Below, one piece after another: positions 1 through 43,222 of a stretch of DNA of 43,222 nucleotides (positions are counted from its first letter, which is position 1; each line of letters begins with the position of its first letter). This DNA comes from Syntrophomonas sp. (GTDB lineage Bacteria > Bacillota > Syntrophomonadia > Syntrophomonadales > Syntrophomonadaceae). Made by a program: the position numbers and the translations under genes. The DNA lies in contig JAENYG010000026.1 of the NCBI GenBank assembly GCA_016841875.1, positions 1-43,222 on the forward strand, given 5' to 3'. The notes below the pieces were generated by a model. The model saw nothing but the letters and a program-made list of their open reading frames with translations. It was not told where the DNA came from and searched no databases.

Positions 1-117
1 AGCCGTGAGTATGGGGAATGGATAAATACTAGATGTGGTATAAAACACGAAATAAATACATATCGACCACTATATGTGGATTGTAGAAGCGAGTATATAC
101 ATATGATAACTAATTAA
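1..117 (+). CDS. C-terminal fragment of an unidentified gene, cut by the window start
   Basis: Reading frame 1 is open from the first base to a TAA at 115-117, giving 38 residues that end in HMITN. The other two forward frames carry early stops. The fragment is too short to recognise. Its position 68 bases before the aminotransferase and on the same strand suggests it is the last part of the preceding polysaccharide gene. It could be a chance open frame. Confidence 0.4.
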   Translation, partial: SREYGEWINTRCGIKHEINTYRPLYVDCRSEYIHMITN

Positions 118-185
118 AATAGGAAATTCAATGCTTAAAGCATTTAAGATATAGATTTGAGATTAAGGGAAGGAAGTCTTGTTTT

Positions 186-1298
186 ATGACAGATAGGATA
201 TACCTCTCATCACCTCACATGAGCGATGGAGGATATGAGATGCAATATATTAATGAAGCTTTTGATACAAATTGGATTGCACCCCTGGGGCCAAACGTGA
301 ATGAATTTGAAAAAGAACTAGCTGCTAAGGTTGGTGCAAAACATGCTGCCGCATTATCTTCTGGGACAGCTGCTATTCAGATGGCACTTAAGGCAGCTGG
401 TGTTGGTGAAGGGGATATAGTCTTTTGTCAAAGCCTTACTTTCTCGGCTACAGCTAATCCAATTATTTATCAGAATGCAACTCCTGTTTTTATAGATAGT
501 GATTTTGAAACTTGGAATATGGACCCTAATGCATTAGAAGAAGCCTTTGAGAAATATGGCGATAGTGTTAAGGCAGTTCTAGTTGTTCATTTATATGGTC
601 TATCAGCTGATTTAGACAAGATTATGGCTATTTGCCAGAAATATAATGTGGTTGTTATTGAAGATGCCGCCGAATCATTAGGAACCTATTATAAAGGAAA
701 ATATACCGGGACCTTCGGAGATTATGGGATCTTTTCCTTTAACGGCAACAAGATTATCACTACCTCCGGTGGTGGGATGCTTGTATCTAATAATGAAGAG
801 AAAATTAAGAAGGTTAGATTCTGGGCTACCCAGGCTAGGGACCAAGCAAGGCACTATCAGCATAGCGAATTAGGATTTAATTATCGCATGAGTAATGTTG
901 TTGCTGGTATCGGTAGAGGGCAATTAAAAGTATTAGTCCAGCGAGTTGTCAAGAAAAGATACATATTTGAGTTTTATAAAAGAGAACTTGGTGGGCTTGA
1001 TGGTGTTGAATTCATGCCGCTAAATGAGTGGAATGAGCCAAATTGCTGGTTAAGCTGTATAACACTAAGTGGACAAGTTAGACCGTTAGATATAATGGAA
1101 GCTTTGGAGAAAGAGAATATTGAATCCAGACCCATCTGGAAGCCGATGCACTTACAGCCGTTCTTTGAAAAGTATGATTATATCGGTAGAGATGTAAGTG
1201 AGAGGCTCTTTGAGAATGGCGTTTGCTTACCGAGTGATACGAAGATGACAGATGGGGATCTTGAGAGAATTTGTGGGATTGTTAAGGGGCTGTGGTAA
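186..1298 (+). CDS. DegT/DnrJ/EryC1/StrS-family sugar aminotransferase (PglE-like)
   Basis: This is a PLP-dependent aminotransferase that would convert a 4-keto nucleotide sugar to the 4-amino sugar, using glutamate as donor. The 370 residues match the usual family length. Visible features are the SSGTAA PLP-phosphate motif near residues 58-63, the EDAAE segment with D160, and the Schiff-base lysine K189 in FSFNGNKI. A purine-rich GGAAGGAA lies about 10 bases before the ATG. The PglC-like and PglD-like genes directly downstream (overlapping the next start) are the reason for favouring PglE (UDP-bacillosamine pathway) among DegT enzymes. The dehydratase PglF that should precede it is not in the window. 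The family assignment is firm; the substrate is inferred. Confidence 0.9.
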
Positions 1299-1990
1299 AA
1301 ATAATGGATGACAAAAATAATTCCAACTTGCCAACTTTTCAACTTTCCAACAAAAAATCTATATACAGTAGATTTTTCAAAAGACCAATGGATTTTATTT
1401 TATCGCTTTGTGCAATTATTGTGTTAATGCCCGTTTTGCTGATAATAGCAATATTAGTCAGAATCAAGCTAGGAAGCCCGGTGCTGTTCAAACAGAAACG
1501 ACCAGGGCTTAATGAGAAGATATTTACTGTTTATAAGTTTCGGACGATGACAGATGAGAGAGATGAGAATGGGGAGTTACTGCCTGATGATATTCGCTTG
1601 ACAAGGTTTGGAAAGTTTCTAAGAAGTACAAGTTTAGATGAATTACCTGAACTTTTTAATATTATCAAGGGTGATATGTCAGTTGTGGGACCGAGGCCTT
1701 TATTGATACAGTATCTTCCACTTTATAATAACCATCAAAAGCGGAGACATGAAGTAAGGCCTGGTCTTTCCGGGCATGCCCAAGTGAATGGTAGGAATGC
1801 TATTAGCTGGGAAGATAAATTTAATCTAGATGTCGAGTATGTAGCTAATGTTAGCTTTATTGGTGATTGGAAAATCATATTTTTGACTTTGAAAAAGGCT
1901 TTTATGAGGCAAGACATTAATTCCGAAACCGCTGCAACGATGGAGCTGTTTAAAGGGACTGTTAATGCAGAAGAAAGAGTGAACATATGA
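1292..1990 (+). CDS. Undecaprenyl-phosphate sugar-1-phosphate transferase (PglC-like)
   Basis: This is a monotopic phosphoglycosyl transferase of the bacterial sugar transferase family. It would start the repeat unit by moving a sugar-1-phosphate from a UDP-sugar to undecaprenyl phosphate at the membrane. There is one hydrophobic segment (about residues 33-58), followed by the [11 protein letters not shown] and VYKFRTM motifs, the catalytic Asp-Glu pair in [10 protein letters not shown] (114-123), VVGPRP (131-136) and [14 protein letters not shown]. The start is ambiguous: GTG 1292 overlaps the previous gene, while ATG 1304 is in frame and gives a protein four residues shorter. At about 230 residues it matches small PglC-type enzymes and lacks the extra N-terminal domain of WbaP or WcaJ. 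Its stop overlaps the next start in ATGA. Confidence 0.92.
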
Positions 1991-2610
1991 CTAGCAGAAA
2001 TAAACTTCTAATAATTGGAGCCAGCGGTCATGGCAGAGTTGTTGCAGATATTGCTATCAAAATGAATAGATGGCAACAAATTGCTTTTTTAGATGATGAT
2101 GAAGAAATTCAATCACCGATACGAGTAAAGGTTATTGGGAAATCAAATGATGCCTTTACATATATTAACGATTACGACATCTTTGTGGCAATCGGCAACA
2201 ATAAAACGAGAGAGAAAATTCAAACCCAGCTTGGGGTGGCTGGCGCAAACATTCCTACATTAATTCATCCTAGTACCATTATCGGTGAAAAGGTTGAAGT
2301 GGGAATAGGGACTGTTGTGATGGCCGGGGTGGTTATCAATTGTTGTAGCACTATAGGTGAGGGTTGCATCATTAATACGGGTGCGGTAATCGATCATGAT
2401 AATGTGATAGAAGATTATGTGCATATATCGCCGGGGGCGCGATTAGCTGGAACAATTAAAGTTGGGCAAGGATCCTGGCTAGGTATAGGTAGCGTAGTTA
2501 GTAATAACGTAAACATCATCAGTGGATGCATGATAGGTGCAGGGGCTGTGGTGGTTAAGGATATAACTGAACCCGGGACATATGTTGGGGTTCCGGCTAG
2601 GAGAGTTTAG
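1987..2610 (+). CDS. PglD/NeuD-family sugar O/N-acetyltransferase
   Basis: This is a left-handed beta-helix acyltransferase that would use acetyl-CoA to acetylate the amino group made by the preceding aminotransferase. The N-terminus carries the Rossmann-like nucleotide-sugar motif GASGHG (11-16). The C-terminal half shows hexapeptide-repeat periodicity ([31 protein letters not shown]). The expected catalytic histidine is in the DHDNVI segment near residue 137. The ATG overlaps the PglC-like stop by four bases, so the two genes are probably translationally coupled. Together the three genes resemble the Campylobacter pgl diacetylbacillosamine set. Confidence 0.9.
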
Positions 2611-2613
2611 TTA

Positions 2614-3885
2614 GTGAAGCAGAATATTTGGATATGGAATCATTACGCAACAAATATGTATTTTGATAAGGCCGGTAGGCATTATTGGTTCGCGGAAAAT
2701 CTAATAAAATCAGGATATAAGCCCACTATTTTTTGTGCATCAACAAACCATTTCTCAGACAAGAATGCTGATATTAACAAAGAAAAATATATCATTAATT
2801 CTTTAAATGATATTCCTTTTGTATTTGTTAAAACCCCTGATTACAAAGGGAATGGGAAGTCACGAGTAATTAATATGCTTACCTTCTATAAAAACCTCTT
2901 CCCTGTAGCGAAAGAACATGCAAAAACCTATGGAAAGCCTGATGTTATTCTTGCTTCAAGTGTCCACCCCCTTACATTAGTAGCAGGGATTAAGATAGCT
3001 AAGAAATTTGGTGCCCCTTGTATTTGTGAGGTCAGGGATTTATGGCCTGAGGCAATTTTTGCATTTAACAAATCAAGAGAAAAGAGTATTATAGGAAGAA
3101 TTCTTGTGGCCGGTGAACATTGGATTTATAAGAAAGCAGATGCACTTATCTTTACCAAAGAAGGCGATACAGATTATATCATAGAGAAAAAATGGGATAC
3201 AGAAAATGGTGGGACTATAGACCTTAAAAAAGCACATTACATAAATAACGGAGTTGACATTGAAGCCTTTAAAAAATCAAAAAGCACTAATACATTGGAT
3301 GACATTGATTTAAATGCAGACAAGTTTAATGTGGTTTATGTAGGTGCAATAAGACCTGTAAATAATGTAGGAAACATTTTAGATGCTGCAGCATTATTAA
3401 AAAATGATAAAAATATTAGATTTATAATATATGGTGATGGAAGCCAAAAAGATATGTTGGATAAGAGAGTTGTAGATGAGGGATTGTTAAATGTAAAGAT
3501 GAAAGGTTTTGTTAACAAACAATTCATACCATACATACTAAGCAAATCATCAATTAATATATTAAATTATTCCCAAACTCAATATAACTGGTCAAGGGGT
3601 AATAGTTCTAATAAGCTATTTGAATATATGGCTTCGGGGAAACCGATTATTTCAACTGTGAAGATGGGATACTCCATTATCGATAAATATAAATGCGGCA
3701 TAGAGCTAGAAGACAGTACACCCACAGAGTTAGCAAATACTATCTTAAAACTTAAGAATATGAATAAAGAGCAATACAATACATTGGGAGCAAATGCAAA
3801 AAGTGGGGCAGTGGACTTTGATTTTAAAAAATTAACTAATAAACTGATTGAAATCATAAACAAAGTCGTAGAGGATCAATCATGA
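2614..3885 (+). CDS. Glycosyltransferase family 4 (WbuB-like)
   Basis: This is a retaining GT-B glycosyltransferase that would add a sugar to the lipid-linked intermediate on the cytoplasmic face. The N-terminus begins IWIWNHYAT and continues with GRHYWFAENL, typical of WbuB-type GT4 proteins. EVRDLWPEAI lies at 139-148. The C-terminal donor domain has VVYVGAIRPVNNV and the EX7E-type segment KLFEYMASGKPII near residue 335. Translation probably starts at GTG 2614, three bases after the PglD-like stop, and the end overlaps the heparinase-like gene by four bases. The donor and acceptor sugars cannot be read from the sequence. Confidence 0.88.
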   Translation: MKQNIWIWNHYATNMYFDKAGRHYWFAENLIKSGYKPTIFCASTNHFSDKNADINKEKYIINSLNDIPFVFVKTPDYKGNGKSRVINMLTFYKNLFPVAKEHAKTYGKPDVILASSVHPLTLVAGIKIAKKFGAPCICEVRDLWPEAIFAFNKSREKSIIGRILVAGEHWIYKKADALIFTKEGDTDYIIEKKWDTENGGTIDLKKAHYINNGVDIEAFKKSKSTNTLDDIDLNADKFNVVYVGAIRPVNNVGNILDAAALLKNDKNIRFIIYGDGSQKDMLDKRVVDEGLLNVKMKGFVNKQFIPYILSKSSINILNYSQTQYNWSRGNSSNKLFEYMASGKPIISTVKMGYSIIDKYKCGIELEDSTPTELANTILKLKNMNKEQYNTLGANAKSGAVDFDFKKLTNKLIEIINKVVEDQS

Positions 3886-5741
3886 TTAAGTCACTTATAA
3901 CGGAATATGGTCTACCTTGGCTCTTTAATCGATCGCTATATTCTGCCAAGCTTAAAACAATGAGAAGAATACCACCTGCCGAAAAAATATTCGAAAAGGC
4001 TGTTACTATAAAAAGGATAGATATTTTTGATATAGATGCTGGAAGGCTTGAAAAGTTTTTAAGGGATTTATCTGATGAAAAGAAAGAAACAATCATTTCA
4101 GTTGCTGATAATGCAGTTGAAGGGAAAATTAAGGCCTTTTCTTCGATAGAACTTGATTATGGCAACCCGATTAATTGGCACTATAGCCCAATCACAAAGG
4201 TAGAAGTAGATAAGACTCTTAAATGGTACAAGATCCCTGACTTTGATCCCGAGAGAGGGGACATTAAAATTGTTTGGGAAGCATCAAGATTTACTCATTT
4301 CTTTTATTTTGCAAGAGCCTACCTTTTAACGAAAGAAAAGAAATATTATGATGCTTTTTCAGTTCAACTTAATAGTTGGGTAAAGGAAAATGGTTACTCG
4401 TATGGTGCTAATTATAAATGTGGGCAAGAAACTACATTAAGAACGATCAATGCTTTAATTACATATTCAATATTTAAGGAGTGTGGCTTTGATAGTCAAA
4501 GGGATAAAGATAATCTTCATAAATTAGTAGAAGGGAGTTATAAAAAAGTATTATCAAACTTCTTCTACGCCCACAAGTGTATAAGGAACAATCACACTTT
4601 TTCCGAGATAACAGGCCTGATTATTGGTGCCTGGTGTAGTGATGATAAAAAGAATTTAGAAAAAGCCTATAGACTACTTAATGAAGAAATTGAAAATCAG
4701 TTTTTATCAGATGGTGGATATGTACAACGTTCATTTAACTACCAAAGATTTGCCCTACAGCTTATGGAGTTCATTTTAAAGATTAGTAAGAAAACCAATA
4801 TGGATATCTCTGGCAAAAACAAGGGTCTTATAAAAAACAGTATTTTACTAATGTATCAAATGCAAGACGATACCGGAGATGTACCTAATTACGGTTCGAA
4901 TGATGGGGCGTTGATTTTCATGGTAACTTCTTGTGGATATCGTGATTTTAGACCTGTAATCAATACCTTATATTCCATATTGGAAGGAAAAAGAGTGTAT
5001 GATGCTGGTGACTATGATGAAGAACTATTGTGGTTTAGTGAAAAGGAAATAGATGAATTACCTACAAATAAGATTGAAAGAACTTCATCAGGGTTTAAGC
5101 AATCCGGGTTTTATTCCTTGAGGCATGATAATGGATTCCTAATGGTTATTCTTCAGCACTTTAAAACTAGGCCTGCTCAAATGGATCAGTTACATATCGA
5201 TATCTGGCATAAAGGTAAAAACATTTTTTGCGATAGTGGCACTTACTCCTATGCTGCAGATATTGGAAAGGAATTAGCTTTAACTGCGGCACATAACACC
5301 GTAAAAGTTGAAGGCAAGGAGCAGATGAAAAAACGGGGCCCGTTCCTGGTTTACGATTGGACGATTTGCAAAGATGTTTCCCACGATTCTGATAGCTTCT
5401 CAGGAACTATGATTTCTAAGAATGGATATACACATTTGAGAGACATTAAGAAAACTGCATGGGGGTATAGGATTAACGATAAAGTAATCAGTAATGACAA
5501 CCTTTGCAAGTTCCATTTTCATACACCCTTTGAAGTGAAAATATTTCAGTGGGGTTTCGAGTTGCACGATAAAGATGAGGTGCTATGCAAAGTAGGGGTA
5601 TTTAGTGAGGATATTGAAATAAATAAAGCCTATAGAAGTTTGTATTATTTGAAAAAAGAAGAAATAAATTGCATTACTGTAAGATGTAACATGAGCAACG
5701 GAAAATGCAATATGGTATTTGATTTAAGGCTTATTGATTAA
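3882..5741 (+). CDS. Heparinase II/III family protein
   Basis: This 619-residue protein matches the alginate-lyase-like alpha/alpha toroid plus heparinase II/III beta domain. NNHTFSEITGL (about 241-251) is the conserved Asn-His segment of the toroid. QMDQLHIDIWHKGKNIFCDS, followed by GTYSYA, is the signature of the C-terminal beta-sandwich domain. No signal peptide is evident at the N-terminus, so a role in the cytoplasm or non-classical export is possible. Such proteins are common inside capsule and O-antigen loci that contain uronic acids, where they may cleave the polymer by beta-elimination. The ATG overlaps the previous stop (ATGA). The family is clear; the substrate is unknown. Confidence 0.85.
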   Translation: MIKSLITEYGLPWLFNRSLYSAKLKTMRRIPPAEKIFEKAVTIKRIDIFDIDAGRLEKFLRDLSDEKKETIISVADNAVEGKIKAFSSIELDYGNPINWHYSPITKVEVDKTLKWYKIPDFDPERGDIKIVWEASRFTHFFYFARAYLLTKEKKYYDAFSVQLNSWVKENGYSYGANYKCGQETTLRTINALITYSIFKECGFDSQRDKDNLHKLVEGSYKKVLSNFFYAHKCIRNNHTFSEITGLIIGAWCSDDKKNLEKAYRLLNEEIENQFLSDGGYVQRSFNYQRFALQLMEFILKISKKTNMDISGKNKGLIKNSILLMYQMQDDTGDVPNYGSNDGALIFMVTSCGYRDFRPVINTLYSILEGKRVYDAGDYDEELLWFSEKEIDELPTNKIERTSSGFKQSGFYSLRHDNGFLMVILQHFKTRPAQMDQLHIDIWHKGKNIFCDSGTYSYAADIGKELALTAAHNTVKVEGKEQMKKRGPFLVYDWTICKDVSHDSDSFSGTMISKNGYTHLRDIKKTAWGYRINDKVISNDNLCKFHFHTPFEVKIFQWGFELHDKDEVLCKVGVFSEDIEINKAYRSLYYLKKEEINCITVRCNMSNGKCNMVFDLRLID

Positions 5742-5767
5742 TGCAATTTTGAAAGAAGGTTGAAGAT

Positions 5768-6988
5768 ATGATCAATGTAATAGGACTTGGCTACATAGGG
5801 CTTCCCACAGCATTAATGTTTGCTAAAAGTGGCATTGAGGTAATAGGCACCGACATCAATAAAAATTTAATAGAATCCCTTTCAAAAGGGCAATTAACAT
5901 TTGAAGAAAAAGGGTTAGACGATCTATTTAGCAGAGCGTCAGAAAAGGGAATAAAGTTTACTACTGAATACCAAAGAACAGATACATATATCGTTGCCGT
6001 ACCAACCCCGTATATTAATTCAAGTAAAAAGTTGGATCCGAAATATGTAATTTCTGCTGTAAATACAGTACTGGATGTTTGTGAAAAAGGTGCAATCTTA
6101 ATTATTGAATCCACTATATCACCTGGGTCAATTGATAGATATGTTCGGCCGGAAATTGAAAAAAGAGGGCTTGTTATAGGTGAAGATGTCCATCTTGTTC
6201 ATGCACCGGAAAGAATTATACCGGGAAACATGGTTTATGAGCTAGAACATAATTCAAGGGCAATAGGTGCAGATAATTTATCAATAGGTGAAAAGGTAAA
6301 GGAATTATACTCTAGTTTTTGCAAAACTGAGATTGTTGTAACTGATATAAGATCTGCAGAAATGTCAAAGGTTGTTGAGAATACCTATAGGGATATTAAT
6401 ATAGCTTTTGCCAATGAACTGGCAAAGATCTGTAGGGTAGACAATATGGACGTTTATGAAATTATTAGGATCGCTAATATGCATCCACGTGTTAACATAC
6501 TGCAGCCGGGGCCTGGTGTCGGTGGACATTGTATTTCCGTTGATCCTTGGTTTTTGGTAGGTGATTACCCGGGTCTTGCTAATATTATTTTGGCTGCTCG
6601 GAAAATTAATGATTCCATGCCAGCCCATGTGTTAGGCAGAATAAGAGATATCATGAGAGAACACAACATAAAGGATATATCGAAAATCGGTTTATATGGA
6701 TTAGCATACAAAGAAAATGTAGATGACACTAGAGAAAGCCCAACCCTCCAGCTTCTTGAAAGAATGGACGAGCATCTGGCCTTTGGGGTTAAAGTATATG
6801 ATCCATTCATTAAAACCAGAATGGTTGAGCACCAGTTTATGAATTTTGAAGATTTTTTAAATGAGATTGAAATACTTGTTATTATGACGGCTCATGATCA
6901 TATTAAAAATAACATGGATTTAATTAAGGAAAAGCTTGTGTTAGATACTAAAAACATTTGTATTTTTGACGGTACATATAAATTATAG
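5768..6988 (+). CDS. wecC: UDP-N-acetyl-D-mannosamine dehydrogenase
   Basis: This enzyme oxidises UDP-ManNAc to UDP-ManNAcA with two NAD+. The protein has the NAD-binding GLGYIG at residues 6-11, VAVPTP at 77-82, ESTISPG at 114-120 and HAPERIIPG at 145-153. The catalytic cysteine is C255 in GPGVGGHCISVDPW. The ERIIPG form and 406-residue length point to the WecC/UDP-ManNAc branch rather than UDP-glucose dehydrogenase. An AAGAAGGTTGA ribosome site precedes the ATG. The WecB gene that makes its substrate follows 14 bases downstream, which strongly supports the assignment. Confidence 0.93.
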   Translation: MINVIGLGYIGLPTALMFAKSGIEVIGTDINKNLIESLSKGQLTFEEKGLDDLFSRASEKGIKFTTEYQRTDTYIVAVPTPYINSSKKLDPKYVISAVNTVLDVCEKGAILIIESTISPGSIDRYVRPEIEKRGLVIGEDVHLVHAPERIIPGNMVYELEHNSRAIGADNLSIGEKVKELYSSFCKTEIVVTDIRSAEMSKVVENTYRDINIAFANELAKICRVDNMDVYEIIRIANMHPRVNILQPGPGVGGHCISVDPWFLVGDYPGLANIILAARKINDSMPAHVLGRIRDIMREHNIKDISKIGLYGLAYKENVDDTRESPTLQLLERMDEHLAFGVKVYDPFIKTRMVEHQFMNFEDFLNEIEILVIMTAHDHIKNNMDLIKEKLVLDTKNICIFDGTYKL

Positions 6989-7002
6989 ATAGGATAAATG
7001 CA

Positions 7003-8097
7003 ATGAATAAAAGGATAATGGTGGTTTTTGGAACAAGACCTGAAGCGATTAAGATGTGTCCCGTAGTTAAAGAACTGAAAACCAGGCAAAAGTTGGATAT
7101 AGTAGTATGTGTAACTGGTCAACATAGAGAGATGTTAGATCAAGTGCTGGAGGTATTTAACGTGGCTCCGGATTTCGACCTCTCTATTATGAAGTCAAAG
7201 CAGACTTTGTTTGATGTAACTATTAATATACTAGAGAAGATGAAAGCCGTTCTTGAAGAAGTGAAGCCTGATATTGTGTTAGTTCATGGTGATACTTCCA
7301 CGACTTTTGTGGCGGCACTTGCCTGCTTTTATTTGCAAATCCCAGTGGGGCATGTAGAGGCAGGGCTTAGAACTTATAATATCTATTCTCCATATCCGGA
7401 AGAATTTAATCGACAAGCTGTCGGGATTGTGGCCAAATATAATTTTGCTCCTACTGAATTATCTAAAGAAAACCTTCTAAAGGAAGGTAAGGATCCTAAA
7501 AAAATCTACGTTACAGGTAATACTGCCATAGATGCACTTAAAACTACGGTTAGAGATGATTACTATCACGAGCGTTTAAAGTGGGCAGCAGATAGTAAAC
7601 TAATAATGATAACGGCTCATAGAAGAGAAAATCTTGGAGAACCGATGAGAAATATGTTCGGAGCAATAAAGAGAATTGTAGATGAACACAAGGATATCAA
7701 AGCAATTTACCCAATCCATATGAACCCGGTAGTCAGAGAAGCAGCAAATGAGCTATTAGGCGATTGCGACAGAATAAGAATTATTGGGCCATTAGATGTT
7801 TTGGATTTTCACAACTTTATGGCGAGATCCTATCTTATATTAACTGACAGTGGTGGAATTCAAGAAGAAGCTCCAAGTTTGGGCAAACCAGTTCTTGTTA
7901 TGAGAGATACCACAGAAAGACCGGAAGGAATAGAGGCTGGAACACTTAAACTGGTAGGCACAGACGAAGAGGTTATTTACAAGACGTTTAAGCAGTTATT
8001 AGAAGATCAAAGTGAATACGATAAAATGAGTAAGGCTAGCAATCCCTATGGCGATGGATTTGCTAGTAAGAGAATAGCAGACATTCTTTGCAACTGA
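7003..8097 (+). CDS. wecB: Non-hydrolysing UDP-N-acetylglucosamine 2-epimerase
   Basis: This enzyme interconverts UDP-GlcNAc and UDP-ManNAc in the cytoplasm and so feeds the WecC enzyme encoded just before it. Diagnostic segments are FGTRPEAIK (9-17), VHGDTST, GHVEAGLRT, YPEEFNRQAVG, TAHRREN and LTDSGGIQEEAPSLGKPVL followed by RDTTERPEGIEAG. The length of 364 residues is normal for the non-hydrolysing family. The hydrolysing NeuC-type enzymes lack several of these motifs. Confidence 0.95.
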   Translation: MNKRIMVVFGTRPEAIKMCPVVKELKTRQKLDIVVCVTGQHREMLDQVLEVFNVAPDFDLSIMKSKQTLFDVTINILEKMKAVLEEVKPDIVLVHGDTSTTFVAALACFYLQIPVGHVEAGLRTYNIYSPYPEEFNRQAVGIVAKYNFAPTELSKENLLKEGKDPKKIYVTGNTAIDALKTTVRDDYYHERLKWAADSKLIMITAHRRENLGEPMRNMFGAIKRIVDEHKDIKAIYPIHMNPVVREAANELLGDCDRIRIIGPLDVLDFHNFMARSYLILTDSGGIQEEAPSLGKPVLVMRDTTERPEGIEAGTLKLVGTDEEVIYKTFKQLLEDQSEYDKMSKASNPYGDGFASKRIADILCN

Positions 8098-8098
8098 A

Positions 8099-9499
8099 AT
8101 GGTGGGTGTATATTATATGGATTTGATAAAGGTGTATAATAAATTACCTATTTTTGGTCAAAATATAGCCTGTTCTATTGAAGGGAAAAGGATCAAACTA
8201 AACAGATATAACAAGGAATTCAATAAGACACTTCATAGTTTTAAGCAGCGAAGCAATTGGACTTATGAACAAAAATGTGAATTTAGGGATGAAAGATTGC
8301 AAAAGATGGTTAGATACTGCTATCAATCAGTACCATATTATAGAAAAATATTTGATGAATATGGTATAAATCCAGATTCAATAAATACCTTAGATGATTT
8401 AAAGGTGATACCAATCTTAACAAAAAATATGGTAAAGAATAATTTTAAGGACTTAATATCAGACGATTTCGATAAAAATAAAATGATTAAAACAAGTACA
8501 AGCGGGACAACTGGATCTGGACTATTTTTTTACACCACTGATAAAGCAATTCATGAACAGTTTGCAACTTTTTGGAGGGCAAGAAACAACATTGGTATAG
8601 AATTAGAAGAATATAATGCTACTTTTGGAGGACAAAATATTGTCCCTTTGGAACAAAACAAATCACCTTTTTGGAGATATAACATACCAGGAAATCAGGT
8701 GTATTTTAGTGTCTATCATCTAAATGAAAAAAATATTGAAAGTTATATATCTGAACTAGGTAAGAAAAAGATAAAATGGATTCATAGTTATCCTTCCGCA
8801 ATCAGTTTAATTGCACAATACATGATTGAAAATGATATAAAATTAAAAAATAAGGTTAGATTTATTACTACAGGATCAGAAAATTTAATGGATACACAGA
8901 AAGATATTATTTATAATGCATTTGGAGTTGTACCGTATCAACATTATGGACAAGCTGAAAATGTAGCTATTTTTTCTGAGGATGTAGACCATAAAGTTTT
9001 AGTAGATGAGGATTTTTCTGCAGTAGAATTTATATATGATTCAGAGCTTCAAATTTATAAAGTCGTAGGAACCTCTTTTAACAACTATGCCATGCCATTT
9101 ATAAGATATGAAGTTGGAGATGTTGTAGATTATACAGAAACCAGGGAGGGTAGGCGAATTAATGTTATAGATGGTAGAAGGGATGATTATATAGTACTTT
9201 CAAGCGGAACCAAGGTGGGTAGGCTTGCACATATTTTGAAAGGTGTATTAAATATTTCAGAATCACAGATTGTTCAAAAGAAAATTGGGGAAATAACAAT
9301 TAATATTGTTAGAAGCAATCATTATTCTAAAGATGATGAAACCCAACTAATAAGAAATCTTTACAGTAGAATTGGTTATTCTGAGGAGATTAACATTGAA
9401 TATGTAAATGAAATTCCTAAAACTAAAAATGGTAAATTGAGATTTGTAATATCGGAGATTACCAATCAAGATAGAAAAAGAGGGGCAGAATCAGTGTGA
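8099..9499 (+). CDS. CapK/phenylacetate-CoA-ligase-like adenylate-forming protein
   Basis: This is an AMP-forming ligase homologue of the type found in capsule loci (CapK-like). The phosphate-binding motif TSTSGTTGSG lies near residue 135. YGQAENVAIF and the hinge-side segment YEVGDVVDY followed by GRRDDY fit the PaaK-type fold. Its role in polysaccharide synthesis is not well established; it may activate an acyl or amino acid substituent. The start is uncertain: ATG 8099 sits two bases after the WecB stop, whereas ATG 8117 is preceded by GGTGGG at good spacing and would remove six residues. The 3' end overlaps the next gene by four bases. Confidence 0.82.
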   Translation: MVGVYYMDLIKVYNKLPIFGQNIACSIEGKRIKLNRYNKEFNKTLHSFKQRSNWTYEQKCEFRDERLQKMVRYCYQSVPYYRKIFDEYGINPDSINTLDDLKVIPILTKNMVKNNFKDLISDDFDKNKMIKTSTSGTTGSGLFFYTTDKAIHEQFATFWRARNNIGIELEEYNATFGGQNIVPLEQNKSPFWRYNIPGNQVYFSVYHLNEKNIESYISELGKKKIKWIHSYPSAISLIAQYMIENDIKLKNKVRFITTGSENLMDTQKDIIYNAFGVVPYQHYGQAENVAIFSEDVDHKVLVDEDFSAVEFIYDSELQIYKVVGTSFNNYAMPFIRYEVGDVVDYTETREGRRINVIDGRRDDYIVLSSGTKVGRLAHILKGVLNISESQIVQKKIGEITINIVRSNHYSKDDETQLIRNLYSRIGYSEEINIEYVNEIPKTKNGKLRFVISEITNQDRKRGAESV

Positions 9500-10521
9500 A
9501 AATAAAATATATTGGGGGATTTCCGCCTCCTTACGGCGGGGTTTCGATAAAAAACAAGATGCTTTATGATAATCTTTCTACTATTTTACCTATGCAAAAA
9601 GTTGATTTAAGTTTGGTAAAAAAGAAAAAGATGGAAGAAGTTTTAAAGCTTGCTTTGGCTTTTATTAATTCGAGGAGTATTTTGATAATTGGTTCATCTG
9701 GTTCGTCGAGGAAAAAGATATGCAAGTTACTATACTATTTTAATAGAAAAACACTAAATAGATCTCTTCTAATGGTAATGGGAGGAATTGAATCAGTAGT
9801 TATTGCAAAAGATCCTGAATATATCAAATATGTTAAAGAGTATAAACAAGTGTATGTTCAGACAGAAGGAATGAAAAAACACCTAATCGATGTAGGAATT
9901 AGTAATGTAACCGTATTTCCTACTTGCAGAGAATATAGCGCAGATTTTCCGGATGTGAAAATTACAAAAATCAATGAACCATTAAAATGTGTTTTTTTCT
10001 CACTAGTTTCAAAAGATAAAGGCGCCGATTTAGTATTAAAGGCATATGATTTACTAAGTGAATTAGATATTGATGTCGAAATTGATATGTACGGGCATAT
10101 TGAAGATAGTTATTATAACGAGTTTATCAAAAGTGTAGATAATAGCAAGGTTATGTATAAAGGTGTTTTTAACCCTGATAGCGGGAACGTATATGCAAAA
10201 TTAAGCGAATATGATCTTCTGTTATTTCCAACAAGATGGAAAGCTGAAGGAACACCTGGAATTCTAATTGAATCTAAAATTGCTGGTATAGCGGCAATAA
10301 CTAGTAATCAAAATTATAATAGCGAAATTGTTCACAATGATATTGATGGTATAGTGCTTAAGCAAAATAATGAGGAAGAGTTAGCTGAAGCAATAATGAA
10401 ACTTTATTATAATAAAGAACTTTTAAATACCATGAAGCACAAAGCAAAACAATCAAGCAAAAAGTATATGCTTGAAGGCTATATTGAGAAAATAGTTGAA
10501 ACGTTAAAAGAGAATATATAA
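9496..10521 (+). CDS. Glycosyltransferase family 4 protein
   Basis: This is a GT-B fold glycosyltransferase of 341 residues. The N-terminal GGFPPPYGGVSIKNKML is the acceptor-side glycine loop. The C-terminal half has VFFSLVSKDKGADLVLKAYD and LFPTRWKAEGTPGILIESKI, the EX7E-type donor site with E253 approximately. GTG 9496 overlaps the previous TGA by four bases, so the gene is coupled to the CapK-like gene. It is followed by 182 bases of AT-rich non-coding sequence and then the IS21 insertion. The linkage it makes cannot be predicted. Confidence 0.85.
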   Translation: MKIKYIGGFPPPYGGVSIKNKMLYDNLSTILPMQKVDLSLVKKKKMEEVLKLALAFINSRSILIIGSSGSSRKKICKLLYYFNRKTLNRSLLMVMGGIESVVIAKDPEYIKYVKEYKQVYVQTEGMKKHLIDVGISNVTVFPTCREYSADFPDVKITKINEPLKCVFFSLVSKDKGADLVLKAYDLLSELDIDVEIDMYGHIEDSYYNEFIKSVDNSKVMYKGVFNPDSGNVYAKLSEYDLLLFPTRWKAEGTPGILIESKIAGIAAITSNQNYNSEIVHNDIDGIVLKQNNEEELAEAIMKLYYNKELLNTMKHKAKQSSKKYMLEGYIEKIVETLKENI

Positions 10522-10698
10522 ACATACTACAAGTTTTAAGGATAGTGAATATTCTAGTTAAATATTTAATAGAGAAAAATTAAAACAAGCTTGGAATATA
10601 GTTATGCATACTAAAAATCAAAGTATTATATCCAAAAAAGTATCAAAAGAAATCGATTAATAAATATACTAATTATAAATGTTATTTCAATACGTATT

Positions 10699-10703
10699 AA
10701 AAC
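10699..10703. repeat. IS21 target-site duplication, left copy (AAAAC)
   Basis: The five bases AAAAC directly outside the left terminus are repeated directly outside the right terminus at 13,136-13,140. The length is within the usual range for IS21 insertions and fixes the element boundaries. Confidence 0.75.
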
Positions 10704-10837
10704 TAGTAGTGCTAATGTAATAGTTGACCACTTAAACAATAAATAAGCATAAAAAAGTTGACCACCCTGAGAGCCCATGTCCTGTATGATTGAAGTTGAA
10801 AGACACCAATCGTATAGGAGGAAAGGAATTGCTCAGA

Positions 10838-12295
10838 ATGGTCGACATTGAGTATATCAGAAAAAAGCACTTCATAGAAGGATGGGCAATTAGGAAAATT
10901 AGTCGCAACCTTCAAGTATCAAGGCAGAGTGTGCGTAAAGCATTGGAAAGCGCTGAAATACCCAAATACAACTTATCCAGTACAAAACCCTGTCCAGTCT
11001 TGGATCCATACAAACCTTTAATCTTAGAATGGCTTTTGAAAGATAAAACTGCTCCCAAGAAGCAGCAACATACTGCAAGACGCATATTTGAAAGACTCCG
11101 TGATGACTACTATTACCCTGGAAGCGAATCAACAGTACGCCGCTTCGTTCAGCTGGAGAAAAAACAAAGAGTTGAGATGTTTATACCCCTTACCGCAGAC
11201 TGGGGTGAACAAGCCCAGGTGGATTGGGGCAGAGCCAAAGTACATATTAACGGGAAAGAAACGGAAGTATCCTTGTTTTGCTTAAGGCTTAAAGCTAGTC
11301 TAGTTCCCTTTGTGTGGGCCTCTCCTACGGAAAAGCTAGAAGCATTCTTGGAGGGTCACAAGCTAGCTTTTGAGTGGCTAGGCGGTATCCCGACTACCTT
11401 GGTGTACGACAATCCAAAGACTGCAGTTACTAAGATTCTCAAAGGTCCGTACCGAGAAGAACATACGGTCTTCTCCAGCTTAAGGGCACATTACCTATTT
11501 GACAGCGAGTTCTGTAACCCGGCCAGTGGTAATGAGAAGGGGACCGTTGAAAACTTGGTTAAGTTTGTTCGACGCAATGCTATGGTGCCAGTACCTTCAG
11601 TAAGATCCATTGATGAGCTTAACCAGAATTTAATAGCCTGGTGCGATCGTCAACGGCAGATCCGTATGAAAGATTGGGAACAGGAGAGTCAGGAATTAAT
11701 GCCGCTGCCCCCTGTTCCATTTAAATGTTCAAGAACCAAAATGGTATCTACCAGCAGGCTTTTACTATTTGAGTTTGACCGCAATCATTACTCGGTACCG
11801 GTAAGCTGTGGGCATAAAAAACTACGAGTCGAATCATTTGTAGATCGAATTGAAGTCTATGATTCTTCCAAACTTGTTGCCCTTCATGATCGTTGTTACA
11901 GCCGTGGTGAAAAGATTATGCAACTCGATCATTACTTGCCGCTTTTGGCCATTAAACCACGGGCAGTGAAAAACGCATTGGTGGTAAGAAAACTCCCTGA
12001 GGTTTACCAGAGACTAAGGGTTTATCTCTGCAAAAGAAATCCTGAAGGATACCGTGAATTTGCTCAGATTCTCCTACTTAATCAGGAGTTTAATTTTGAA
12101 CATGTACTTCAGGTGATAGAGGAAGCTCTTAATCGTAACTGCCCTAGTTATAGCGTTATACGACAACTCCTAGTTACAAAAATGGTAAACTCTCAGATCA
12201 ATACAACTCAATCCGTGGCCAATTTTATGGTCAATGTTGAAGTGCCAGTAGATTGCCCATCGAAGTTCAACAGGCTGATTGGGGCGACTGCATGA
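10838..12295 (+). CDS. istA: IS21-family transposase IstA
   Basis: This is a DDE transposase that cuts and joins IS ends together with IstB. The N-terminal HTH segment is IRKKHFIEGWAIRKISRNLQ with VSRQSVRKAL. The catalytic core has D in QAQVDWG, D in TTLVYDNPKTAV and E in NEKGTVENLVKFVRR. The frame is open back to TTG 10,790. Two nearer starts fit better. ATG 10,838 gives the usual MVDIEYIRKK N-terminus (485 residues). TTG 10,829, three codons upstream, has AGGAGG seven bases before it. The stop overlaps the istB ATG (ATGA), as is usual for IS21. Confidence 0.95.
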   Translation: MVDIEYIRKKHFIEGWAIRKISRNLQVSRQSVRKALESAEIPKYNLSSTKPCPVLDPYKPLILEWLLKDKTAPKKQQHTARRIFERLRDDYYYPGSESTVRRFVQLEKKQRVEMFIPLTADWGEQAQVDWGRAKVHINGKETEVSLFCLRLKASLVPFVWASPTEKLEAFLEGHKLAFEWLGGIPTTLVYDNPKTAVTKILKGPYREEHTVFSSLRAHYLFDSEFCNPASGNEKGTVENLVKFVRRNAMVPVPSVRSIDELNQNLIAWCDRQRQIRMKDWEQESQELMPLPPVPFKCSRTKMVSTSRLLLFEFDRNHYSVPVSCGHKKLRVESFVDRIEVYDSSKLVALHDRCYSRGEKIMQLDHYLPLLAIKPRAVKNALVVRKLPEVYQRLRVYLCKRNPEGYREFAQILLLNQEFNFEHVLQVIEEALNRNCPSYSVIRQLLVTKMVNSQINTTQSVANFMVNVEVPVDCPSKFNRLIGATA

Positions 12296-13068
12296 ACGAA
12301 TATCTTGATCCTAAAGAGGCCGTGGTTGATATTTACTGTAAAGAGTTAAAGCTACCTGGGTTAAAGGTGTCTTTTCGTGAGATCGCCAGAGATGCTATGC
12401 TACAGAACCTAACCCCTGTGGCTTTCCTATCTGCCTGTCTTGCTAAAGAGGTAGAAACTAGGGCACAGAAAAGACTGAGTACCCGCCTAAGACAGGCTCG
12501 GTTTCATGAGGTTAAAACCTTAGAGAGCTTCGATTTTACTGGTGCTCCAAAGCTGCCTAAGACTACTATTATATCTTTGGCGGATTGTAAATTTATTAGA
12601 GATAGGGAAAACGTAATATGCGTTGGCCAGTCTGGGACTGGTAAAACCCACATTGCTACAGCCATAGCCGTGGCAGCTATTCAGCAGGGTTTTAAAGTTA
12701 GATTTATTAGGGTAAGTGACCTGATCCAAGAACTATTGAAAGCGGAGAGCGAATATCGCCTTCCAAGATACTTGAAAACCTGGAACAAGTTCGACCTGGT
12801 TATTTTGGATGAATTGGGATACATAAACCTTGGAGCTGGCAGTCCTTTACTCTTTCAATTCTGCTCGGAACGCTATGAAAGAGGTAGCTTAATCATAACT
12901 ACGAACCTGGATTTTGGCCGTTGGGGGGAGGTGTTCGGGGATAACGCTTTAACCGTAGCTCTCCTGGATAGGATAACTCACCACGCACATGTGATCCCGT
13001 TTGTTGGAGAGTCTTATAGGTTTAAGGAAAGTAAACAGAAGCTTGATATTGAACAATTACACAGCTAG
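12292..13068 (+). CDS. istB: IS21-family transposition ATPase IstB
   Basis: This AAA+ ATPase of 258 residues helps the IstA transposase select its target. Walker A is GQSGTGKTH (112-120) and Walker B is FDLVILDELGY. It also carries ITTNLDFGRWGEVFGD and the C-terminal LLDRITHHAHVIPF with GESYRFKES, all standard for IstB. The open frame extends upstream to TTG 12,253, but ATG 12,292 overlapping the istA stop is the natural coupled start. Confidence 0.95.
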   Translation: MNEYLDPKEAVVDIYCKELKLPGLKVSFREIARDAMLQNLTPVAFLSACLAKEVETRAQKRLSTRLRQARFHEVKTLESFDFTGAPKLPKTTIISLADCKFIRDRENVICVGQSGTGKTHIATAIAVAAIQQGFKVRFIRVSDLIQELLKAESEYRLPRYLKTWNKFDLVILDELGYINLGAGSPLLFQFCSERYERGSLIITTNLDFGRWGEVFGDNALTVALLDRITHHAHVIPFVGESYRFKESKQKLDIEQLHS

Positions 13069-13135
13069 ATTACCCGCCTCAGGGTGGTCAATTTTTTGGT
13101 TGTCACGGTGGTAAACTTTTTGATTGACACTACTA

Positions 13136-13140
13136 AAAAC
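13136..13140. repeat. IS21 target-site duplication, right copy (AAAAC)
   Basis: This is the partner of the left copy at 10,699-10,703. It abuts the CACTACTA terminus. Confidence 0.75.
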
Positions 13141-13202
13141 TTTTGAGAGCAATACAAGTATATCTAGAAATAATTAATTATTAAAAAAAATGGTGGTATT
13201 TT

Positions 13203-14378
13203 ATGAAAAAGTTTGTTTTTTATTTATTTTTATTATACGTGTATACAATACCTATTGAATCAATAATTATGATGAGATTAGGAACAATAAATAGAATTTC
13301 TGGTGTAGTCTTATCAATTTTCTTTTTATTATATTTAATAAGACATGGCAGAATAAACAAAATTCCCTCCTCATTATTTATGATGATTCTATTTTTCCTA
13401 TTTTCAAGTTTGAGTTATTTTTGGAGTATAAATGATTCCGCTACAATTCAAAGAAATATTATATATTTACAGCTTATTATATCTGTTTGGTTAATTTATG
13501 AAATAATTTCAGATGAGAAAAAGTATATTTTAACATTACAGTTTTATGTTTTTGGTGCTGTTACTGCTGCTCTTTTTATTGTTTATCAATTTCTCTTTTT
13601 CGACCAAAATATAATTAGATATACTGCATTTTCATTTAATATAAATGATTTAGCTTTGTTATTATGTTTAGCATTACCTATTGCTTGGTTTTTAGGGTAT
13701 GAAAGAAAAACAAAATATTACTTTCTAAATTACCTTTTTATAATAGTAATGATTTTTTCAGCGTTACTCAGTGGCTCAAGATCTGTTTTTTTGTCAGTAT
13801 CAATATTTTTATTGTTTTTAGTTGCAAGCATTATTAGTCGAAAATTCAACTTTTCGGTAATCAGGAATAATATATTGGTCATTCTTCTGTCAGCCTCTAT
13901 TTTACTATTTATTATTAATAATATTCCCGTAGAAACTATGACAAGAATGACAGGAATTTTAAATTTTGATAATGAGTTTAGTCAATTATTAGGTGTAAGA
14001 AATATACTGTGGAGGGCGAGTGTCTTAGCTTTTTATGAAAGTCCCATTCTGGGAGTGGGAGCAGGGGCTGGTCGTTATGCTATAGCTACTTATTTTGGAG
14101 AAGTCTTTACTCCCCATAATGTTTTTTTTGTACATTTAGTTGATTTAGGTTTAATAGGGATTATTCTGTTTCTGTCATACAATATTTCTTGTATTAAAAA
14201 TATTTTAAAGATGGATAAATCCGAAAAAAAGTATTGGGTTGTTTTAATCATTATATTAATAATAGCTCTGTCAAGCATGAACTGGTATCATAATAAGGCT
14301 TATTGGTTATTCCTGGGGATTTTAATTGCGAGAAAAAATATACTCAAAAAGAACAATAGCGCTACAATGCAATGTTAA
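13203..14378 (+). CDS. O-antigen polymerase/ligase family membrane protein (Wzy-like)
   Basis: This is a 391-residue integral membrane protein with about ten hydrophobic segments beginning at residue 3. It would join lipid-linked repeat units outside the membrane. The large loop and conserved C-terminal part contain LLSGSRSVFLSVS, SPILGVGAGAGRY and HNVFFVHLVDLGLIGIIL, which match the Wzy_C/O-antigen ligase family. It is the only polymerase candidate in the locus. GGTGGT precedes the ATG. The gene is very AT-rich, like its neighbours. Before the IS insertion it would have been roughly 260 bases downstream of the preceding glycosyltransferase gene. Confidence 0.88.
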   Translation: MKKFVFYLFLLYVYTIPIESIIMMRLGTINRISGVVLSIFFLLYLIRHGRINKIPSSLFMMILFFLFSSLSYFWSINDSATIQRNIIYLQLIISVWLIYEIISDEKKYILTLQFYVFGAVTAALFIVYQFLFFDQNIIRYTAFSFNINDLALLLCLALPIAWFLGYERKTKYYFLNYLFIIVMIFSALLSGSRSVFLSVSIFLLFLVASIISRKFNFSVIRNNILVILLSASILLFIINNIPVETMTRMTGILNFDNEFSQLLGVRNILWRASVLAFYESPILGVGAGAGRYAIATYFGEVFTPHNVFFVHLVDLGLIGIILFLSYNISCIKNILKMDKSEKKYWVVLIIILIIALSSMNWYHNKAYWLFLGILIARKNILKKNNSATMQC

Positions 14379-14433
14379 GTTTAACAACTTATACTTTTGC
14401 TATATAATTAAATCTTAAAAGGATAATGATAGC

Positions 14434-15642
14434 ATGCAGGACAAGAATTTAAACAGAAAAAACATTGCTATAATTGTACCGACATTAAAAAATGGAGGCG
14501 CAGAAAGAATAGCATCAAACTTATCACTCAGCATTCCTAAAGACTATAAAATCCATATAATTGTAAATGAAACAAGTGATGGTGATTATCCGTATAGGGG
14601 AACATTACATAACTTAAAATCGAAATCATATAATAACATACTACTTAAAGCGTTTAGTATTATTAACAGAACAATTCAAGTTAAAAAGATTAAAAAGGCA
14701 AATAACATAAAAATAAGCATTAGTTTCTTGACGGCTTCGAATTTTGTTAATGTGTTTTCAAAGAGCGGAGATAAAACAATATTAACGATTCATAGCATTA
14801 TGTCCAAGGTAAAGAATGTTAGTTTATATCAAATCATTAAAAATTTATTAATAAGAAGATTGTATGTAAGAGCAGATGAAATAGTTGCTGTTTCTGAAGG
14901 AGCAAAACTAAGCTTAGTTAGAAATTATAAATTGGACGATGGTCTTGTCAGTGTAATTAATAACATTTTTGATATTTCTAGGATCCAAGAGTTATCAAAA
15001 GAAAGCCTGTCAAACGTAGATAGTCAATTATTTGAAGCCCCGGTAATAGTTAATGTAGGAAGACTATCGAAAGTAAAAGGCCAATGGAGTTTAATTAGAG
15101 CTTTTAAGAAAGTTAAAGAACAAAACAGAGATGCTAGACTAATTTTCCTAGGAACAGGAGAATTAGAAAATGAACTAAAAAATTTGGTTAAGGAATTGGA
15201 ATTAGAAAGTAGTGTAAAGTTCATAGGATTTACAAATAACCCTTACAAATATCTTTCTAGATCAACAATATTTGTATCAAGTTCTATAAGAGAAAGCTTC
15301 GGAAATGCGATTATAGAAGCAATGGCTTGTGAAACCCCAGTAATTTCTACAGATTGCGTATATGGTCCTCGCGAAATCCTACACCCTAATTCAGATATAG
15401 AACTACGAACAGATTCTATAGAGTATGCACCATATGGGATTTTATCACCAGTTTCTGATAATTATGTTGATTATTATGACACAGAATTAACAACTAATGA
15501 AACACTACTTGCGGAAAGTATCATTCAATTACTATCAAATGAAACGAAAAAAGAGCATTATAAAAATAAAGGTCTAATAAGAGCGCGGGACTTTGCAAGT
15601 GATATGATTATTGAAAAATGGATTGAATTATTTGAGGGTTAG
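14434..15642 (+). CDS. Glycosyltransferase family 4 protein
   Basis: This is a GT-B glycosyltransferase of 402 residues. The N-terminal IAIIVPTLKNGGAERIASNL is a classic GT4 start. VNVGRLSKVKGQWSLIRAF begins the donor domain, LIFLGTGELENELK follows, and SIRESFGNAIIEAMACETPV holds the two EX7E glutamates. It lies between the Wzy-like and pyruvyl transferase genes in the + strand series. AAAGGATAATG precedes the start. The sugar it transfers is unknown. Confidence 0.92.
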   Translation: MQDKNLNRKNIAIIVPTLKNGGAERIASNLSLSIPKDYKIHIIVNETSDGDYPYRGTLHNLKSKSYNNILLKAFSIINRTIQVKKIKKANNIKISISFLTASNFVNVFSKSGDKTILTIHSIMSKVKNVSLYQIIKNLLIRRLYVRADEIVAVSEGAKLSLVRNYKLDDGLVSVINNIFDISRIQELSKESLSNVDSQLFEAPVIVNVGRLSKVKGQWSLIRAFKKVKEQNRDARLIFLGTGELENELKNLVKELELESSVKFIGFTNNPYKYLSRSTIFVSSSIRESFGNAIIEAMACETPVISTDCVYGPREILHPNSDIELRTDSIEYAPYGILSPVSDNYVDYYDTELTTNETLLAESIIQLLSNETKKEHYKNKGLIRARDFASDMIIEKWIELFEG

Positions 15643-15681
15643 AAATTAGGATTTGAGCCATTAGCTAGAAGGGGAATCTAA

Positions 15682-16884
15682 ATGATATCAAATCAAAAAG
15701 CATTTTGCAGTAAAATAAATCGAAATGTAGGAATATTAACCTTGTATTACAAATCGATAAATTACGGGGGATTACTACAAGCATATGCATTAACTAAAGC
15801 TATCAATAATCTTGATTTTTATGCCAAACAAATTAAATATGATTATAGGGTACCTGAAAAAAAAGAGTTTCGAGAGCTGCTTAGGTATAATAACCCAGCC
15901 GACATTATTAGCAAATTACTAACTAAGTTAAAAAGAAGCAGAGTTCGACAAACAAATTCATCATACATATTTGAACAAAGAATTAATAAAGCGAAAGAAT
16001 TTGCGGATTCGATACCGCATACAAATGAGATTTATTCTGAAAGAAATATTGAAAAGCTATTAGAAGAAATTGGTATATTTGTTGTAGGTAGTGACCAGAT
16101 TTGGAACGACTTTAGCTCAGTGTTTTTTTTAGACTTTGTACCGCAGACTTATGGGAAAATATCCTATGCGGCAAGCATGAGCAAGTCAGGGATATCAAAG
16201 AAAAAACTTAAATATATGGCAAAATATATTGACAAATTTAACTTTGTTTCAGTGCGTGAAAATAGTGCGAAAGAGTCTTTGGAGCCTTTTGTTAATAAAA
16301 AAATACATGTGTTACCAGATCCAACTATTATAATAGATAAAGCAGGATGGCACAACTTAGCAGAGGATTATTATATTGGACAAGATTATATCTTTGTCTA
16401 TTTACTGGGTGACAACATCCAACATAGAAAAAGAATTAAAGAGATTGCCGATTTAATGAATTTAGCAATAGTATTTATCCCCCACGTTCATTTAAAAGTA
16501 CGAGATGTAGATAAAGATTTCGCGGATTATGAGCTCTATGATGTGGGGCCTAGAGAATTTGTGGGATTAATTAAAAATGCAAGCATGGTGATCACTGACT
16601 CATTTCATGGTTGTGTTATTTCATCTATTTTGGAAAAAAATTTTTGGGCCGTTAAACGTCACTTAGATTCAAACATAAATAATATGAATTCGCGATTATA
16701 CACACTATTTGAGAGCATGAAAATTGAAAAAAGGTTTCTCGAAGATGTGAATAATGATGAAGTGTTATTAAGAGAAATTAATTATGGTTCAGTTAGCAGG
16801 AATATTAATATTTTAAGAAAAAACTCAATTGAACAATTACGTCAGGCTTTAAATTCTTGTACAAAGGAATTTAATACTAAATAA
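15682..16884 (+). CDS. Polysaccharide pyruvyl transferase family protein
   Basis: This is a member of the PS_pyruv_trans family (CsaB/WcaK-like), which transfers pyruvate from phosphoenolpyruvate to a sugar as a ketal and so adds negative charge to the polymer. N-terminal VGILTLYYKSINYGGLLQAY, GSDQIWNDFSSVFFLDFVP, SVRENSAKESL and late MVITDSFHGCVISSIL are characteristic. It is 400 residues long, normal for the family. AGAAGGGGAAT precedes the ATG. The TAA stop lies inside the left target-site copy of the foldback element, so that insertion landed exactly at the gene end without changing the protein. Confidence 0.9.
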   Translation: MISNQKAFCSKINRNVGILTLYYKSINYGGLLQAYALTKAINNLDFYAKQIKYDYRVPEKKEFRELLRYNNPADIISKLLTKLKRSRVRQTNSSYIFEQRINKAKEFADSIPHTNEIYSERNIEKLLEEIGIFVVGSDQIWNDFSSVFFLDFVPQTYGKISYAASMSKSGISKKKLKYMAKYIDKFNFVSVRENSAKESLEPFVNKKIHVLPDPTIIIDKAGWHNLAEDYYIGQDYIFVYLLGDNIQHRKRIKEIADLMNLAIVFIPHVHLKVRDVDKDFADYELYDVGPREFVGLIKNASMVITDSFHGCVISSILEKNFWAVKRHLDSNINNMNSRLYTLFESMKIEKRFLEDVNNDEVLLREINYGSVSRNINILRKNSIEQLRQALNSCTKEFNTK

Positions 16885-16887
16885 TTT
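16880..16887. repeat. Foldback-element target duplication, left copy (AATAATTT)
   Basis: This is an 8-bp direct repeat matching 17,153-17,160. It includes the TAA stop of the pyruvyl transferase gene. Confidence 0.7.
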
Positions 16888-17152
16888 GATTCCCCTGCGA
16901 AAACCCAGAACAACTGGTTTGGATGCATAAATATGTAGGAGCCGTTTGATGCAGCATGGTAGCAACACCCTGCGAAGCCGAATGACGAAAGGGGGCGAGC
17001 CGCACGGGGGGGCGAGAGGGCCTATGAGCGGAGCGATTTTTAGGCCCGGTACCCCTTTCGTCGTGAGGCAAGCAGATGGTGTTTCCCATGCGAAATCTGG
17101 CGACGAATATTTATGTATCCAAACCCGCACGAAATACCTTCGCAGGAGAACC
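16888..17152. mobile_element. 265-bp foldback element (MITE-like), no coding capacity
   Basis: This GC-rich island sits in AT-rich surroundings. Its ends are the 14-bp inverted repeat GRTTCYCCTGCGAA (12 of 14 match). Most of it folds back on itself: 16,916-16,934 pairs with 17,107-17,125 (18 of 19), 16,954-16,969 with 17,078-17,091 (interrupted), 16,984-16,994 with 17,052-17,062 (11 of 11), and 17,018-17,024 with 17,041-17,047 (7 of 7). It is flanked by the 8-bp direct repeat AATAATTT. The 83-codon open frame inside shows no protein features and reflects the base composition. A structured RNA is an alternative, but the target duplication favours a mobile element. Confidence 0.75.
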
Positions 17153-17160
17153 AATAATTT
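17153..17160. repeat. Foldback-element target duplication, right copy (AATAATTT)
   Basis: This is the partner of 16,880-16,887 and directly abuts the right inverted repeat. Confidence 0.7.
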
Positions 17161-17205
17161 AAAATGGTTCAAACATATTAAATCAATAGAAAAGTAGGCC
17201 TTGTA

Positions 17206-18735
17206 ATGAAAGTAAACCAACTTAAAGCAGGGGCACTACTATCGTATGCCTCAATATTTATAACCATTCTTGTAGGCCTTGTTTACACTCCTATAATGAT
17301 AAGATTACTTGGACAGGCGGAGTTTGGATTATATTCTTTGATAGGTGCTATAGTAGGCTACCTTAGTATATTGGATTTAGGTCTCGGTAATGCGATTGTT
17401 AGATATACTGCCAGGAATAGAGCCGTAGGTGATAAAGAAACTGAATCAAGTATGAATGGCATGTTTCTGGTTCTATATAGCTTTATCGGGCTTCTTACCG
17501 TTGCTTTAGGGGCAATATTATATATTAATATCGATAATATGTTTGGTGCGAGCCTAACAGACCAGGAACTTGAAAAAGCCAAAATCATGATGTTATTATT
17601 GATTTTTAATTTCGCAGTATCGTTCCCACTGGGTACCTTTGGATCAATCATGCAGGCGTATGAGAGATTTGTATTTGTTAAGTTAATTCATATTGTTCGC
17701 TCAATACTAATGCCATGTATCACTTTACCGTTCCTGTATGCTGGATATGGTTCGGTGTCAATGGTAGTAGTGAATACTGTGCTGAACATCACCCTCTTGT
17801 TAATCAACCTAGTATATTGCCTGCGAGTTTTAAAAACGAAAATTCGTTTCAAGGGTTTTGATTATCCCTTACTTAGAGAGATTGCCGGTTATTCATTTTT
17901 CATTTTTTTAAATGTAATAGTGGATAAAATTTATTGGAGTACTGGGCAGTTTATTTTGGGTATAGTCTCAGGCACAACATTGGTTGCGATATATGCGATA
18001 GCGATGCAGTTAAATTCAATGTATATGATGTTTTCCACCGCTATAAGCGGTGTGCTCTTACCTAAAATTACTATGATGGTTGCCAATAATGCCAGTAGTG
18101 ATGAATTATCACAGATAATGATTAAAATTGGCAGGGTACAGTATGTTGTAATGGCTCTTATAATAACTGGGTTTATTCTTTTTGGACAGGCTTTTATTAA
18201 TCTATGGGCAGGCCCCAATTACAGTGATGCGTATCTCATTGTATTATTGGTAATGTTGCCAATTACGGTTCCGTTAATACAAAATGTAGGGATTGCCATT
18301 CTGCAAGCTAAAAATATGCAGGGATTTAGATCGGTGGTTTATATTGCAATTGCGGTTATAAACGTTATAGCCAGTATTCCCTTGGCGAAAATGTGGGGCG
18401 GATTCGGTTGTGCGTTGGCTACTGGCGTATCACTAACATTGGGAAACATTATAATTATGAATTTTTATTATCATCGTAAGATTGGTCTTAATATACCGCT
18501 TTTTTGGAGAAACATTTTTCGTATGACTATACCGGTTCTTGTTGTATTGTTATGTGGTTATGGAATAAATGGTCTTATTGTACAGGATGGTTTTTTATTA
18601 CTAGCTTGTAAAATAGTCATATATTCTATAGTGTATGTACTTATTATGTGGTTCTTTGGTCTTAATATGTATGAGAAAGATCTATTTATATCACCTTTAA
18701 AAAGGATTGTTATGAAGATATCGCACGGTGGGTGA
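17206..18735 (+). CDS. Wzx-type polysaccharide flippase
   Basis: This is a MOP/MVF-superfamily membrane protein of 509 residues with about 12-14 hydrophobic segments. It would flip the undecaprenyl-linked repeat unit across the membrane for the Wzy-like polymerase. The N-terminal half carries YTPIMIRLLGQAEFGLYSL and ILDLGLGNAIVRYTARN, both typical of Wzx. The foldback element lies 53 bases upstream, so any leader or promoter for this gene was displaced or supplied by the element. The stop is 11 bases before the next gene. Confidence 0.93.
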   Translation: MKVNQLKAGALLSYASIFITILVGLVYTPIMIRLLGQAEFGLYSLIGAIVGYLSILDLGLGNAIVRYTARNRAVGDKETESSMNGMFLVLYSFIGLLTVALGAILYINIDNMFGASLTDQELEKAKIMMLLLIFNFAVSFPLGTFGSIMQAYERFVFVKLIHIVRSILMPCITLPFLYAGYGSVSMVVVNTVLNITLLLINLVYCLRVLKTKIRFKGFDYPLLREIAGYSFFIFLNVIVDKIYWSTGQFILGIVSGTTLVAIYAIAMQLNSMYMMFSTAISGVLLPKITMMVANNASSDELSQIMIKIGRVQYVVMALIITGFILFGQAFINLWAGPNYSDAYLIVLLVMLPITVPLIQNVGIAILQAKNMQGFRSVVYIAIAVINVIASIPLAKMWGGFGCALATGVSLTLGNIIIMNFYYHRKIGLNIPLFWRNIFRMTIPVLVVLLCGYGINGLIVQDGFLLLACKIVIYSIVYVLIMWFFGLNMYEKDLFISPLKRIVMKISHGG

Positions 18736-18746
18736 GGGATGGTTGA

Positions 18747-19943
18747 ATGATTCAGATAGTTGATAAACAGAATTGCTGCGGCTGTTATGCTTGTTATAAC
18801 ATTTGCCCAACAAAGTGTATCCACATGCAGTCTGATGTGGAGGGTTTCGGGTATCCAGTAGTGGAAATTGATGAATGCACAGAATGTGGTCTATGTGAAC
18901 AGGTATGTCCAATTCTTGAAGATAAGACAGCAGGTAATTACGAGCCGCTGGCGTATGCCTGCATAAATAATAATGAAACTATTCGTCTAGAAAGCTCTTC
19001 CGGCGGATTATTTTCCTTAATTGCAGAACAAGTAATTGATGACGGCGGAGTGGTGTTTGGAGCTAACTTTAATGAAAACTTCGAGGTAGAACATAGTTGT
19101 GTTGAAATTAAAGGAGAACTTGAAAAATTCCGTGGTTCTAAATATGTACAAAGTAGAATCGGCGAGACTTATAAGCAAGCAAAACAACTATTAAAATCAG
19201 GGAGAAAAGCTTTGTTTACCGGAACGCCATGCCAAATAGATGGGCTAAAATCTTATTTAGGAAAATTTTATAGTAATCTACTTTGTGTAGACATTGTATG
19301 TCATGGAGTTCCTTCACCGGGTGTTTGGAAGAAGTATGTTGATTATAGACAAGCAAAAGCAAGTTCAGCTGCCCAGAGAATCTCTTTCAGACGGAAGGAT
19401 GACGGCTGGAAGAGATACTCTGTATCATTCTTGTTTGAAAATAATACAGAGTACCGTAAAACCTTGAATAAGGATTTATATATGAGAGCTTTTCTTAAAA
19501 ATGTGTGTTTACGGCCTTCCTGTTATGCTTGCCAATTTAAGACAATTCATAGACAAAGTGATATTACCCTTGCAGACTTTTGGGGAATTGATCATATGCT
19601 ACCGGATATGGATGATGATAAAGGCACTTCACTTATCTTTGTAAACAGCAAAGCCGGACAGGCTATGATTGAAAAAATAGCAGATAAAATGAAGTTTAAG
19701 GAAGTAGATATAAATGAAGCGGTTAAATATAACTCAGCAGCTATAAAATCCGTTGACACTAACTCCAATAGAGAGAAGTTCTTTGAAGAATTACATAAGC
19801 TTACTTTTGACGAATTAGTGAAGAAGTATTGCACTGATAAATTATCAATTAGGGTTAAGAGAAAAATAAAAGCTGTTCTGAAAAAAATATTGATGAAAGT
19901 AAGGCTGTTTGGTTTAGCAAAAAAGGCTGCTGGAAGAAAATAA
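18747..19943 (+). CDS. F420 hydrogenase/dehydrogenase beta-subunit family iron-sulfur protein
   Basis: The N-terminus holds two [4Fe-4S] ferredoxin motifs, CCGCYACYNICP (about 10-21) and CTECGLCEQVCP (about 44-55). They are followed by the FrhB N- and C-terminal domains (ESSSGGLFSLIAEQVI, FTGTPCQIDGLKSYL, CHGVPSPGVW, SCYACQFKT, ADFWGI). Proteins of this type commonly sit beside pyruvyl transferases in exopolysaccharide loci, as here. The redox partner and substrate in that setting are unknown. It has 398 residues, is AT-rich like the cluster, and starts 11 bases after wzx. Confidence 0.9.
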   Translation: MIQIVDKQNCCGCYACYNICPTKCIHMQSDVEGFGYPVVEIDECTECGLCEQVCPILEDKTAGNYEPLAYACINNNETIRLESSSGGLFSLIAEQVIDDGGVVFGANFNENFEVEHSCVEIKGELEKFRGSKYVQSRIGETYKQAKQLLKSGRKALFTGTPCQIDGLKSYLGKFYSNLLCVDIVCHGVPSPGVWKKYVDYRQAKASSAAQRISFRRKDDGWKRYSVSFLFENNTEYRKTLNKDLYMRAFLKNVCLRPSCYACQFKTIHRQSDITLADFWGIDHMLPDMDDDKGTSLIFVNSKAGQAMIEKIADKMKFKEVDINEAVKYNSAAIKSVDTNSNREKFFEELHKLTFDELVKKYCTDKLSIRVKRKIKAVLKKILMKVRLFGLAKKAAGRK

Positions 19944-20081
19944 TAAGGTTTAATTAAAAGGGACTTAACATATTATGGATCATCTTAGTCGTTAGCGGAA
20001 CCTCAAAATGCACATCAGGGGACAGGTTCAAACGTGAAAGAATCAGGTATTCTCGCCACAATGAAAAGGGGGATTACGAAA

Positions 20082-21080
20082 ATGACAACAAAAAATAACA
20101 AAACCTACTTAATTACTGGTGGAGCTGGCTTTATCGGCTTTTACTTATCTAAACAACTATTAGAACAAGGCTTAAAGGTAATTGGCTTCGACAATCTTAA
20201 TAATTATTATGATGTAAATTTAAAACAGAGCCGCTTGGGAGTTTTAAAAGACTTTGACAATTACAGCTTCATCAAAGGGGATCTAGCCAACAAGGATGAG
20301 GTCGAGGAAGTCTTTAATACATATCATCCTGATATTATTGTAAACCTAGGTGCCCAGGCTGGGGTCCGCTATAGCATTGAAAACCCGGATACCTATATTC
20401 AGTCGAATGTCATGGGCTTTTTTAACATCCTGGAGGGCTGCCGGCATAATAAAGTAGAGCATCTGGTCTATGCATCTTCTAGTTCTGTCTATGGAGCAAA
20501 TAAGAAAATTCCTTTTTCAACTGAAGATAAGGTGGACAAGCCGGTTAGTTTGTATGCGGCTACTAAGAAATCTAATGAGCTAATGGCGTACACATATAGT
20601 CATTTATATGGTATACCGGCTACAGGCCTGCGCTTTTTTACTGTATATGGGCCTTATGGACGACCGGATATGGCGTATTACTCGTTTACCAAAGCCATAC
20701 TAGAAGGCAAGCCGATTAAAGTTTTTAACCACGGTGATATGTATAGAGACTTTACTTACATAGATGATATTGTAACTGGTATCGTAAATATTTTACCTAA
20801 CCCACCACAAAAAGATGAAAACGGAGCAACACACAAATTATATAACATTGGCAACAACAAACCGGAAAAACTAATGGATTTTATTCAGACACTGGAACAA
20901 TGCCTGGGTAAAGAAGCAATTAAAGAATATCATCCTATGCAGCCCGGGGATGTTTATCAAACCTATGCGGATGTGACGGATTTGATGAATGACTTTGATT
21001 TTAAGCCCGACACTCCAATTAGCGTTGGTTTAGCTAAGTTTGTGGAGTGGTACCGGGAATATTATAAAGTTGGGAAGTAA
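20082..21080 (+). CDS. UDP-glucuronate 4-epimerase-like NAD-dependent sugar epimerase
   Basis: This is a short-chain dehydrogenase/reductase of the extended type. The NAD motif GGAGFIG lies at residues 13-19. FDNLNNYYDVNLKQSRL is typical of UDP-glucuronate epimerases (GAE/Cap1J). The catalytic Ser-Tyr-Lys set is SSSSVYG plus YAATKKSNE, and RFFTVYGPYGRPDMAY follows. It would interconvert UDP-GlcA and UDP-GalA, using the product of Ugd encoded next. The frame opens at GTG 20,034, but ATG 20,082 has AAAAGGGGG nine bases upstream and gives the normal N-terminus (332 residues). Confidence 0.9.
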   Translation: MTTKNNKTYLITGGAGFIGFYLSKQLLEQGLKVIGFDNLNNYYDVNLKQSRLGVLKDFDNYSFIKGDLANKDEVEEVFNTYHPDIIVNLGAQAGVRYSIENPDTYIQSNVMGFFNILEGCRHNKVEHLVYASSSSVYGANKKIPFSTEDKVDKPVSLYAATKKSNELMAYTYSHLYGIPATGLRFFTVYGPYGRPDMAYYSFTKAILEGKPIKVFNHGDMYRDFTYIDDIVTGIVNILPNPPQKDENGATHKLYNIGNNKPEKLMDFIQTLEQCLGKEAIKEYHPMQPGDVYQTYADVTDLMNDFDFKPDTPISVGLAKFVEWYREYYKVGK

Positions 21081-21110
21081 GAGTTAACAATAATAAGGGG
21101 AGAATTCAAA

Positions 21111-22277
21111 ATGAAAATAACAGTATCGGGAGCGGGATATGTGGGCTTATCAAATGCCGTTCTATTAGCACAACACAATGAAGTTATAGCATTAGACATT
21201 ATTCAAGAAAAGGTAGATATGATTAATAACAAGAAGTCGCCTATTATTGATGCCGAACTTGAAGATTATTTGGCTAATAAAGAACTAAATTTACAGGCGA
21301 CTACTGATAATTATATGGCTTATAAAGATGCTGAATATGTCGTTATTTCTACACCAACTAACTATGATCCCGACAAGAATTATTTTAATACCAGGACGGT
21401 AGAAGCGGTTATTGCTAATGTATTATCCATTAATCCGGATGCTGTAATGGTTATTAAATCAACAGTGCCGGTTGGATACACGGAAAAGGTAAAAGCAATG
21501 TTTGAGACTGATAATATTATCTTTTCTCCTGAGTTCTTAAGAGAAGGTAAAGCGCTTTATGATAATCTTTATCCGTCGAGAATTGTAGTTGGAGAGCAAT
21601 CGGAGAGAGCTAAGGTGTTTGCGGAGTTATTGGCAGAAGGGGCAATTAAGAAAGATATACCAATTCTTTATACCAATCCAACTGAAGCAGAAGCTATAAA
21701 ACTTTTTGCCAATACATATCTTGCATTAAGAGTCGCGTATTTTAATGAGCTTGATTCTTATGCGGAAGTGAGGGGACTTAATACACAACAGATTATAGAG
21801 GGTGTTAGTTTAGACCCAAGAATCGGCATGCATTATAATAATCCTTCATTTGGTTATGGTGGATATTGCTTACCGAAAGACACTAAGCAGCTCCTTGCCA
21901 ATTACGCTGATGTGCCGCAAAATATTATGTCTGCTATTGTGGATGCAAACAGAACCAGAAAGGATCATATAGCAGATATGATTCTTAAGAGACATCCGAA
22001 GATTGTTGGTATTTATAGATTAACTATGAAGACCGATTCAGATAACTTCCGTCAATCTGCTATTCAGGGGGTTATGAAGCGTATTAAGGCTAAAGGGATT
22101 GAAGTGGTAGTATATGAACCGGCCCTTGAAGCCGATGATTTTTATAATTCCCGAGTGATGAGAGATTTGGATGAATTTAAGCAGATATCTGATGCTATTG
22201 TTGCCAACAGGTTATCGGATGAGATTAAAGACGTGGTGGACAAGGTTTATACTAGGGATTTGTTTAGTAGGGATTAG
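21111..22277 (+). CDS. ugd: UDP-glucose 6-dehydrogenase
   Basis: This enzyme oxidises UDP-glucose to UDP-glucuronic acid with two NAD+. Motifs are [10 protein letters not shown] (7-16), ISTPTNYD (79-86), [26 protein letters not shown] and [15 protein letters not shown], with the catalytic cysteine C253. The SPEFLREG form and short 388-residue length separate it from the WecC homologue at 5,768. AAGGGGAG precedes the ATG. It closes the polysaccharide locus, and its product feeds the preceding epimerase. Confidence 0.95.
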
Positions 22278-22327
22278 TATTAAAGTTAGGAGCAATTTGA
22301 GTTGTAGATAGGAGGCTCACTCATCCA

Positions 22328-22954
22328 ATGGACAAGTCGAACTTTAAAGGTGCCATCACATCAATCCAACCACGAATAAGGCTAACTCGTTCATTTGATG
22401 AAGCCTCTCATACTTATTTGGGTTATGCAATTAAAATTGCCGGAACCATTGATAACCAGCAAGCTACTTTCTCCATTGGCATCGGCAAAGCAGCCCAAGC
22501 TAAATTCAACTTCAAAGTAAATGATGTTATCTCTGGTGAATGCCTCCCTGTTCCGGATCCGGACATGGAGCCGGTTGATTATTATAAAGTGTCGAAATTA
22601 GCTAAAATAGCAGAAGGAGTGCAAGGTAGCTTATCAGTACCCTGGGAATTGGTGCCGGCGGAGCTAGAGGTTTATCGGGAAAGGGGACACCGGAGACTGG
22701 CTGCCAGGACTTATGATACTAAATGCAGTAGCCGCATGTGGGGAGCTAGGATGCCGGTAGAAATTATAGTTGATAACTGGAACCCGAGAGGCAAGAGGAA
22801 GTACCGGTTTGAAACATTCTGTTATGGGCCTTTGAGTTGTAAGTTGTATAAGGCTGGTCCTAATAGGAGAGTAGAAGGCCGGAACGGGATGGTGTACGTT
22901 GAGGAAGATTGGGTTGATGAAACGACTGTGGCGCATAGGGAGATGGATGAATGA
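22328..22954 (+). CDS. Conserved hypothetical protein, 208 aa, possible OB-fold and Cys-rich C-terminus
   Basis: No function is recognised with confidence. Residues 1-95 alternate short hydrophobic strands and polar turns (FKGAITSIQPRIRLTRS, YAIKIAGTI, FSIGIGKAA, DVISGECLPV), which suggests a small OB-like barrel. The C-terminal half has RFETFCYGPLSCKLYKAGPN and ends in an acidic VEEDWVDE segment. From memory, homologues carry a C-x2-C-x3-C cluster just before this. Here the corresponding KCSSRMWGARM keeps only the first cysteine, so metal binding may be lost. GGAGG lies 13 bases before the ATG. It sits alone between the polysaccharide genes and the defence genes. Confidence 0.7.
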   Translation: MDKSNFKGAITSIQPRIRLTRSFDEASHTYLGYAIKIAGTIDNQQATFSIGIGKAAQAKFNFKVNDVISGECLPVPDPDMEPVDYYKVSKLAKIAEGVQGSLSVPWELVPAELEVYRERGHRRLAARTYDTKCSSRMWGARMPVEIIVDNWNPRGKRKYRFETFCYGPLSCKLYKAGPNRRVEGRNGMVYVEEDWVDETTVAHREMDE

Positions 22955-22998
22955 ACATGAGGGAAAAGGATATACCGGCTGAGAAAAACGATAATTAA

Positions 22999-23052
22999 CC
23001 CTTCGGCAGCGAGAAGAAATATAAGAAATGCTGCTTGGGGGAGGATGAAGGG
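22999..23052 (+). other. Nested hairpin before the GIY-YIG gene
   Basis: CCCTTC (22,999-23,004) pairs with GAAGGG (23,047-23,052). Inside it, GCAGC (23,006-23,010) pairs with GCTGC (23,030-23,034). A run of six T occurs at 23,069-23,074. The distance from stem to T run is too long for a normal terminator, so the role is unclear. Confidence 0.3.
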
Positions 23053-23127
23053 CTATAAGGTCGTTTAGTTTTTTCGGTCTGATAGGTGCACTATCGGAAG
23101 ATAAATAACCGCAACGGAGGGGTGGGG

Positions 23128-24012
23128 ATGCGCATACGGGGAAAAAGTATTAATTTATTTCTAATGGATGGCACAGCAAGTGGCCGCATCAAATGTACCC
23201 TGGCAAATTGGACGGGTTTGGCATATAAGATACCCCGCACTGAACTGGATAAATGTAAAGAACGGGATGATCTGAAGCAAAGCGGTGTTTATTTTCTTTT
23301 CGGAGTCTCTGATCTGACCGGAGAAAATGTAGTGTATATTGGTCAGGCCGGTGTTCGTAAAAACGGGGAGGGTATCCTCTTTCGGCTACAGGAACATAAG
23401 CGTAATCCGGATAAGGATTATTGGACTGAGGCGGTTGTTTTTACTACATCAAATAATTCTTTTGGTCCCACCGAAATCAGCTATCTTGAAAATCGGTTTT
23501 GCAACTTAGCTACTGAATCAAATCGGTATATTGTTAAGAATGGAAATGACCCAACTCCCGGGAATGTTACTGAAGAAAAGGAAAGTGAGCTGGAAGAGTT
23601 TATAGACTATGCCAAAATTGTGATGGGGACATTTGGACATAGAATATTTGAGCCAGTGGTAGAGATACCCCCTGAACCTTCCGTTGAACCGGTAAATACT
23701 GATGTTGAGCCTATACTCTATCTCAAAACGACGAAAGCGAATGCAAGAGGACGGAGAACTAATGAAGGATTTGTTGTTTTTAAAGATAGTACGGTTTCAA
23801 CAATTCCAACTAAGAGCTGCCCGGATACAATACTGCATTTACGAAAACTGTATGCGGAAAAGATTACAAATGATGTATTAACGGAGGATACTCTTTTCAA
23901 AAGTCCATCAGCTGCCGCAGGATTTGTAACCTATAGCAGCGCCAACGGATTGATTATGTGGATGACCGATGATGGCAGGACGTTAAAGGATATTGAAAAT
24001 GGTGAACCATAA
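23128..24012 (+). CDS. GIY-YIG nuclease-domain protein with C-terminal DUF4357
   Basis: The N-terminal half contains a GIY-YIG-like core: GVYFLFGVS, NVVYIGQAG, then RLQEHKRN and a glutamate in EISYLENRF. The C-terminal part (LKTTKANARGRRTNEGFVVF through the KSPSAAAGFV segment) matches DUF4357, a domain found on GIY-YIG and restriction-related proteins. It is probably a DNA-acting nuclease or a DNA-modification accessory. The open frame begins at GTG 23,086, but ATG 23,128 with GGAGG seven bases upstream is the better start (294 residues). It converges on the helicase gene, with a terminator between them. Its placement next to a defence operon suggests a defence role. Confidence 0.8.
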   Translation: MRIRGKSINLFLMDGTASGRIKCTLANWTGLAYKIPRTELDKCKERDDLKQSGVYFLFGVSDLTGENVVYIGQAGVRKNGEGILFRLQEHKRNPDKDYWTEAVVFTTSNNSFGPTEISYLENRFCNLATESNRYIVKNGNDPTPGNVTEEKESELEEFIDYAKIVMGTFGHRIFEPVVEIPPEPSVEPVNTDVEPILYLKTTKANARGRRTNEGFVVFKDSTVSTIPTKSCPDTILHLRKLYAEKITNDVLTEDTLFKSPSAAAGFVTYSSANGLIMWMTDDGRTLKDIENGEP

Positions 24013-24194
24013 TGGTGAATAACCCCCAATTCTTTATCAGTTTACCCAATTGCTGATTAATTAGGATTGGTGATCCGACAGTTTTTATTGACCGCCTAGG
24101 TAGGCTATGAAAATCCGAAACAATACCAAGCTATATTTTTTTACCCCTCATTAGCAGCAATCAGTCAGGAGTGCTAACAATAAAATTAAAGTAG

Positions 24195-24241
24195 AAAGAC
24201 CATGGCTGCGGTCTAAAGCTGATCATGGTCTTTGGTTTTTT
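24195..24241. terminator. Bidirectional intrinsic terminator
   Basis: A perfect 10-bp stem, AAAGACCATG (24,195-24,204) with CATGGTCTTT (24,224-24,233), encloses a 19-base loop and is followed by TTGGTTTTTT. It lies between the convergent GIY-YIG and HamB-like genes. On the other strand the stem is followed by a T-rich stretch, so it can serve both. Confidence 0.8.
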
Positions 24242-24243
24242 AA

Positions 24244-26853
24244 TCAGTCAACGAACAACTCCGGTATGTTGTATTGAATATCGGCAATTTCCCTGCGGAC
24301 ACTGGCACTGGGACAATTGGCGAGGGAGCGGCGGAGTTTAATTTCTCCGTTCTGCATTTTAACGACATAATCATCTCTATGCCTTCTTATGTATGTAGAT
24401 GTTTCACGGGAGAATCCATTTCTTTGAAGGGTTATGGAGAGCGGGTTTGTGGTTCCGTATTCCACATACTCATACCAATCATTTTGGAATGCTTCTACCT
24501 TATGAAAACGTTTATACTCTGATGAAAATCTTAGGAAATAATTAGAAATGCTAAACAGAATTACATTTTCGATTGCCTTTAACGTATCGGAAATTACAAT
24601 ATTTCGGTGTGGAAGTGTGTCATCATAAGGGATCTGTTTTCCATTTACTCTAACTCCAGACAAGGGATGGTCACGTTTGTAATCAAGAGTTTGCTCCATA
24701 ATAAAGCTCAGGCCGGTTCCTTTAATCCATTGTGAGAGGATAACTGCATACCATCTTAATTTGCCGTGGGACCCATCTTTACTAACGAAGCCAAGTTCGG
24801 ATCGCTCGTATACTTCCCACTTAAAGATTTTGCAGAGTTCATCCAGAAAATCCACTAAAGCCCAATAGTCTACGTTTCCTCTTTCATCTATCGCTGGATA
24901 TTTTAGTCCGCTGGCGATGGCATCTTTTAGATTGTATGTCTGGTCAAGGGAAGTATTGATGTCATCATCGAGCTGATTTTCGCTATTGCTAAAAACCTCT
25001 TTAATCCTGGACACGGTAACCTCATCCAGTAACGGTGCAAATTCTCTCCAAACAAGGCTCATATTGCCTTTTATTATATCCCTTAAAAGAATAATGGCGA
25101 ATTTCCGCATTAAGGCGTATGAATCTACTGATTGTTTACTTGGGTGCCTAGGCAGCTCTACATTGCCATTTAAAAGGCTGTCCACTATTAATTGTTTTTG
25201 AGGTTTTGTTAATTCCGTTGCAAGAGACAGCTTTTGCTCCGGGACTTCCTGCTTTAATAGATTTAGAAATTCTTTAGTTTTAACTTTTTCTTCAAGCCGG
25301 ACAAGAAATACATTGCCGTAGAGGTTGTATTCAATCCGGCCAACACGGCCAATAAGGTTTTTGAAATCCACTGGGGTCATCTTTGCCTGCCCATTTTTAT
25401 AATGGGTTATAAATAAATTATCGGCAGGAAGATTAACCCCCTCAACCAAAGTGCTGGTACAAAACATAGTATGGATTAGGCCTTTACGGAACAATTCTTC
25501 AATGCGCATCCGAATGGTGGCGGGCAAATAACCGATGTGGTATGCTACACCTTTGGAAATCACATCTGCCAGGTAATAATCGCCGTGAACTTCATTCTTA
25601 ATATCCTGTGCTAAAGTTAGAAGCTCTTTATCATCGCTTTGGGGTTTATCTTCAGCGAATTCACGGGCAAAGCCTACAGCTTTATCGGTTCCACTACAAT
25701 AAATAATATTTTGGGTGTTCTTGCCAATGCGCCATATTAGTTGGCAAAATGTAGGCTCCTTATGAATATTGGCGACAGGGGTCAAGGTGCCACTGTATGT
25801 ATTGAATAGCTGTATCTCTTTACCTGGAAAATCAATTAAATATTTTATTTGACTTACCGGTGCAAATGTGGTTGCTAGTCTCTGCTCGGCTTCGGCCTCT
25901 GCACCAGGTATCAGTTTCAAATAGACTTCTGGGTTCGGTATGTTAGGTGATGCAAAGATGACTTTAGGTTTTCTTGCTCGTTGGCAGAGCATATCCACCA
26001 CCTTGTAATAAAATGTGCTACGGGGACCTTTGGAAGAAATTTTATGAGCCTCGTCTACAAACAGGTAGTCAACCTCAATATGTGGATTGTCGATTAGCAG
26101 GTACAACAACCGCTCCGGGGTTAGGACGAATATGAAATTATGATCCTGTTTTAACGACAATGCACCAGCTGAGGTTACAAGCCTGTAATTTTGTTCAGCC
26201 AGAAGTTCCTTTAAATCATTAATAATCCTGCTGGTCACTTCATTTATAAGGGCCTTGGTGGGTACTAATATGGCGAAGTTGCAAGCGATGCCGTCCATAA
26301 TCTGCTTTTTTATATACATACGCATTATGAAGGATTTCCCCATAGAGGTAGGCCCCGAATAGCTAAAATAAGGCTCATTTAAGCGGTCGTATACGGCCTT
26401 TTGAGAACGGAAGAATTGGTATTCAGGTTCAGCCGGGATGCTCAAAAGGTTTTTACTAAACTCGGCGTAAAACCAATCAAGTAAAGATTTATGCCGGTAG
26501 TTGGGGGTGGCCATTGCCATACCACGATAATTGCCGGTGCTTGAAAGCACTGAGCCCAGGTAAAATTCAACGGCGGGGTGTTCCGGCTCAATGGTTCGAA
26601 GGAGCGCAACTATCTCTTGGGCCATTATTTTATGTTTGTCGGCCTTATTGCAGTCAGTAGACTTCGATAGGATATCTGCAAACCTTAGTGCATCTTCAAT
26701 ATTAACAAGTTTCTTTTCTCTTTTTTTAAGGTTAAACAGTTTTATTGAGTAGTTGTACAATAGATTATCGTACAACTCGTTTAAGTAGGGGTCGTAATCA
26801 ATATTAGTGAAAATAGCAGCACCTAAATTGATACTTTCCTGATTACTCATCAT
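24244..26853 (-). CDS. hamB: HamB-like superfamily 2 DEAH helicase of a Hachiman defence module
   Basis: This 869-residue ATP-dependent helicase has its superfamily 2 motifs in order. Motif I is SGPTSMGKS (166-174), Ia VPTKALINE (197-205), Ib TPERLL (245-250), II DEAH (267-270), III ASPNIPNP, V TSTLVEGVNLPADN (467-480) and VI LIGRVGR (501-507). A long C-terminal region has no obvious further motif. In Hachiman, HamB binds HamA and senses DNA damage or phage DNA. The ATG overlaps the HamA-like stop (ATGA), and GGGGGAGGGG precedes it. It is last in the four-gene - strand operon. The assignment rests on the helicase being coupled to a DUF1837 gene; AbpB is the main alternative. Confidence 0.85.
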   Translation of the reverse strand: MMSNQESINLGAAIFTNIDYDPYLNELYDNLLYNYSIKLFNLKKREKKLVNIEDALRFADILSKSTDCNKADKHKIMAQEIVALLRTIEPEHPAVEFYLGSVLSSTGNYRGMAMATPNYRHKSLLDWFYAEFSKNLLSIPAEPEYQFFRSQKAVYDRLNEPYFSYSGPTSMGKSFIMRMYIKKQIMDGIACNFAILVPTKALINEVTSRIINDLKELLAEQNYRLVTSAGALSLKQDHNFIFVLTPERLLYLLIDNPHIEVDYLFVDEAHKISSKGPRSTFYYKVVDMLCQRARKPKVIFASPNIPNPEVYLKLIPGAEAEAEQRLATTFAPVSQIKYLIDFPGKEIQLFNTYSGTLTPVANIHKEPTFCQLIWRIGKNTQNIIYCSGTDKAVGFAREFAEDKPQSDDKELLTLAQDIKNEVHGDYYLADVISKGVAYHIGYLPATIRMRIEELFRKGLIHTMFCTSTLVEGVNLPADNLFITHYKNGQAKMTPVDFKNLIGRVGRIEYNLYGNVFLVRLEEKVKTKEFLNLLKQEVPEQKLSLATELTKPQKQLIVDSLLNGNVELPRHPSKQSVDSYALMRKFAIILLRDIIKGNMSLVWREFAPLLDEVTVSRIKEVFSNSENQLDDDINTSLDQTYNLKDAIASGLKYPAIDERGNVDYWALVDFLDELCKIFKWEVYERSELGFVSKDGSHGKLRWYAVILSQWIKGTGLSFIMEQTLDYKRDHPLSGVRVNGKQIPYDDTLPHRNIVISDTLKAIENVILFSISNYFLRFSSEYKRFHKVEAFQNDWYEYVEYGTTNPLSITLQRNGFSRETSTYIRRHRDDYVVKMQNGEIKLRRSLANCPSASVRREIADIQYNIPELFVD

Positions 26854-27785
26854 ACAACCCCTCCCCCTAGAAGATCGCTCATGATACTCAGTTTTTCACC
26901 GTCAGCATCGTTAAACGGTAGTATGTAAAAATAAAATGAATGGGCGCTTAAATTTTCCTCTTTGATTTTCTTCACGATGTAGGCGGAATGGGCTTTAATA
27001 TCTAAGTTCATTCTTCGCTTAATCTCTTTACGAAAGGCCTCATTGGAATAATTGTCAGCTATCAAGCCAAGTGAATAACCAAGGAACACTCCGAACGCCC
27101 TGTCCACCGGGGTGTTTTTTTGTTTGCCTGGAATGATGAGGTTCCTAAGATAATCGGTAGTTTGGGCGTCATAAGCTTGGGCGAATATAGTGCTTTCCAC
27201 GAGTCGTAGTTCCTCTGAAGGATTGTCCCTGATGGTAACAAGGGAATTAAAGGCATTATCGATAGCATCTTGCAAATCACCGATGATATTGGATTTCCCG
27301 AAAACCATCTGGTATGAAGGGATTTCACCATTTTTAAGGGGCAGTAAATGAACGCCGCCACCATTTTGGATATTGTGATTACCGAATTGCACCAGCTCTA
27401 TTTTGTTATACAGCTTTGGTGCGCCAAGTATCTGTTCCAAAAATATATACAGCATCACATCGCCCAGTTCCTCGCCAATCCAGCTATCATCCATATTGCA
27501 CACATTGCGTAACAAGCTGATGGCTTGGAAGGCTATGGTCTCGGAATCTCCTTCTACATGGAACTGCTCAATTTTGGCCCGTGAGTAGACATACCTACCG
27601 ATATTCCTACGAAGGAAACGGTGCAAGGCATCTAAAGAAAATGCACTGGTTCCTACATTCAAATGGAACATGCGTAACTGATGGGGATTTTTAAGTCCCA
27701 GTGATTCCGCATGCTCTACCTCTGTAAAAATGCCATCAAACCCAACTTCTAACAGACTTTTCTTTAATAACTGCACTTGCACCAC
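26850..27785 (-). CDS. hamA: HamA-like DUF1837 protein of a Hachiman module, catalytic residues apparently replaced
   Basis: The 311-residue protein follows the DUF1837 layout. It has GEELGDVMLYIFLEQ (104-118), APKLYNKIEL (122-131), GGGVHLLPL (142-150) and VFGKSNIIGDLQDAIDNAF (161-179). HamA proteins are PD-(D/E)xK nucleases that degrade DNA with HamB. The usual pattern, as I know it, has Asp before V/I-H and a Gly-Glu-x-Lys motif. Here these positions read G143, K164 and N166, so nuclease activity is doubtful. Start codons GTG 27,785, 27,782 and 27,776 are all possible; the last is best spaced from GGGGG. AbpA is an alternative DUF1837 member. Confidence 0.82.
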   Translation of the reverse strand: MVQVQLLKKSLLEVGFDGIFTEVEHAESLGLKNPHQLRMFHLNVGTSAFSLDALHRFLRRNIGRYVYSRAKIEQFHVEGDSETIAFQAISLLRNVCNMDDSWIGEELGDVMLYIFLEQILGAPKLYNKIELVQFGNHNIQNGGGVHLLPLKNGEIPSYQMVFGKSNIIGDLQDAIDNAFNSLVTIRDNPSEELRLVESTIFAQAYDAQTTDYLRNLIIPGKQKNTPVDRAFGVFLGYSLGLIADNYSNEAFRKEIKRRMNLDIKAHSAYIVKKIKEENLSAHSFYFYILPFNDADGEKLSIMSDLLGGGVV

Positions 27786-27804
27786 CCCCGCTTAAATTAT
27801 TAAT

Positions 27805-28026
27805 TTACGGTTGAGATTCTCTTCTTGTCGATATACCCTCGCTAGCTTCACCGGAACGAATCCACTCGTCAACCTCGGAAATTTTAAACTTCCACAATCT
27901 ACCCACCTTATAGGCAGGCATATTTCGTTTTGCTATCCATTGCAGAACTGTTTCTCTGCCGATACCCAAATATTCTTGTATTTCCCTTAATGTTGACCAT
28001 TTTTCTAAGTTGTCTTTTTTGTCCAT
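27805..28026 (-). CDS. Excisionase/MerR-type helix-turn-helix DNA-binding protein
   Basis: This 73-residue protein is of the excisionase-family DNA-binding type (HTH_17). It shows WSTLREIQEYLGIGRETVLQ (winged HTH), followed by WIAKRNMPAYKVGRLWKFKI and SEVDEWIRSG. Such proteins bind DNA as recombination directionality factors or as small repressors. It starts two bases after the NBR1-Ig gene stop, with GGAGG seven bases upstream, and ends 19 bases before the HamA-like start. A role as the operon's own regulator, acting on the palindrome at 29,111-29,127, is a reasonable inference. No integrase is next to it. Confidence 0.88.
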   Translation of the reverse strand: MDKKDNLEKWSTLREIQEYLGIGRETVLQWIAKRNMPAYKVGRLWKFKISEVDEWIRSGEASEGISTRRESQP

Positions 28027-28028
28027 TA

Positions 28029-28940
28029 CTAAACCTCCGATGCGGTATTAGGTGTGTTTATTACTGTAGCCAATACTTTTAATGCTTTGTTTTTATCGGG
28101 GAAACACAGGCGGCCAGTCTTATCTTTCATTTCCCATATAGATTCAAAGGTGCCTTCAAAATGACGGGCATCAAATTGTACAGTCAGAAATACTTCATCG
28201 CCGGGCCTGGTTTCGGGAACAGCAGCCGCTACATTCATAGCCTTAATTCTTGTTTTAGATTGATTGGTACACTCAAAAACCCTATCTACCCAGGTAACTG
28301 TGCCAGTATTTTTGATTGTCCATTGGTGGTCGAATTCCTCATAAAAGGTTACTTCATGGTTTTGGGCAGGATGCTCACCGATTAACTGCAGATCATCACC
28401 GGGGTAAAACGGTGAAAGATCTTCGGGGGTGATTTTTGCAGGGTCTTTAGGAGGATTATTTTGCAATTTATCAATAACATCTGGCAGCACAAAACTTACA
28501 TCATCATTTTGAGATATAGCAAATTCTATAAATTGCTCATAAAGCCCCTCAAAGACCACTGTTCTATCAGTAAGTTCGGGGACTTCGAATGAATCACACA
28601 ATTTTGGAAATACCCTGGAGGATATAGCAAAATTGCAATAAGCAATAAAGGTTTCCTTATTCTTGTTCCCTTGTATGTAAGTCTTTATTGGTGATGAAAG
28701 ACCGCTGTATTTTTTGCTGCCGCCATATAATCTCTTCCGATATGTGGGATCGTCTCCAGTCAATCCTGTTGGCAGGAAGGAACTGCATCTGAAATCTCTA
28801 TTTTTATTTGATGACTCCTGGTTCGATCCGGCGGGATTAGTTTCACCACAAAGCGCAGAGAAAATCTCTAGTACAAACTGCCCTTGGTTGGAACAAGGGA
28901 AGTGTTTATATAATTTTCTAATAAACTCGCAGAAGCGCAT
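28029..28940 (-). CDS. NBR1-Ig-like domain protein, first gene of the Hachiman-type operon
   Basis: This 303-residue protein has two parts. Residues 1-165 form an unrecognised helical, cysteine-containing domain (FCEFIRKLYKHFPCS, then FEGLYEQFIEFAIS). Residues about 178-296 match the NBR1-Ig-like (Ig_NBR1) beta-sandwich: HQWTIKNTGTVTWVDRVF (206-223), VPETRPGDEVFLTVQF (241-256) and ESIWEMKDKTGRLCFPD (266-282). The conserved Trp residues W207, W217 and W269 are present. In eukaryotes this fold binds autophagy cargo; in bacteria its role is not established. There is no signal peptide. AGGGGG lies about nine bases before the ATG. Leading a Hachiman operon, it may be a sensor, adaptor or effector. 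Confidence 0.75.
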   Translation of the reverse strand: MRFCEFIRKLYKHFPCSNQGQFVLEIFSALCGETNPAGSNQESSNKNRDFRCSSFLPTGLTGDDPTYRKRLYGGSKKYSGLSSPIKTYIQGNKNKETFIAYCNFAISSRVFPKLCDSFEVPELTDRTVVFEGLYEQFIEFAISQNDDVSFVLPDVIDKLQNNPPKDPAKITPEDLSPFYPGDDLQLIGEHPAQNHEVTFYEEFDHQWTIKNTGTVTWVDRVFECTNQSKTRIKAMNVAAAVPETRPGDEVFLTVQFDARHFEGTFESIWEMKDKTGRLCFPDKNKALKVLATVINTPNTASEV

Positions 28941-29110
28941 CCTTTGTTCCCCCTCTCCCTACTATGAATTTACAAAGTGTCCCCAAAAAGTCCCCTTTTC
29001 CCGTCAGAAATACCCCTGATTGCTCTCCTTACAATTGAAGCTTGTCCCGCCATAATTAACTTATAGGACATCCAAGGGGGTGAATACACCACAAAAACCT
29101 TCTAATTAAT
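28941..29110 (-). other. Leader of the Hachiman-type operon
   Basis: About 170 bases separate the candidate promoter from the NBR1-Ig start. The segment is rich in short G runs when read on the - strand. A 33-codon frame (29,071 to 28,970, - strand) is present but lacks a ribosome site. No tRNA or clear riboswitch fold was seen. Confidence 0.3.
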
Positions 29111-29127
29111 TTATTGTATCACAATAA
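29111..29127 (-). promoter_or_regulatory. Extended -10 promoter overlapping a 7-3-7 palindrome (operator candidate)
   Basis: The 17 bases TTATTGTATCACAATAA are a perfect 7-bp inverted repeat with a 3-base spacer. On the - strand the same bases contain TGATACAAT, an extended -10 element (TG-N-TACAAT). No good -35 is seen, which is normal for extended -10 promoters. The arrangement suggests a repressor site blocking the promoter of the four-gene operon. Confidence 0.45.
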
Positions 29128-29245
29128 ATACCAAATAGGTGCCTTTAAATTTGTTGTTACTTATAAGCAGTTATAAACAGACAAACAAAAGAAAAGGCAT
29201 TGTCCTGGTGGTATAGATGCAGTCAAAGCAACTGTAACTAACGTA

Positions 29246-29286
29246 GCCGAACAGGCTCGCAACAAAAAAAAGCGAGTTTTTTCGGC
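29246..29286 (+). terminator. Composite hairpin with T run
   Basis: CTCGC (29,256-29,260) pairs with GCGAG (29,272-29,276), followed directly by six T (29,277-29,282). An outer GCCGA/TCGGC pair (29,246-29,250 with 29,282-29,286) encloses it. The A-rich loop also makes it terminator-like on the - strand. It separates the defence operon promoter from the prophage genes. Confidence 0.5.
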
Positions 29287-29330
29287 AAATAGTCGTGCCC
29301 TTTTTCTCGCTGAGGAAAGGGGCTTATTTT

Positions 29331-29804
29331 ATGTTCAGGAAGTTCAAAACCAGTAAAAAGAAGCGCACCAACTACATTTATTACGGCGAGGGTAGCAGCA
29401 AGACAGTATTAATACCGGGTGAGGATGGCGTTACAGAAGCAATTATTGAAACCCTGCACAGCCTCGATGATGAGGAAGTTGACAACGATCGCCGGGAAAC
29501 GAGAAGGCACAGCAATTTTGATGACCTAAACGACAAGGCGGAAATTCTCACTGATCCGGACAGTGACGTAGAAGATCGAATCATTTCTGCGCTAGAACGG
29601 GAGAGAGCCAAAACAATAGTAGATAATGCTATCTCTACTTTAAAGCCAAGGGAACAAAACATTATCAAGTGGCTTTATCTATCGGACAGCCCCCTATCTC
29701 AAGCTGAAGTTGGAGAACGACTTGGAATAGCGGAGGACAGTGTTAAAAAAAGTGCTTTTCGGATTAGGAAAAAGTTAAAAGAAATTCTCCAAGGCAAAAT
29801 TTAA
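29331..29804 (+). CDS. Sigma-70 region-4-like phage regulator
   Basis: The C-terminal half is a sigma region 4 helix-turn-helix: TLKPREQNIIKWLYLSDSPL, then SQAEVGERLGIAEDSVKKSA and FRIRKKLKEIL. The N-terminal half is basic, then strongly acidic (DDEEVDNDRRE, DPDSDVEDR), with no region 2. It is therefore likely a small phage transcription regulator rather than a complete sigma factor. The frame opens at 29,295, but ATG 29,331 has AAAGGGG eight to nine bases before it (157 residues). It is the first + strand gene after the defence operon. Confidence 0.78.
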   Translation: MFRKFKTSKKKRTNYIYYGEGSSKTVLIPGEDGVTEAIIETLHSLDDEEVDNDRRETRRHSNFDDLNDKAEILTDPDSDVEDRIISALERERAKTIVDNAISTLKPREQNIIKWLYLSDSPLSQAEVGERLGIAEDSVKKSAFRIRKKLKEILQGKI

Positions 29805-29812
29805 GGCATTTA

Positions 29813-29877
29813 TTTTGTCCACCTACCCCCTTTCTCGTGGCTTATATACGAAGGACAAAAACCACAGAAGGGGGAGG
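29813..29877 (+). ncRNA. Probable 5' leader RNA pseudoknot overlapping the ribosome site
   Basis: TTTTGTCC (29,813-29,820) pairs with GGACAAAA (29,853-29,860), a perfect 8-bp stem. Loop bases CCCCCTTTCT (29,826-29,835) pair with AGAAGGGGG (29,866-29,874), leaving one bulged T, and make an H-type pseudoknot. The second helix covers the first bases of the GGGGAGG ribosome site of the gene at 29,887. A bioinformatically defined 'DUF2800' RNA motif is known near such genes; I cannot say whether this is it. Confidence 0.55.
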
Positions 29878-29886
29878 TGATGAAAA

Positions 29887-30075
29887 ATGCTTAGACACCA
29901 CGTGGTAATCAACGTGTCAGATACAAAAGGGAAAAAGGTGAATGTCCTAAGAGGTGGGGATATAAAACTCCGCGATAGGATACTAAATTTCCTTTTAGGC
30001 AAAGAGCAGAAAATGCTGGTACTTGTACCCAGTGAAATTGTGGAATCAGTATCCATTAAAGAAGTTCAAAGATAG
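29887..30075 (+). CDS. Small phage protein, 62 aa, unknown function
   Basis: The protein has a short beta-rich start (HHVVINVSDTKGKKVNVLRG) and a second half with KMLVLVPSEIVESVSIKEV. No domain is recognised. GGAGG lies nine bases before ATG 29,887, inside the downstream arm of the putative pseudoknot, so its translation may be controlled. It is the first of the short-gap series leading to DUF2800. Confidence 0.6.
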   Translation: MLRHHVVINVSDTKGKKVNVLRGGDIKLRDRILNFLLGKEQKMLVLVPSEIVESVSIKEVQR

Positions 30076-30110
30076 CAGGCGATGCTGGACGTGGAAAGGA
30101 GGAAAACACG

Positions 30111-30446
30111 GTGAAAGTTGAGATTAATTTAAACCTTGATGAGTTTAAAAACCTACTAGTTAATTGTGATGAATTTAGGCAGCTATTAGCAACCGGCATA
30201 GAGGAACCGGCTACTGAAACAGTTGAGAGCGTTGGGGGCGTAAAAGGTGATGAGCCTTCGGCTACAAAGCAAGAACCTGAAAGCACAGTCACCATGGAAA
30301 CAGTCCGGGCCAAGCTTGCGGCATTAATGCAAATTGGCAAACAAGCTGAAGTCAAGGAACTACTTAAAAAACATGGCGGGGATAAACTCTCAGACATCCC
30401 TAAGGAAAATTACCCAGCCTTGTTAGCAGAAGCGGAGGCGATATAA
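30111..30446 (+). CDS. Small acidic phage protein, 111 aa, unknown function
   Basis: The N-terminus, MKVEINLNLDEFKNLL, is followed by an acidic linker of low complexity. The C-terminal helical part (VRAKLAALMQIGKQAEVKEL, then LKKHGGDKLSDI and YPALLAEAEAI) resembles the small modules often found directly before DUF2800 genes. Function is unknown. AAAGGAGG precedes GTG 30,111 by eight bases, and the stop directly touches the next ATG, so the two genes are probably translated together. Confidence 0.75.
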   Translation: MKVEINLNLDEFKNLLVNCDEFRQLLATGIEEPATETVESVGGVKGDEPSATKQEPESTVTMETVRAKLAALMQIGKQAEVKELLKKHGGDKLSDIPKENYPALLAEAEAI

Positions 30447-31607
30447 ATGGCTGAACATGCGTTACTTTCAGCCTCCGGCTCTGAGCGTTGGATTCAGTGC
30501 CAACCCTCAGCACGACTTGAGGAAGCGGTGGATGAGGAAACCAGTGAGTATGCAAAAGAAGGCAGTTTTGCCCACGGCCTGGCGGAAACATATCTAGCTC
30601 GTCATTTGGGGTCAATTAAAAAAAGTGAGTTTAACAAAAGGCTTAAGAAGCTAAAGCAAGATTCTTTCTATAACCAAGAGCTAGATGATTATGTGAATGT
30701 TTATGTGGAGTTTGCCATCGAGAAAATCAACGAGGCCAGGGCTAGAACAGCGGATGCGGTGGTGCTTTTGGAAATGAAGCTGGATTATTCCGAGTGGGTT
30801 CCCAGTGGTTTTGGCACCGGCGATCTGGTTTTAGTTAGCGATGATGTCTTGGAAGTAATTGACATGAAATTTGGACGTGGTATTGAAATTTCCGCCATCG
30901 ACAATAGTCAAATGCGGTTATACGGCTTAGGCGCATTGAATCAGTTCGGCTGCCTTTACAACATTAATACAGTCAGGATGACTATTGTGCAGCCTCGCTT
31001 AGATAATATCAGTACAGACGAAATGTCGGTTGATGATTTGATGTATTGGGCTACCAATACGGTCATGGGAGCAGCGGAAAAAGCCTGGAAGGGCGAGGGA
31101 GAATTCCTGCCGGGAGATCATTGTCGCTTTTGCCGGGTAAGAGCAACCTGTAGAGCAAGGGCCGAGGCTAACAACCGGCTGGCTTGCTACGATTTTCAGG
31201 AACCGCCCCTTTTAACGGACGAAGAAATCGTAGATGTGCTGGATGCCGCTGATGAATATATAAGATGGATTTCCGATGTACAGGCATTTGCTTTGGATCA
31301 GGCGGCTAACCACGGTAAACAGTGGGCCGGTTACAAGCTGGTAGAAGGCCGTAGTGTTAGGAAGTATATGGACGAGACCAAGGTAGCAAAAGCATTGCAG
31401 GCCGCAGGATATAGTGAAGACCAGATTTTTGAAAAAGTTCTGCTTGGTATTACCAAGATGGAAAAAGCGGTAGGTAAAAAGCAGTTCAATGAGCTGCTAG
31501 CTGGTCTGGTGGAAAAACCACCGGGTAAGCCCAAACTGGCACCCGAATCAGATAGGCGTTCAGCACTCAAGAGTACAGCTGAAATTGATTTTAAGGAGGA
31601 TATTTAA
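30447..31607 (+). CDS. DUF2800 protein, Cas4/RecB-like PD-(D/E)xK nuclease with probable Fe-S cluster
   Basis: This 386-residue phage protein opens with HALLSASGSERWIQCQPSAR, typical of DUF2800. The nuclease core shows VLEVIDMKFGRG (near residue 135), the D...xK part of a PD-(D/E)xK site, with QMRLYGLGAL downstream like the QxxxY motif of RecB nucleases. C18 together with the late cluster HCRFCRVRATC (about 225-235) gives the four cysteines used for a [4Fe-4S] cluster in Cas4 and AddB. It probably acts as an exonuclease in phage recombination, next to the DUF2815 protein. Confidence 0.88.
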   Translation: MAEHALLSASGSERWIQCQPSARLEEAVDEETSEYAKEGSFAHGLAETYLARHLGSIKKSEFNKRLKKLKQDSFYNQELDDYVNVYVEFAIEKINEARARTADAVVLLEMKLDYSEWVPSGFGTGDLVLVSDDVLEVIDMKFGRGIEISAIDNSQMRLYGLGALNQFGCLYNINTVRMTIVQPRLDNISTDEMSVDDLMYWATNTVMGAAEKAWKGEGEFLPGDHCRFCRVRATCRARAEANNRLACYDFQEPPLLTDEEIVDVLDAADEYIRWISDVQAFALDQAANHGKQWAGYKLVEGRSVRKYMDETKVAKALQAAGYSEDQIFEKVLLGITKMEKAVGKKQFNELLAGLVEKPPGKPKLAPESDRRSALKSTAEIDFKEDI

Positions 31608-31608
31608 A

Positions 31609-32133
31609 GTGAAAGTAGTTACAGGAAAAGTGAGATTTTCGTATCCAAATGTCTTTGAACCCAAATCAGTAAATGGTAGTGCCCCCCGATATAGCGTCAG
31701 CCTTATTATTCCCAAAAGTGATAAGAAGACGCTAGCCAAGATTAAAACCGCTATTGAGGCGGTTAAAAAGGAAGGAGCCCACAAGTGGGGCGGCAAGGTT
31801 CCGGCTAATTTGAGATTGCCTTTGAGAGACGGAGACGTGGACAGGGCGGACGATGAGGCATACGCAAACAGTTATTTCATTAATGTCAACAGCAATACCA
31901 AGCCGGGGATTGTGGACGGGGACCTAAACCCCATCATGGATCAGAGTGAGTTTTACGCTGGTTGCTATGGCAGGGCATCAATCGTGTTTTTTGCTTACAA
32001 CACCAACGGTTCCCGGGGCATCAGCGCAGCTCTTCAAAATCTGCAGAAGTTGGAAGATGGCGAACCCTTGGGCGGCAAGTCTAGACCAGAAGATGACTTC
32101 GGTGGAGATTTTGACGAGGATCTTTTAGGATGA
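31609..32133 (+). CDS. DUF2815 protein, probable phage single-stranded DNA-binding protein
   Basis: The protein begins KVVTGKVRFSYPNVFEPKSV and continues with YSVSLIIPKSDKKTLAKIKT and GFYAG-like segments of the DUF2815 family (EFYAGCYGRASIVFFAYNTN). The C-terminus is acidic and disordered, ending DFDEDLLG, as in SSB-type proteins. It probably coats single-stranded DNA during replication or annealing. The frame opens at TTG 31,585, but GTG 31,609 after AAGGAGGAT is the better start (174 residues). It overlaps the polymerase start by four bases. Confidence 0.85.
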   Translation: MKVVTGKVRFSYPNVFEPKSVNGSAPRYSVSLIIPKSDKKTLAKIKTAIEAVKKEGAHKWGGKVPANLRLPLRDGDVDRADDEAYANSYFINVNSNTKPGIVDGDLNPIMDQSEFYAGCYGRASIVFFAYNTNGSRGISAALQNLQKLEDGEPLGGKSRPEDDFGGDFDEDLLG

Positions 32134-34073
32134 GAACTTTAGCTTTGGATTTAGAGACTTATTCGGGTGTAGACCTCACTAAAAGTGGGGTCTATGCCTA
32201 CACCAACTCATCGGATTTTGAAATATTACTGCTGGCTTATGCCTTTGATGATGACCCGGTAGAAATAATTGACCTGGCCAGCGGTGAAAAAGTGACAGAC
32301 GAGGTTTGGGAAGCATTAATAAATTCTGAAGTGGTAAAGACAGCTTTTAATGCTAATTTCGAGAGAACCTGCCTAACAAGGTATTTTAATACATCGATGC
32401 CACCGGAGGAGTGGCGTTGTAGCCAGGCCCATGCTTTGACCCTGGGTCTTCCAGCTAGCTTAGAAGGGGTGGCCAAGTGTCTAAAGCTTTCTCAAAAGAA
32501 AATGCAGGAGGGGAAGCAGTTAATTCGCTTCTTCTCCATGCCTTGCAAACCCACTAAAACTAATGGTGGAAGAACCAGAAATCTACCGGAACACGACCTA
32601 GAGAAGTGGGAGTTATTTAAGACCTATTGCAAACAGGACGTGGAAGTGGAGCGTTCTATCCGGCAAAAGTTAAATAATTACCCTATGCCGGAGCAGGAAC
32701 TGAAACTATGGTATTTAGACCAGCGCATTAATGATTACGGATTGCGGGTGGATATGAAGTTAGTGAAAAGCGCTCTTTTGTGTGATGAAGGTTATCAGAT
32801 AAAACTTATACAGGAAGCCAAGCAATTAACCGGGCTGGAGAACCCCAACAGCCCCGCCCAGCTAAAAAGTTGGCTGCAAGATAAACACGGTATCCAAGTG
32901 GAAAGCCTAGCCAAGGATACAGTAACAGAAATATTGGAAGAAGTGGCCAACCCGATAGTTAAACGGGCCTTAGAGCTAAGACAAGAAATGTCCAGAACTT
33001 CGGTTAAAAAATATGAAGCTATGGATAGAGCAGTCTGTGAGGATGACCGAGTGAGGGGGCTGCTGCAGTATTACGGAGCCTCGACTGGTCGGTTTGCGGG
33101 GAGGTTGGTTCAAATCCACAACCTACCCAGGAATAACATGAGCGATTTAGACCTAGCTCGGAGGTTATTGTCAGCGGGGCATTATGAGGCTTTGGAAATA
33201 TTGTTTGAATCGGTACCCGATGTTTTATCTCAGTTAATTAGAACGGCCTTCATCCCCTCCCCCGGCCATCGTTTTATAGTATCGGATTTTTCAGCGATTG
33301 AAGCCAGAATTATTGCTTGGCTGGCCGGTGAAAAATGGAGGCTGGATGTATTTAATACCCACGGCAAAATTTATGAAGCCTCGGCAGCCCAAATGTTCGG
33401 GGTGCCAATAGAGAGCATCACCAAAGGCAGCGAGCTTCGGCAGAAGGGTAAAATAGCGGAACTTGGACTTGGTTATCAGGGAAGTGTTGGAGCTCTGAAA
33501 TCCATGGGCGCACTGAAAATGGGCTTACAAGAAGCAGAGCTGTCGGGAATAGTATCAGCTTGGCGTAAGGCTAACCCCAAAATAGTTAAACTTTGGTGGA
33601 CCATAGAAGAAGCGGCTATCCGGGCTGTAAGGGATAGAACGACAGAAAAGCTACAGCGCAAAGTGAAGCTTTATTACAAAGGCGGTGTGCTGTTTATGCA
33701 ATTACCCTCGGGGCGGAGCTTGGCTTATGTACGACCTAAAATTGAGCTGGATGAGCGTTATGGCAAGGACAAATTGACCTACGAAGGTGTGGAGCTGGGC
33801 AAATGGTGCCGGATTGATACCTATGGAGGGAAGTTGGCGGAGAATTTGACCCAGGCAATTGCTAGGGATTGTTTAGCTGAATCGCTTTTAAGACTTGATG
33901 CTGCCGGTTACAAAATAGTAAGTCACATACATGACGAAGTGGTGCTAGATGTCCCCCACGGTTTTGGCTCCCTAAAAGAAGTGGAAGCAATTATGAGTGA
34001 GGATATTGACTGGGCACCGGGGTTACCGATGAGGGCAGATAGCTTCGAGGCGGACTACTACAAAAAAGATTAG
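32130..34073 (+). CDS. Phage family-A DNA polymerase with 3'-5' exonuclease domain
   Basis: The N-terminus carries an exonuclease motif DLETYSG (6-12), with FNANFERTCL as Exo II-like and YCKQDVEVERSI as Exo III-like segments. The polymerase domain shows motif A VSDFSAIEARIIAWLAG (near 385), an O-helix region RQKGKIAELGLGYQGSVGAL, and motif C HIHDEVVLDV (near 600). It is 647 residues long, with no 5'-3' exonuclease domain, as usual for phage enzymes of this module. ATG 32,130 overlaps the DUF2815 stop. It is the phage's main replicative polymerase by inference. Confidence 0.95.
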   Translation: MRTLALDLETYSGVDLTKSGVYAYTNSSDFEILLLAYAFDDDPVEIIDLASGEKVTDEVWEALINSEVVKTAFNANFERTCLTRYFNTSMPPEEWRCSQAHALTLGLPASLEGVAKCLKLSQKKMQEGKQLIRFFSMPCKPTKTNGGRTRNLPEHDLEKWELFKTYCKQDVEVERSIRQKLNNYPMPEQELKLWYLDQRINDYGLRVDMKLVKSALLCDEGYQIKLIQEAKQLTGLENPNSPAQLKSWLQDKHGIQVESLAKDTVTEILEEVANPIVKRALELRQEMSRTSVKKYEAMDRAVCEDDRVRGLLQYYGASTGRFAGRLVQIHNLPRNNMSDLDLARRLLSAGHYEALEILFESVPDVLSQLIRTAFIPSPGHRFIVSDFSAIEARIIAWLAGEKWRLDVFNTHGKIYEASAAQMFGVPIESITKGSELRQKGKIAELGLGYQGSVGALKSMGALKMGLQEAELSGIVSAWRKANPKIVKLWWTIEEAAIRAVRDRTTEKLQRKVKLYYKGGVLFMQLPSGRSLAYVRPKIELDERYGKDKLTYEGVELGKWCRIDTYGGKLAENLTQAIARDCLAESLLRLDAAGYKIVSHIHDEVVLDVPHGFGSLKEVEAIMSEDIDWAPGLPMRADSFEADYYKKD

Positions 34074-34086
34074 GAGGTTTTTATAT

Positions 34087-34872
34087 ATGGGTAATATCAA
34101 AGTTTTTAATCATACAGAGTTTGGAGAACTAAAAATTTTAATTATCAATGGTAAAGAGTATTTTCCAGCCAGTGGTAGTGCAGCTGTGTTAGGCTACACC
34201 AACCCCAGGGATGCAGTATCCCGCCATTGCCGTGGGGTCGTGAAACACGACATCATCGATAATCTTGGCCGGAAACAAGAGATGAATTTTATTCCGGAAG
34301 GTGATCTTTACCGCTTGATTGTCCGCTCCAATTTACCAGAAGCAGAGCGATTCGAAAGATGGGTTTTTGATGAGGTATTGCCTTCCATTAGAAAATTTGG
34401 GCTGTATGCCACTGACACACTTATAGATGACATTCTGAATAATCCCGACCTGGGCATTAGGTTATTCTCCGAATACAAGCAGGCTAAGGAAAAGGCCAAA
34501 CAGCTGGAGCTGGAAAGCGCCAAGCAAAAGCAAATAATCGGTGAGCTAAGGCCTAAGGCTTCTTACTACGATTTAATCCTGCAAAACAAATCCTTAGTTC
34601 CCATCACAAAAATTGCTAAGGACTACGGCATGTCGGGCCAGGCCATGAATAAGCTGCTTCACAAGTTGGGGGTGCAGTATAAAATGGGAAACACTTGGCT
34701 TTTGTATCAGGACTACGCCGATCAAGGCTATACCCAATCTAAAACACATACCATTGATGCTGAGAAAAGTGTCATGCATACTTACTGGACGCAAAAAGGC
34801 AGACTCTTTCTTTATGATCTTCTGAAAAACGAAAGGGGTCTACTGCCGATTATTGAACGAAAAATTGCTTAG
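34087..34872 (+). CDS. Phage antirepressor with BRO-N and KilA-C domains
   Basis: The N-terminal BRO-N domain includes FNHTEFGELKILIINGKEYF, AAVLGYTNPRDAVSRHC, FIPEGDLYRLIVRSNLPEAE and WVFDEVLPSIRKFGLYAT. After a coiled-coil linker (KEKAKQLELESAKQKQII), the C-terminal ANT/KilAC domain reads SLVPITKIAKDYGMSGQAMN, KLLHKLGVQYKMGN and YWTQKGRLFLYDLL. Such proteins counter the phage repressor and promote lytic growth. It is 261 residues long, preceded by TTAGGAGG, and sits in the replication operon rather than beside the repressor. Confidence 0.92.
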   Translation: MGNIKVFNHTEFGELKILIINGKEYFPASGSAAVLGYTNPRDAVSRHCRGVVKHDIIDNLGRKQEMNFIPEGDLYRLIVRSNLPEAERFERWVFDEVLPSIRKFGLYATDTLIDDILNNPDLGIRLFSEYKQAKEKAKQLELESAKQKQIIGELRPKASYYDLILQNKSLVPITKIAKDYGMSGQAMNKLLHKLGVQYKMGNTWLLYQDYADQGYTQSKTHTIDAEKSVMHTYWTQKGRLFLYDLLKNERGLLPIIERKIA

Positions 34873-34887
34873 GGAGGGGAAAAACCT

Positions 34888-35418
34888 ATGGACAAAATTA
34901 ATCCTGATCATTACCTAGTGGGTGGTATAGAAACCATTGACTACATCCAAGCCAAGCTAACGGGGGAGCAGTTTACGGGCTACCTTGTGGGTAATGTAAT
35001 TAAATACCTCTCCCGCTTTGAGTATAAAGCAGGGGAAGAAGACTTGCAAAAAGCCCGCTGGTATTTGAACCGATTGCTAGTGCAAAGGAAAAGGCCCGTC
35101 ATCTATGTCTGCTCCCCGCTCAGGGGAGATGTGGAAAGAAACATTCATAAGGCCATTGGCTATTCTAGATATATTTACAGTAAAGGCGGTATCCCTTTAG
35201 CACCCCATGTTATATTTACTACCTTTCTCGATGATGATGACCCCGTGGAAAGGGCTGCTGGAATGGAGATGGGTTTAGAACTGCTAGCCAAGTGTGATGA
35301 GCTATGGGCTTTTGGAGATAAGGTTTCGGAAGGCATGGCTGGTGAGATAGCTGCGGCAGAAGAAATTGGGCTTAAAGCAAAGCGGTTTAATAGTCGACTG
35401 GAGGCGATTACTCCATGA
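34888..35418 (+). CDS. DUF3310 protein fused to a DUF4406-like nucleoside deoxyribosyltransferase-type domain
   Basis: Residues 1-68 match DUF3310 (INPDHYLVGGIETIDYIQAK, GNVIKYLSRFEYKAGEEDLQ, KARWYLNRLL). Residues 70-176 form a second domain, VIYVCSPLRGDVERNIHKAI, YSRYIYSKGGIPLAPHVIFT, CDELWAFGDKVSEGMAGEI. This has the shape of DUF4406/DUF7768, related to nucleoside 2-deoxyribosyltransferases. The two domains are usually separate phage genes. A role in nucleotide metabolism during replication is possible but not shown. AGGGAGGGG precedes the ATG, and the gene overlaps the primase start by four bases. Confidence 0.8.
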   Translation: MDKINPDHYLVGGIETIDYIQAKLTGEQFTGYLVGNVIKYLSRFEYKAGEEDLQKARWYLNRLLVQRKRPVIYVCSPLRGDVERNIHKAIGYSRYIYSKGGIPLAPHVIFTTFLDDDDPVERAAGMEMGLELLAKCDELWAFGDKVSEGMAGEIAAAEEIGLKAKRFNSRLEAITP

Positions 35419-37610
35419 CCAAAGAGAACTTAACGGCCAAAGCCGCTAGGCAGATGCTCAAAAGGGGTTGGCATTGTATTCCGCTTAAGCCTAAGGATAA
35501 AAAACCTGTAGAAGCTAAATGGCAAGAACGATTAATTACAGACGATGAAATAGATCAAGTTTTTTCTTCGGATCATAATATCGGTTTGCTGCTAGGGGAG
35601 CCTTCGGATTGGATTGTAGATATTGACTGTGACACACAGGAGGCGGTTACTGCTGCCAGCCTATTAATGCCGGATACAAAGCTCTCCTTCGGAAGAGAAA
35701 GTATTGGAAGAGCACATCTACTATATCGTTGCCAAAAAGTGCAGACATCTAAGTTTCAGGACCCTACTAAAGATAAGGACTCTACTATTTTGGAAATCAG
35801 AAGCACCGGCAGCCAGACTATGATTCCACCTTCAATCCATCCGCAAGGTGAAGCAGTGACTTGGATGGGCAAGGGTAAACCCAAAGAACTATCAAAGGTG
35901 GAGCTGGTGAAAGCAGCCAGGCTTACAGCGGCAGCCGCTCTTTTAGCAAGGCATTGGCCTAAGTCTGGGGCTCGGCAAGATGCTGCGCTACACCTTTCCG
36001 GTGCTCTGGCTCATGCCGGGTGGGGAATTGATGAAATTAAAAAATTTATTGAAGCCATAATACAAGCCGCCGGTGATGAGGAAGCAGATATGCGCCTTAA
36101 GGCGGTGGGCTACGCTTTAGACAAGCTGGAAAAAGGAATGCCTGTTAGTGGCTGGCCAAAGCTGGCCGGGATTATGGGGGATCAAGTTGTCGGCAAGGTA
36201 AGGGAGTGGATGGGCATAAGCTCAGCGGCTAGTGATTTTGGCAGCGGGATCTTTCGACGCACAGATACCGGAAATGCCGAACGCCTAGTGTTCCACCATG
36301 GAGAAGAAATGCGTTATTGCTACCAACTTGGTAAATGGCTTATCTGGAACGGTAAAAGGTGGGAGCCGGATGATAGTGGTGGAATCTACCGAAAGGTCAA
36401 AGAGACTGTGCGGCTTATTGGGGCGGAGGCAATGCAAATATATGATGAAAATGAACGCCGGGCTATGCTCAAATGGGCTATTACTTCTGAATCCCGCTCC
36501 CGTCAAAAAGATGCGATCACACTGGCTGAAAGCCATCTACCGGTGGCTCAAAGTCAGTTGGACATTGAACCGTGGCTCCTAAATGTTCAAAACGGAACTT
36601 TAGATTTAAAAACCGGAGTACTGATGCCCCACAGTAAAGAACAGATGTTAACTAAGATCTGCCCGGTTGCTTACAAAGACACTAACAGCGAGTTATGGGA
36701 CAACTTCCTAAAAAGGGTGCTACCAGATATTGAAGTAAGGGATTTTGTCCAGCGGGCAGTGGGCTACAGCTTAACTGGGGATTGTGGCGAAGAGGTGTTA
36801 TTTTTCCTCTATGGCACCGGGCGTAACGGCAAAAGTAAATTCATAGAAGCTATTCAATATGTTTTAGGGGATTACTCCAGTACCACCAGGCCAGAAGTAC
36901 TGATGGAGAAAAAACACGATACCATTCCGGTTGAACTGGCAGCTCTCAAAGGGGTGCGTTTTACCAGCACTGTGGAGACCGGTTACGGCCAGCGATTTGC
37001 TGAGAGCTTAATTAAACAAATAACTGGTGGCGATGAGCTGCAAGTGCGCTTTATGCGACAAGATCCCTTTAGTTACAAGCCCCAGTTTAAGATCTGGTTG
37101 GCCAGTAACAACAAGCCAGATATCCGGGGCCGAGATCAAGGTATCTGGTCAAGGATTATGTTGATCCCTTTTACGGTGATGATTCCTCCCAAAGAACGAG
37201 ATAAGCAGCTGGGGGAAAAGCTCAAAAAAGAAGGCGAGGCTATTCTTACTTGGGCGGTCAAAGGGTGCCTTGCCTGGCAGAAGGAAGGGCTTAACCCACC
37301 GGAACAAGTGCTGGAAGCAGTTAGTGAATATCAGGATGAGACCGATCGGTTAAGTGGTTTTTTTGAAGATTGTTGCAGCTTAAATCCCTTAGCCAAGACA
37401 ACTACCAAAGATTTATACAGTGCTTATGAAATGTGGTGTGAGGATAATGGTGAAGCGCCGGTAAGAAAGAATACCTTTACCAAAATGTTAAGAGAGCGGG
37501 GTTATGAAAGTATTCGTATCGGACACGAAGGTGCCAGAGGTTGGGCTGGGATTAAACTGGGCAAGAAAACCCAAACAGGAACTGGTGAAGTTTTTGATAT
37601 TTTAACTTGA
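35415..37610 (+). CDS. Phage primase-polymerase/D5-type helicase (P4 family)
   Basis: This 731-residue replication protein combines several domains. A PrimPol domain at the N-terminus (WHCIPLKPKDKKPV, GLLLGEPSDWIVDIDCD with the metal-binding acidic pair near 69-72, STGSQTMIPPSIHP) is followed by a D5 N-terminal domain (DIEPWLLNVQNGTLDLKTG). A superfamily 3 helicase comes next, with Walker A LYGTGRNGKSKF near 467-478 and IWLASNNKPDIRGRDQGIW. The C-terminus has a winged-helix type end (YSAYEMWCEDNGEAPVRKN). It would prime and unwind phage DNA. The putative iteron array begins at its stop codon. Confidence 0.93.
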   Translation: MTKENLTAKAARQMLKRGWHCIPLKPKDKKPVEAKWQERLITDDEIDQVFSSDHNIGLLLGEPSDWIVDIDCDTQEAVTAASLLMPDTKLSFGRESIGRAHLLYRCQKVQTSKFQDPTKDKDSTILEIRSTGSQTMIPPSIHPQGEAVTWMGKGKPKELSKVELVKAARLTAAAALLARHWPKSGARQDAALHLSGALAHAGWGIDEIKKFIEAIIQAAGDEEADMRLKAVGYALDKLEKGMPVSGWPKLAGIMGDQVVGKVREWMGISSAASDFGSGIFRRTDTGNAERLVFHHGEEMRYCYQLGKWLIWNGKRWEPDDSGGIYRKVKETVRLIGAEAMQIYDENERRAMLKWAITSESRSRQKDAITLAESHLPVAQSQLDIEPWLLNVQNGTLDLKTGVLMPHSKEQMLTKICPVAYKDTNSELWDNFLKRVLPDIEVRDFVQRAVGYSLTGDCGEEVLFFLYGTGRNGKSKFIEAIQYVLGDYSSTTRPEVLMEKKHDTIPVELAALKGVRFTSTVETGYGQRFAESLIKQITGGDELQVRFMRQDPFSYKPQFKIWLASNNKPDIRGRDQGIWSRIMLIPFTVMIPPKERDKQLGEKLKKEGEAILTWAVKGCLAWQKEGLNPPEQVLEAVSEYQDETDRLSGFFEDCCSLNPLAKTTTKDLYSAYEMWCEDNGEAPVRKNTFTKMLRERGYESIRIGHEGARGWAGIKLGKKTQTGTGEVFDILT

Positions 37611-38027
37611 GTCAGCAGGTGTCAGCCGACAGGGTGGGCGCAGAAATGAGAAATATAGTTTAGCTTAAAATTTTGTGGGTTTAACACGACGTAAGGTGTC
37701 AGCTATGTCAGCAGACAGAGGGAAAGGTAAATGAGGGTTATGTTTTATAACGAGAGAAATGGAAATGAACTCGGCAAAAAGAGTCAGCAAGTGTCAGTTT
37801 TACATCCCAAAATCAGTAAAATGCTGACTGGCTGACGCCAACTGACCGAAATCCCTATATACCTCTTGTAAAGTTATTTTTCTATAGATTAATAGTAAAA
37901 AATGAGTCAGTAGGTGTCAGTAGTCAGCATAAAAAAACCTGACCGAACTGACATAAAAAATAGGATTGATGTTATTAGTTAACCATTGGGCAGTTTAACA
38001 TGACGAAAGGTGTCAGCAGGTGTCAGC
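37611..38027. repeat. GTCAG iteron-like array, possible replication origin
   Basis: In about 417 bases with almost no coding, GTCAGC or GTCAGT recurs many times. Direct copies begin at 37,611, 37,621, 37,698, 37,707, 37,783, 37,793, 37,906, 37,916, 37,923, 38,012 and 38,022. Inverted copies (GCTGAC or ACTGAC) begin at 37,823, 37,831, 37,841 and 37,947. Pairs are often 10 bases apart, about one helical turn (form GTCAGYAGGTGTCAG). A 25-base unit at 37,679-37,703 recurs at 37,993-38,017 with 23 matches. An AT-rich stretch (37,855-37,905) lies between the blocks. The layout fits initiator binding next to a primase-helicase gene; a regulatory array is also possible. Confidence 0.7.
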
Positions 38028-38045
38028 AGGAAGGCGGTGTTTATA

Positions 38046-38324
38046 TTGAGGGAGCGAGAGATAGAAATCAGATTGAAAGAAGAAGTGAAACGAGCGGGAG
38101 GCTTAGCCTTAAAATTTATTTCCCCTGGAACAGCGGGGGTGCCGGATAGAATTGTGCTTCTCCCCAGTAAAGAGGTAATTTTTGTGGAACTTAAGGCACC
38201 GGAGGAACGATTGAGACCCCTACAGCTTAAAAGGAAAGAGCAGCTAAGGAAATTAGGCTTTAAGGTTTATGTTATAGATTCTGTTCAGGCGGTGAGTGCT
38301 TTTATGAGGGAGGTGGTGGGATGA
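38046..38324 (+). CDS. VRR-NUC domain nuclease
   Basis: This small phage nuclease has the VRR-NUC fold, a PD-(D/E)xK subgroup that includes Holliday-junction and flap nucleases. LKFISPGTAGVPDRIVLLP carries the conserved Pro-Asp, and VIFVELKAPEERLRPLQ carries the E-x-K part and the following Gln. The frame is open from 38,010, but TTG 38,046 after AAGGCGG gives the normal MREREIEIRLKEEV start (92 residues). It overlaps the helicase start by four bases. Upstream it abuts the iteron array. Confidence 0.88.
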   Translation: MREREIEIRLKEEVKRAGGLALKFISPGTAGVPDRIVLLPSKEVIFVELKAPEERLRPLQLKRKEQLRKLGFKVYVIDSVQAVSAFMREVVG

Positions 38325-39673
38325 AATATAACGCCCATAATTATCAGGATTATGCCTCAAAATTCATCTTAAATCAAAAGGCGGTAGCAATATTTCTGGA
38401 ATGTGGCATGGGTAAAACCGTGATTACTTTAACAGCTATTGCAGAACTTTTGCATAACTATTTTGAGATAATCCGGGTATTGGTCATTGCTCCCCTTCGG
38501 GTTGGTATGGTGTGGGAAGAGGAAGTCAAAAAGTGGGATCACCTAAACCACTTGCGCATTGCCAAAGTACTGGGTACAGAAAAAGAGCGTATCCAAGCCT
38601 TAAACTCCACAGCCGACATCTACGTGATAAATAGGGAAAACACAAAGTGGTTAGTTGATTATTACAAGAAAAACTGGCCTTTCGATATGGTGGTGTTAGA
38701 CGAGCTATCCAGTTTTAAATCTCCTAAAGCCCAACGATTTAAGGCCCTACGCAAAGTGCGACCTTTTGTTAAGCGAGTAGTGGGTTTAACCGGCACTCCG
38801 GCTCCTAACGGACTAATTGATCTGTGGTCGCAGGTTTACCTTTTAGATAGCGGGCAGCGGCTGGGAAAAACCTTAACCGGTTACCGGGAACGTTACTTCT
38901 TGCCCGATAAACGCAATCATAACATCATCTTCACCTACAAGCTGAAAGAAGGTGCCGAAAAAGCAATTTACAATAAACTTTCCGACATCTGCATCAGTAT
39001 GAAAAGCGGCGATTACTTAAATATCCCGGCCCGCATAGATAACATAGTGCCGGTGCAGCTACCGAACAAGGTGATGGAGAAATACCAGCAGTTGGAGCGG
39101 GATTTAATACTACCGTTAATAGATGGTGATGTAGTAGCCGGGAGTGCAGCAGTTTTGGCCAACAAGCTTTTACAGACTACCGGCGGAGCGGTTTATGACG
39201 AAGATGGCGGAGTGCAAGAGATCCATGATGAGAAGCTTGATGCCCTGGAGGATTTAATCGAAGCGGCCAATGGCAAGCCGGTGCTGGTTTACTATTCTTA
39301 CCGACATGACTCGGAGAGGATTCAAAAACGTCTGGACTGCCGGGTGCTGGATAAACCAGAAGACATTGAGGATTGGAACAAAGGCGAAGTACCAGTGATG
39401 CTTGCCCACCCTGCTTCAGCAGGTCACGGCTTGAATTTACAGGACGGCGGAAGTACTATCATCTGGTTTGGACTGCCATGGAGTTTGGAATTGTACCAGC
39501 AGGCCAATGCCCGTATCCACCGTCAGGGTCAAAAAGACACAGTGGTAGTTCATCATTTAGTGGCTAAAAAAACTATAGATGAAGATGTAATGCAGGTGCT
39601 GGCTAACAAGGAAGCTGGTCAAGAGGCTTTGTTACGAGCAGTTAAAGCCAGAATTAATCAGGAGGTGGGGTAA
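38321..39673 (+). CDS. Phage SNF2-type superfamily 2 helicase
   Basis: This 450-residue protein has Walker A ECGMGKTV (27-34), VLVIAPLRVG, Walker B MVVLDELSSFKSP (about 123-135), GLTGTPAPNGLIDLW, and the C-terminal SNF2 helicase block HPASAGHGLNLQDGG with LYQQANARIHRQGQ (near 395-408). It is shorter than chromatin SNF2 enzymes, as is usual in phage replication modules next to VRR-NUC. It overlaps the VRR-NUC stop, and the next small gene begins two bases after its end. Confidence 0.93.
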   Translation: MKYNAHNYQDYASKFILNQKAVAIFLECGMGKTVITLTAIAELLHNYFEIIRVLVIAPLRVGMVWEEEVKKWDHLNHLRIAKVLGTEKERIQALNSTADIYVINRENTKWLVDYYKKNWPFDMVVLDELSSFKSPKAQRFKALRKVRPFVKRVVGLTGTPAPNGLIDLWSQVYLLDSGQRLGKTLTGYRERYFLPDKRNHNIIFTYKLKEGAEKAIYNKLSDICISMKSGDYLNIPARIDNIVPVQLPNKVMEKYQQLERDLILPLIDGDVVAGSAAVLANKLLQTTGGAVYDEDGGVQEIHDEKLDALEDLIEAANGKPVLVYYSYRHDSERIQKRLDCRVLDKPEDIEDWNKGEVPVMLAHPASAGHGLNLQDGGSTIIWFGLPWSLELYQQANARIHRQGQKDTVVVHHLVAKKTIDEDVMQVLANKEAGQEALLRAVKARINQEVG

Positions 39674-39675
39674 CC

Positions 39676-39867
39676 ATGAAAGACTGCTTTGCTTATAAAC
39701 GAAATAGCTGCATAGCCTTAAAAGTAAAACAATGTGAAGGCTGCAGTTTCTATAAAACCAAGGAGCAATATTTACTGGACCAAGAGAAGGCATTGGAGAG
39801 AATTCGAGGTTTAGATGCTAGGAAGCAAAAACACATCTTTGAAAAGTATTACAAGATGGAGGTGTAA
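39676..39867 (+). CDS. Small Cys-rich phage protein, 63 aa
   Basis: The N-terminal part has four cysteines (C4, C12, C20, C23) in CFAYKRNSCIALKVKQCEGC, suggesting a small zinc-binding knuckle. A charged helix follows. The function is unknown, but genes like this recur after the SNF2 helicase in Bacillota phages. GGAGGTGGGG precedes the ATG. Confidence 0.75.
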   Translation: MKDCFAYKRNSCIALKVKQCEGCSFYKTKEQYLLDQEKALERIRGLDARKQKHIFEKYYKMEV

Positions 39868-39870
39868 AGC

Positions 39871-40311
39871 ATGGGCGCTAAGGAATATTTGTCTCAAGCC
39901 TTGTGGCTTGATCAAAGGATTAACAGCAAGCTGGAACTATTAGAAACTTTAAGAGTGTTGGCTATGAAGGTAAGTGTTAATCTTACAGAGGAAAAAGTGT
40001 CCGGTGGCATAAGTACAAAGAGCCATATGGAAAATACCATAGCCAAAATTGTGGATTTAGAAAAAGAAATTAATCGGGACATTAACCGGCTAGTGGGTAT
40101 CAAGGCAGAGATCATGGATACTATTAGCCAGGTGGACGATCCTATTTGCCAGCTGCTATTGGAAATGAGATATATTAACGGTTGGTCTTGGGAAGCTGTA
40201 GCCGGGGAATTAAGATTTGATAGAAGTTGGATTTCACGTTTGCACGGTAGTGCCTTAAAAGAAATCGAGGGAAAAATGAAACACGCATCAAAAAGCAACA
40301 AAAAGCAATAA
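39871..40311 (+). CDS. DUF1492-type phage sigma-like late regulator
   Basis: The protein starts with a long helix (KEYLSQALWLDQRINSKLEL) and a coiled coil (TIAKIVDLEKEINRDINRLV). It ends with an HTH of sigma region 4 type: LLEMRYINGWSWEAVAGELR, then FDRSWISRLHGSALKEIEGK. This is the layout of phage DUF1492/ArpU-like proteins that switch on late genes. GGAGGTG precedes the ATG by about seven bases. Its location at the end of the replication genes, just before the candidate ncRNA and the packaging-side genes, fits that role. Confidence 0.82.
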   Translation: MGAKEYLSQALWLDQRINSKLELLETLRVLAMKVSVNLTEEKVSGGISTKSHMENTIAKIVDLEKEINRDINRLVGIKAEIMDTISQVDDPICQLLLEMRYINGWSWEAVAGELRFDRSWISRLHGSALKEIEGKMKHASKSNKKQ

Positions 40312-40338
40312 AAACAACAAGAAGCAACAGCCAACCCG

Positions 40339-40347
40339 TGCTATACT
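40339..40347 (+). promoter_or_regulatory. Extended -10 promoter (TGCTATACT)
   Basis: TG-C-TATACT is a near-ideal extended -10 element. No clear -35 exists, the upstream bases being AAGAAG. Transcription would begin near 40,354 and run into the structured RNA and its terminator. It could also be the target of the sigma-like late regulator encoded just upstream. Confidence 0.55.
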
Positions 40348-40353
40348 ATAAAG

Positions 40354-40499
40354 TGTAATGGTATAGAAAATCAAGAACACCAGATGCTGTTTGAATAGGC
40401 CCTTTAGGGATAGATCGACCACGACTCCCGGGAAACGCAGCATTCTTGATATAGAGCCCTCAGGGATTAAATCCTGATTAAATCCTTAAGGGCTTTTTC
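40354..40499 (+). ncRNA. Candidate structured phage small RNA or leader
   Basis: Between an extended -10 and an intrinsic terminator lies about 145 bases without a gene. ATCAAGA (40,370-40,376) pairs with TCTTGAT (40,444-40,450), and ATGCTG (40,384-40,389) with CAGCAT (40,438-40,443). This stacked closing stem encloses a loop with a CCC-TTTA-GGG hairpin (40,400-40,409) and a CCCGGG palindrome. No similarity to a named RNA family is recognised. An antitermination or leader RNA for late transcription is one possibility. Confidence 0.55.
40455..40499 (+). terminator. Intrinsic terminator after the candidate ncRNA
   Basis: AGCCCT (40,455-40,460) pairs with AGGGCT (40,489-40,494). CAGG (40,461-40,464) and CCTG (40,473-40,476) make an inner pair. 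The stem is followed by a T run at 40,494-40,498. Confidence 0.7.
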
Positions 40500-40588
40500 T
40501 ATGCCCAAATTAAAAAAATATTAATAAAAGATTTATCTGATTGAAAAAGGATGGTTTTATTAGTATTGGGGGACTAAATAAAAATATT

Positions 40589-40630
40589 TTCGTGCTATAG
40601 GTTGATATGTTCGTGCAATATGCGCATAAT
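40589..40630 (+). promoter_or_regulatory. DinJ-type gene promoter with paired TTCGTGCWATA repeats
   Basis: TTGATA (40,602-40,607) and CATAAT (40,625-40,630) are separated by 17 bases. TTCGTGCTATA (40,589-40,599) and TTCGTGCAATA (40,610-40,620) are direct repeats 21 bases apart, two helical turns, lying over and before the promoter. They are plausible operator half-sites for the antitoxin. Confidence 0.55.
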
Positions 40631-40660
40631 ATAGCTACCTTTAGTAAGGGGATGATTGAA

Positions 40661-40939
40661 ATGGCCCGATCAACTACAAATATTAGCATTCGTATGGATG
40701 CAGAATTGAAAGCACAAGCAGATGCACTATTTGCGGAGTTAGGTATGAATATTTCAACTGCATTTAACATTTTTGTTCGCCAGTGCCTGCGTGAAGGAAG
40801 AATACCTTTTGAAATTGCTTTGAAGCGGCCAAATAGAGAAACTATTGAAGCAATGCTGGAGGTAGAAAGGATGGCAAAAGATCCGAATGTTAAAGGATAC
40901 GATAATTTGGATGAACTCTTTGCAGATCTAGAAAAATAG
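40661..40939 (+). CDS. RelB/DinJ-family antitoxin without an adjacent toxin
   Basis: The N-terminal ribbon-helix-helix segment, TTNISIRMDAELKAQADALF, is followed by AELGMNISTAFNIFVRQCLR and REGRIPFEIAL, the standard DinJ pattern. Such proteins repress their own promoter and neutralise a YafQ/RelE toxin. The frame opens at 40,607, but ATG 40,661 with AAGGGG nine bases before it is best (92 residues). No YafQ-like frame follows in the next 120 bases. It may be a phage-borne anti-toxin gene or a remnant of a pair. Confidence 0.88.
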   Translation: MARSTTNISIRMDAELKAQADALFAELGMNISTAFNIFVRQCLREGRIPFEIALKRPNRETIEAMLEVERMAKDPNVKGYDNLDELFADLEK

Positions 40940-41031
40940 GAGTATTGCACGGGATATATTTGTTGTCTAAAGGGGATTGCTGGTTAAGTAACTAAAAAAC
41001 CAATCTGTTATTAAATAATTCGAGCACTCTA

Positions 41032-41059
41032 TTGGAAACACACAAAGCTATTATAGAAT
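41032..41059 (+). promoter_or_regulatory. Possible promoter for the XRE gene
   Basis: TTGGAA (41,032-41,037) and TAGAAT (41,054-41,059) are 16 bases apart. Transcription would begin just before the G8 tract at 41,068-41,075. Confidence 0.35.
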
Positions 41060-41096
41060 ATGTTTGAGGGGGGGGCTACCCACGACAAATATAAAC

Positions 41097-41435
41097 TTGG
41101 CGAGTAAGAAATTTAAAGAGTTAAGAGAATACAACAAATTGAGCCAATCACAAATAGCTGAGTTTTTAAATATTGATCAAAGTTATATTTCAAAATTTGA
41201 AACAGGCGAACGGAAAATCGGGGTAGATATCTTAGAAAAAGCCTGCAATCTATTTGGTTGTACTTTGAAATATTTTGAAGATGAAAATGAAGAATATACA
41301 CCAATGTCAATTGCTTTTCGGCCAAACAGCTTACAGAAAGAGGATTTAGAAGCGATCGCTGAAATAAATAAAATAGCATTAAATATGGCTTTTATGAATT
41401 CAATTCTCAAAGAGAACGGCGAGGTTGAAGGATAG
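41097..41435 (+). CDS. XRE-family helix-turn-helix regulator, start uncertain
   Basis: The HTH domain reads FKELREYNKLSQSQIAEFLN, then IDQSYISKFETGERKIGVDI and LEKACNLFGCTLKYFED, a typical XRE/Cro-like fold. The C-terminal tail (FRPNSLQKEDLEAIAEINKI) has no recognised domain. TTG 41,097 gives 112 residues. The frame is open back to TTG 41,064. GAGGGGGGGG (41,066-41,075) would be the ribosome site, but only ACG 41,082 sits at normal spacing from it. ATG 41,060 lies one base out of frame across the run of eight G. Expression may therefore depend on tract length. Confidence 0.8.
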   Translation: MASKKFKELREYNKLSQSQIAEFLNIDQSYISKFETGERKIGVDILEKACNLFGCTLKYFEDENEEYTPMSIAFRPNSLQKEDLEAIAEINKIALNMAFMNSILKENGEVEG

Positions 41436-41439
41436 ATTA

Positions 41440-41510
41440 GCCCAGCATTTGGTTGGGCACACTGATTTCCTAGGGTGGTTTTAGGCCACCCACCTAATTT
41501 AATATAGAAA
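41440..41510 (+). other. Two hairpins after the XRE gene
   Basis: GCCCA (41,440-41,444) pairs with TGGGC (41,454-41,458). GGGTGG (41,473-41,478) pairs with CCACCC (41,486-41,491) across a 7-base loop. Together with the terminator that follows they form a three-hairpin non-coding segment upstream of the Cys-rich and HNH genes. Confidence 0.5.
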
Positions 41511-41549
41511 AGCTCTGAAACATTTAATTTGTTATCAGGGCTTTTTTTT
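41511..41549 (+). terminator. Intrinsic terminator
   Basis: AGCTCTGA (41,511-41,518) pairs with TCAGGGCT (41,535-41,542) with one T-G wobble. The last T of the stem begins an eight-T run (41,542-41,549). Confidence 0.85.
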
Positions 41550-41574
41550 ATGCCTAAAACGGGGGAGGTGTCTT

Positions 41575-41799
41575 ATGAAAATCAAATGTATATCCTGTCG
41601 CTTTGCTACTATTGATGAATCAGCCAGCGATAGGGATTGGAAAGCTTATGAATGCAGCAATCCAGAAAGCGAGTATCATAAATCCTTAATTAATATATCC
41701 GAGGACGGTAATAAACATAAACGGATCTCTTGGTCTGGTTGCAAGCATGGGGAGAGGAGGGCAAAAGCCGATGCCTCGGAAACCAAAAACTATCTGTAG
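41575..41799 (+). CDS. Small Cys-rich phage protein, 74 aa
   Basis: The protein has four cysteines, CISCRF near the start, then ECSNP and SGCKHGE, so a zinc-ribbon-like fold is likely. Genes of this form are common just before HNH genes in Bacillota prophages; the function is unknown. GGGGGAGGTG precedes the ATG. Its 3' end overlaps the HNH start by 29 bases in another frame. Confidence 0.75.
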   Translation: MKIKCISCRFATIDESASDRDWKAYECSNPESEYHKSLINISEDGNKHKRISWSGCKHGERRAKADASETKNYL

Positions 41800-42121
41800 T
41801 TATCCCGGGTGCCAGACATTAACTTATGACAGGTACTGTGAGGTACATAAAAAGAAAGTAGCAAAAGAACAAAACCTTAAAAGCTCCAAGCTCTATACTT
41901 ACCAATGGCGAAAGGCCAGTAAGCAATTTCTAAAAGAGCATCCACTTTGTGTTCATTGTCAAAAAGAAGGAAGGCTTACTCCGGCAACAGAGGTGGACCA
42001 TATCATTCCCCACGGCGGGAACAGAAAACTTTTCTGGGACAGAAAGAACTGGCAGCCCCTTTGTAAAAGTTGTCACAGTAAAAAAACTGCTGAAGAAGAT
42101 GGCGGCTTTGGAAATATTTAG
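41771..42121 (+). CDS. HNH endonuclease
   Basis: This phage HNH nuclease, usually encoded next to the terminase, assists cos cleavage and packaging. The core is CVHCQKEGRLTPATEVDHII, then PHGGNRKLFWDRKNWQPLCK and SCHSKKT. It contains the catalytic DH pair, the Asn in KNWQPLC, and the C-x2-C pairs that hold a structural zinc. N-terminal CSYPGC with YCEVH adds a second zinc site. The frame opens at 41,747, but ATG 41,771 with GAGGAGGG about nine bases upstream is preferred (116 residues). No terminase gene follows inside the window. Confidence 0.9.
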   Translation: MPRKPKTICSYPGCQTLTYDRYCEVHKKKVAKEQNLKSSKLYTYQWRKASKQFLKEHPLCVHCQKEGRLTPATEVDHIIPHGGNRKLFWDRKNWQPLCKSCHSKKTAEEDGGFGNI

Positions 42122-42138
42122 AAAGGACTAACTTAGCA

Positions 42139-42432
42139 TTACTTCATATATCTTTTTAGTTCTTTATAAAAGTTTTCCCTAGTGCCAGCCATGATGATGA
42201 CTACCATTTCGCCATTTTCGAGTTGAGATATCCTATAGGCAAGCTCATAATTGGTACGATTATAGTAAATATCGAGGCTGTAAATACCTTTTAGATCGCC
42301 AGATTTGGCGTCTCCTATTTGGGGATTTGTTCTTATACTTACAATTGCTTCCTTGAATGAATTCTTTAGCTGCTTGTCTTTAAGCTTTTTAAAATACTTT
42401 TCTGCCATTGGGGTATAGACTACAGGAAGCAT
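42139..42432 (-). CDS. RelE/ParE-superfamily toxin
   Basis: This 97-residue protein has the RelE/ParE fold pattern. VVYTPMAEKYFKKLKDKQLK forms the N-terminal strand and helices, followed by SGDLKGIYSLDIYYNRTNYE and LAYRI as central strands, then VVIIMAGTRENFYKELKRY. RelE-type toxins cut mRNA on the ribosome; ParE types poison gyrase. The C-terminal GTRENFYKELKRY favours the RelE/HigB side but does not decide it. It starts two bases after the AbrB-type antitoxin stop, on the - strand, against the direction of the phage genes. Confidence 0.88.
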   Translation of the reverse strand: MLPVVYTPMAEKYFKKLKDKQLKNSFKEAIVSIRTNPQIGDAKSGDLKGIYSLDIYYNRTNYELAYRISQLENGEMVVIIMAGTRENFYKELKRYMK

Positions 42433-42434
42433 TA

Positions 42435-42788
42435 TTAAGCCTCCGTTTCTTCATCGCCAAAGATATCGTCTGTTGGATCTATATAATTTACAGAGGCTGC
42501 CTTTGCAATTTCATCAGCTTCTTCGATTAACTTTTCAACAGCAGGCCTAACTTTACGATTGGCTTTTTTAAACTCGGTTAATAGTTTTTCACCTGAAAAA
42601 CCTTGCTCGATTAGATCTTGTAAGATCTCCTCAGCAAAAGCGGGATCTTCTTTTTTTACGGGCAAAAGGATTAACATATCCTTAGAATAAATACAGTCAA
42701 GCTCTTTATCTAAACCTAAGGAATCAAAATATTTTGCGGGGATAGTGATCTGTCTTTTACTGGAGATATTAATCCGGCGTTTTTCCAT
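42435..42788 (-). CDS. AbrB/MazE-type antitoxin
   Basis: The N-terminal swapped-hairpin AbrB domain reads RRINISSKRQITIPAKYFDS, then LGLDKELDCIYSKDMLILLP. A long helical, acidic C-terminal tail would bind the toxin. Two starts have good ribosome sites. ATG 42,788 follows AGGAG by eight bases (117 residues). ATG 42,824 follows AAAGGAG by nine and adds twelve residues. The shorter form fits the AbrB domain best. An AbrB-type antitoxin with a RelE-type toxin is a mixed pairing known in some loci. Confidence 0.87.
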   Translation of the reverse strand: MEKRRINISSKRQITIPAKYFDSLGLDKELDCIYSKDMLILLPVKKEDPAFAEEILQDLIEQGFSGEKLLTEFKKANRKVRPAVEKLIEEADEIAKAASVNYIDPTDDIFGDEETEA

Positions 42789-42854
42789 TTGTCCATCTCC
42801 TGCATTTATATTTGTTGTTAACATTATTTTATGCTCCTTTCAACTAAAAATGCA

Positions 42855-42882
42855 TAAGTAAGGAAACAAAGTTCCTTACTTA
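42855..42882 (-). promoter_or_regulatory. 11-6-11 palindrome, operator of the toxin-antitoxin pair
   Basis: TAAGTAAGGAA (42,855-42,865) and TTCCTTACTTA (42,872-42,882) are perfect inverted repeats with a six-base spacer. They cover the expected transcription start (near 42,877) of the - strand promoter. This is where an AbrB-type antitoxin would bind to repress its own operon. Confidence 0.7.
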
Positions 42883-42883
42883 A

Positions 42884-42912
42884 ATTGTAAAGCTTTAGGG
42901 AACAGTTGTCAA
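42884..42912 (-). promoter_or_regulatory. Strong sigma-A promoter of the toxin-antitoxin pair
   Basis: On the - strand TTGACA (42,912-42,907) and TACAAT (42,889-42,884) are separated by exactly 17 bases. The -35 is perfect and the -10 matches five of six. It reads into the AbrB-type antitoxin gene. Confidence 0.88.
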
Positions 42913-43047
42913 ATTGATTTTACAATTAGCGCCCCTAGGGGGTAGACATCTTACGGGAAGCCTTGAAACGACAACGCGCCAGGGCTTCGTGTGAAAAATC
43001 GCATAATTCGCAAGGGGGGGTCTAGCTGGGAGTTTTAGCCTAATTTT
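42913..43047 (+). other. Non-coding structured segment before the ParB-like gene
   Basis: CCCCTAGGGG (42,932-42,941) is a palindrome. GAAGCC (42,957-42,962) pairs with GGCTTC (42,983-42,988) and the stem extends by two more pairs. Runs of seven G occur at 43,014-43,020. No gene is seen. It resembles the other structured segments at 40,354 and 41,440 in layout but not in sequence. Confidence 0.4.
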
Positions 43048-43081
43048 AGCTCGATGACGATTTTCGTCCCGAGCTTTTTTT
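43048..43081 (+). terminator. Intrinsic terminator
   Basis: AGCTCG (43,048-43,053) pairs with CGAGCT (43,070-43,075), with GACGA/TCGTC inside (43,056-43,060 with 43,064-43,068). The stem is followed by a T run to 43,081. Confidence 0.82.
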
Positions 43082-43108
43082 AATGCCTTAAATTGTGGAG
43101 GTGTGCAA

Positions 43109-43222
43109 ATGGGTAAAAAAATGCTTATTCAAAAGATAGGCTTAAGCGAAATTAATCCGGCCAAATATAATCCAAGAAAGGATTTGAAACCCGGAGATCC
43201 GGAATACGAAAAGCTGAAAAAA
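43109..43222 (+). CDS. ParB-like N-terminal domain protein, cut by the window end
   Basis: Thirty-eight codons are present. GLSEINPAKYNPRKDLKPGD matches the start of the ParB/Srx-type domain found at the N-terminus of phage DNA methylases and ParB-like nucleases. In Bacillota prophages such a gene sits next to the terminase genes. GGAGGTG lies five bases before ATG 43,109. The catalytic part is outside the window, so methylase versus nuclease cannot be decided. Confidence 0.75.
   Translation, partial: MGKKMLIQKIGLSEINPAKYNPRKDLKPGDPEYEKLKK

What the first reader, a model, noticed from the sequence alone, without database searches (positions are those of the whole stretch)
24244..28940. Hachiman-type operon extended by an NBR1-Ig-like protein and an excisionase-type HTH
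Seen: four - strand genes with gaps of 2 and 19 bases and a 4-base overlap, coding for an NBR1-Ig-like protein, an HTH protein, a DUF1837 protein and a DEAH helicase. Known: DUF1837 plus helicase (HamA, HamB) is Hachiman, usually described as a two-gene system. Inference: the two extra genes belong to the system, with the HTH as regulator and the NBR1-Ig protein as sensor, adaptor or effector. I do not know of a described Hachiman variant of this form.
Basis: partly seen in the sequence, partly recalled or inferred. Interest (0 to 1): 0.82.

Follow-up and report, generated by a model that had tools for sequence, protein, structure and literature searches.

The report
Prophage Hachiman variant with dead nuclease
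A bacterial prophage carries a four-gene relative of the Hachiman anti-phage system whose nuclease has lost its catalytic residues; the same two leading genes, probably a regulator pair, stand in front of it in many related phages, often with a swappable restriction-modification set in between.

Summary
The four genes are real and placed as described. The two extra genes belong to this kind of Hachiman: in the two HamA scans every locus whose upstream side could be read (30 of 30, 3 of them duplicates) has NBR1-Ig then HTH in front; in 10 canonical HamA loci neither was detected. Two fused dead-HamA loci found by other searches lack NBR1-Ig. Three things change the reading. (1) HamA lacks the nuclease motif (G143, K164, N166 for D, E, K), as do all 31 relatives aligned; 10 of 10 canonical ones keep ExK. 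(2) Most relatives hold a type I or III restriction-modification set between HTH and hamA; the window is an 'empty' version. (3) The leader before NBR1-Ig usually holds three direct repeats at fixed spacing whose word differs between loci (20 of 27 score >=20/24; 0 of 200 other genes), weak in the window. Most likely NBR1-Ig/HTH is the regulatory front of a prophage defence operon ending in a dead-HamA/HamB sensor. The effector in the window is unknown. New variant of a known kind.

The parts
28029..28940 (-). NBR1-Ig (FW-domain) protein, 303 aa; residues 1 to about 171 a helical N-terminal domain, about 180-297 an FW (NBR1/ILRUN) beta-sandwich
   Evidence: PF16158 E 4.5e-9; Z 13-14 to FW domains; N-terminal domain modelled in the relative L003: helical, pLDDT 85.5
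27805..28026 (-). 73-aa excisionase-type HTH_17 (MAD1-like) DNA-binding protein
   Evidence: DNA-reading segment nearly invariant in the 24 loci shown
26850..27785 (-). HamA (DUF1837) without the nuclease motif: G143, K164 and N166 in place of D, E and K
24244..26853 (-). HamB, Ski2-like DEAH helicase; Walker A (GPTSMGKS) and DEAH read in the translation
28974..28995 (-). two tandem 11-base direct repeats (GGGGACTTTTT, GGGGACACTTT) in the leader; marginal on their own (8 of 10 positions, P 0.054)
   Evidence: leaders of relatives
29113..29118 (-). TACAAT, candidate -10 element of the leader promoter (by analogy with TATAAT in relatives; not among the sites of the promoter scan)
29295..29804 (+). 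divergent sigma-70 region-4-like gene facing the operon (neighbour; 23 of 30 relatives have such a gene or DUF2800/DUF2815/PolA there)
23086..24012 (+). DUF4357 protein (PADLOC PDC-S14), convergent neighbour, not in the operon; its homologue follows hamB on the same strand in L024, L025, L035 and L068

Best explanation
This is the minimal form of a prophage-borne defence operon with a fixed frame: NBR1-Ig gene and HTH gene in front, dead-HamA and HamB at the end, and an exchangeable restriction-modification set between them in most relatives. Shown here: the conserved frame, the loss of the HamA nuclease residues, the exchange of the middle set, and locus-specific direct repeats before the NBR1-Ig gene in most relatives. 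Inferred: the N-terminal domain of the NBR1-Ig protein binds those repeats and sets expression of the operon; the FW domain is the part that receives a signal or a partner (HTH protein, HamAB or a phage product); the HTH protein, whose DNA-reading part hardly varies, is the second regulator; HamB with dead HamA keeps the DNA-damage sensing of Hachiman but passes it on instead of cutting. What then kills or arrests in the window, where there is neither a fused effector nor a restriction set, is open.
For: Frame: 14 of 14 evaluable loci (6 of 20 cut by contig ends) and, 16 of 16, have NBR1-Ig then HTH upstream of hamA on the same strand. Between HTH and hamA: type I (HsdM and HsdR recognised) in 19, type III-like in 7, nothing in 4 of these 30. 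Exchange: L051/L053 and L045/L046 have HamA 99% and 96% alike and NBR1-Ig domains 86-89% alike but HsdM/HsdR of different families. Dead HamA: 31 of 31, copies included. Repeats: 20 of 27 leaders score >= 20 of 24, 22 of 27 P <= 0.01; 0 of 200 other genes of these loci reach 20. The words follow the N-terminal domain (Mantel p 0.004), not the HTH (p 0.156). Two proteins with a weakly related N-terminal domain but another C-terminus (CTD6 in L099; unassigned in L130) have three perfect repeats before the start, spaced 10+10 and 10+12 (P 0.005 each in a wider scan of 20 spacings); the same scan finds none in the dead-HamA operons without the domain, L069 and L095 (P 0.65, 0.26, 0.07). Identities over 406 locus pairs: NBR1-Ig domains with HTH 0.75 and 0.81, HamA with HamB 0.85, across the two pairs 0.46-0.66.
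Against: In the window the repeats are weak (any-word test P 0.91, triple test P 0.18 and, in the wider scan, 0.36; tandem test P 0.054). Word likeness also correlates with HamB (0.42, p 0.001), FW (0.26, p 0.007) and HamA (0.21, p 0.02), so kinship explains part of it; partial correlation with the N-terminal domain given HamB is 0.23, and the words were registered by hand. The spacings were chosen. The N-terminal domain matches no HTH family and no solved fold well (best Z 2.9). The repeats probably lie in the transcript, so RNA binding is as possible as DNA binding. The L099 and L130 links are weak (E 2.4e-4 and 2.3e-3 per genome; hhalign 95% for L099). Locus pairs are not independent. No expression, binding or phage data exist.
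Confidence: 0.48

Rival explanations
1. NBR1-Ig is a working subunit: an adaptor or effector that the dead HamA-HamB complex switches on, with the FW domain as the docking part and the helical domain as the acting part, standing in for the lost HamA nuclease.
For: Dead HamA needs another effector; in published variants dead HamA is fused to a nuclease or a protease (PMC12278908, passages; PMC12799240, passages). NBR1-Ig is present in all 30 evaluable loci, 28 of them without the TIR fusion, and the two loci with another N-terminal extension on HamA, L069 and L095, lack it. A related N-terminal domain is joined to the ABC-3C domain CTD6 in L099.
Against: TIR-dead-HamA loci L024/L025 and L068 have a likely effector and keep NBR1-Ig. 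No residue in the N-terminal domain looks catalytic (invariant only F and Q in 18 sequences). NBR1-Ig varies with the HTH more than with HamA/HamB, and the leader repeats go with it.
Confidence: 0.26
2. A plain Hachiman pair with two passenger genes of prophage regulation; NBR1-Ig and HTH only set lysogenic expression and have no special link to HamAB.
For: In 23 of 30 loci a sigma-like gene or DUF2800/DUF2815/PolA genes lie divergently upstream, the same prophage position (in L027, L029, L038 and L048 none was recognised, in L019, L026 and L037 little sequence is held); HTH relatives stand before unrelated genes.
Against: NBR1-Ig of this family was not seen without hamA where the contig went on (11 of 11 viral contigs). 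The fused dead-HamA locus L069 is at the same phage place but has neither gene. HamA itself is dead, so this is not a plain pair.
Confidence: 0.19
3. The window copy is a decaying remnant: an operon that lost its restriction set and its effector and no longer defends.
For: No R-M genes or fused effector in the window operon; HamA even lost the D that many relatives keep; leader repeats weak.
Against: All four frames are open; the same layout without a set in between recurs in L019/L020 (HamA 87% alike), L039 and L050, though L050 has an HsdM after hamB and the contigs of L019, L020 and L039 end soon after hamB or in it.
Confidence: 0.07

Closest known systems
Hachiman HamAB (E. coli ECOR31; PMC12278908, passages seen)
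   Same: DUF1837 HamA directly followed by a Ski2-like helicase HamB
   Different: HamA catalytic D-E(X)K absent; two extra leading genes; in most relatives an R-M set inside the operon
AbpAB (PMC12278908, passages), and HamMAB, protease-dead-HamA with HamM nuclease (PMC12799240, passages seen)
   Same: HamA domain without its catalytic residues, kept next to HamB
   Different: there the effector or its activator is fused to HamA; in the window HamA is unfused and no effector is recognisable
TIR-dead-HamA operons found here (L008/L024, contig lengths of Syntrophomonas zehnderi OL-4; L068)
   Same: same NBR1-Ig and HTH front and same phage site
   Different: TIR_2 domain fused to HamA (E 5e-10 for L008; L068 by likeness) and a type I R-M set; both absent in the window
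MADS (methylation-associated defence system) MAD1
   Same: small excisionase-type HTH gene; 65 bits to NF047737
   Different: below the curated cut-off of 80; no methyltransferase in the window operon
NBR1/ILRUN FW domain
   Same: fold and Pfam family
   Different: bacterial protein with a helical N-terminus of its own

Membership tests
Hachiman (canonical) | HamA with DUF1837 next to a Ski2-like helicase HamB | tested here: met
Hachiman (canonical) | HamA nuclease motif D-(G)E-x-K | tested here: not met
   G143, K164, N166; 8 canonical HamA in the same alignment, and L096/L097, keep ExK
Hachiman (canonical) | two-gene locus | tested here: not met
   four genes, the frame conserved in relatives
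Hachiman (canonical) | protection against phage, DNA-damage sensing | not testable with these tools
   no assay
Dead-HamA Hachiman variants (AbpAB, HamMAB) | HamA domain without catalytic residues beside HamB | tested here: met
Dead-HamA Hachiman variants (AbpAB, HamMAB) | domain fused to the N-terminus of HamA | tested here: not met
   window HamA is 311 aa with no extension
FW-domain (N_BRCA1_IG) proteins | PF16158 over its cut-off and FW fold | tested here: met
   37.3 bits against 28; Z 13.2-13.8
MADS | MAD1 over the curated cut-off | tested here: not met
   65 bits against 80
Restriction-modification composite operon | methyltransferase and restriction genes between HTH and hamA | tested here: not met
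   absent in the window; present in 26 of 30 evaluable relatives
XRE-type repressor | HTH in the N-terminal domain of NBR1-Ig | tested here: inconclusive
   no Pfam HTH match in 18 members; hhalign 0.7% to an alignment of three XRE-type proteins

The most novel reading that the evidence does not exclude
A phage-borne defence 'chassis': a regulator with a fast-changing N-terminal domain, matched to its own locus-specific operator repeats, plus a conserved HTH, controls interchangeable restriction-modification sets that are backed by a nuclease-dead HamA-HamB damage sensor. The private operator would keep each prophage's defence operon under its own control when several related prophages share a cell, and dead HamAB would act as a relay for other effectors, not as a nuclease.
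Probability: 0.35. Interest if true: 0.8.

Novelty: new variant of a known kind. Interest (0 to 1): 0.62.

Why it matters
It shows an unfused HamA that has lost its catalytic residues across a whole group, which makes the open question raised for AbpAB (why keep a dead HamA) testable without a fused effector. It ties an NBR1-type FW domain, known from selective autophagy, to phage defence. And the leader repeats, with a nearly constant geometry but a changing word, give a direct handle on how prophages keep their defence operons under separate control. PADLOC's models call this locus Hachiman, which suggests an active nuclease that the sequence does not support.

Tried and rejected
NBR1-Ig as the Hachiman effector: kept as a rival; weakened because TIR-dead-HamA loci keep it and no catalytic residues are conserved. 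NBR1-Ig bound to one R-M type: rejected, near-identical fronts precede different type I sets. HTH as reader of the leader repeats: disfavoured, its DNA-reading segment is nearly invariant while the words change. An inverted repeat right after the HTH stop (GTCC-N-GGACA) was found in 11 of 32 loci tested (27 with an R-M set in between, 5 without), chance 0-2% each by mononucleotide shuffles; absent in the window and in the six type III-like loci tested; its pattern was fitted after seeing the sequences, so it is only a lead. The first repeat test without fixed spacing gave P <= 0.05 in 18 of 24 loci and failed in window (0.91), L014, L028, L037, L040 and L043; the fixed-spacing test used spacings chosen after and gave no P <= 0.01 in window, L014, L037, L038 and L040. 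In L014, L037 and L038 a wider stretch shows the word several times at other spacings, read by eye; L040 has two exact 11-base tandem copies (P 0.002). Fold searches with the N-terminal domain gave nothing usable (the best of two rows with Z >= 2 was a SaPI repressor at Z 2.9); a fold not listed is not excluded. The N-terminal-domain profile also gave three weak matches (E 0.004-0.006, L127-L129); L127 and L128 were looked at and taken as chance, L129 was not looked at. HamA search in viral contigs with the window protein alone found nothing. NBR1-Ig searches gave 1 plasmid and 2 phage records; the Gordonia plasmid hit is another architecture (HTH_31 plus FW). NBR1-Ig in 398 genomes: window and G192 with hamA, a fragment at a contig end in G363, and the CTD6 protein in G341. 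Literature: NBR1 with Hachiman 0 papers; the listings (0 papers) showed no title or abstract that describes this operon; only open-licence PMC papers are held, and no paper was read whole.

Bias and weak points: the HamA query alignment A3 held 5 sequences, 3 of them from loci reached through NBR1-Ig viral scans and one (G005) through the NBR1-Ig genome search; the scan itself did not use NBR1-Ig, but more distant HamA were reached only by family or protein search. Loci are not independent: L025 is a second copy in one genome, L047 and L048 repeat L030 and L038, and others are close kin (L019/L020, L028/L029). In the tree the label NBR1 was given to every non-canonical row but four (L058, L095, L096, L097), also to L021, L022 and L036 whose upstream side is not held; that set as such has support 40/19 only, and the wider dead-HamA fork 93/93 is below the star.
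Full report
OBSERVATION. Family matches are clear: N_BRCA1_IG, HTH_17, HamA and a DEAD/DEAH helicase, with PADLOC HamA and HamB at 372 and 1145 bits. The model of the NBR1-Ig protein (mean pLDDT 82.7) has an FW beta-sandwich at residues 180-297 (Z 13.8 to ILRUN and 13.2 to NBR1) and a helical N-terminal domain. The genes to the right, from 29.3 to about 40 kb, are phage replication genes read the other way, so the operon is most likely prophage cargo.

IS THE PAIRING REAL? NBR1-Ig then HTH stand upstream of hamA on the same strand in 14 of 14 evaluable genome loci (L021, L022, L031, L032, L034 and L036 are cut by the contig end) and 16 of 16 viral loci; three of these 30 are duplicates (L025, L047, L048) and others are close kin. 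In the converse direction, NBR1-Ig queries on viral contigs gave 18 contigs, many of them the same as; 11 reach far enough to show hamA and all 11 have it (one cut after 81 residues), 7 end inside the operon. Phage record PV036460 has the full operon with a type III-like set; MT838594 ends in HsdS. In 398 genomes the NBR1-Ig profile matched the window and G192, both with hamA, a fragment at a contig end (G363) and a protein with another C-terminus (G341). Outside the group the genes were not detected: of the 10 HamA genes found besides the window's in 299 genomes of the phylum, 8 are canonical and have neither gene, one (G192, L068) is a TIR-dead-HamA with both, and one (G298, L069) is a fused dead-HamA with neither; two plasmid HamA loci, L096 and L097, also have neither. 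In phage record MT835668 (L095) a fused dead-HamA has an HTH and a LlaJI-like R-M set but no NBR1-Ig. So the rule holds for the loci reached by the HamA scans, with two exceptions among fused dead-HamA found otherwise.

WHAT SITS BETWEEN. Of the 30 loci, 19 have a type I set (HsdM and HsdR recognised), 7 a type III-like set (N6_N4 methylase plus ResIII helicase; L028 by Pfam, L029, L038 and L048 by 65-96% likeness to it; L014 by Pfam and L030, L037 and L047 by likeness to its genes) and 4 nothing between HTH and hamA (L019, L020, L039, L050; in L050 an HsdM follows hamB). The window is of the empty kind. L051/L053 and L045/L046 (HamA 99% and 96%, NBR1-Ig domains 86-89% alike) carry HsdM/HsdR of different families: the set is exchanged while its flanks stay.

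HamA IS DEAD. In the alignment the 8 canonical HamA keep ExK (7 as GExK); the 29 full-length sequences of the group, window and copies included, and L057 and L058 have FG-[K/A/S/T/I]-S-[not K]. In the window D, E and K are replaced by G143, K164 and N166; many relatives keep the D. Two actinobacterial plasmid HamA that join the group in the tree keep D and FGESK. The tree puts the dead-HamA rows together with support 93/93 (below the star), among long outgroup branches; the NBR1-Ig-bearing rows alone have 40/19, so one origin of the pairing is neither shown nor excluded. Published dead-HamA variants carry a fused domain: AbpA a Cap4-like nuclease (PMC12278908, passages), HamMAB a protease (PMC12799240, passages). 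Two lineages here carry a fused TIR (L008 by Pfam; L068 by likeness). The window HamA has no fusion, so its effector is unknown.

THE FRONT MODULE. Identities over 406 pairs of loci, not independent, show two pairs that vary together: NBR1-Ig with HTH (N-terminal domain-HTH 0.75, FW-HTH 0.81) and HamA with HamB (0.85), against 0.46-0.66 across. Window and L019/L020 are 87% alike in HamA, 89% in HTH, 77-78% in FW but 20% in the N-terminal domain; the window's N-terminal domain is nearest to that of L040 (51%): the domain has been exchanged. The HTH is generic: relatives at E <= 1e-12 occur in 20 of 299 genomes, window and G192 included, with HsdM (L103, L119), Fic (L105) or SNF2/ResIII helicase (L114) genes beside them.

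LEADER REPEATS. Before NBR1-Ig most loci have three copies of a short word 9 and 11 or 12 bases apart, near the ribosome-binding site; the word differs between loci (for example GGTACA, AGGACT, GGGACT, GGTTCT). Twenty of 27 loci score 20 or more of 24 and 22 of 27 have P <= 0.01; 0 of 200 other genes of the same loci reach 20 and 3 reach 18. The spacings were chosen after a first look; the earlier test without them gave P <= 0.05 in 18 of 24. Word likeness follows the N-terminal domain (Spearman 0.36, Mantel p 0.004) and not the HTH (0.12, p 0.156), but also HamB (0.42, p 0.001), FW (0.26, p 0.007) and HamA (0.21, p 0.02). In the window only two tandem copies are seen (28974-28995, P 0.054).

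MECHANISM. The best reading is a regulatory front (NBR1-Ig with its own operator, plus HTH) on a prophage defence operon ending in a dead-HamA/HamB relay; confidence 0.48. The layout and the loss of catalytic residues are shown; operator binding, signal reception by FW and relay by HamAB are inferred. Rivals are an adaptor/effector role of NBR1-Ig (0.26), passenger regulators (0.19) and decay (0.07).

NOVELTY. No paper in the held library joins NBR1 and Hachiman, and the listings show none that describes the layout; that library is not complete. New variant of a known kind.

The two fused dead-HamA exceptions, the tree support, the other significant correlations and the window's failed repeat tests are now told in the main text; the confidence moved from 0.50 to 0.48 and two rivals up by 0.01 for that reason.

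Noticed in passing
L099:1998-2981 (-): A 327-aa protein joins a domain weakly related to the NBR1-Ig N-terminus with CTD6 of ABC three-component systems (PF20282 E 2.9e-42), beside the same phage genes and with three perfect 10-base-spaced repeats before the start.
   Followed up: partly
L130:2428-3492 (-): A 354-aa protein with a weakly related N-terminus and an unassigned C-terminus, three perfect TGCCTACAT-type repeats before it, followed on the same strand by a small XRE-like gene and two genes that look like methylases by eye.
   Followed up: partly
leaders of NBR1-Ig genes, e.g. L008, L042, L045, L051 (read by eye): At the place where the window has ATG, several relatives have ATA or ATC behind a good ribosome-binding site; an in-frame GTG inside that site is the nearest usual start, and in L042 a stop codon excludes it. 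Possible use of rare start codons.
   Followed up: no
L035, L045, L068 leaders (read by eye): A possible hairpin with a similar loop and varying stem lies between the promoter and the repeats.
   Followed up: no
after the HTH stop in 11 of 32 loci: Inverted repeat GTCC-N(6-9)-GGACA, a possible second operator before the R-M set; absent in the window.
   Followed up: partly
window 23086-24012 (+): DUF4357 gene (PADLOC candidate PDC-S14) convergent with hamB; in L024, L025, L035 and L068 its homologue follows hamB on the same strand.
   Followed up: partly
L069:9756-11231 and L095:14454-15929: Dead-HamA with an N-terminal extension of about 190 aa without a Pfam match, no NBR1-Ig gene detected.
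   Followed up: no
L035:10010-13478: hamA and hamB are each split into two frames in Caproiciproducens galactitolivorans, with a type I set still upstream.
   Followed up: no

Follow-up and report, generated by a model that had tools for sequence, protein, structure and literature searches.

The DNA analyzed here is a 43,222-nucleotide stretch of Syntrophomonas sp. (contig JAENYG010000026.1; hereafter termed the window), and it carries a four-gene operon on the reverse strand that spans positions 24244-28940. From the operon head, these genes encode: (i) a 303-aa protein (28029-28940) comprising a helical N-terminal domain (NTD) and an NBR1-type Ig (FW) domain, hereafter termed NTD-FW; (ii) a 73-aa excisionase-family HTH protein (27805-28026); (iii) a full-length HamA homolog without the D-E-x-K nuclease residues (26850-27785); and (iv) HamB (24244-26853), an 869-aa Ski2-like DEAD-box sensor helicase whose gene overlaps the hamA stop. 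HamB was assigned by a PADLOC HamB match (PDLC00190, 1145 bits) and by the Pfam DEAD and Helicase_C profiles, and by reading its motifs are intact (PTSMGKS, DEAH, and the C-terminal helicase motifs). Upstream of hamA lie the HTH and NTD-FW genes; an upstream MBL nuclease gene is absent. The anti-phage system sits on a prophage, and it is adjoined on the opposite strand by a gene for a GIY-YIG-like PDC-S14 protein (23086-24012). An Rfam scan of positions 20000-32000 yielded no match.

The hamA ORF has a GTG start, encodes 311 aa, and overlaps the hamB start. Its product matches the Pfam DUF1837/HamA profile (PF08878, 2e-40) over residues 53-291, corresponding to profile positions 2-230 of 230, and the PADLOC HamA profile PDLC00162 (372 bits, 7e-112) over residues 7-309, i.e., it is a standalone HamA with no fused effector or protease. 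HamA structures are the top PDB matches of its AlphaFold model (pLDDT 90, pTM 0.90), namely 8zue (Z 17.0, rmsd 4.1, 260 residues aligned) and 8vx9 (Z 14.4, rmsd 4.0, 228 residues aligned), with unrelated structures following at a Z of about 5. The canonical HamA motif is D-E(x)K, and the E138A,K140A double mutant of ECOR31 HamA loses defense (PMC12278908); the motif is alternatively written D-GEXK (PMC12799240). An alignment that is gap-free at both motifs with relatives retaining the canonical residues (L022, L028, and L047; 44-48% identical to the window protein) sets NGGGVHLL...FGKSN against FGSDGVHLL...(F/L)GESK, such that G143 (codon at 27357-27359, reverse strand) stands in place of Asp and K164-S165-N166 (codons at 27288-27296, reverse strand) in place of Glu-Ser-Lys. 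In the model, G143 heads core strand 144-150 and K164 and N166 end the following strand (157-167), as this fold predicts. Conservation over the alignment of degenerate HamAs revealed no conserved substitute set of D, E, and K elsewhere in the protein; E130 and D176 are also well conserved, but lie off both motif strands. A search of the same genome for a second, active HamA found none. From the loss of the motif, we infer that this HamA is catalytically dead (dHamA).

To place this loss in the family, we relied on a seven-member alignment as query, which retrieved 80 loci on genome contigs and a further 45 on viral contigs; the window HamA, used as a single-protein query against the viral contigs, recovered no relative. 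Among 109 distinct HamA domains, D-E-K was present in 3 and absent from 106, and on a maximum-likelihood tree for which the motif columns had been removed beforehand, canonical and degenerate sequences were split by one change (support 100/99). The degenerate lineage spans Bacillota, Actinomycetota, and phages. More specifically, none of 61 degenerate representatives carries an acid at position 164, and position 166 ranks only 183rd in conservation among 311 positions, whereas position 165 ranks 23rd and position 163 is invariant. Residue type is thus free at 164 and 166, where chemically unrelated residues occur across the clade, while neighboring positions are nearly invariant; Asp at position 143 is still present in 35 of the 61. 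Within the window's subclade, the nearest relatives (L012 and L013, 86-87% identical), followed by L014-L017 and L008, all carry substitutions: the G-K-N set recurs in L008 and L012-L016, and L017 has G-K-H. Relative to L013, the dHamA gene shows a dN of 0.064 and a dS of 0.428 (dN/dS of about 0.15), indicative of purifying selection. On this tree, loss of the nuclease site is placed as a single ancient event ancestral to the clade and, given the purifying selection, the site was lost once and the protein retained. The original prediction, made from the window alone, was that an otherwise full-length HamA-like protein reads G143, K164, and N166 at its nuclease positions and that simple decay is not the cause. 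The gap-free alignment and the near-complete PF08878 coverage bear this out: both the profile alignment and the structure model confirm a HamA from which the motif residues are missing, an intact D/E/K set does not reappear as a conserved replacement, the substitutions are common to the nearest relatives instead of being confined to a single strain, and the dN/dS backs the argument against decay.

The NTD-FW protein at the operon head is identified by its FW domain (residues 180-297; 28050-28403, reverse strand), which matches Pfam N_BRCA1_IG (PF16158) above cut-off (4.5e-9); the same profile matches 32/32 family members. The AF2 model of the protein (pLDDT 86.6) has as best PDB matches ILRUN (6vhi, Z 13.5) and the NBR1 FW domain (4ole, Z 13.1). 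FW-domain structures fill the match lists of the full-length model, which return no known fold for the NTD (residues 1-175; 28416-28940, reverse strand). Likewise, neither Pfam nor NCBIfam holds a named family for the NTD, its conservation is low, and it displays no obvious catalytic residues or recognizable catalytic motif. Its relationships emerged from profile comparisons. The N-terminal part of PDLC00164, a profile of fused HamAs, matched the NTDs of L034 and L035 (1.9e-20 and 6.5e-17, respectively), and when these two were left out, the remaining NTDs still aligned with the fused NTDs by hhalign (E 4e-6, versus 0.16-0.51 for shuffled or reversed controls). Similarly, the NTDs matched the N-terminal domain of an LmuA protein (L144) by hhalign (E 2.3e-9) and hmmsearch (2.6e-6); that protein is an LmuA by PDLC03857 (2.8e-105) and ends in an ABC-3C CTD6 domain. 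A fused-NTD profile recognized 52/52 non-TIR N-terminal extensions of fused HamAs, most of its rows coming from these same extensions. In the window genome, that profile detected no further NTD protein, and the NTD-FW profile matched the window gene only. These profile comparisons make the NTD a homolog of two domains: the one that other dHamAs carry as a fusion, and the effector-slot domain of a Lamassu LmuA. In LmuA, effector function is presumed to lie in the N-terminal domain, and docking is by the C-terminal domain (PMC10586767). FW is a known protein-binding domain that has already been reported in bacteria (PMC9582228), and in the window protein it is the probable docking domain.

Association between NTD-FW and degenerate HamAs is close to complete. 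Where upstream DNA was covered, 47 of 48 standalone degenerate HamAs had an NTD-FW gene at the operon head, the sole exception being L067, in which by reading a remnant of a restriction gene is all that lies upstream. Degenerate HamAs with a fused N-terminal domain had no such gene in any of 32 covered loci, one TIR fusion aside; the TIR-dHamA loci L019 and L145 keep NTD-FW beside the fused TIR effector. For comparison, we drew 12 canonical HamAs with E-x-K at random from across the phylum, and none had an NTD-FW gene in its fetched flanks (0/12); one NTD-fused HamA that appeared in the draw was degenerate. The whole genomes of the carriers of canonical L022 and L028 also lack an NTD-FW gene. 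With NTD-FW in trans in 47/48 loci and the NTD otherwise fused in cis, the rule is that a covered degenerate HamA comes with an NTD, whether on the same or on a separate protein; the truncated L067 is the one exception. As motif loss was one event, its coincidence with the NTD counts as a single phylogenetic observation, a problem that is eased only by later switches between cis and trans (5 label changes in all).

Searches blind to HamA gave a consistent picture. In about 800 genomes of Lachnospiraceae and Oscillospiraceae, the families to which G444 and G445 belong, intact NTD-FW genes with covered downstream DNA precede a HamA, which is degenerate in L211 and L212 and split in L210. Another HamA-blind scan, of viral contigs, found NTD-FW before a degenerate HamA (L178) and before a HamA cut at the contig end (L175). 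At loci where NTD-FW is broken (L213, L214, L215, and L218), HamA and HamB are lost or reduced to remnants (such as a 46-aa HamA fragment), and in two of these decayed loci, L214 and L215, the restriction genes and the HTH gene survive. NTD-FW thus persists or decays together with HamAB, and the HTH gene together with the restriction genes. Most sister loci carry Type I or III restriction genes between NTD-FW and dHamA; the window's subclade (L008, L012, L013, L016, and L017) lacks them inside the operon.

The HTH protein (27805-28026, reverse strand; HTH_17, MAD1-like) is likely tied to the restriction-modification genes of the sister operons. It scored 65 bits against the MAD1 profile NF047737 (cut-off 80 bits) and 3e-8 against PADLOC mad1, and the window proteins that were scanned gave no match to any other MADS family. 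A candidate conserved non-coding element between NTD-FW and hamA (81% nucleotide identity to L094) resolved into this 73-aa gene. The HTH gene, the clade-wide extent of the motif loss, and the homology of the NTD to HamA-fused and LmuA domains were all absent from the original prediction.

Comparison with the nearest relatives revealed a domain swap. The window and L013 share 91% nucleotide identity over 4.3 kb (24131-28418), upstream of which identity falls to background, and this drop sets a recombination breakpoint (28410-28440, unstranded) at the NTD/FW junction. Consistently, the window NTD is 23% identical to that of L013 and 56% identical to that of L094, and the identities to L012 and L013 amount to 77-78% for FW, 87% for HamA, and 92-94% for HamB. 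This pattern would fit an output module that can be exchanged while the dock is retained. We also considered strict co-evolution of FW and HamA, which was weak across 30 loci: neither domain tracks HamA closely (Mantel rho of 0.20 for FW and 0.28 for the NTD), and transfer of NTD-FW from one HamA lineage to another is evident (L054 versus L072; FW 92%, HamA 38%). Because of this weak tracking and lineage transfer, we do not claim a fixed FW-dHamA contact.

The operon shares parts with several described systems. It has in common with Hachiman HamAB of E. coli ECOR31 (PMC12278908) the HamA fold, the HamB helicase, adjacent genes, and matches to the same family profiles, but its D-E-x-K site is lost and NTD-FW and HTH genes are added. 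In HamMAB of P. fluorescens (PMC12799240), a dead HamA is likewise kept with HamB and output lies on another protein; there, however, a protease fused to dHamA activates a separate MBL nuclease, whereas here dHamA is unfused and neither enzyme was recognized in the operon. AbpAB (PMC12278908) similarly pairs an inactive HamA domain with a HamB-like helicase, but AbpA is a Cap4-like nuclease fused to that domain and the window protein has no extra domain. Lamassu/ABC-3C LmuA (PDLC03857) shares an N-terminal domain homologous to the window NTD. LmuA carries CTD6 as its docking domain and is part of an SMC-like (LmuB) system, whereas here the FW domain would dock and the sensor is HamB; the window NTD-FW protein has no PADLOC LmuA match and carries FW in place of the LmuA/ABC-3C C-terminal docking domain. 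Finally, NBR1 and ILRUN share the FW fold (Z 13), but the window protein is without autophagy domains, is joined to an NTD, and is linked to Hachiman.

In canonical Hachiman, HamB senses DNA ends and damage and HamA is the effector (PMC12278908, PMC12799240), and in HamMAB the fused protease depends for its activation on the dead HamA, apparently through oligomerization (PMC12799240). We consider it probable that in the window operon DNA damage is sensed by HamB and the signal is relayed by the dead HamA to NTD-FW, which acts in trans as the output module. By family resemblance to canonical Hachiman, HamB would scan DNA and hydrolyze ATP upon meeting damaged or single-stranded phage DNA. dHamA, no longer cutting, would serve as a structural transducer that passes on the state of HamB, its signal probably being a shift in oligomeric state of the kind proposed for the dHamA of PflHamMAB. 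Output would come from the NTD, which in sister lineages forms the N-terminal part of a dHamA fusion and in this operon resides on a separate protein, with the FW domain probably docking it onto dHamA-HamB. The NTD itself may be a scaffold and not an enzyme, and the retention of NTD-FW in TIR-dHamA loci means that it may act as a scaffold or co-factor instead of being the sole output. The original prediction had also named the NBR1-Ig partner among the possible suppliers of the lost function; co-occurrence, homology, and shared decay make this the best-supported candidate.

Two other assignments of output are unlikely, and about equally so. According to the first, another nuclease (a restriction enzyme of the sister loci or the GIY-YIG-like protein at 23086-24012) delivers the output and NTD-FW is a recruiting adaptor. 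The restriction genes of most sister operons and the PDC-S14 protein adjoining this one favor that idea, but the window's subclade has kept NTD-FW, HTH, and dHamA-HamB without operon restriction genes, and in decayed loci NTD-FW is broken together with HamA, the restriction genes being retained. Moreover, the GIY-YIG-like gene lies on the opposite strand, and by reading none was seen beside the operon in L008, L012, L013, L016, or L017 where flanks were covered. According to the second, NTD-FW serves dHamA-HamB as an activator, inhibitor, or adaptor, and the effector that acts on phage DNA is the HamB helicase. HamB is indeed the most conserved large component (92-94% to L012/L013), and TIR fusions keep NTD-FW; against this, canonical HamAB needs the HamA nuclease, as E138A,K140A abolishes defense (PMC12278908), and the NTD occupies the effector slots of fused HamA and LmuA. 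Less likely still is that dHamA cuts DNA through a different residue set. Invariant charged residues (E117, K124, and H146) and the frequent Asp at 143 would accommodate such activity, but canonical HamA has these invariant residues too and yet depends on its E-x-K pair, and residues at 164 and 166 are chemically unrelated across the clade, with all three positions lost in the window's subclade. Finally, gene decay, sequencing error, or single-strain mutation is scarcely credible, being ruled out by the full length, the dN/dS of about 0.15, and the recurrence of the same residues in independent assemblies and viral contigs.

Returning to NTD-FW as the output module, we see an even chance of a broader reading, in which the NTD would be an immune output module not described before, one that Hachiman (in cis, or in trans via FW) and Lamassu use interchangeably, and the window operon a trans-effector Hachiman subtype whose dead nuclease is only a transducer and which encodes no known effector enzyme. 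Dead HamA has already been published, in protease fusions and AbpA (PMC12799240, PMC12278908), and further HamA fusions are mentioned by PMC12799240, placed in its supplementary figures. Three features appear new: an unfused dead HamA partnered in trans by NTD-FW, the cis/trans rule, and an NTD shared with LmuA; the literature searched, chiefly the main text of open-access papers, contained no NBR1-Hachiman or DUF1837-Ig-like link.

Annotation by HamA profile alone would label such systems nucleases. The retention of an inactive HamA by AbpAB was described as enigmatic by Tuck et al. (PMC12278908). The present clade amounts to a large natural experiment, in which the site was lost once and the protein, kept under purifying selection, came to be accompanied by one module, either fused or separate. 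These patterns suggest an unnamed output module common to Hachiman and Lamassu, and they suggest, in a form that is now testable, that the lasting role of HamA is to transmit the HamB signal.

The operons of two compared loci, L054 and L072, are close in NTD-FW, the protein at the operon head that joins a helical N-terminal domain (NTD) to an NBR1-type FW domain (92% identity in FW, 80% in NTD), but distant in HamA (38%) and HamB (53%); thus the front half of the operon stayed constant while the HamAB genes behind it were exchanged.

Within the Hachiman operon of the window we also found an unreported gene for a 73-aa protein of the HTH_17/excisionase family (27805-28026, minus strand). This protein shares 55-89% identity among most NTD-FW loci and bears a weak likeness to MAD1; no relative was found in L031, L034, or L035. 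Between NTD-FW/HTH and the pair of degenerate HamA and HamB there usually lie genes for restriction-modification of type I or type III, so that the whole forms a single long composite defence operon (L002, L145, L210-L212, and L214); the window's subclade has no such embedded genes. Degenerate HamA with a fused TIR domain occurs in Syntrophomonas zehnderi (L005, L019, and L020) and in genome G189 (L145), with motif residues SKR in L005 and L019. Where covered, TIR-HamA operons also hold NTD-FW and type I restriction genes.

Adjoining the Hachiman operon on the opposite strand is a gene (23086-24012, plus strand) for a DUF4357 protein, GIY-YIG-like by reading, which matches phage-defence candidate PDC-S14 (1.5e-111). 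Also by reading, a polysaccharide/capsule-type cluster (186-22277) is interrupted by an IS21-like istA/istB pair (10790-13068), and a likely RelE-like/AbrB-like toxin-antitoxin pair (42139-42824, minus strand) lies close to the contig end.

Reading of related prophages placed the defence genes at the same site, adjoining early genes of ArpU-like, DUF2800-, DUF2815-, or DNA polymerase-type (window, 29295-34073; L092, L013, L016, L035, L108, and L144); in L144, LmuA, a Lamassu protein whose N-terminal domain is homologous to NTD, takes the place of the Hachiman genes. On this reading, the shared site beside early genes is a prophage defence hotspot.
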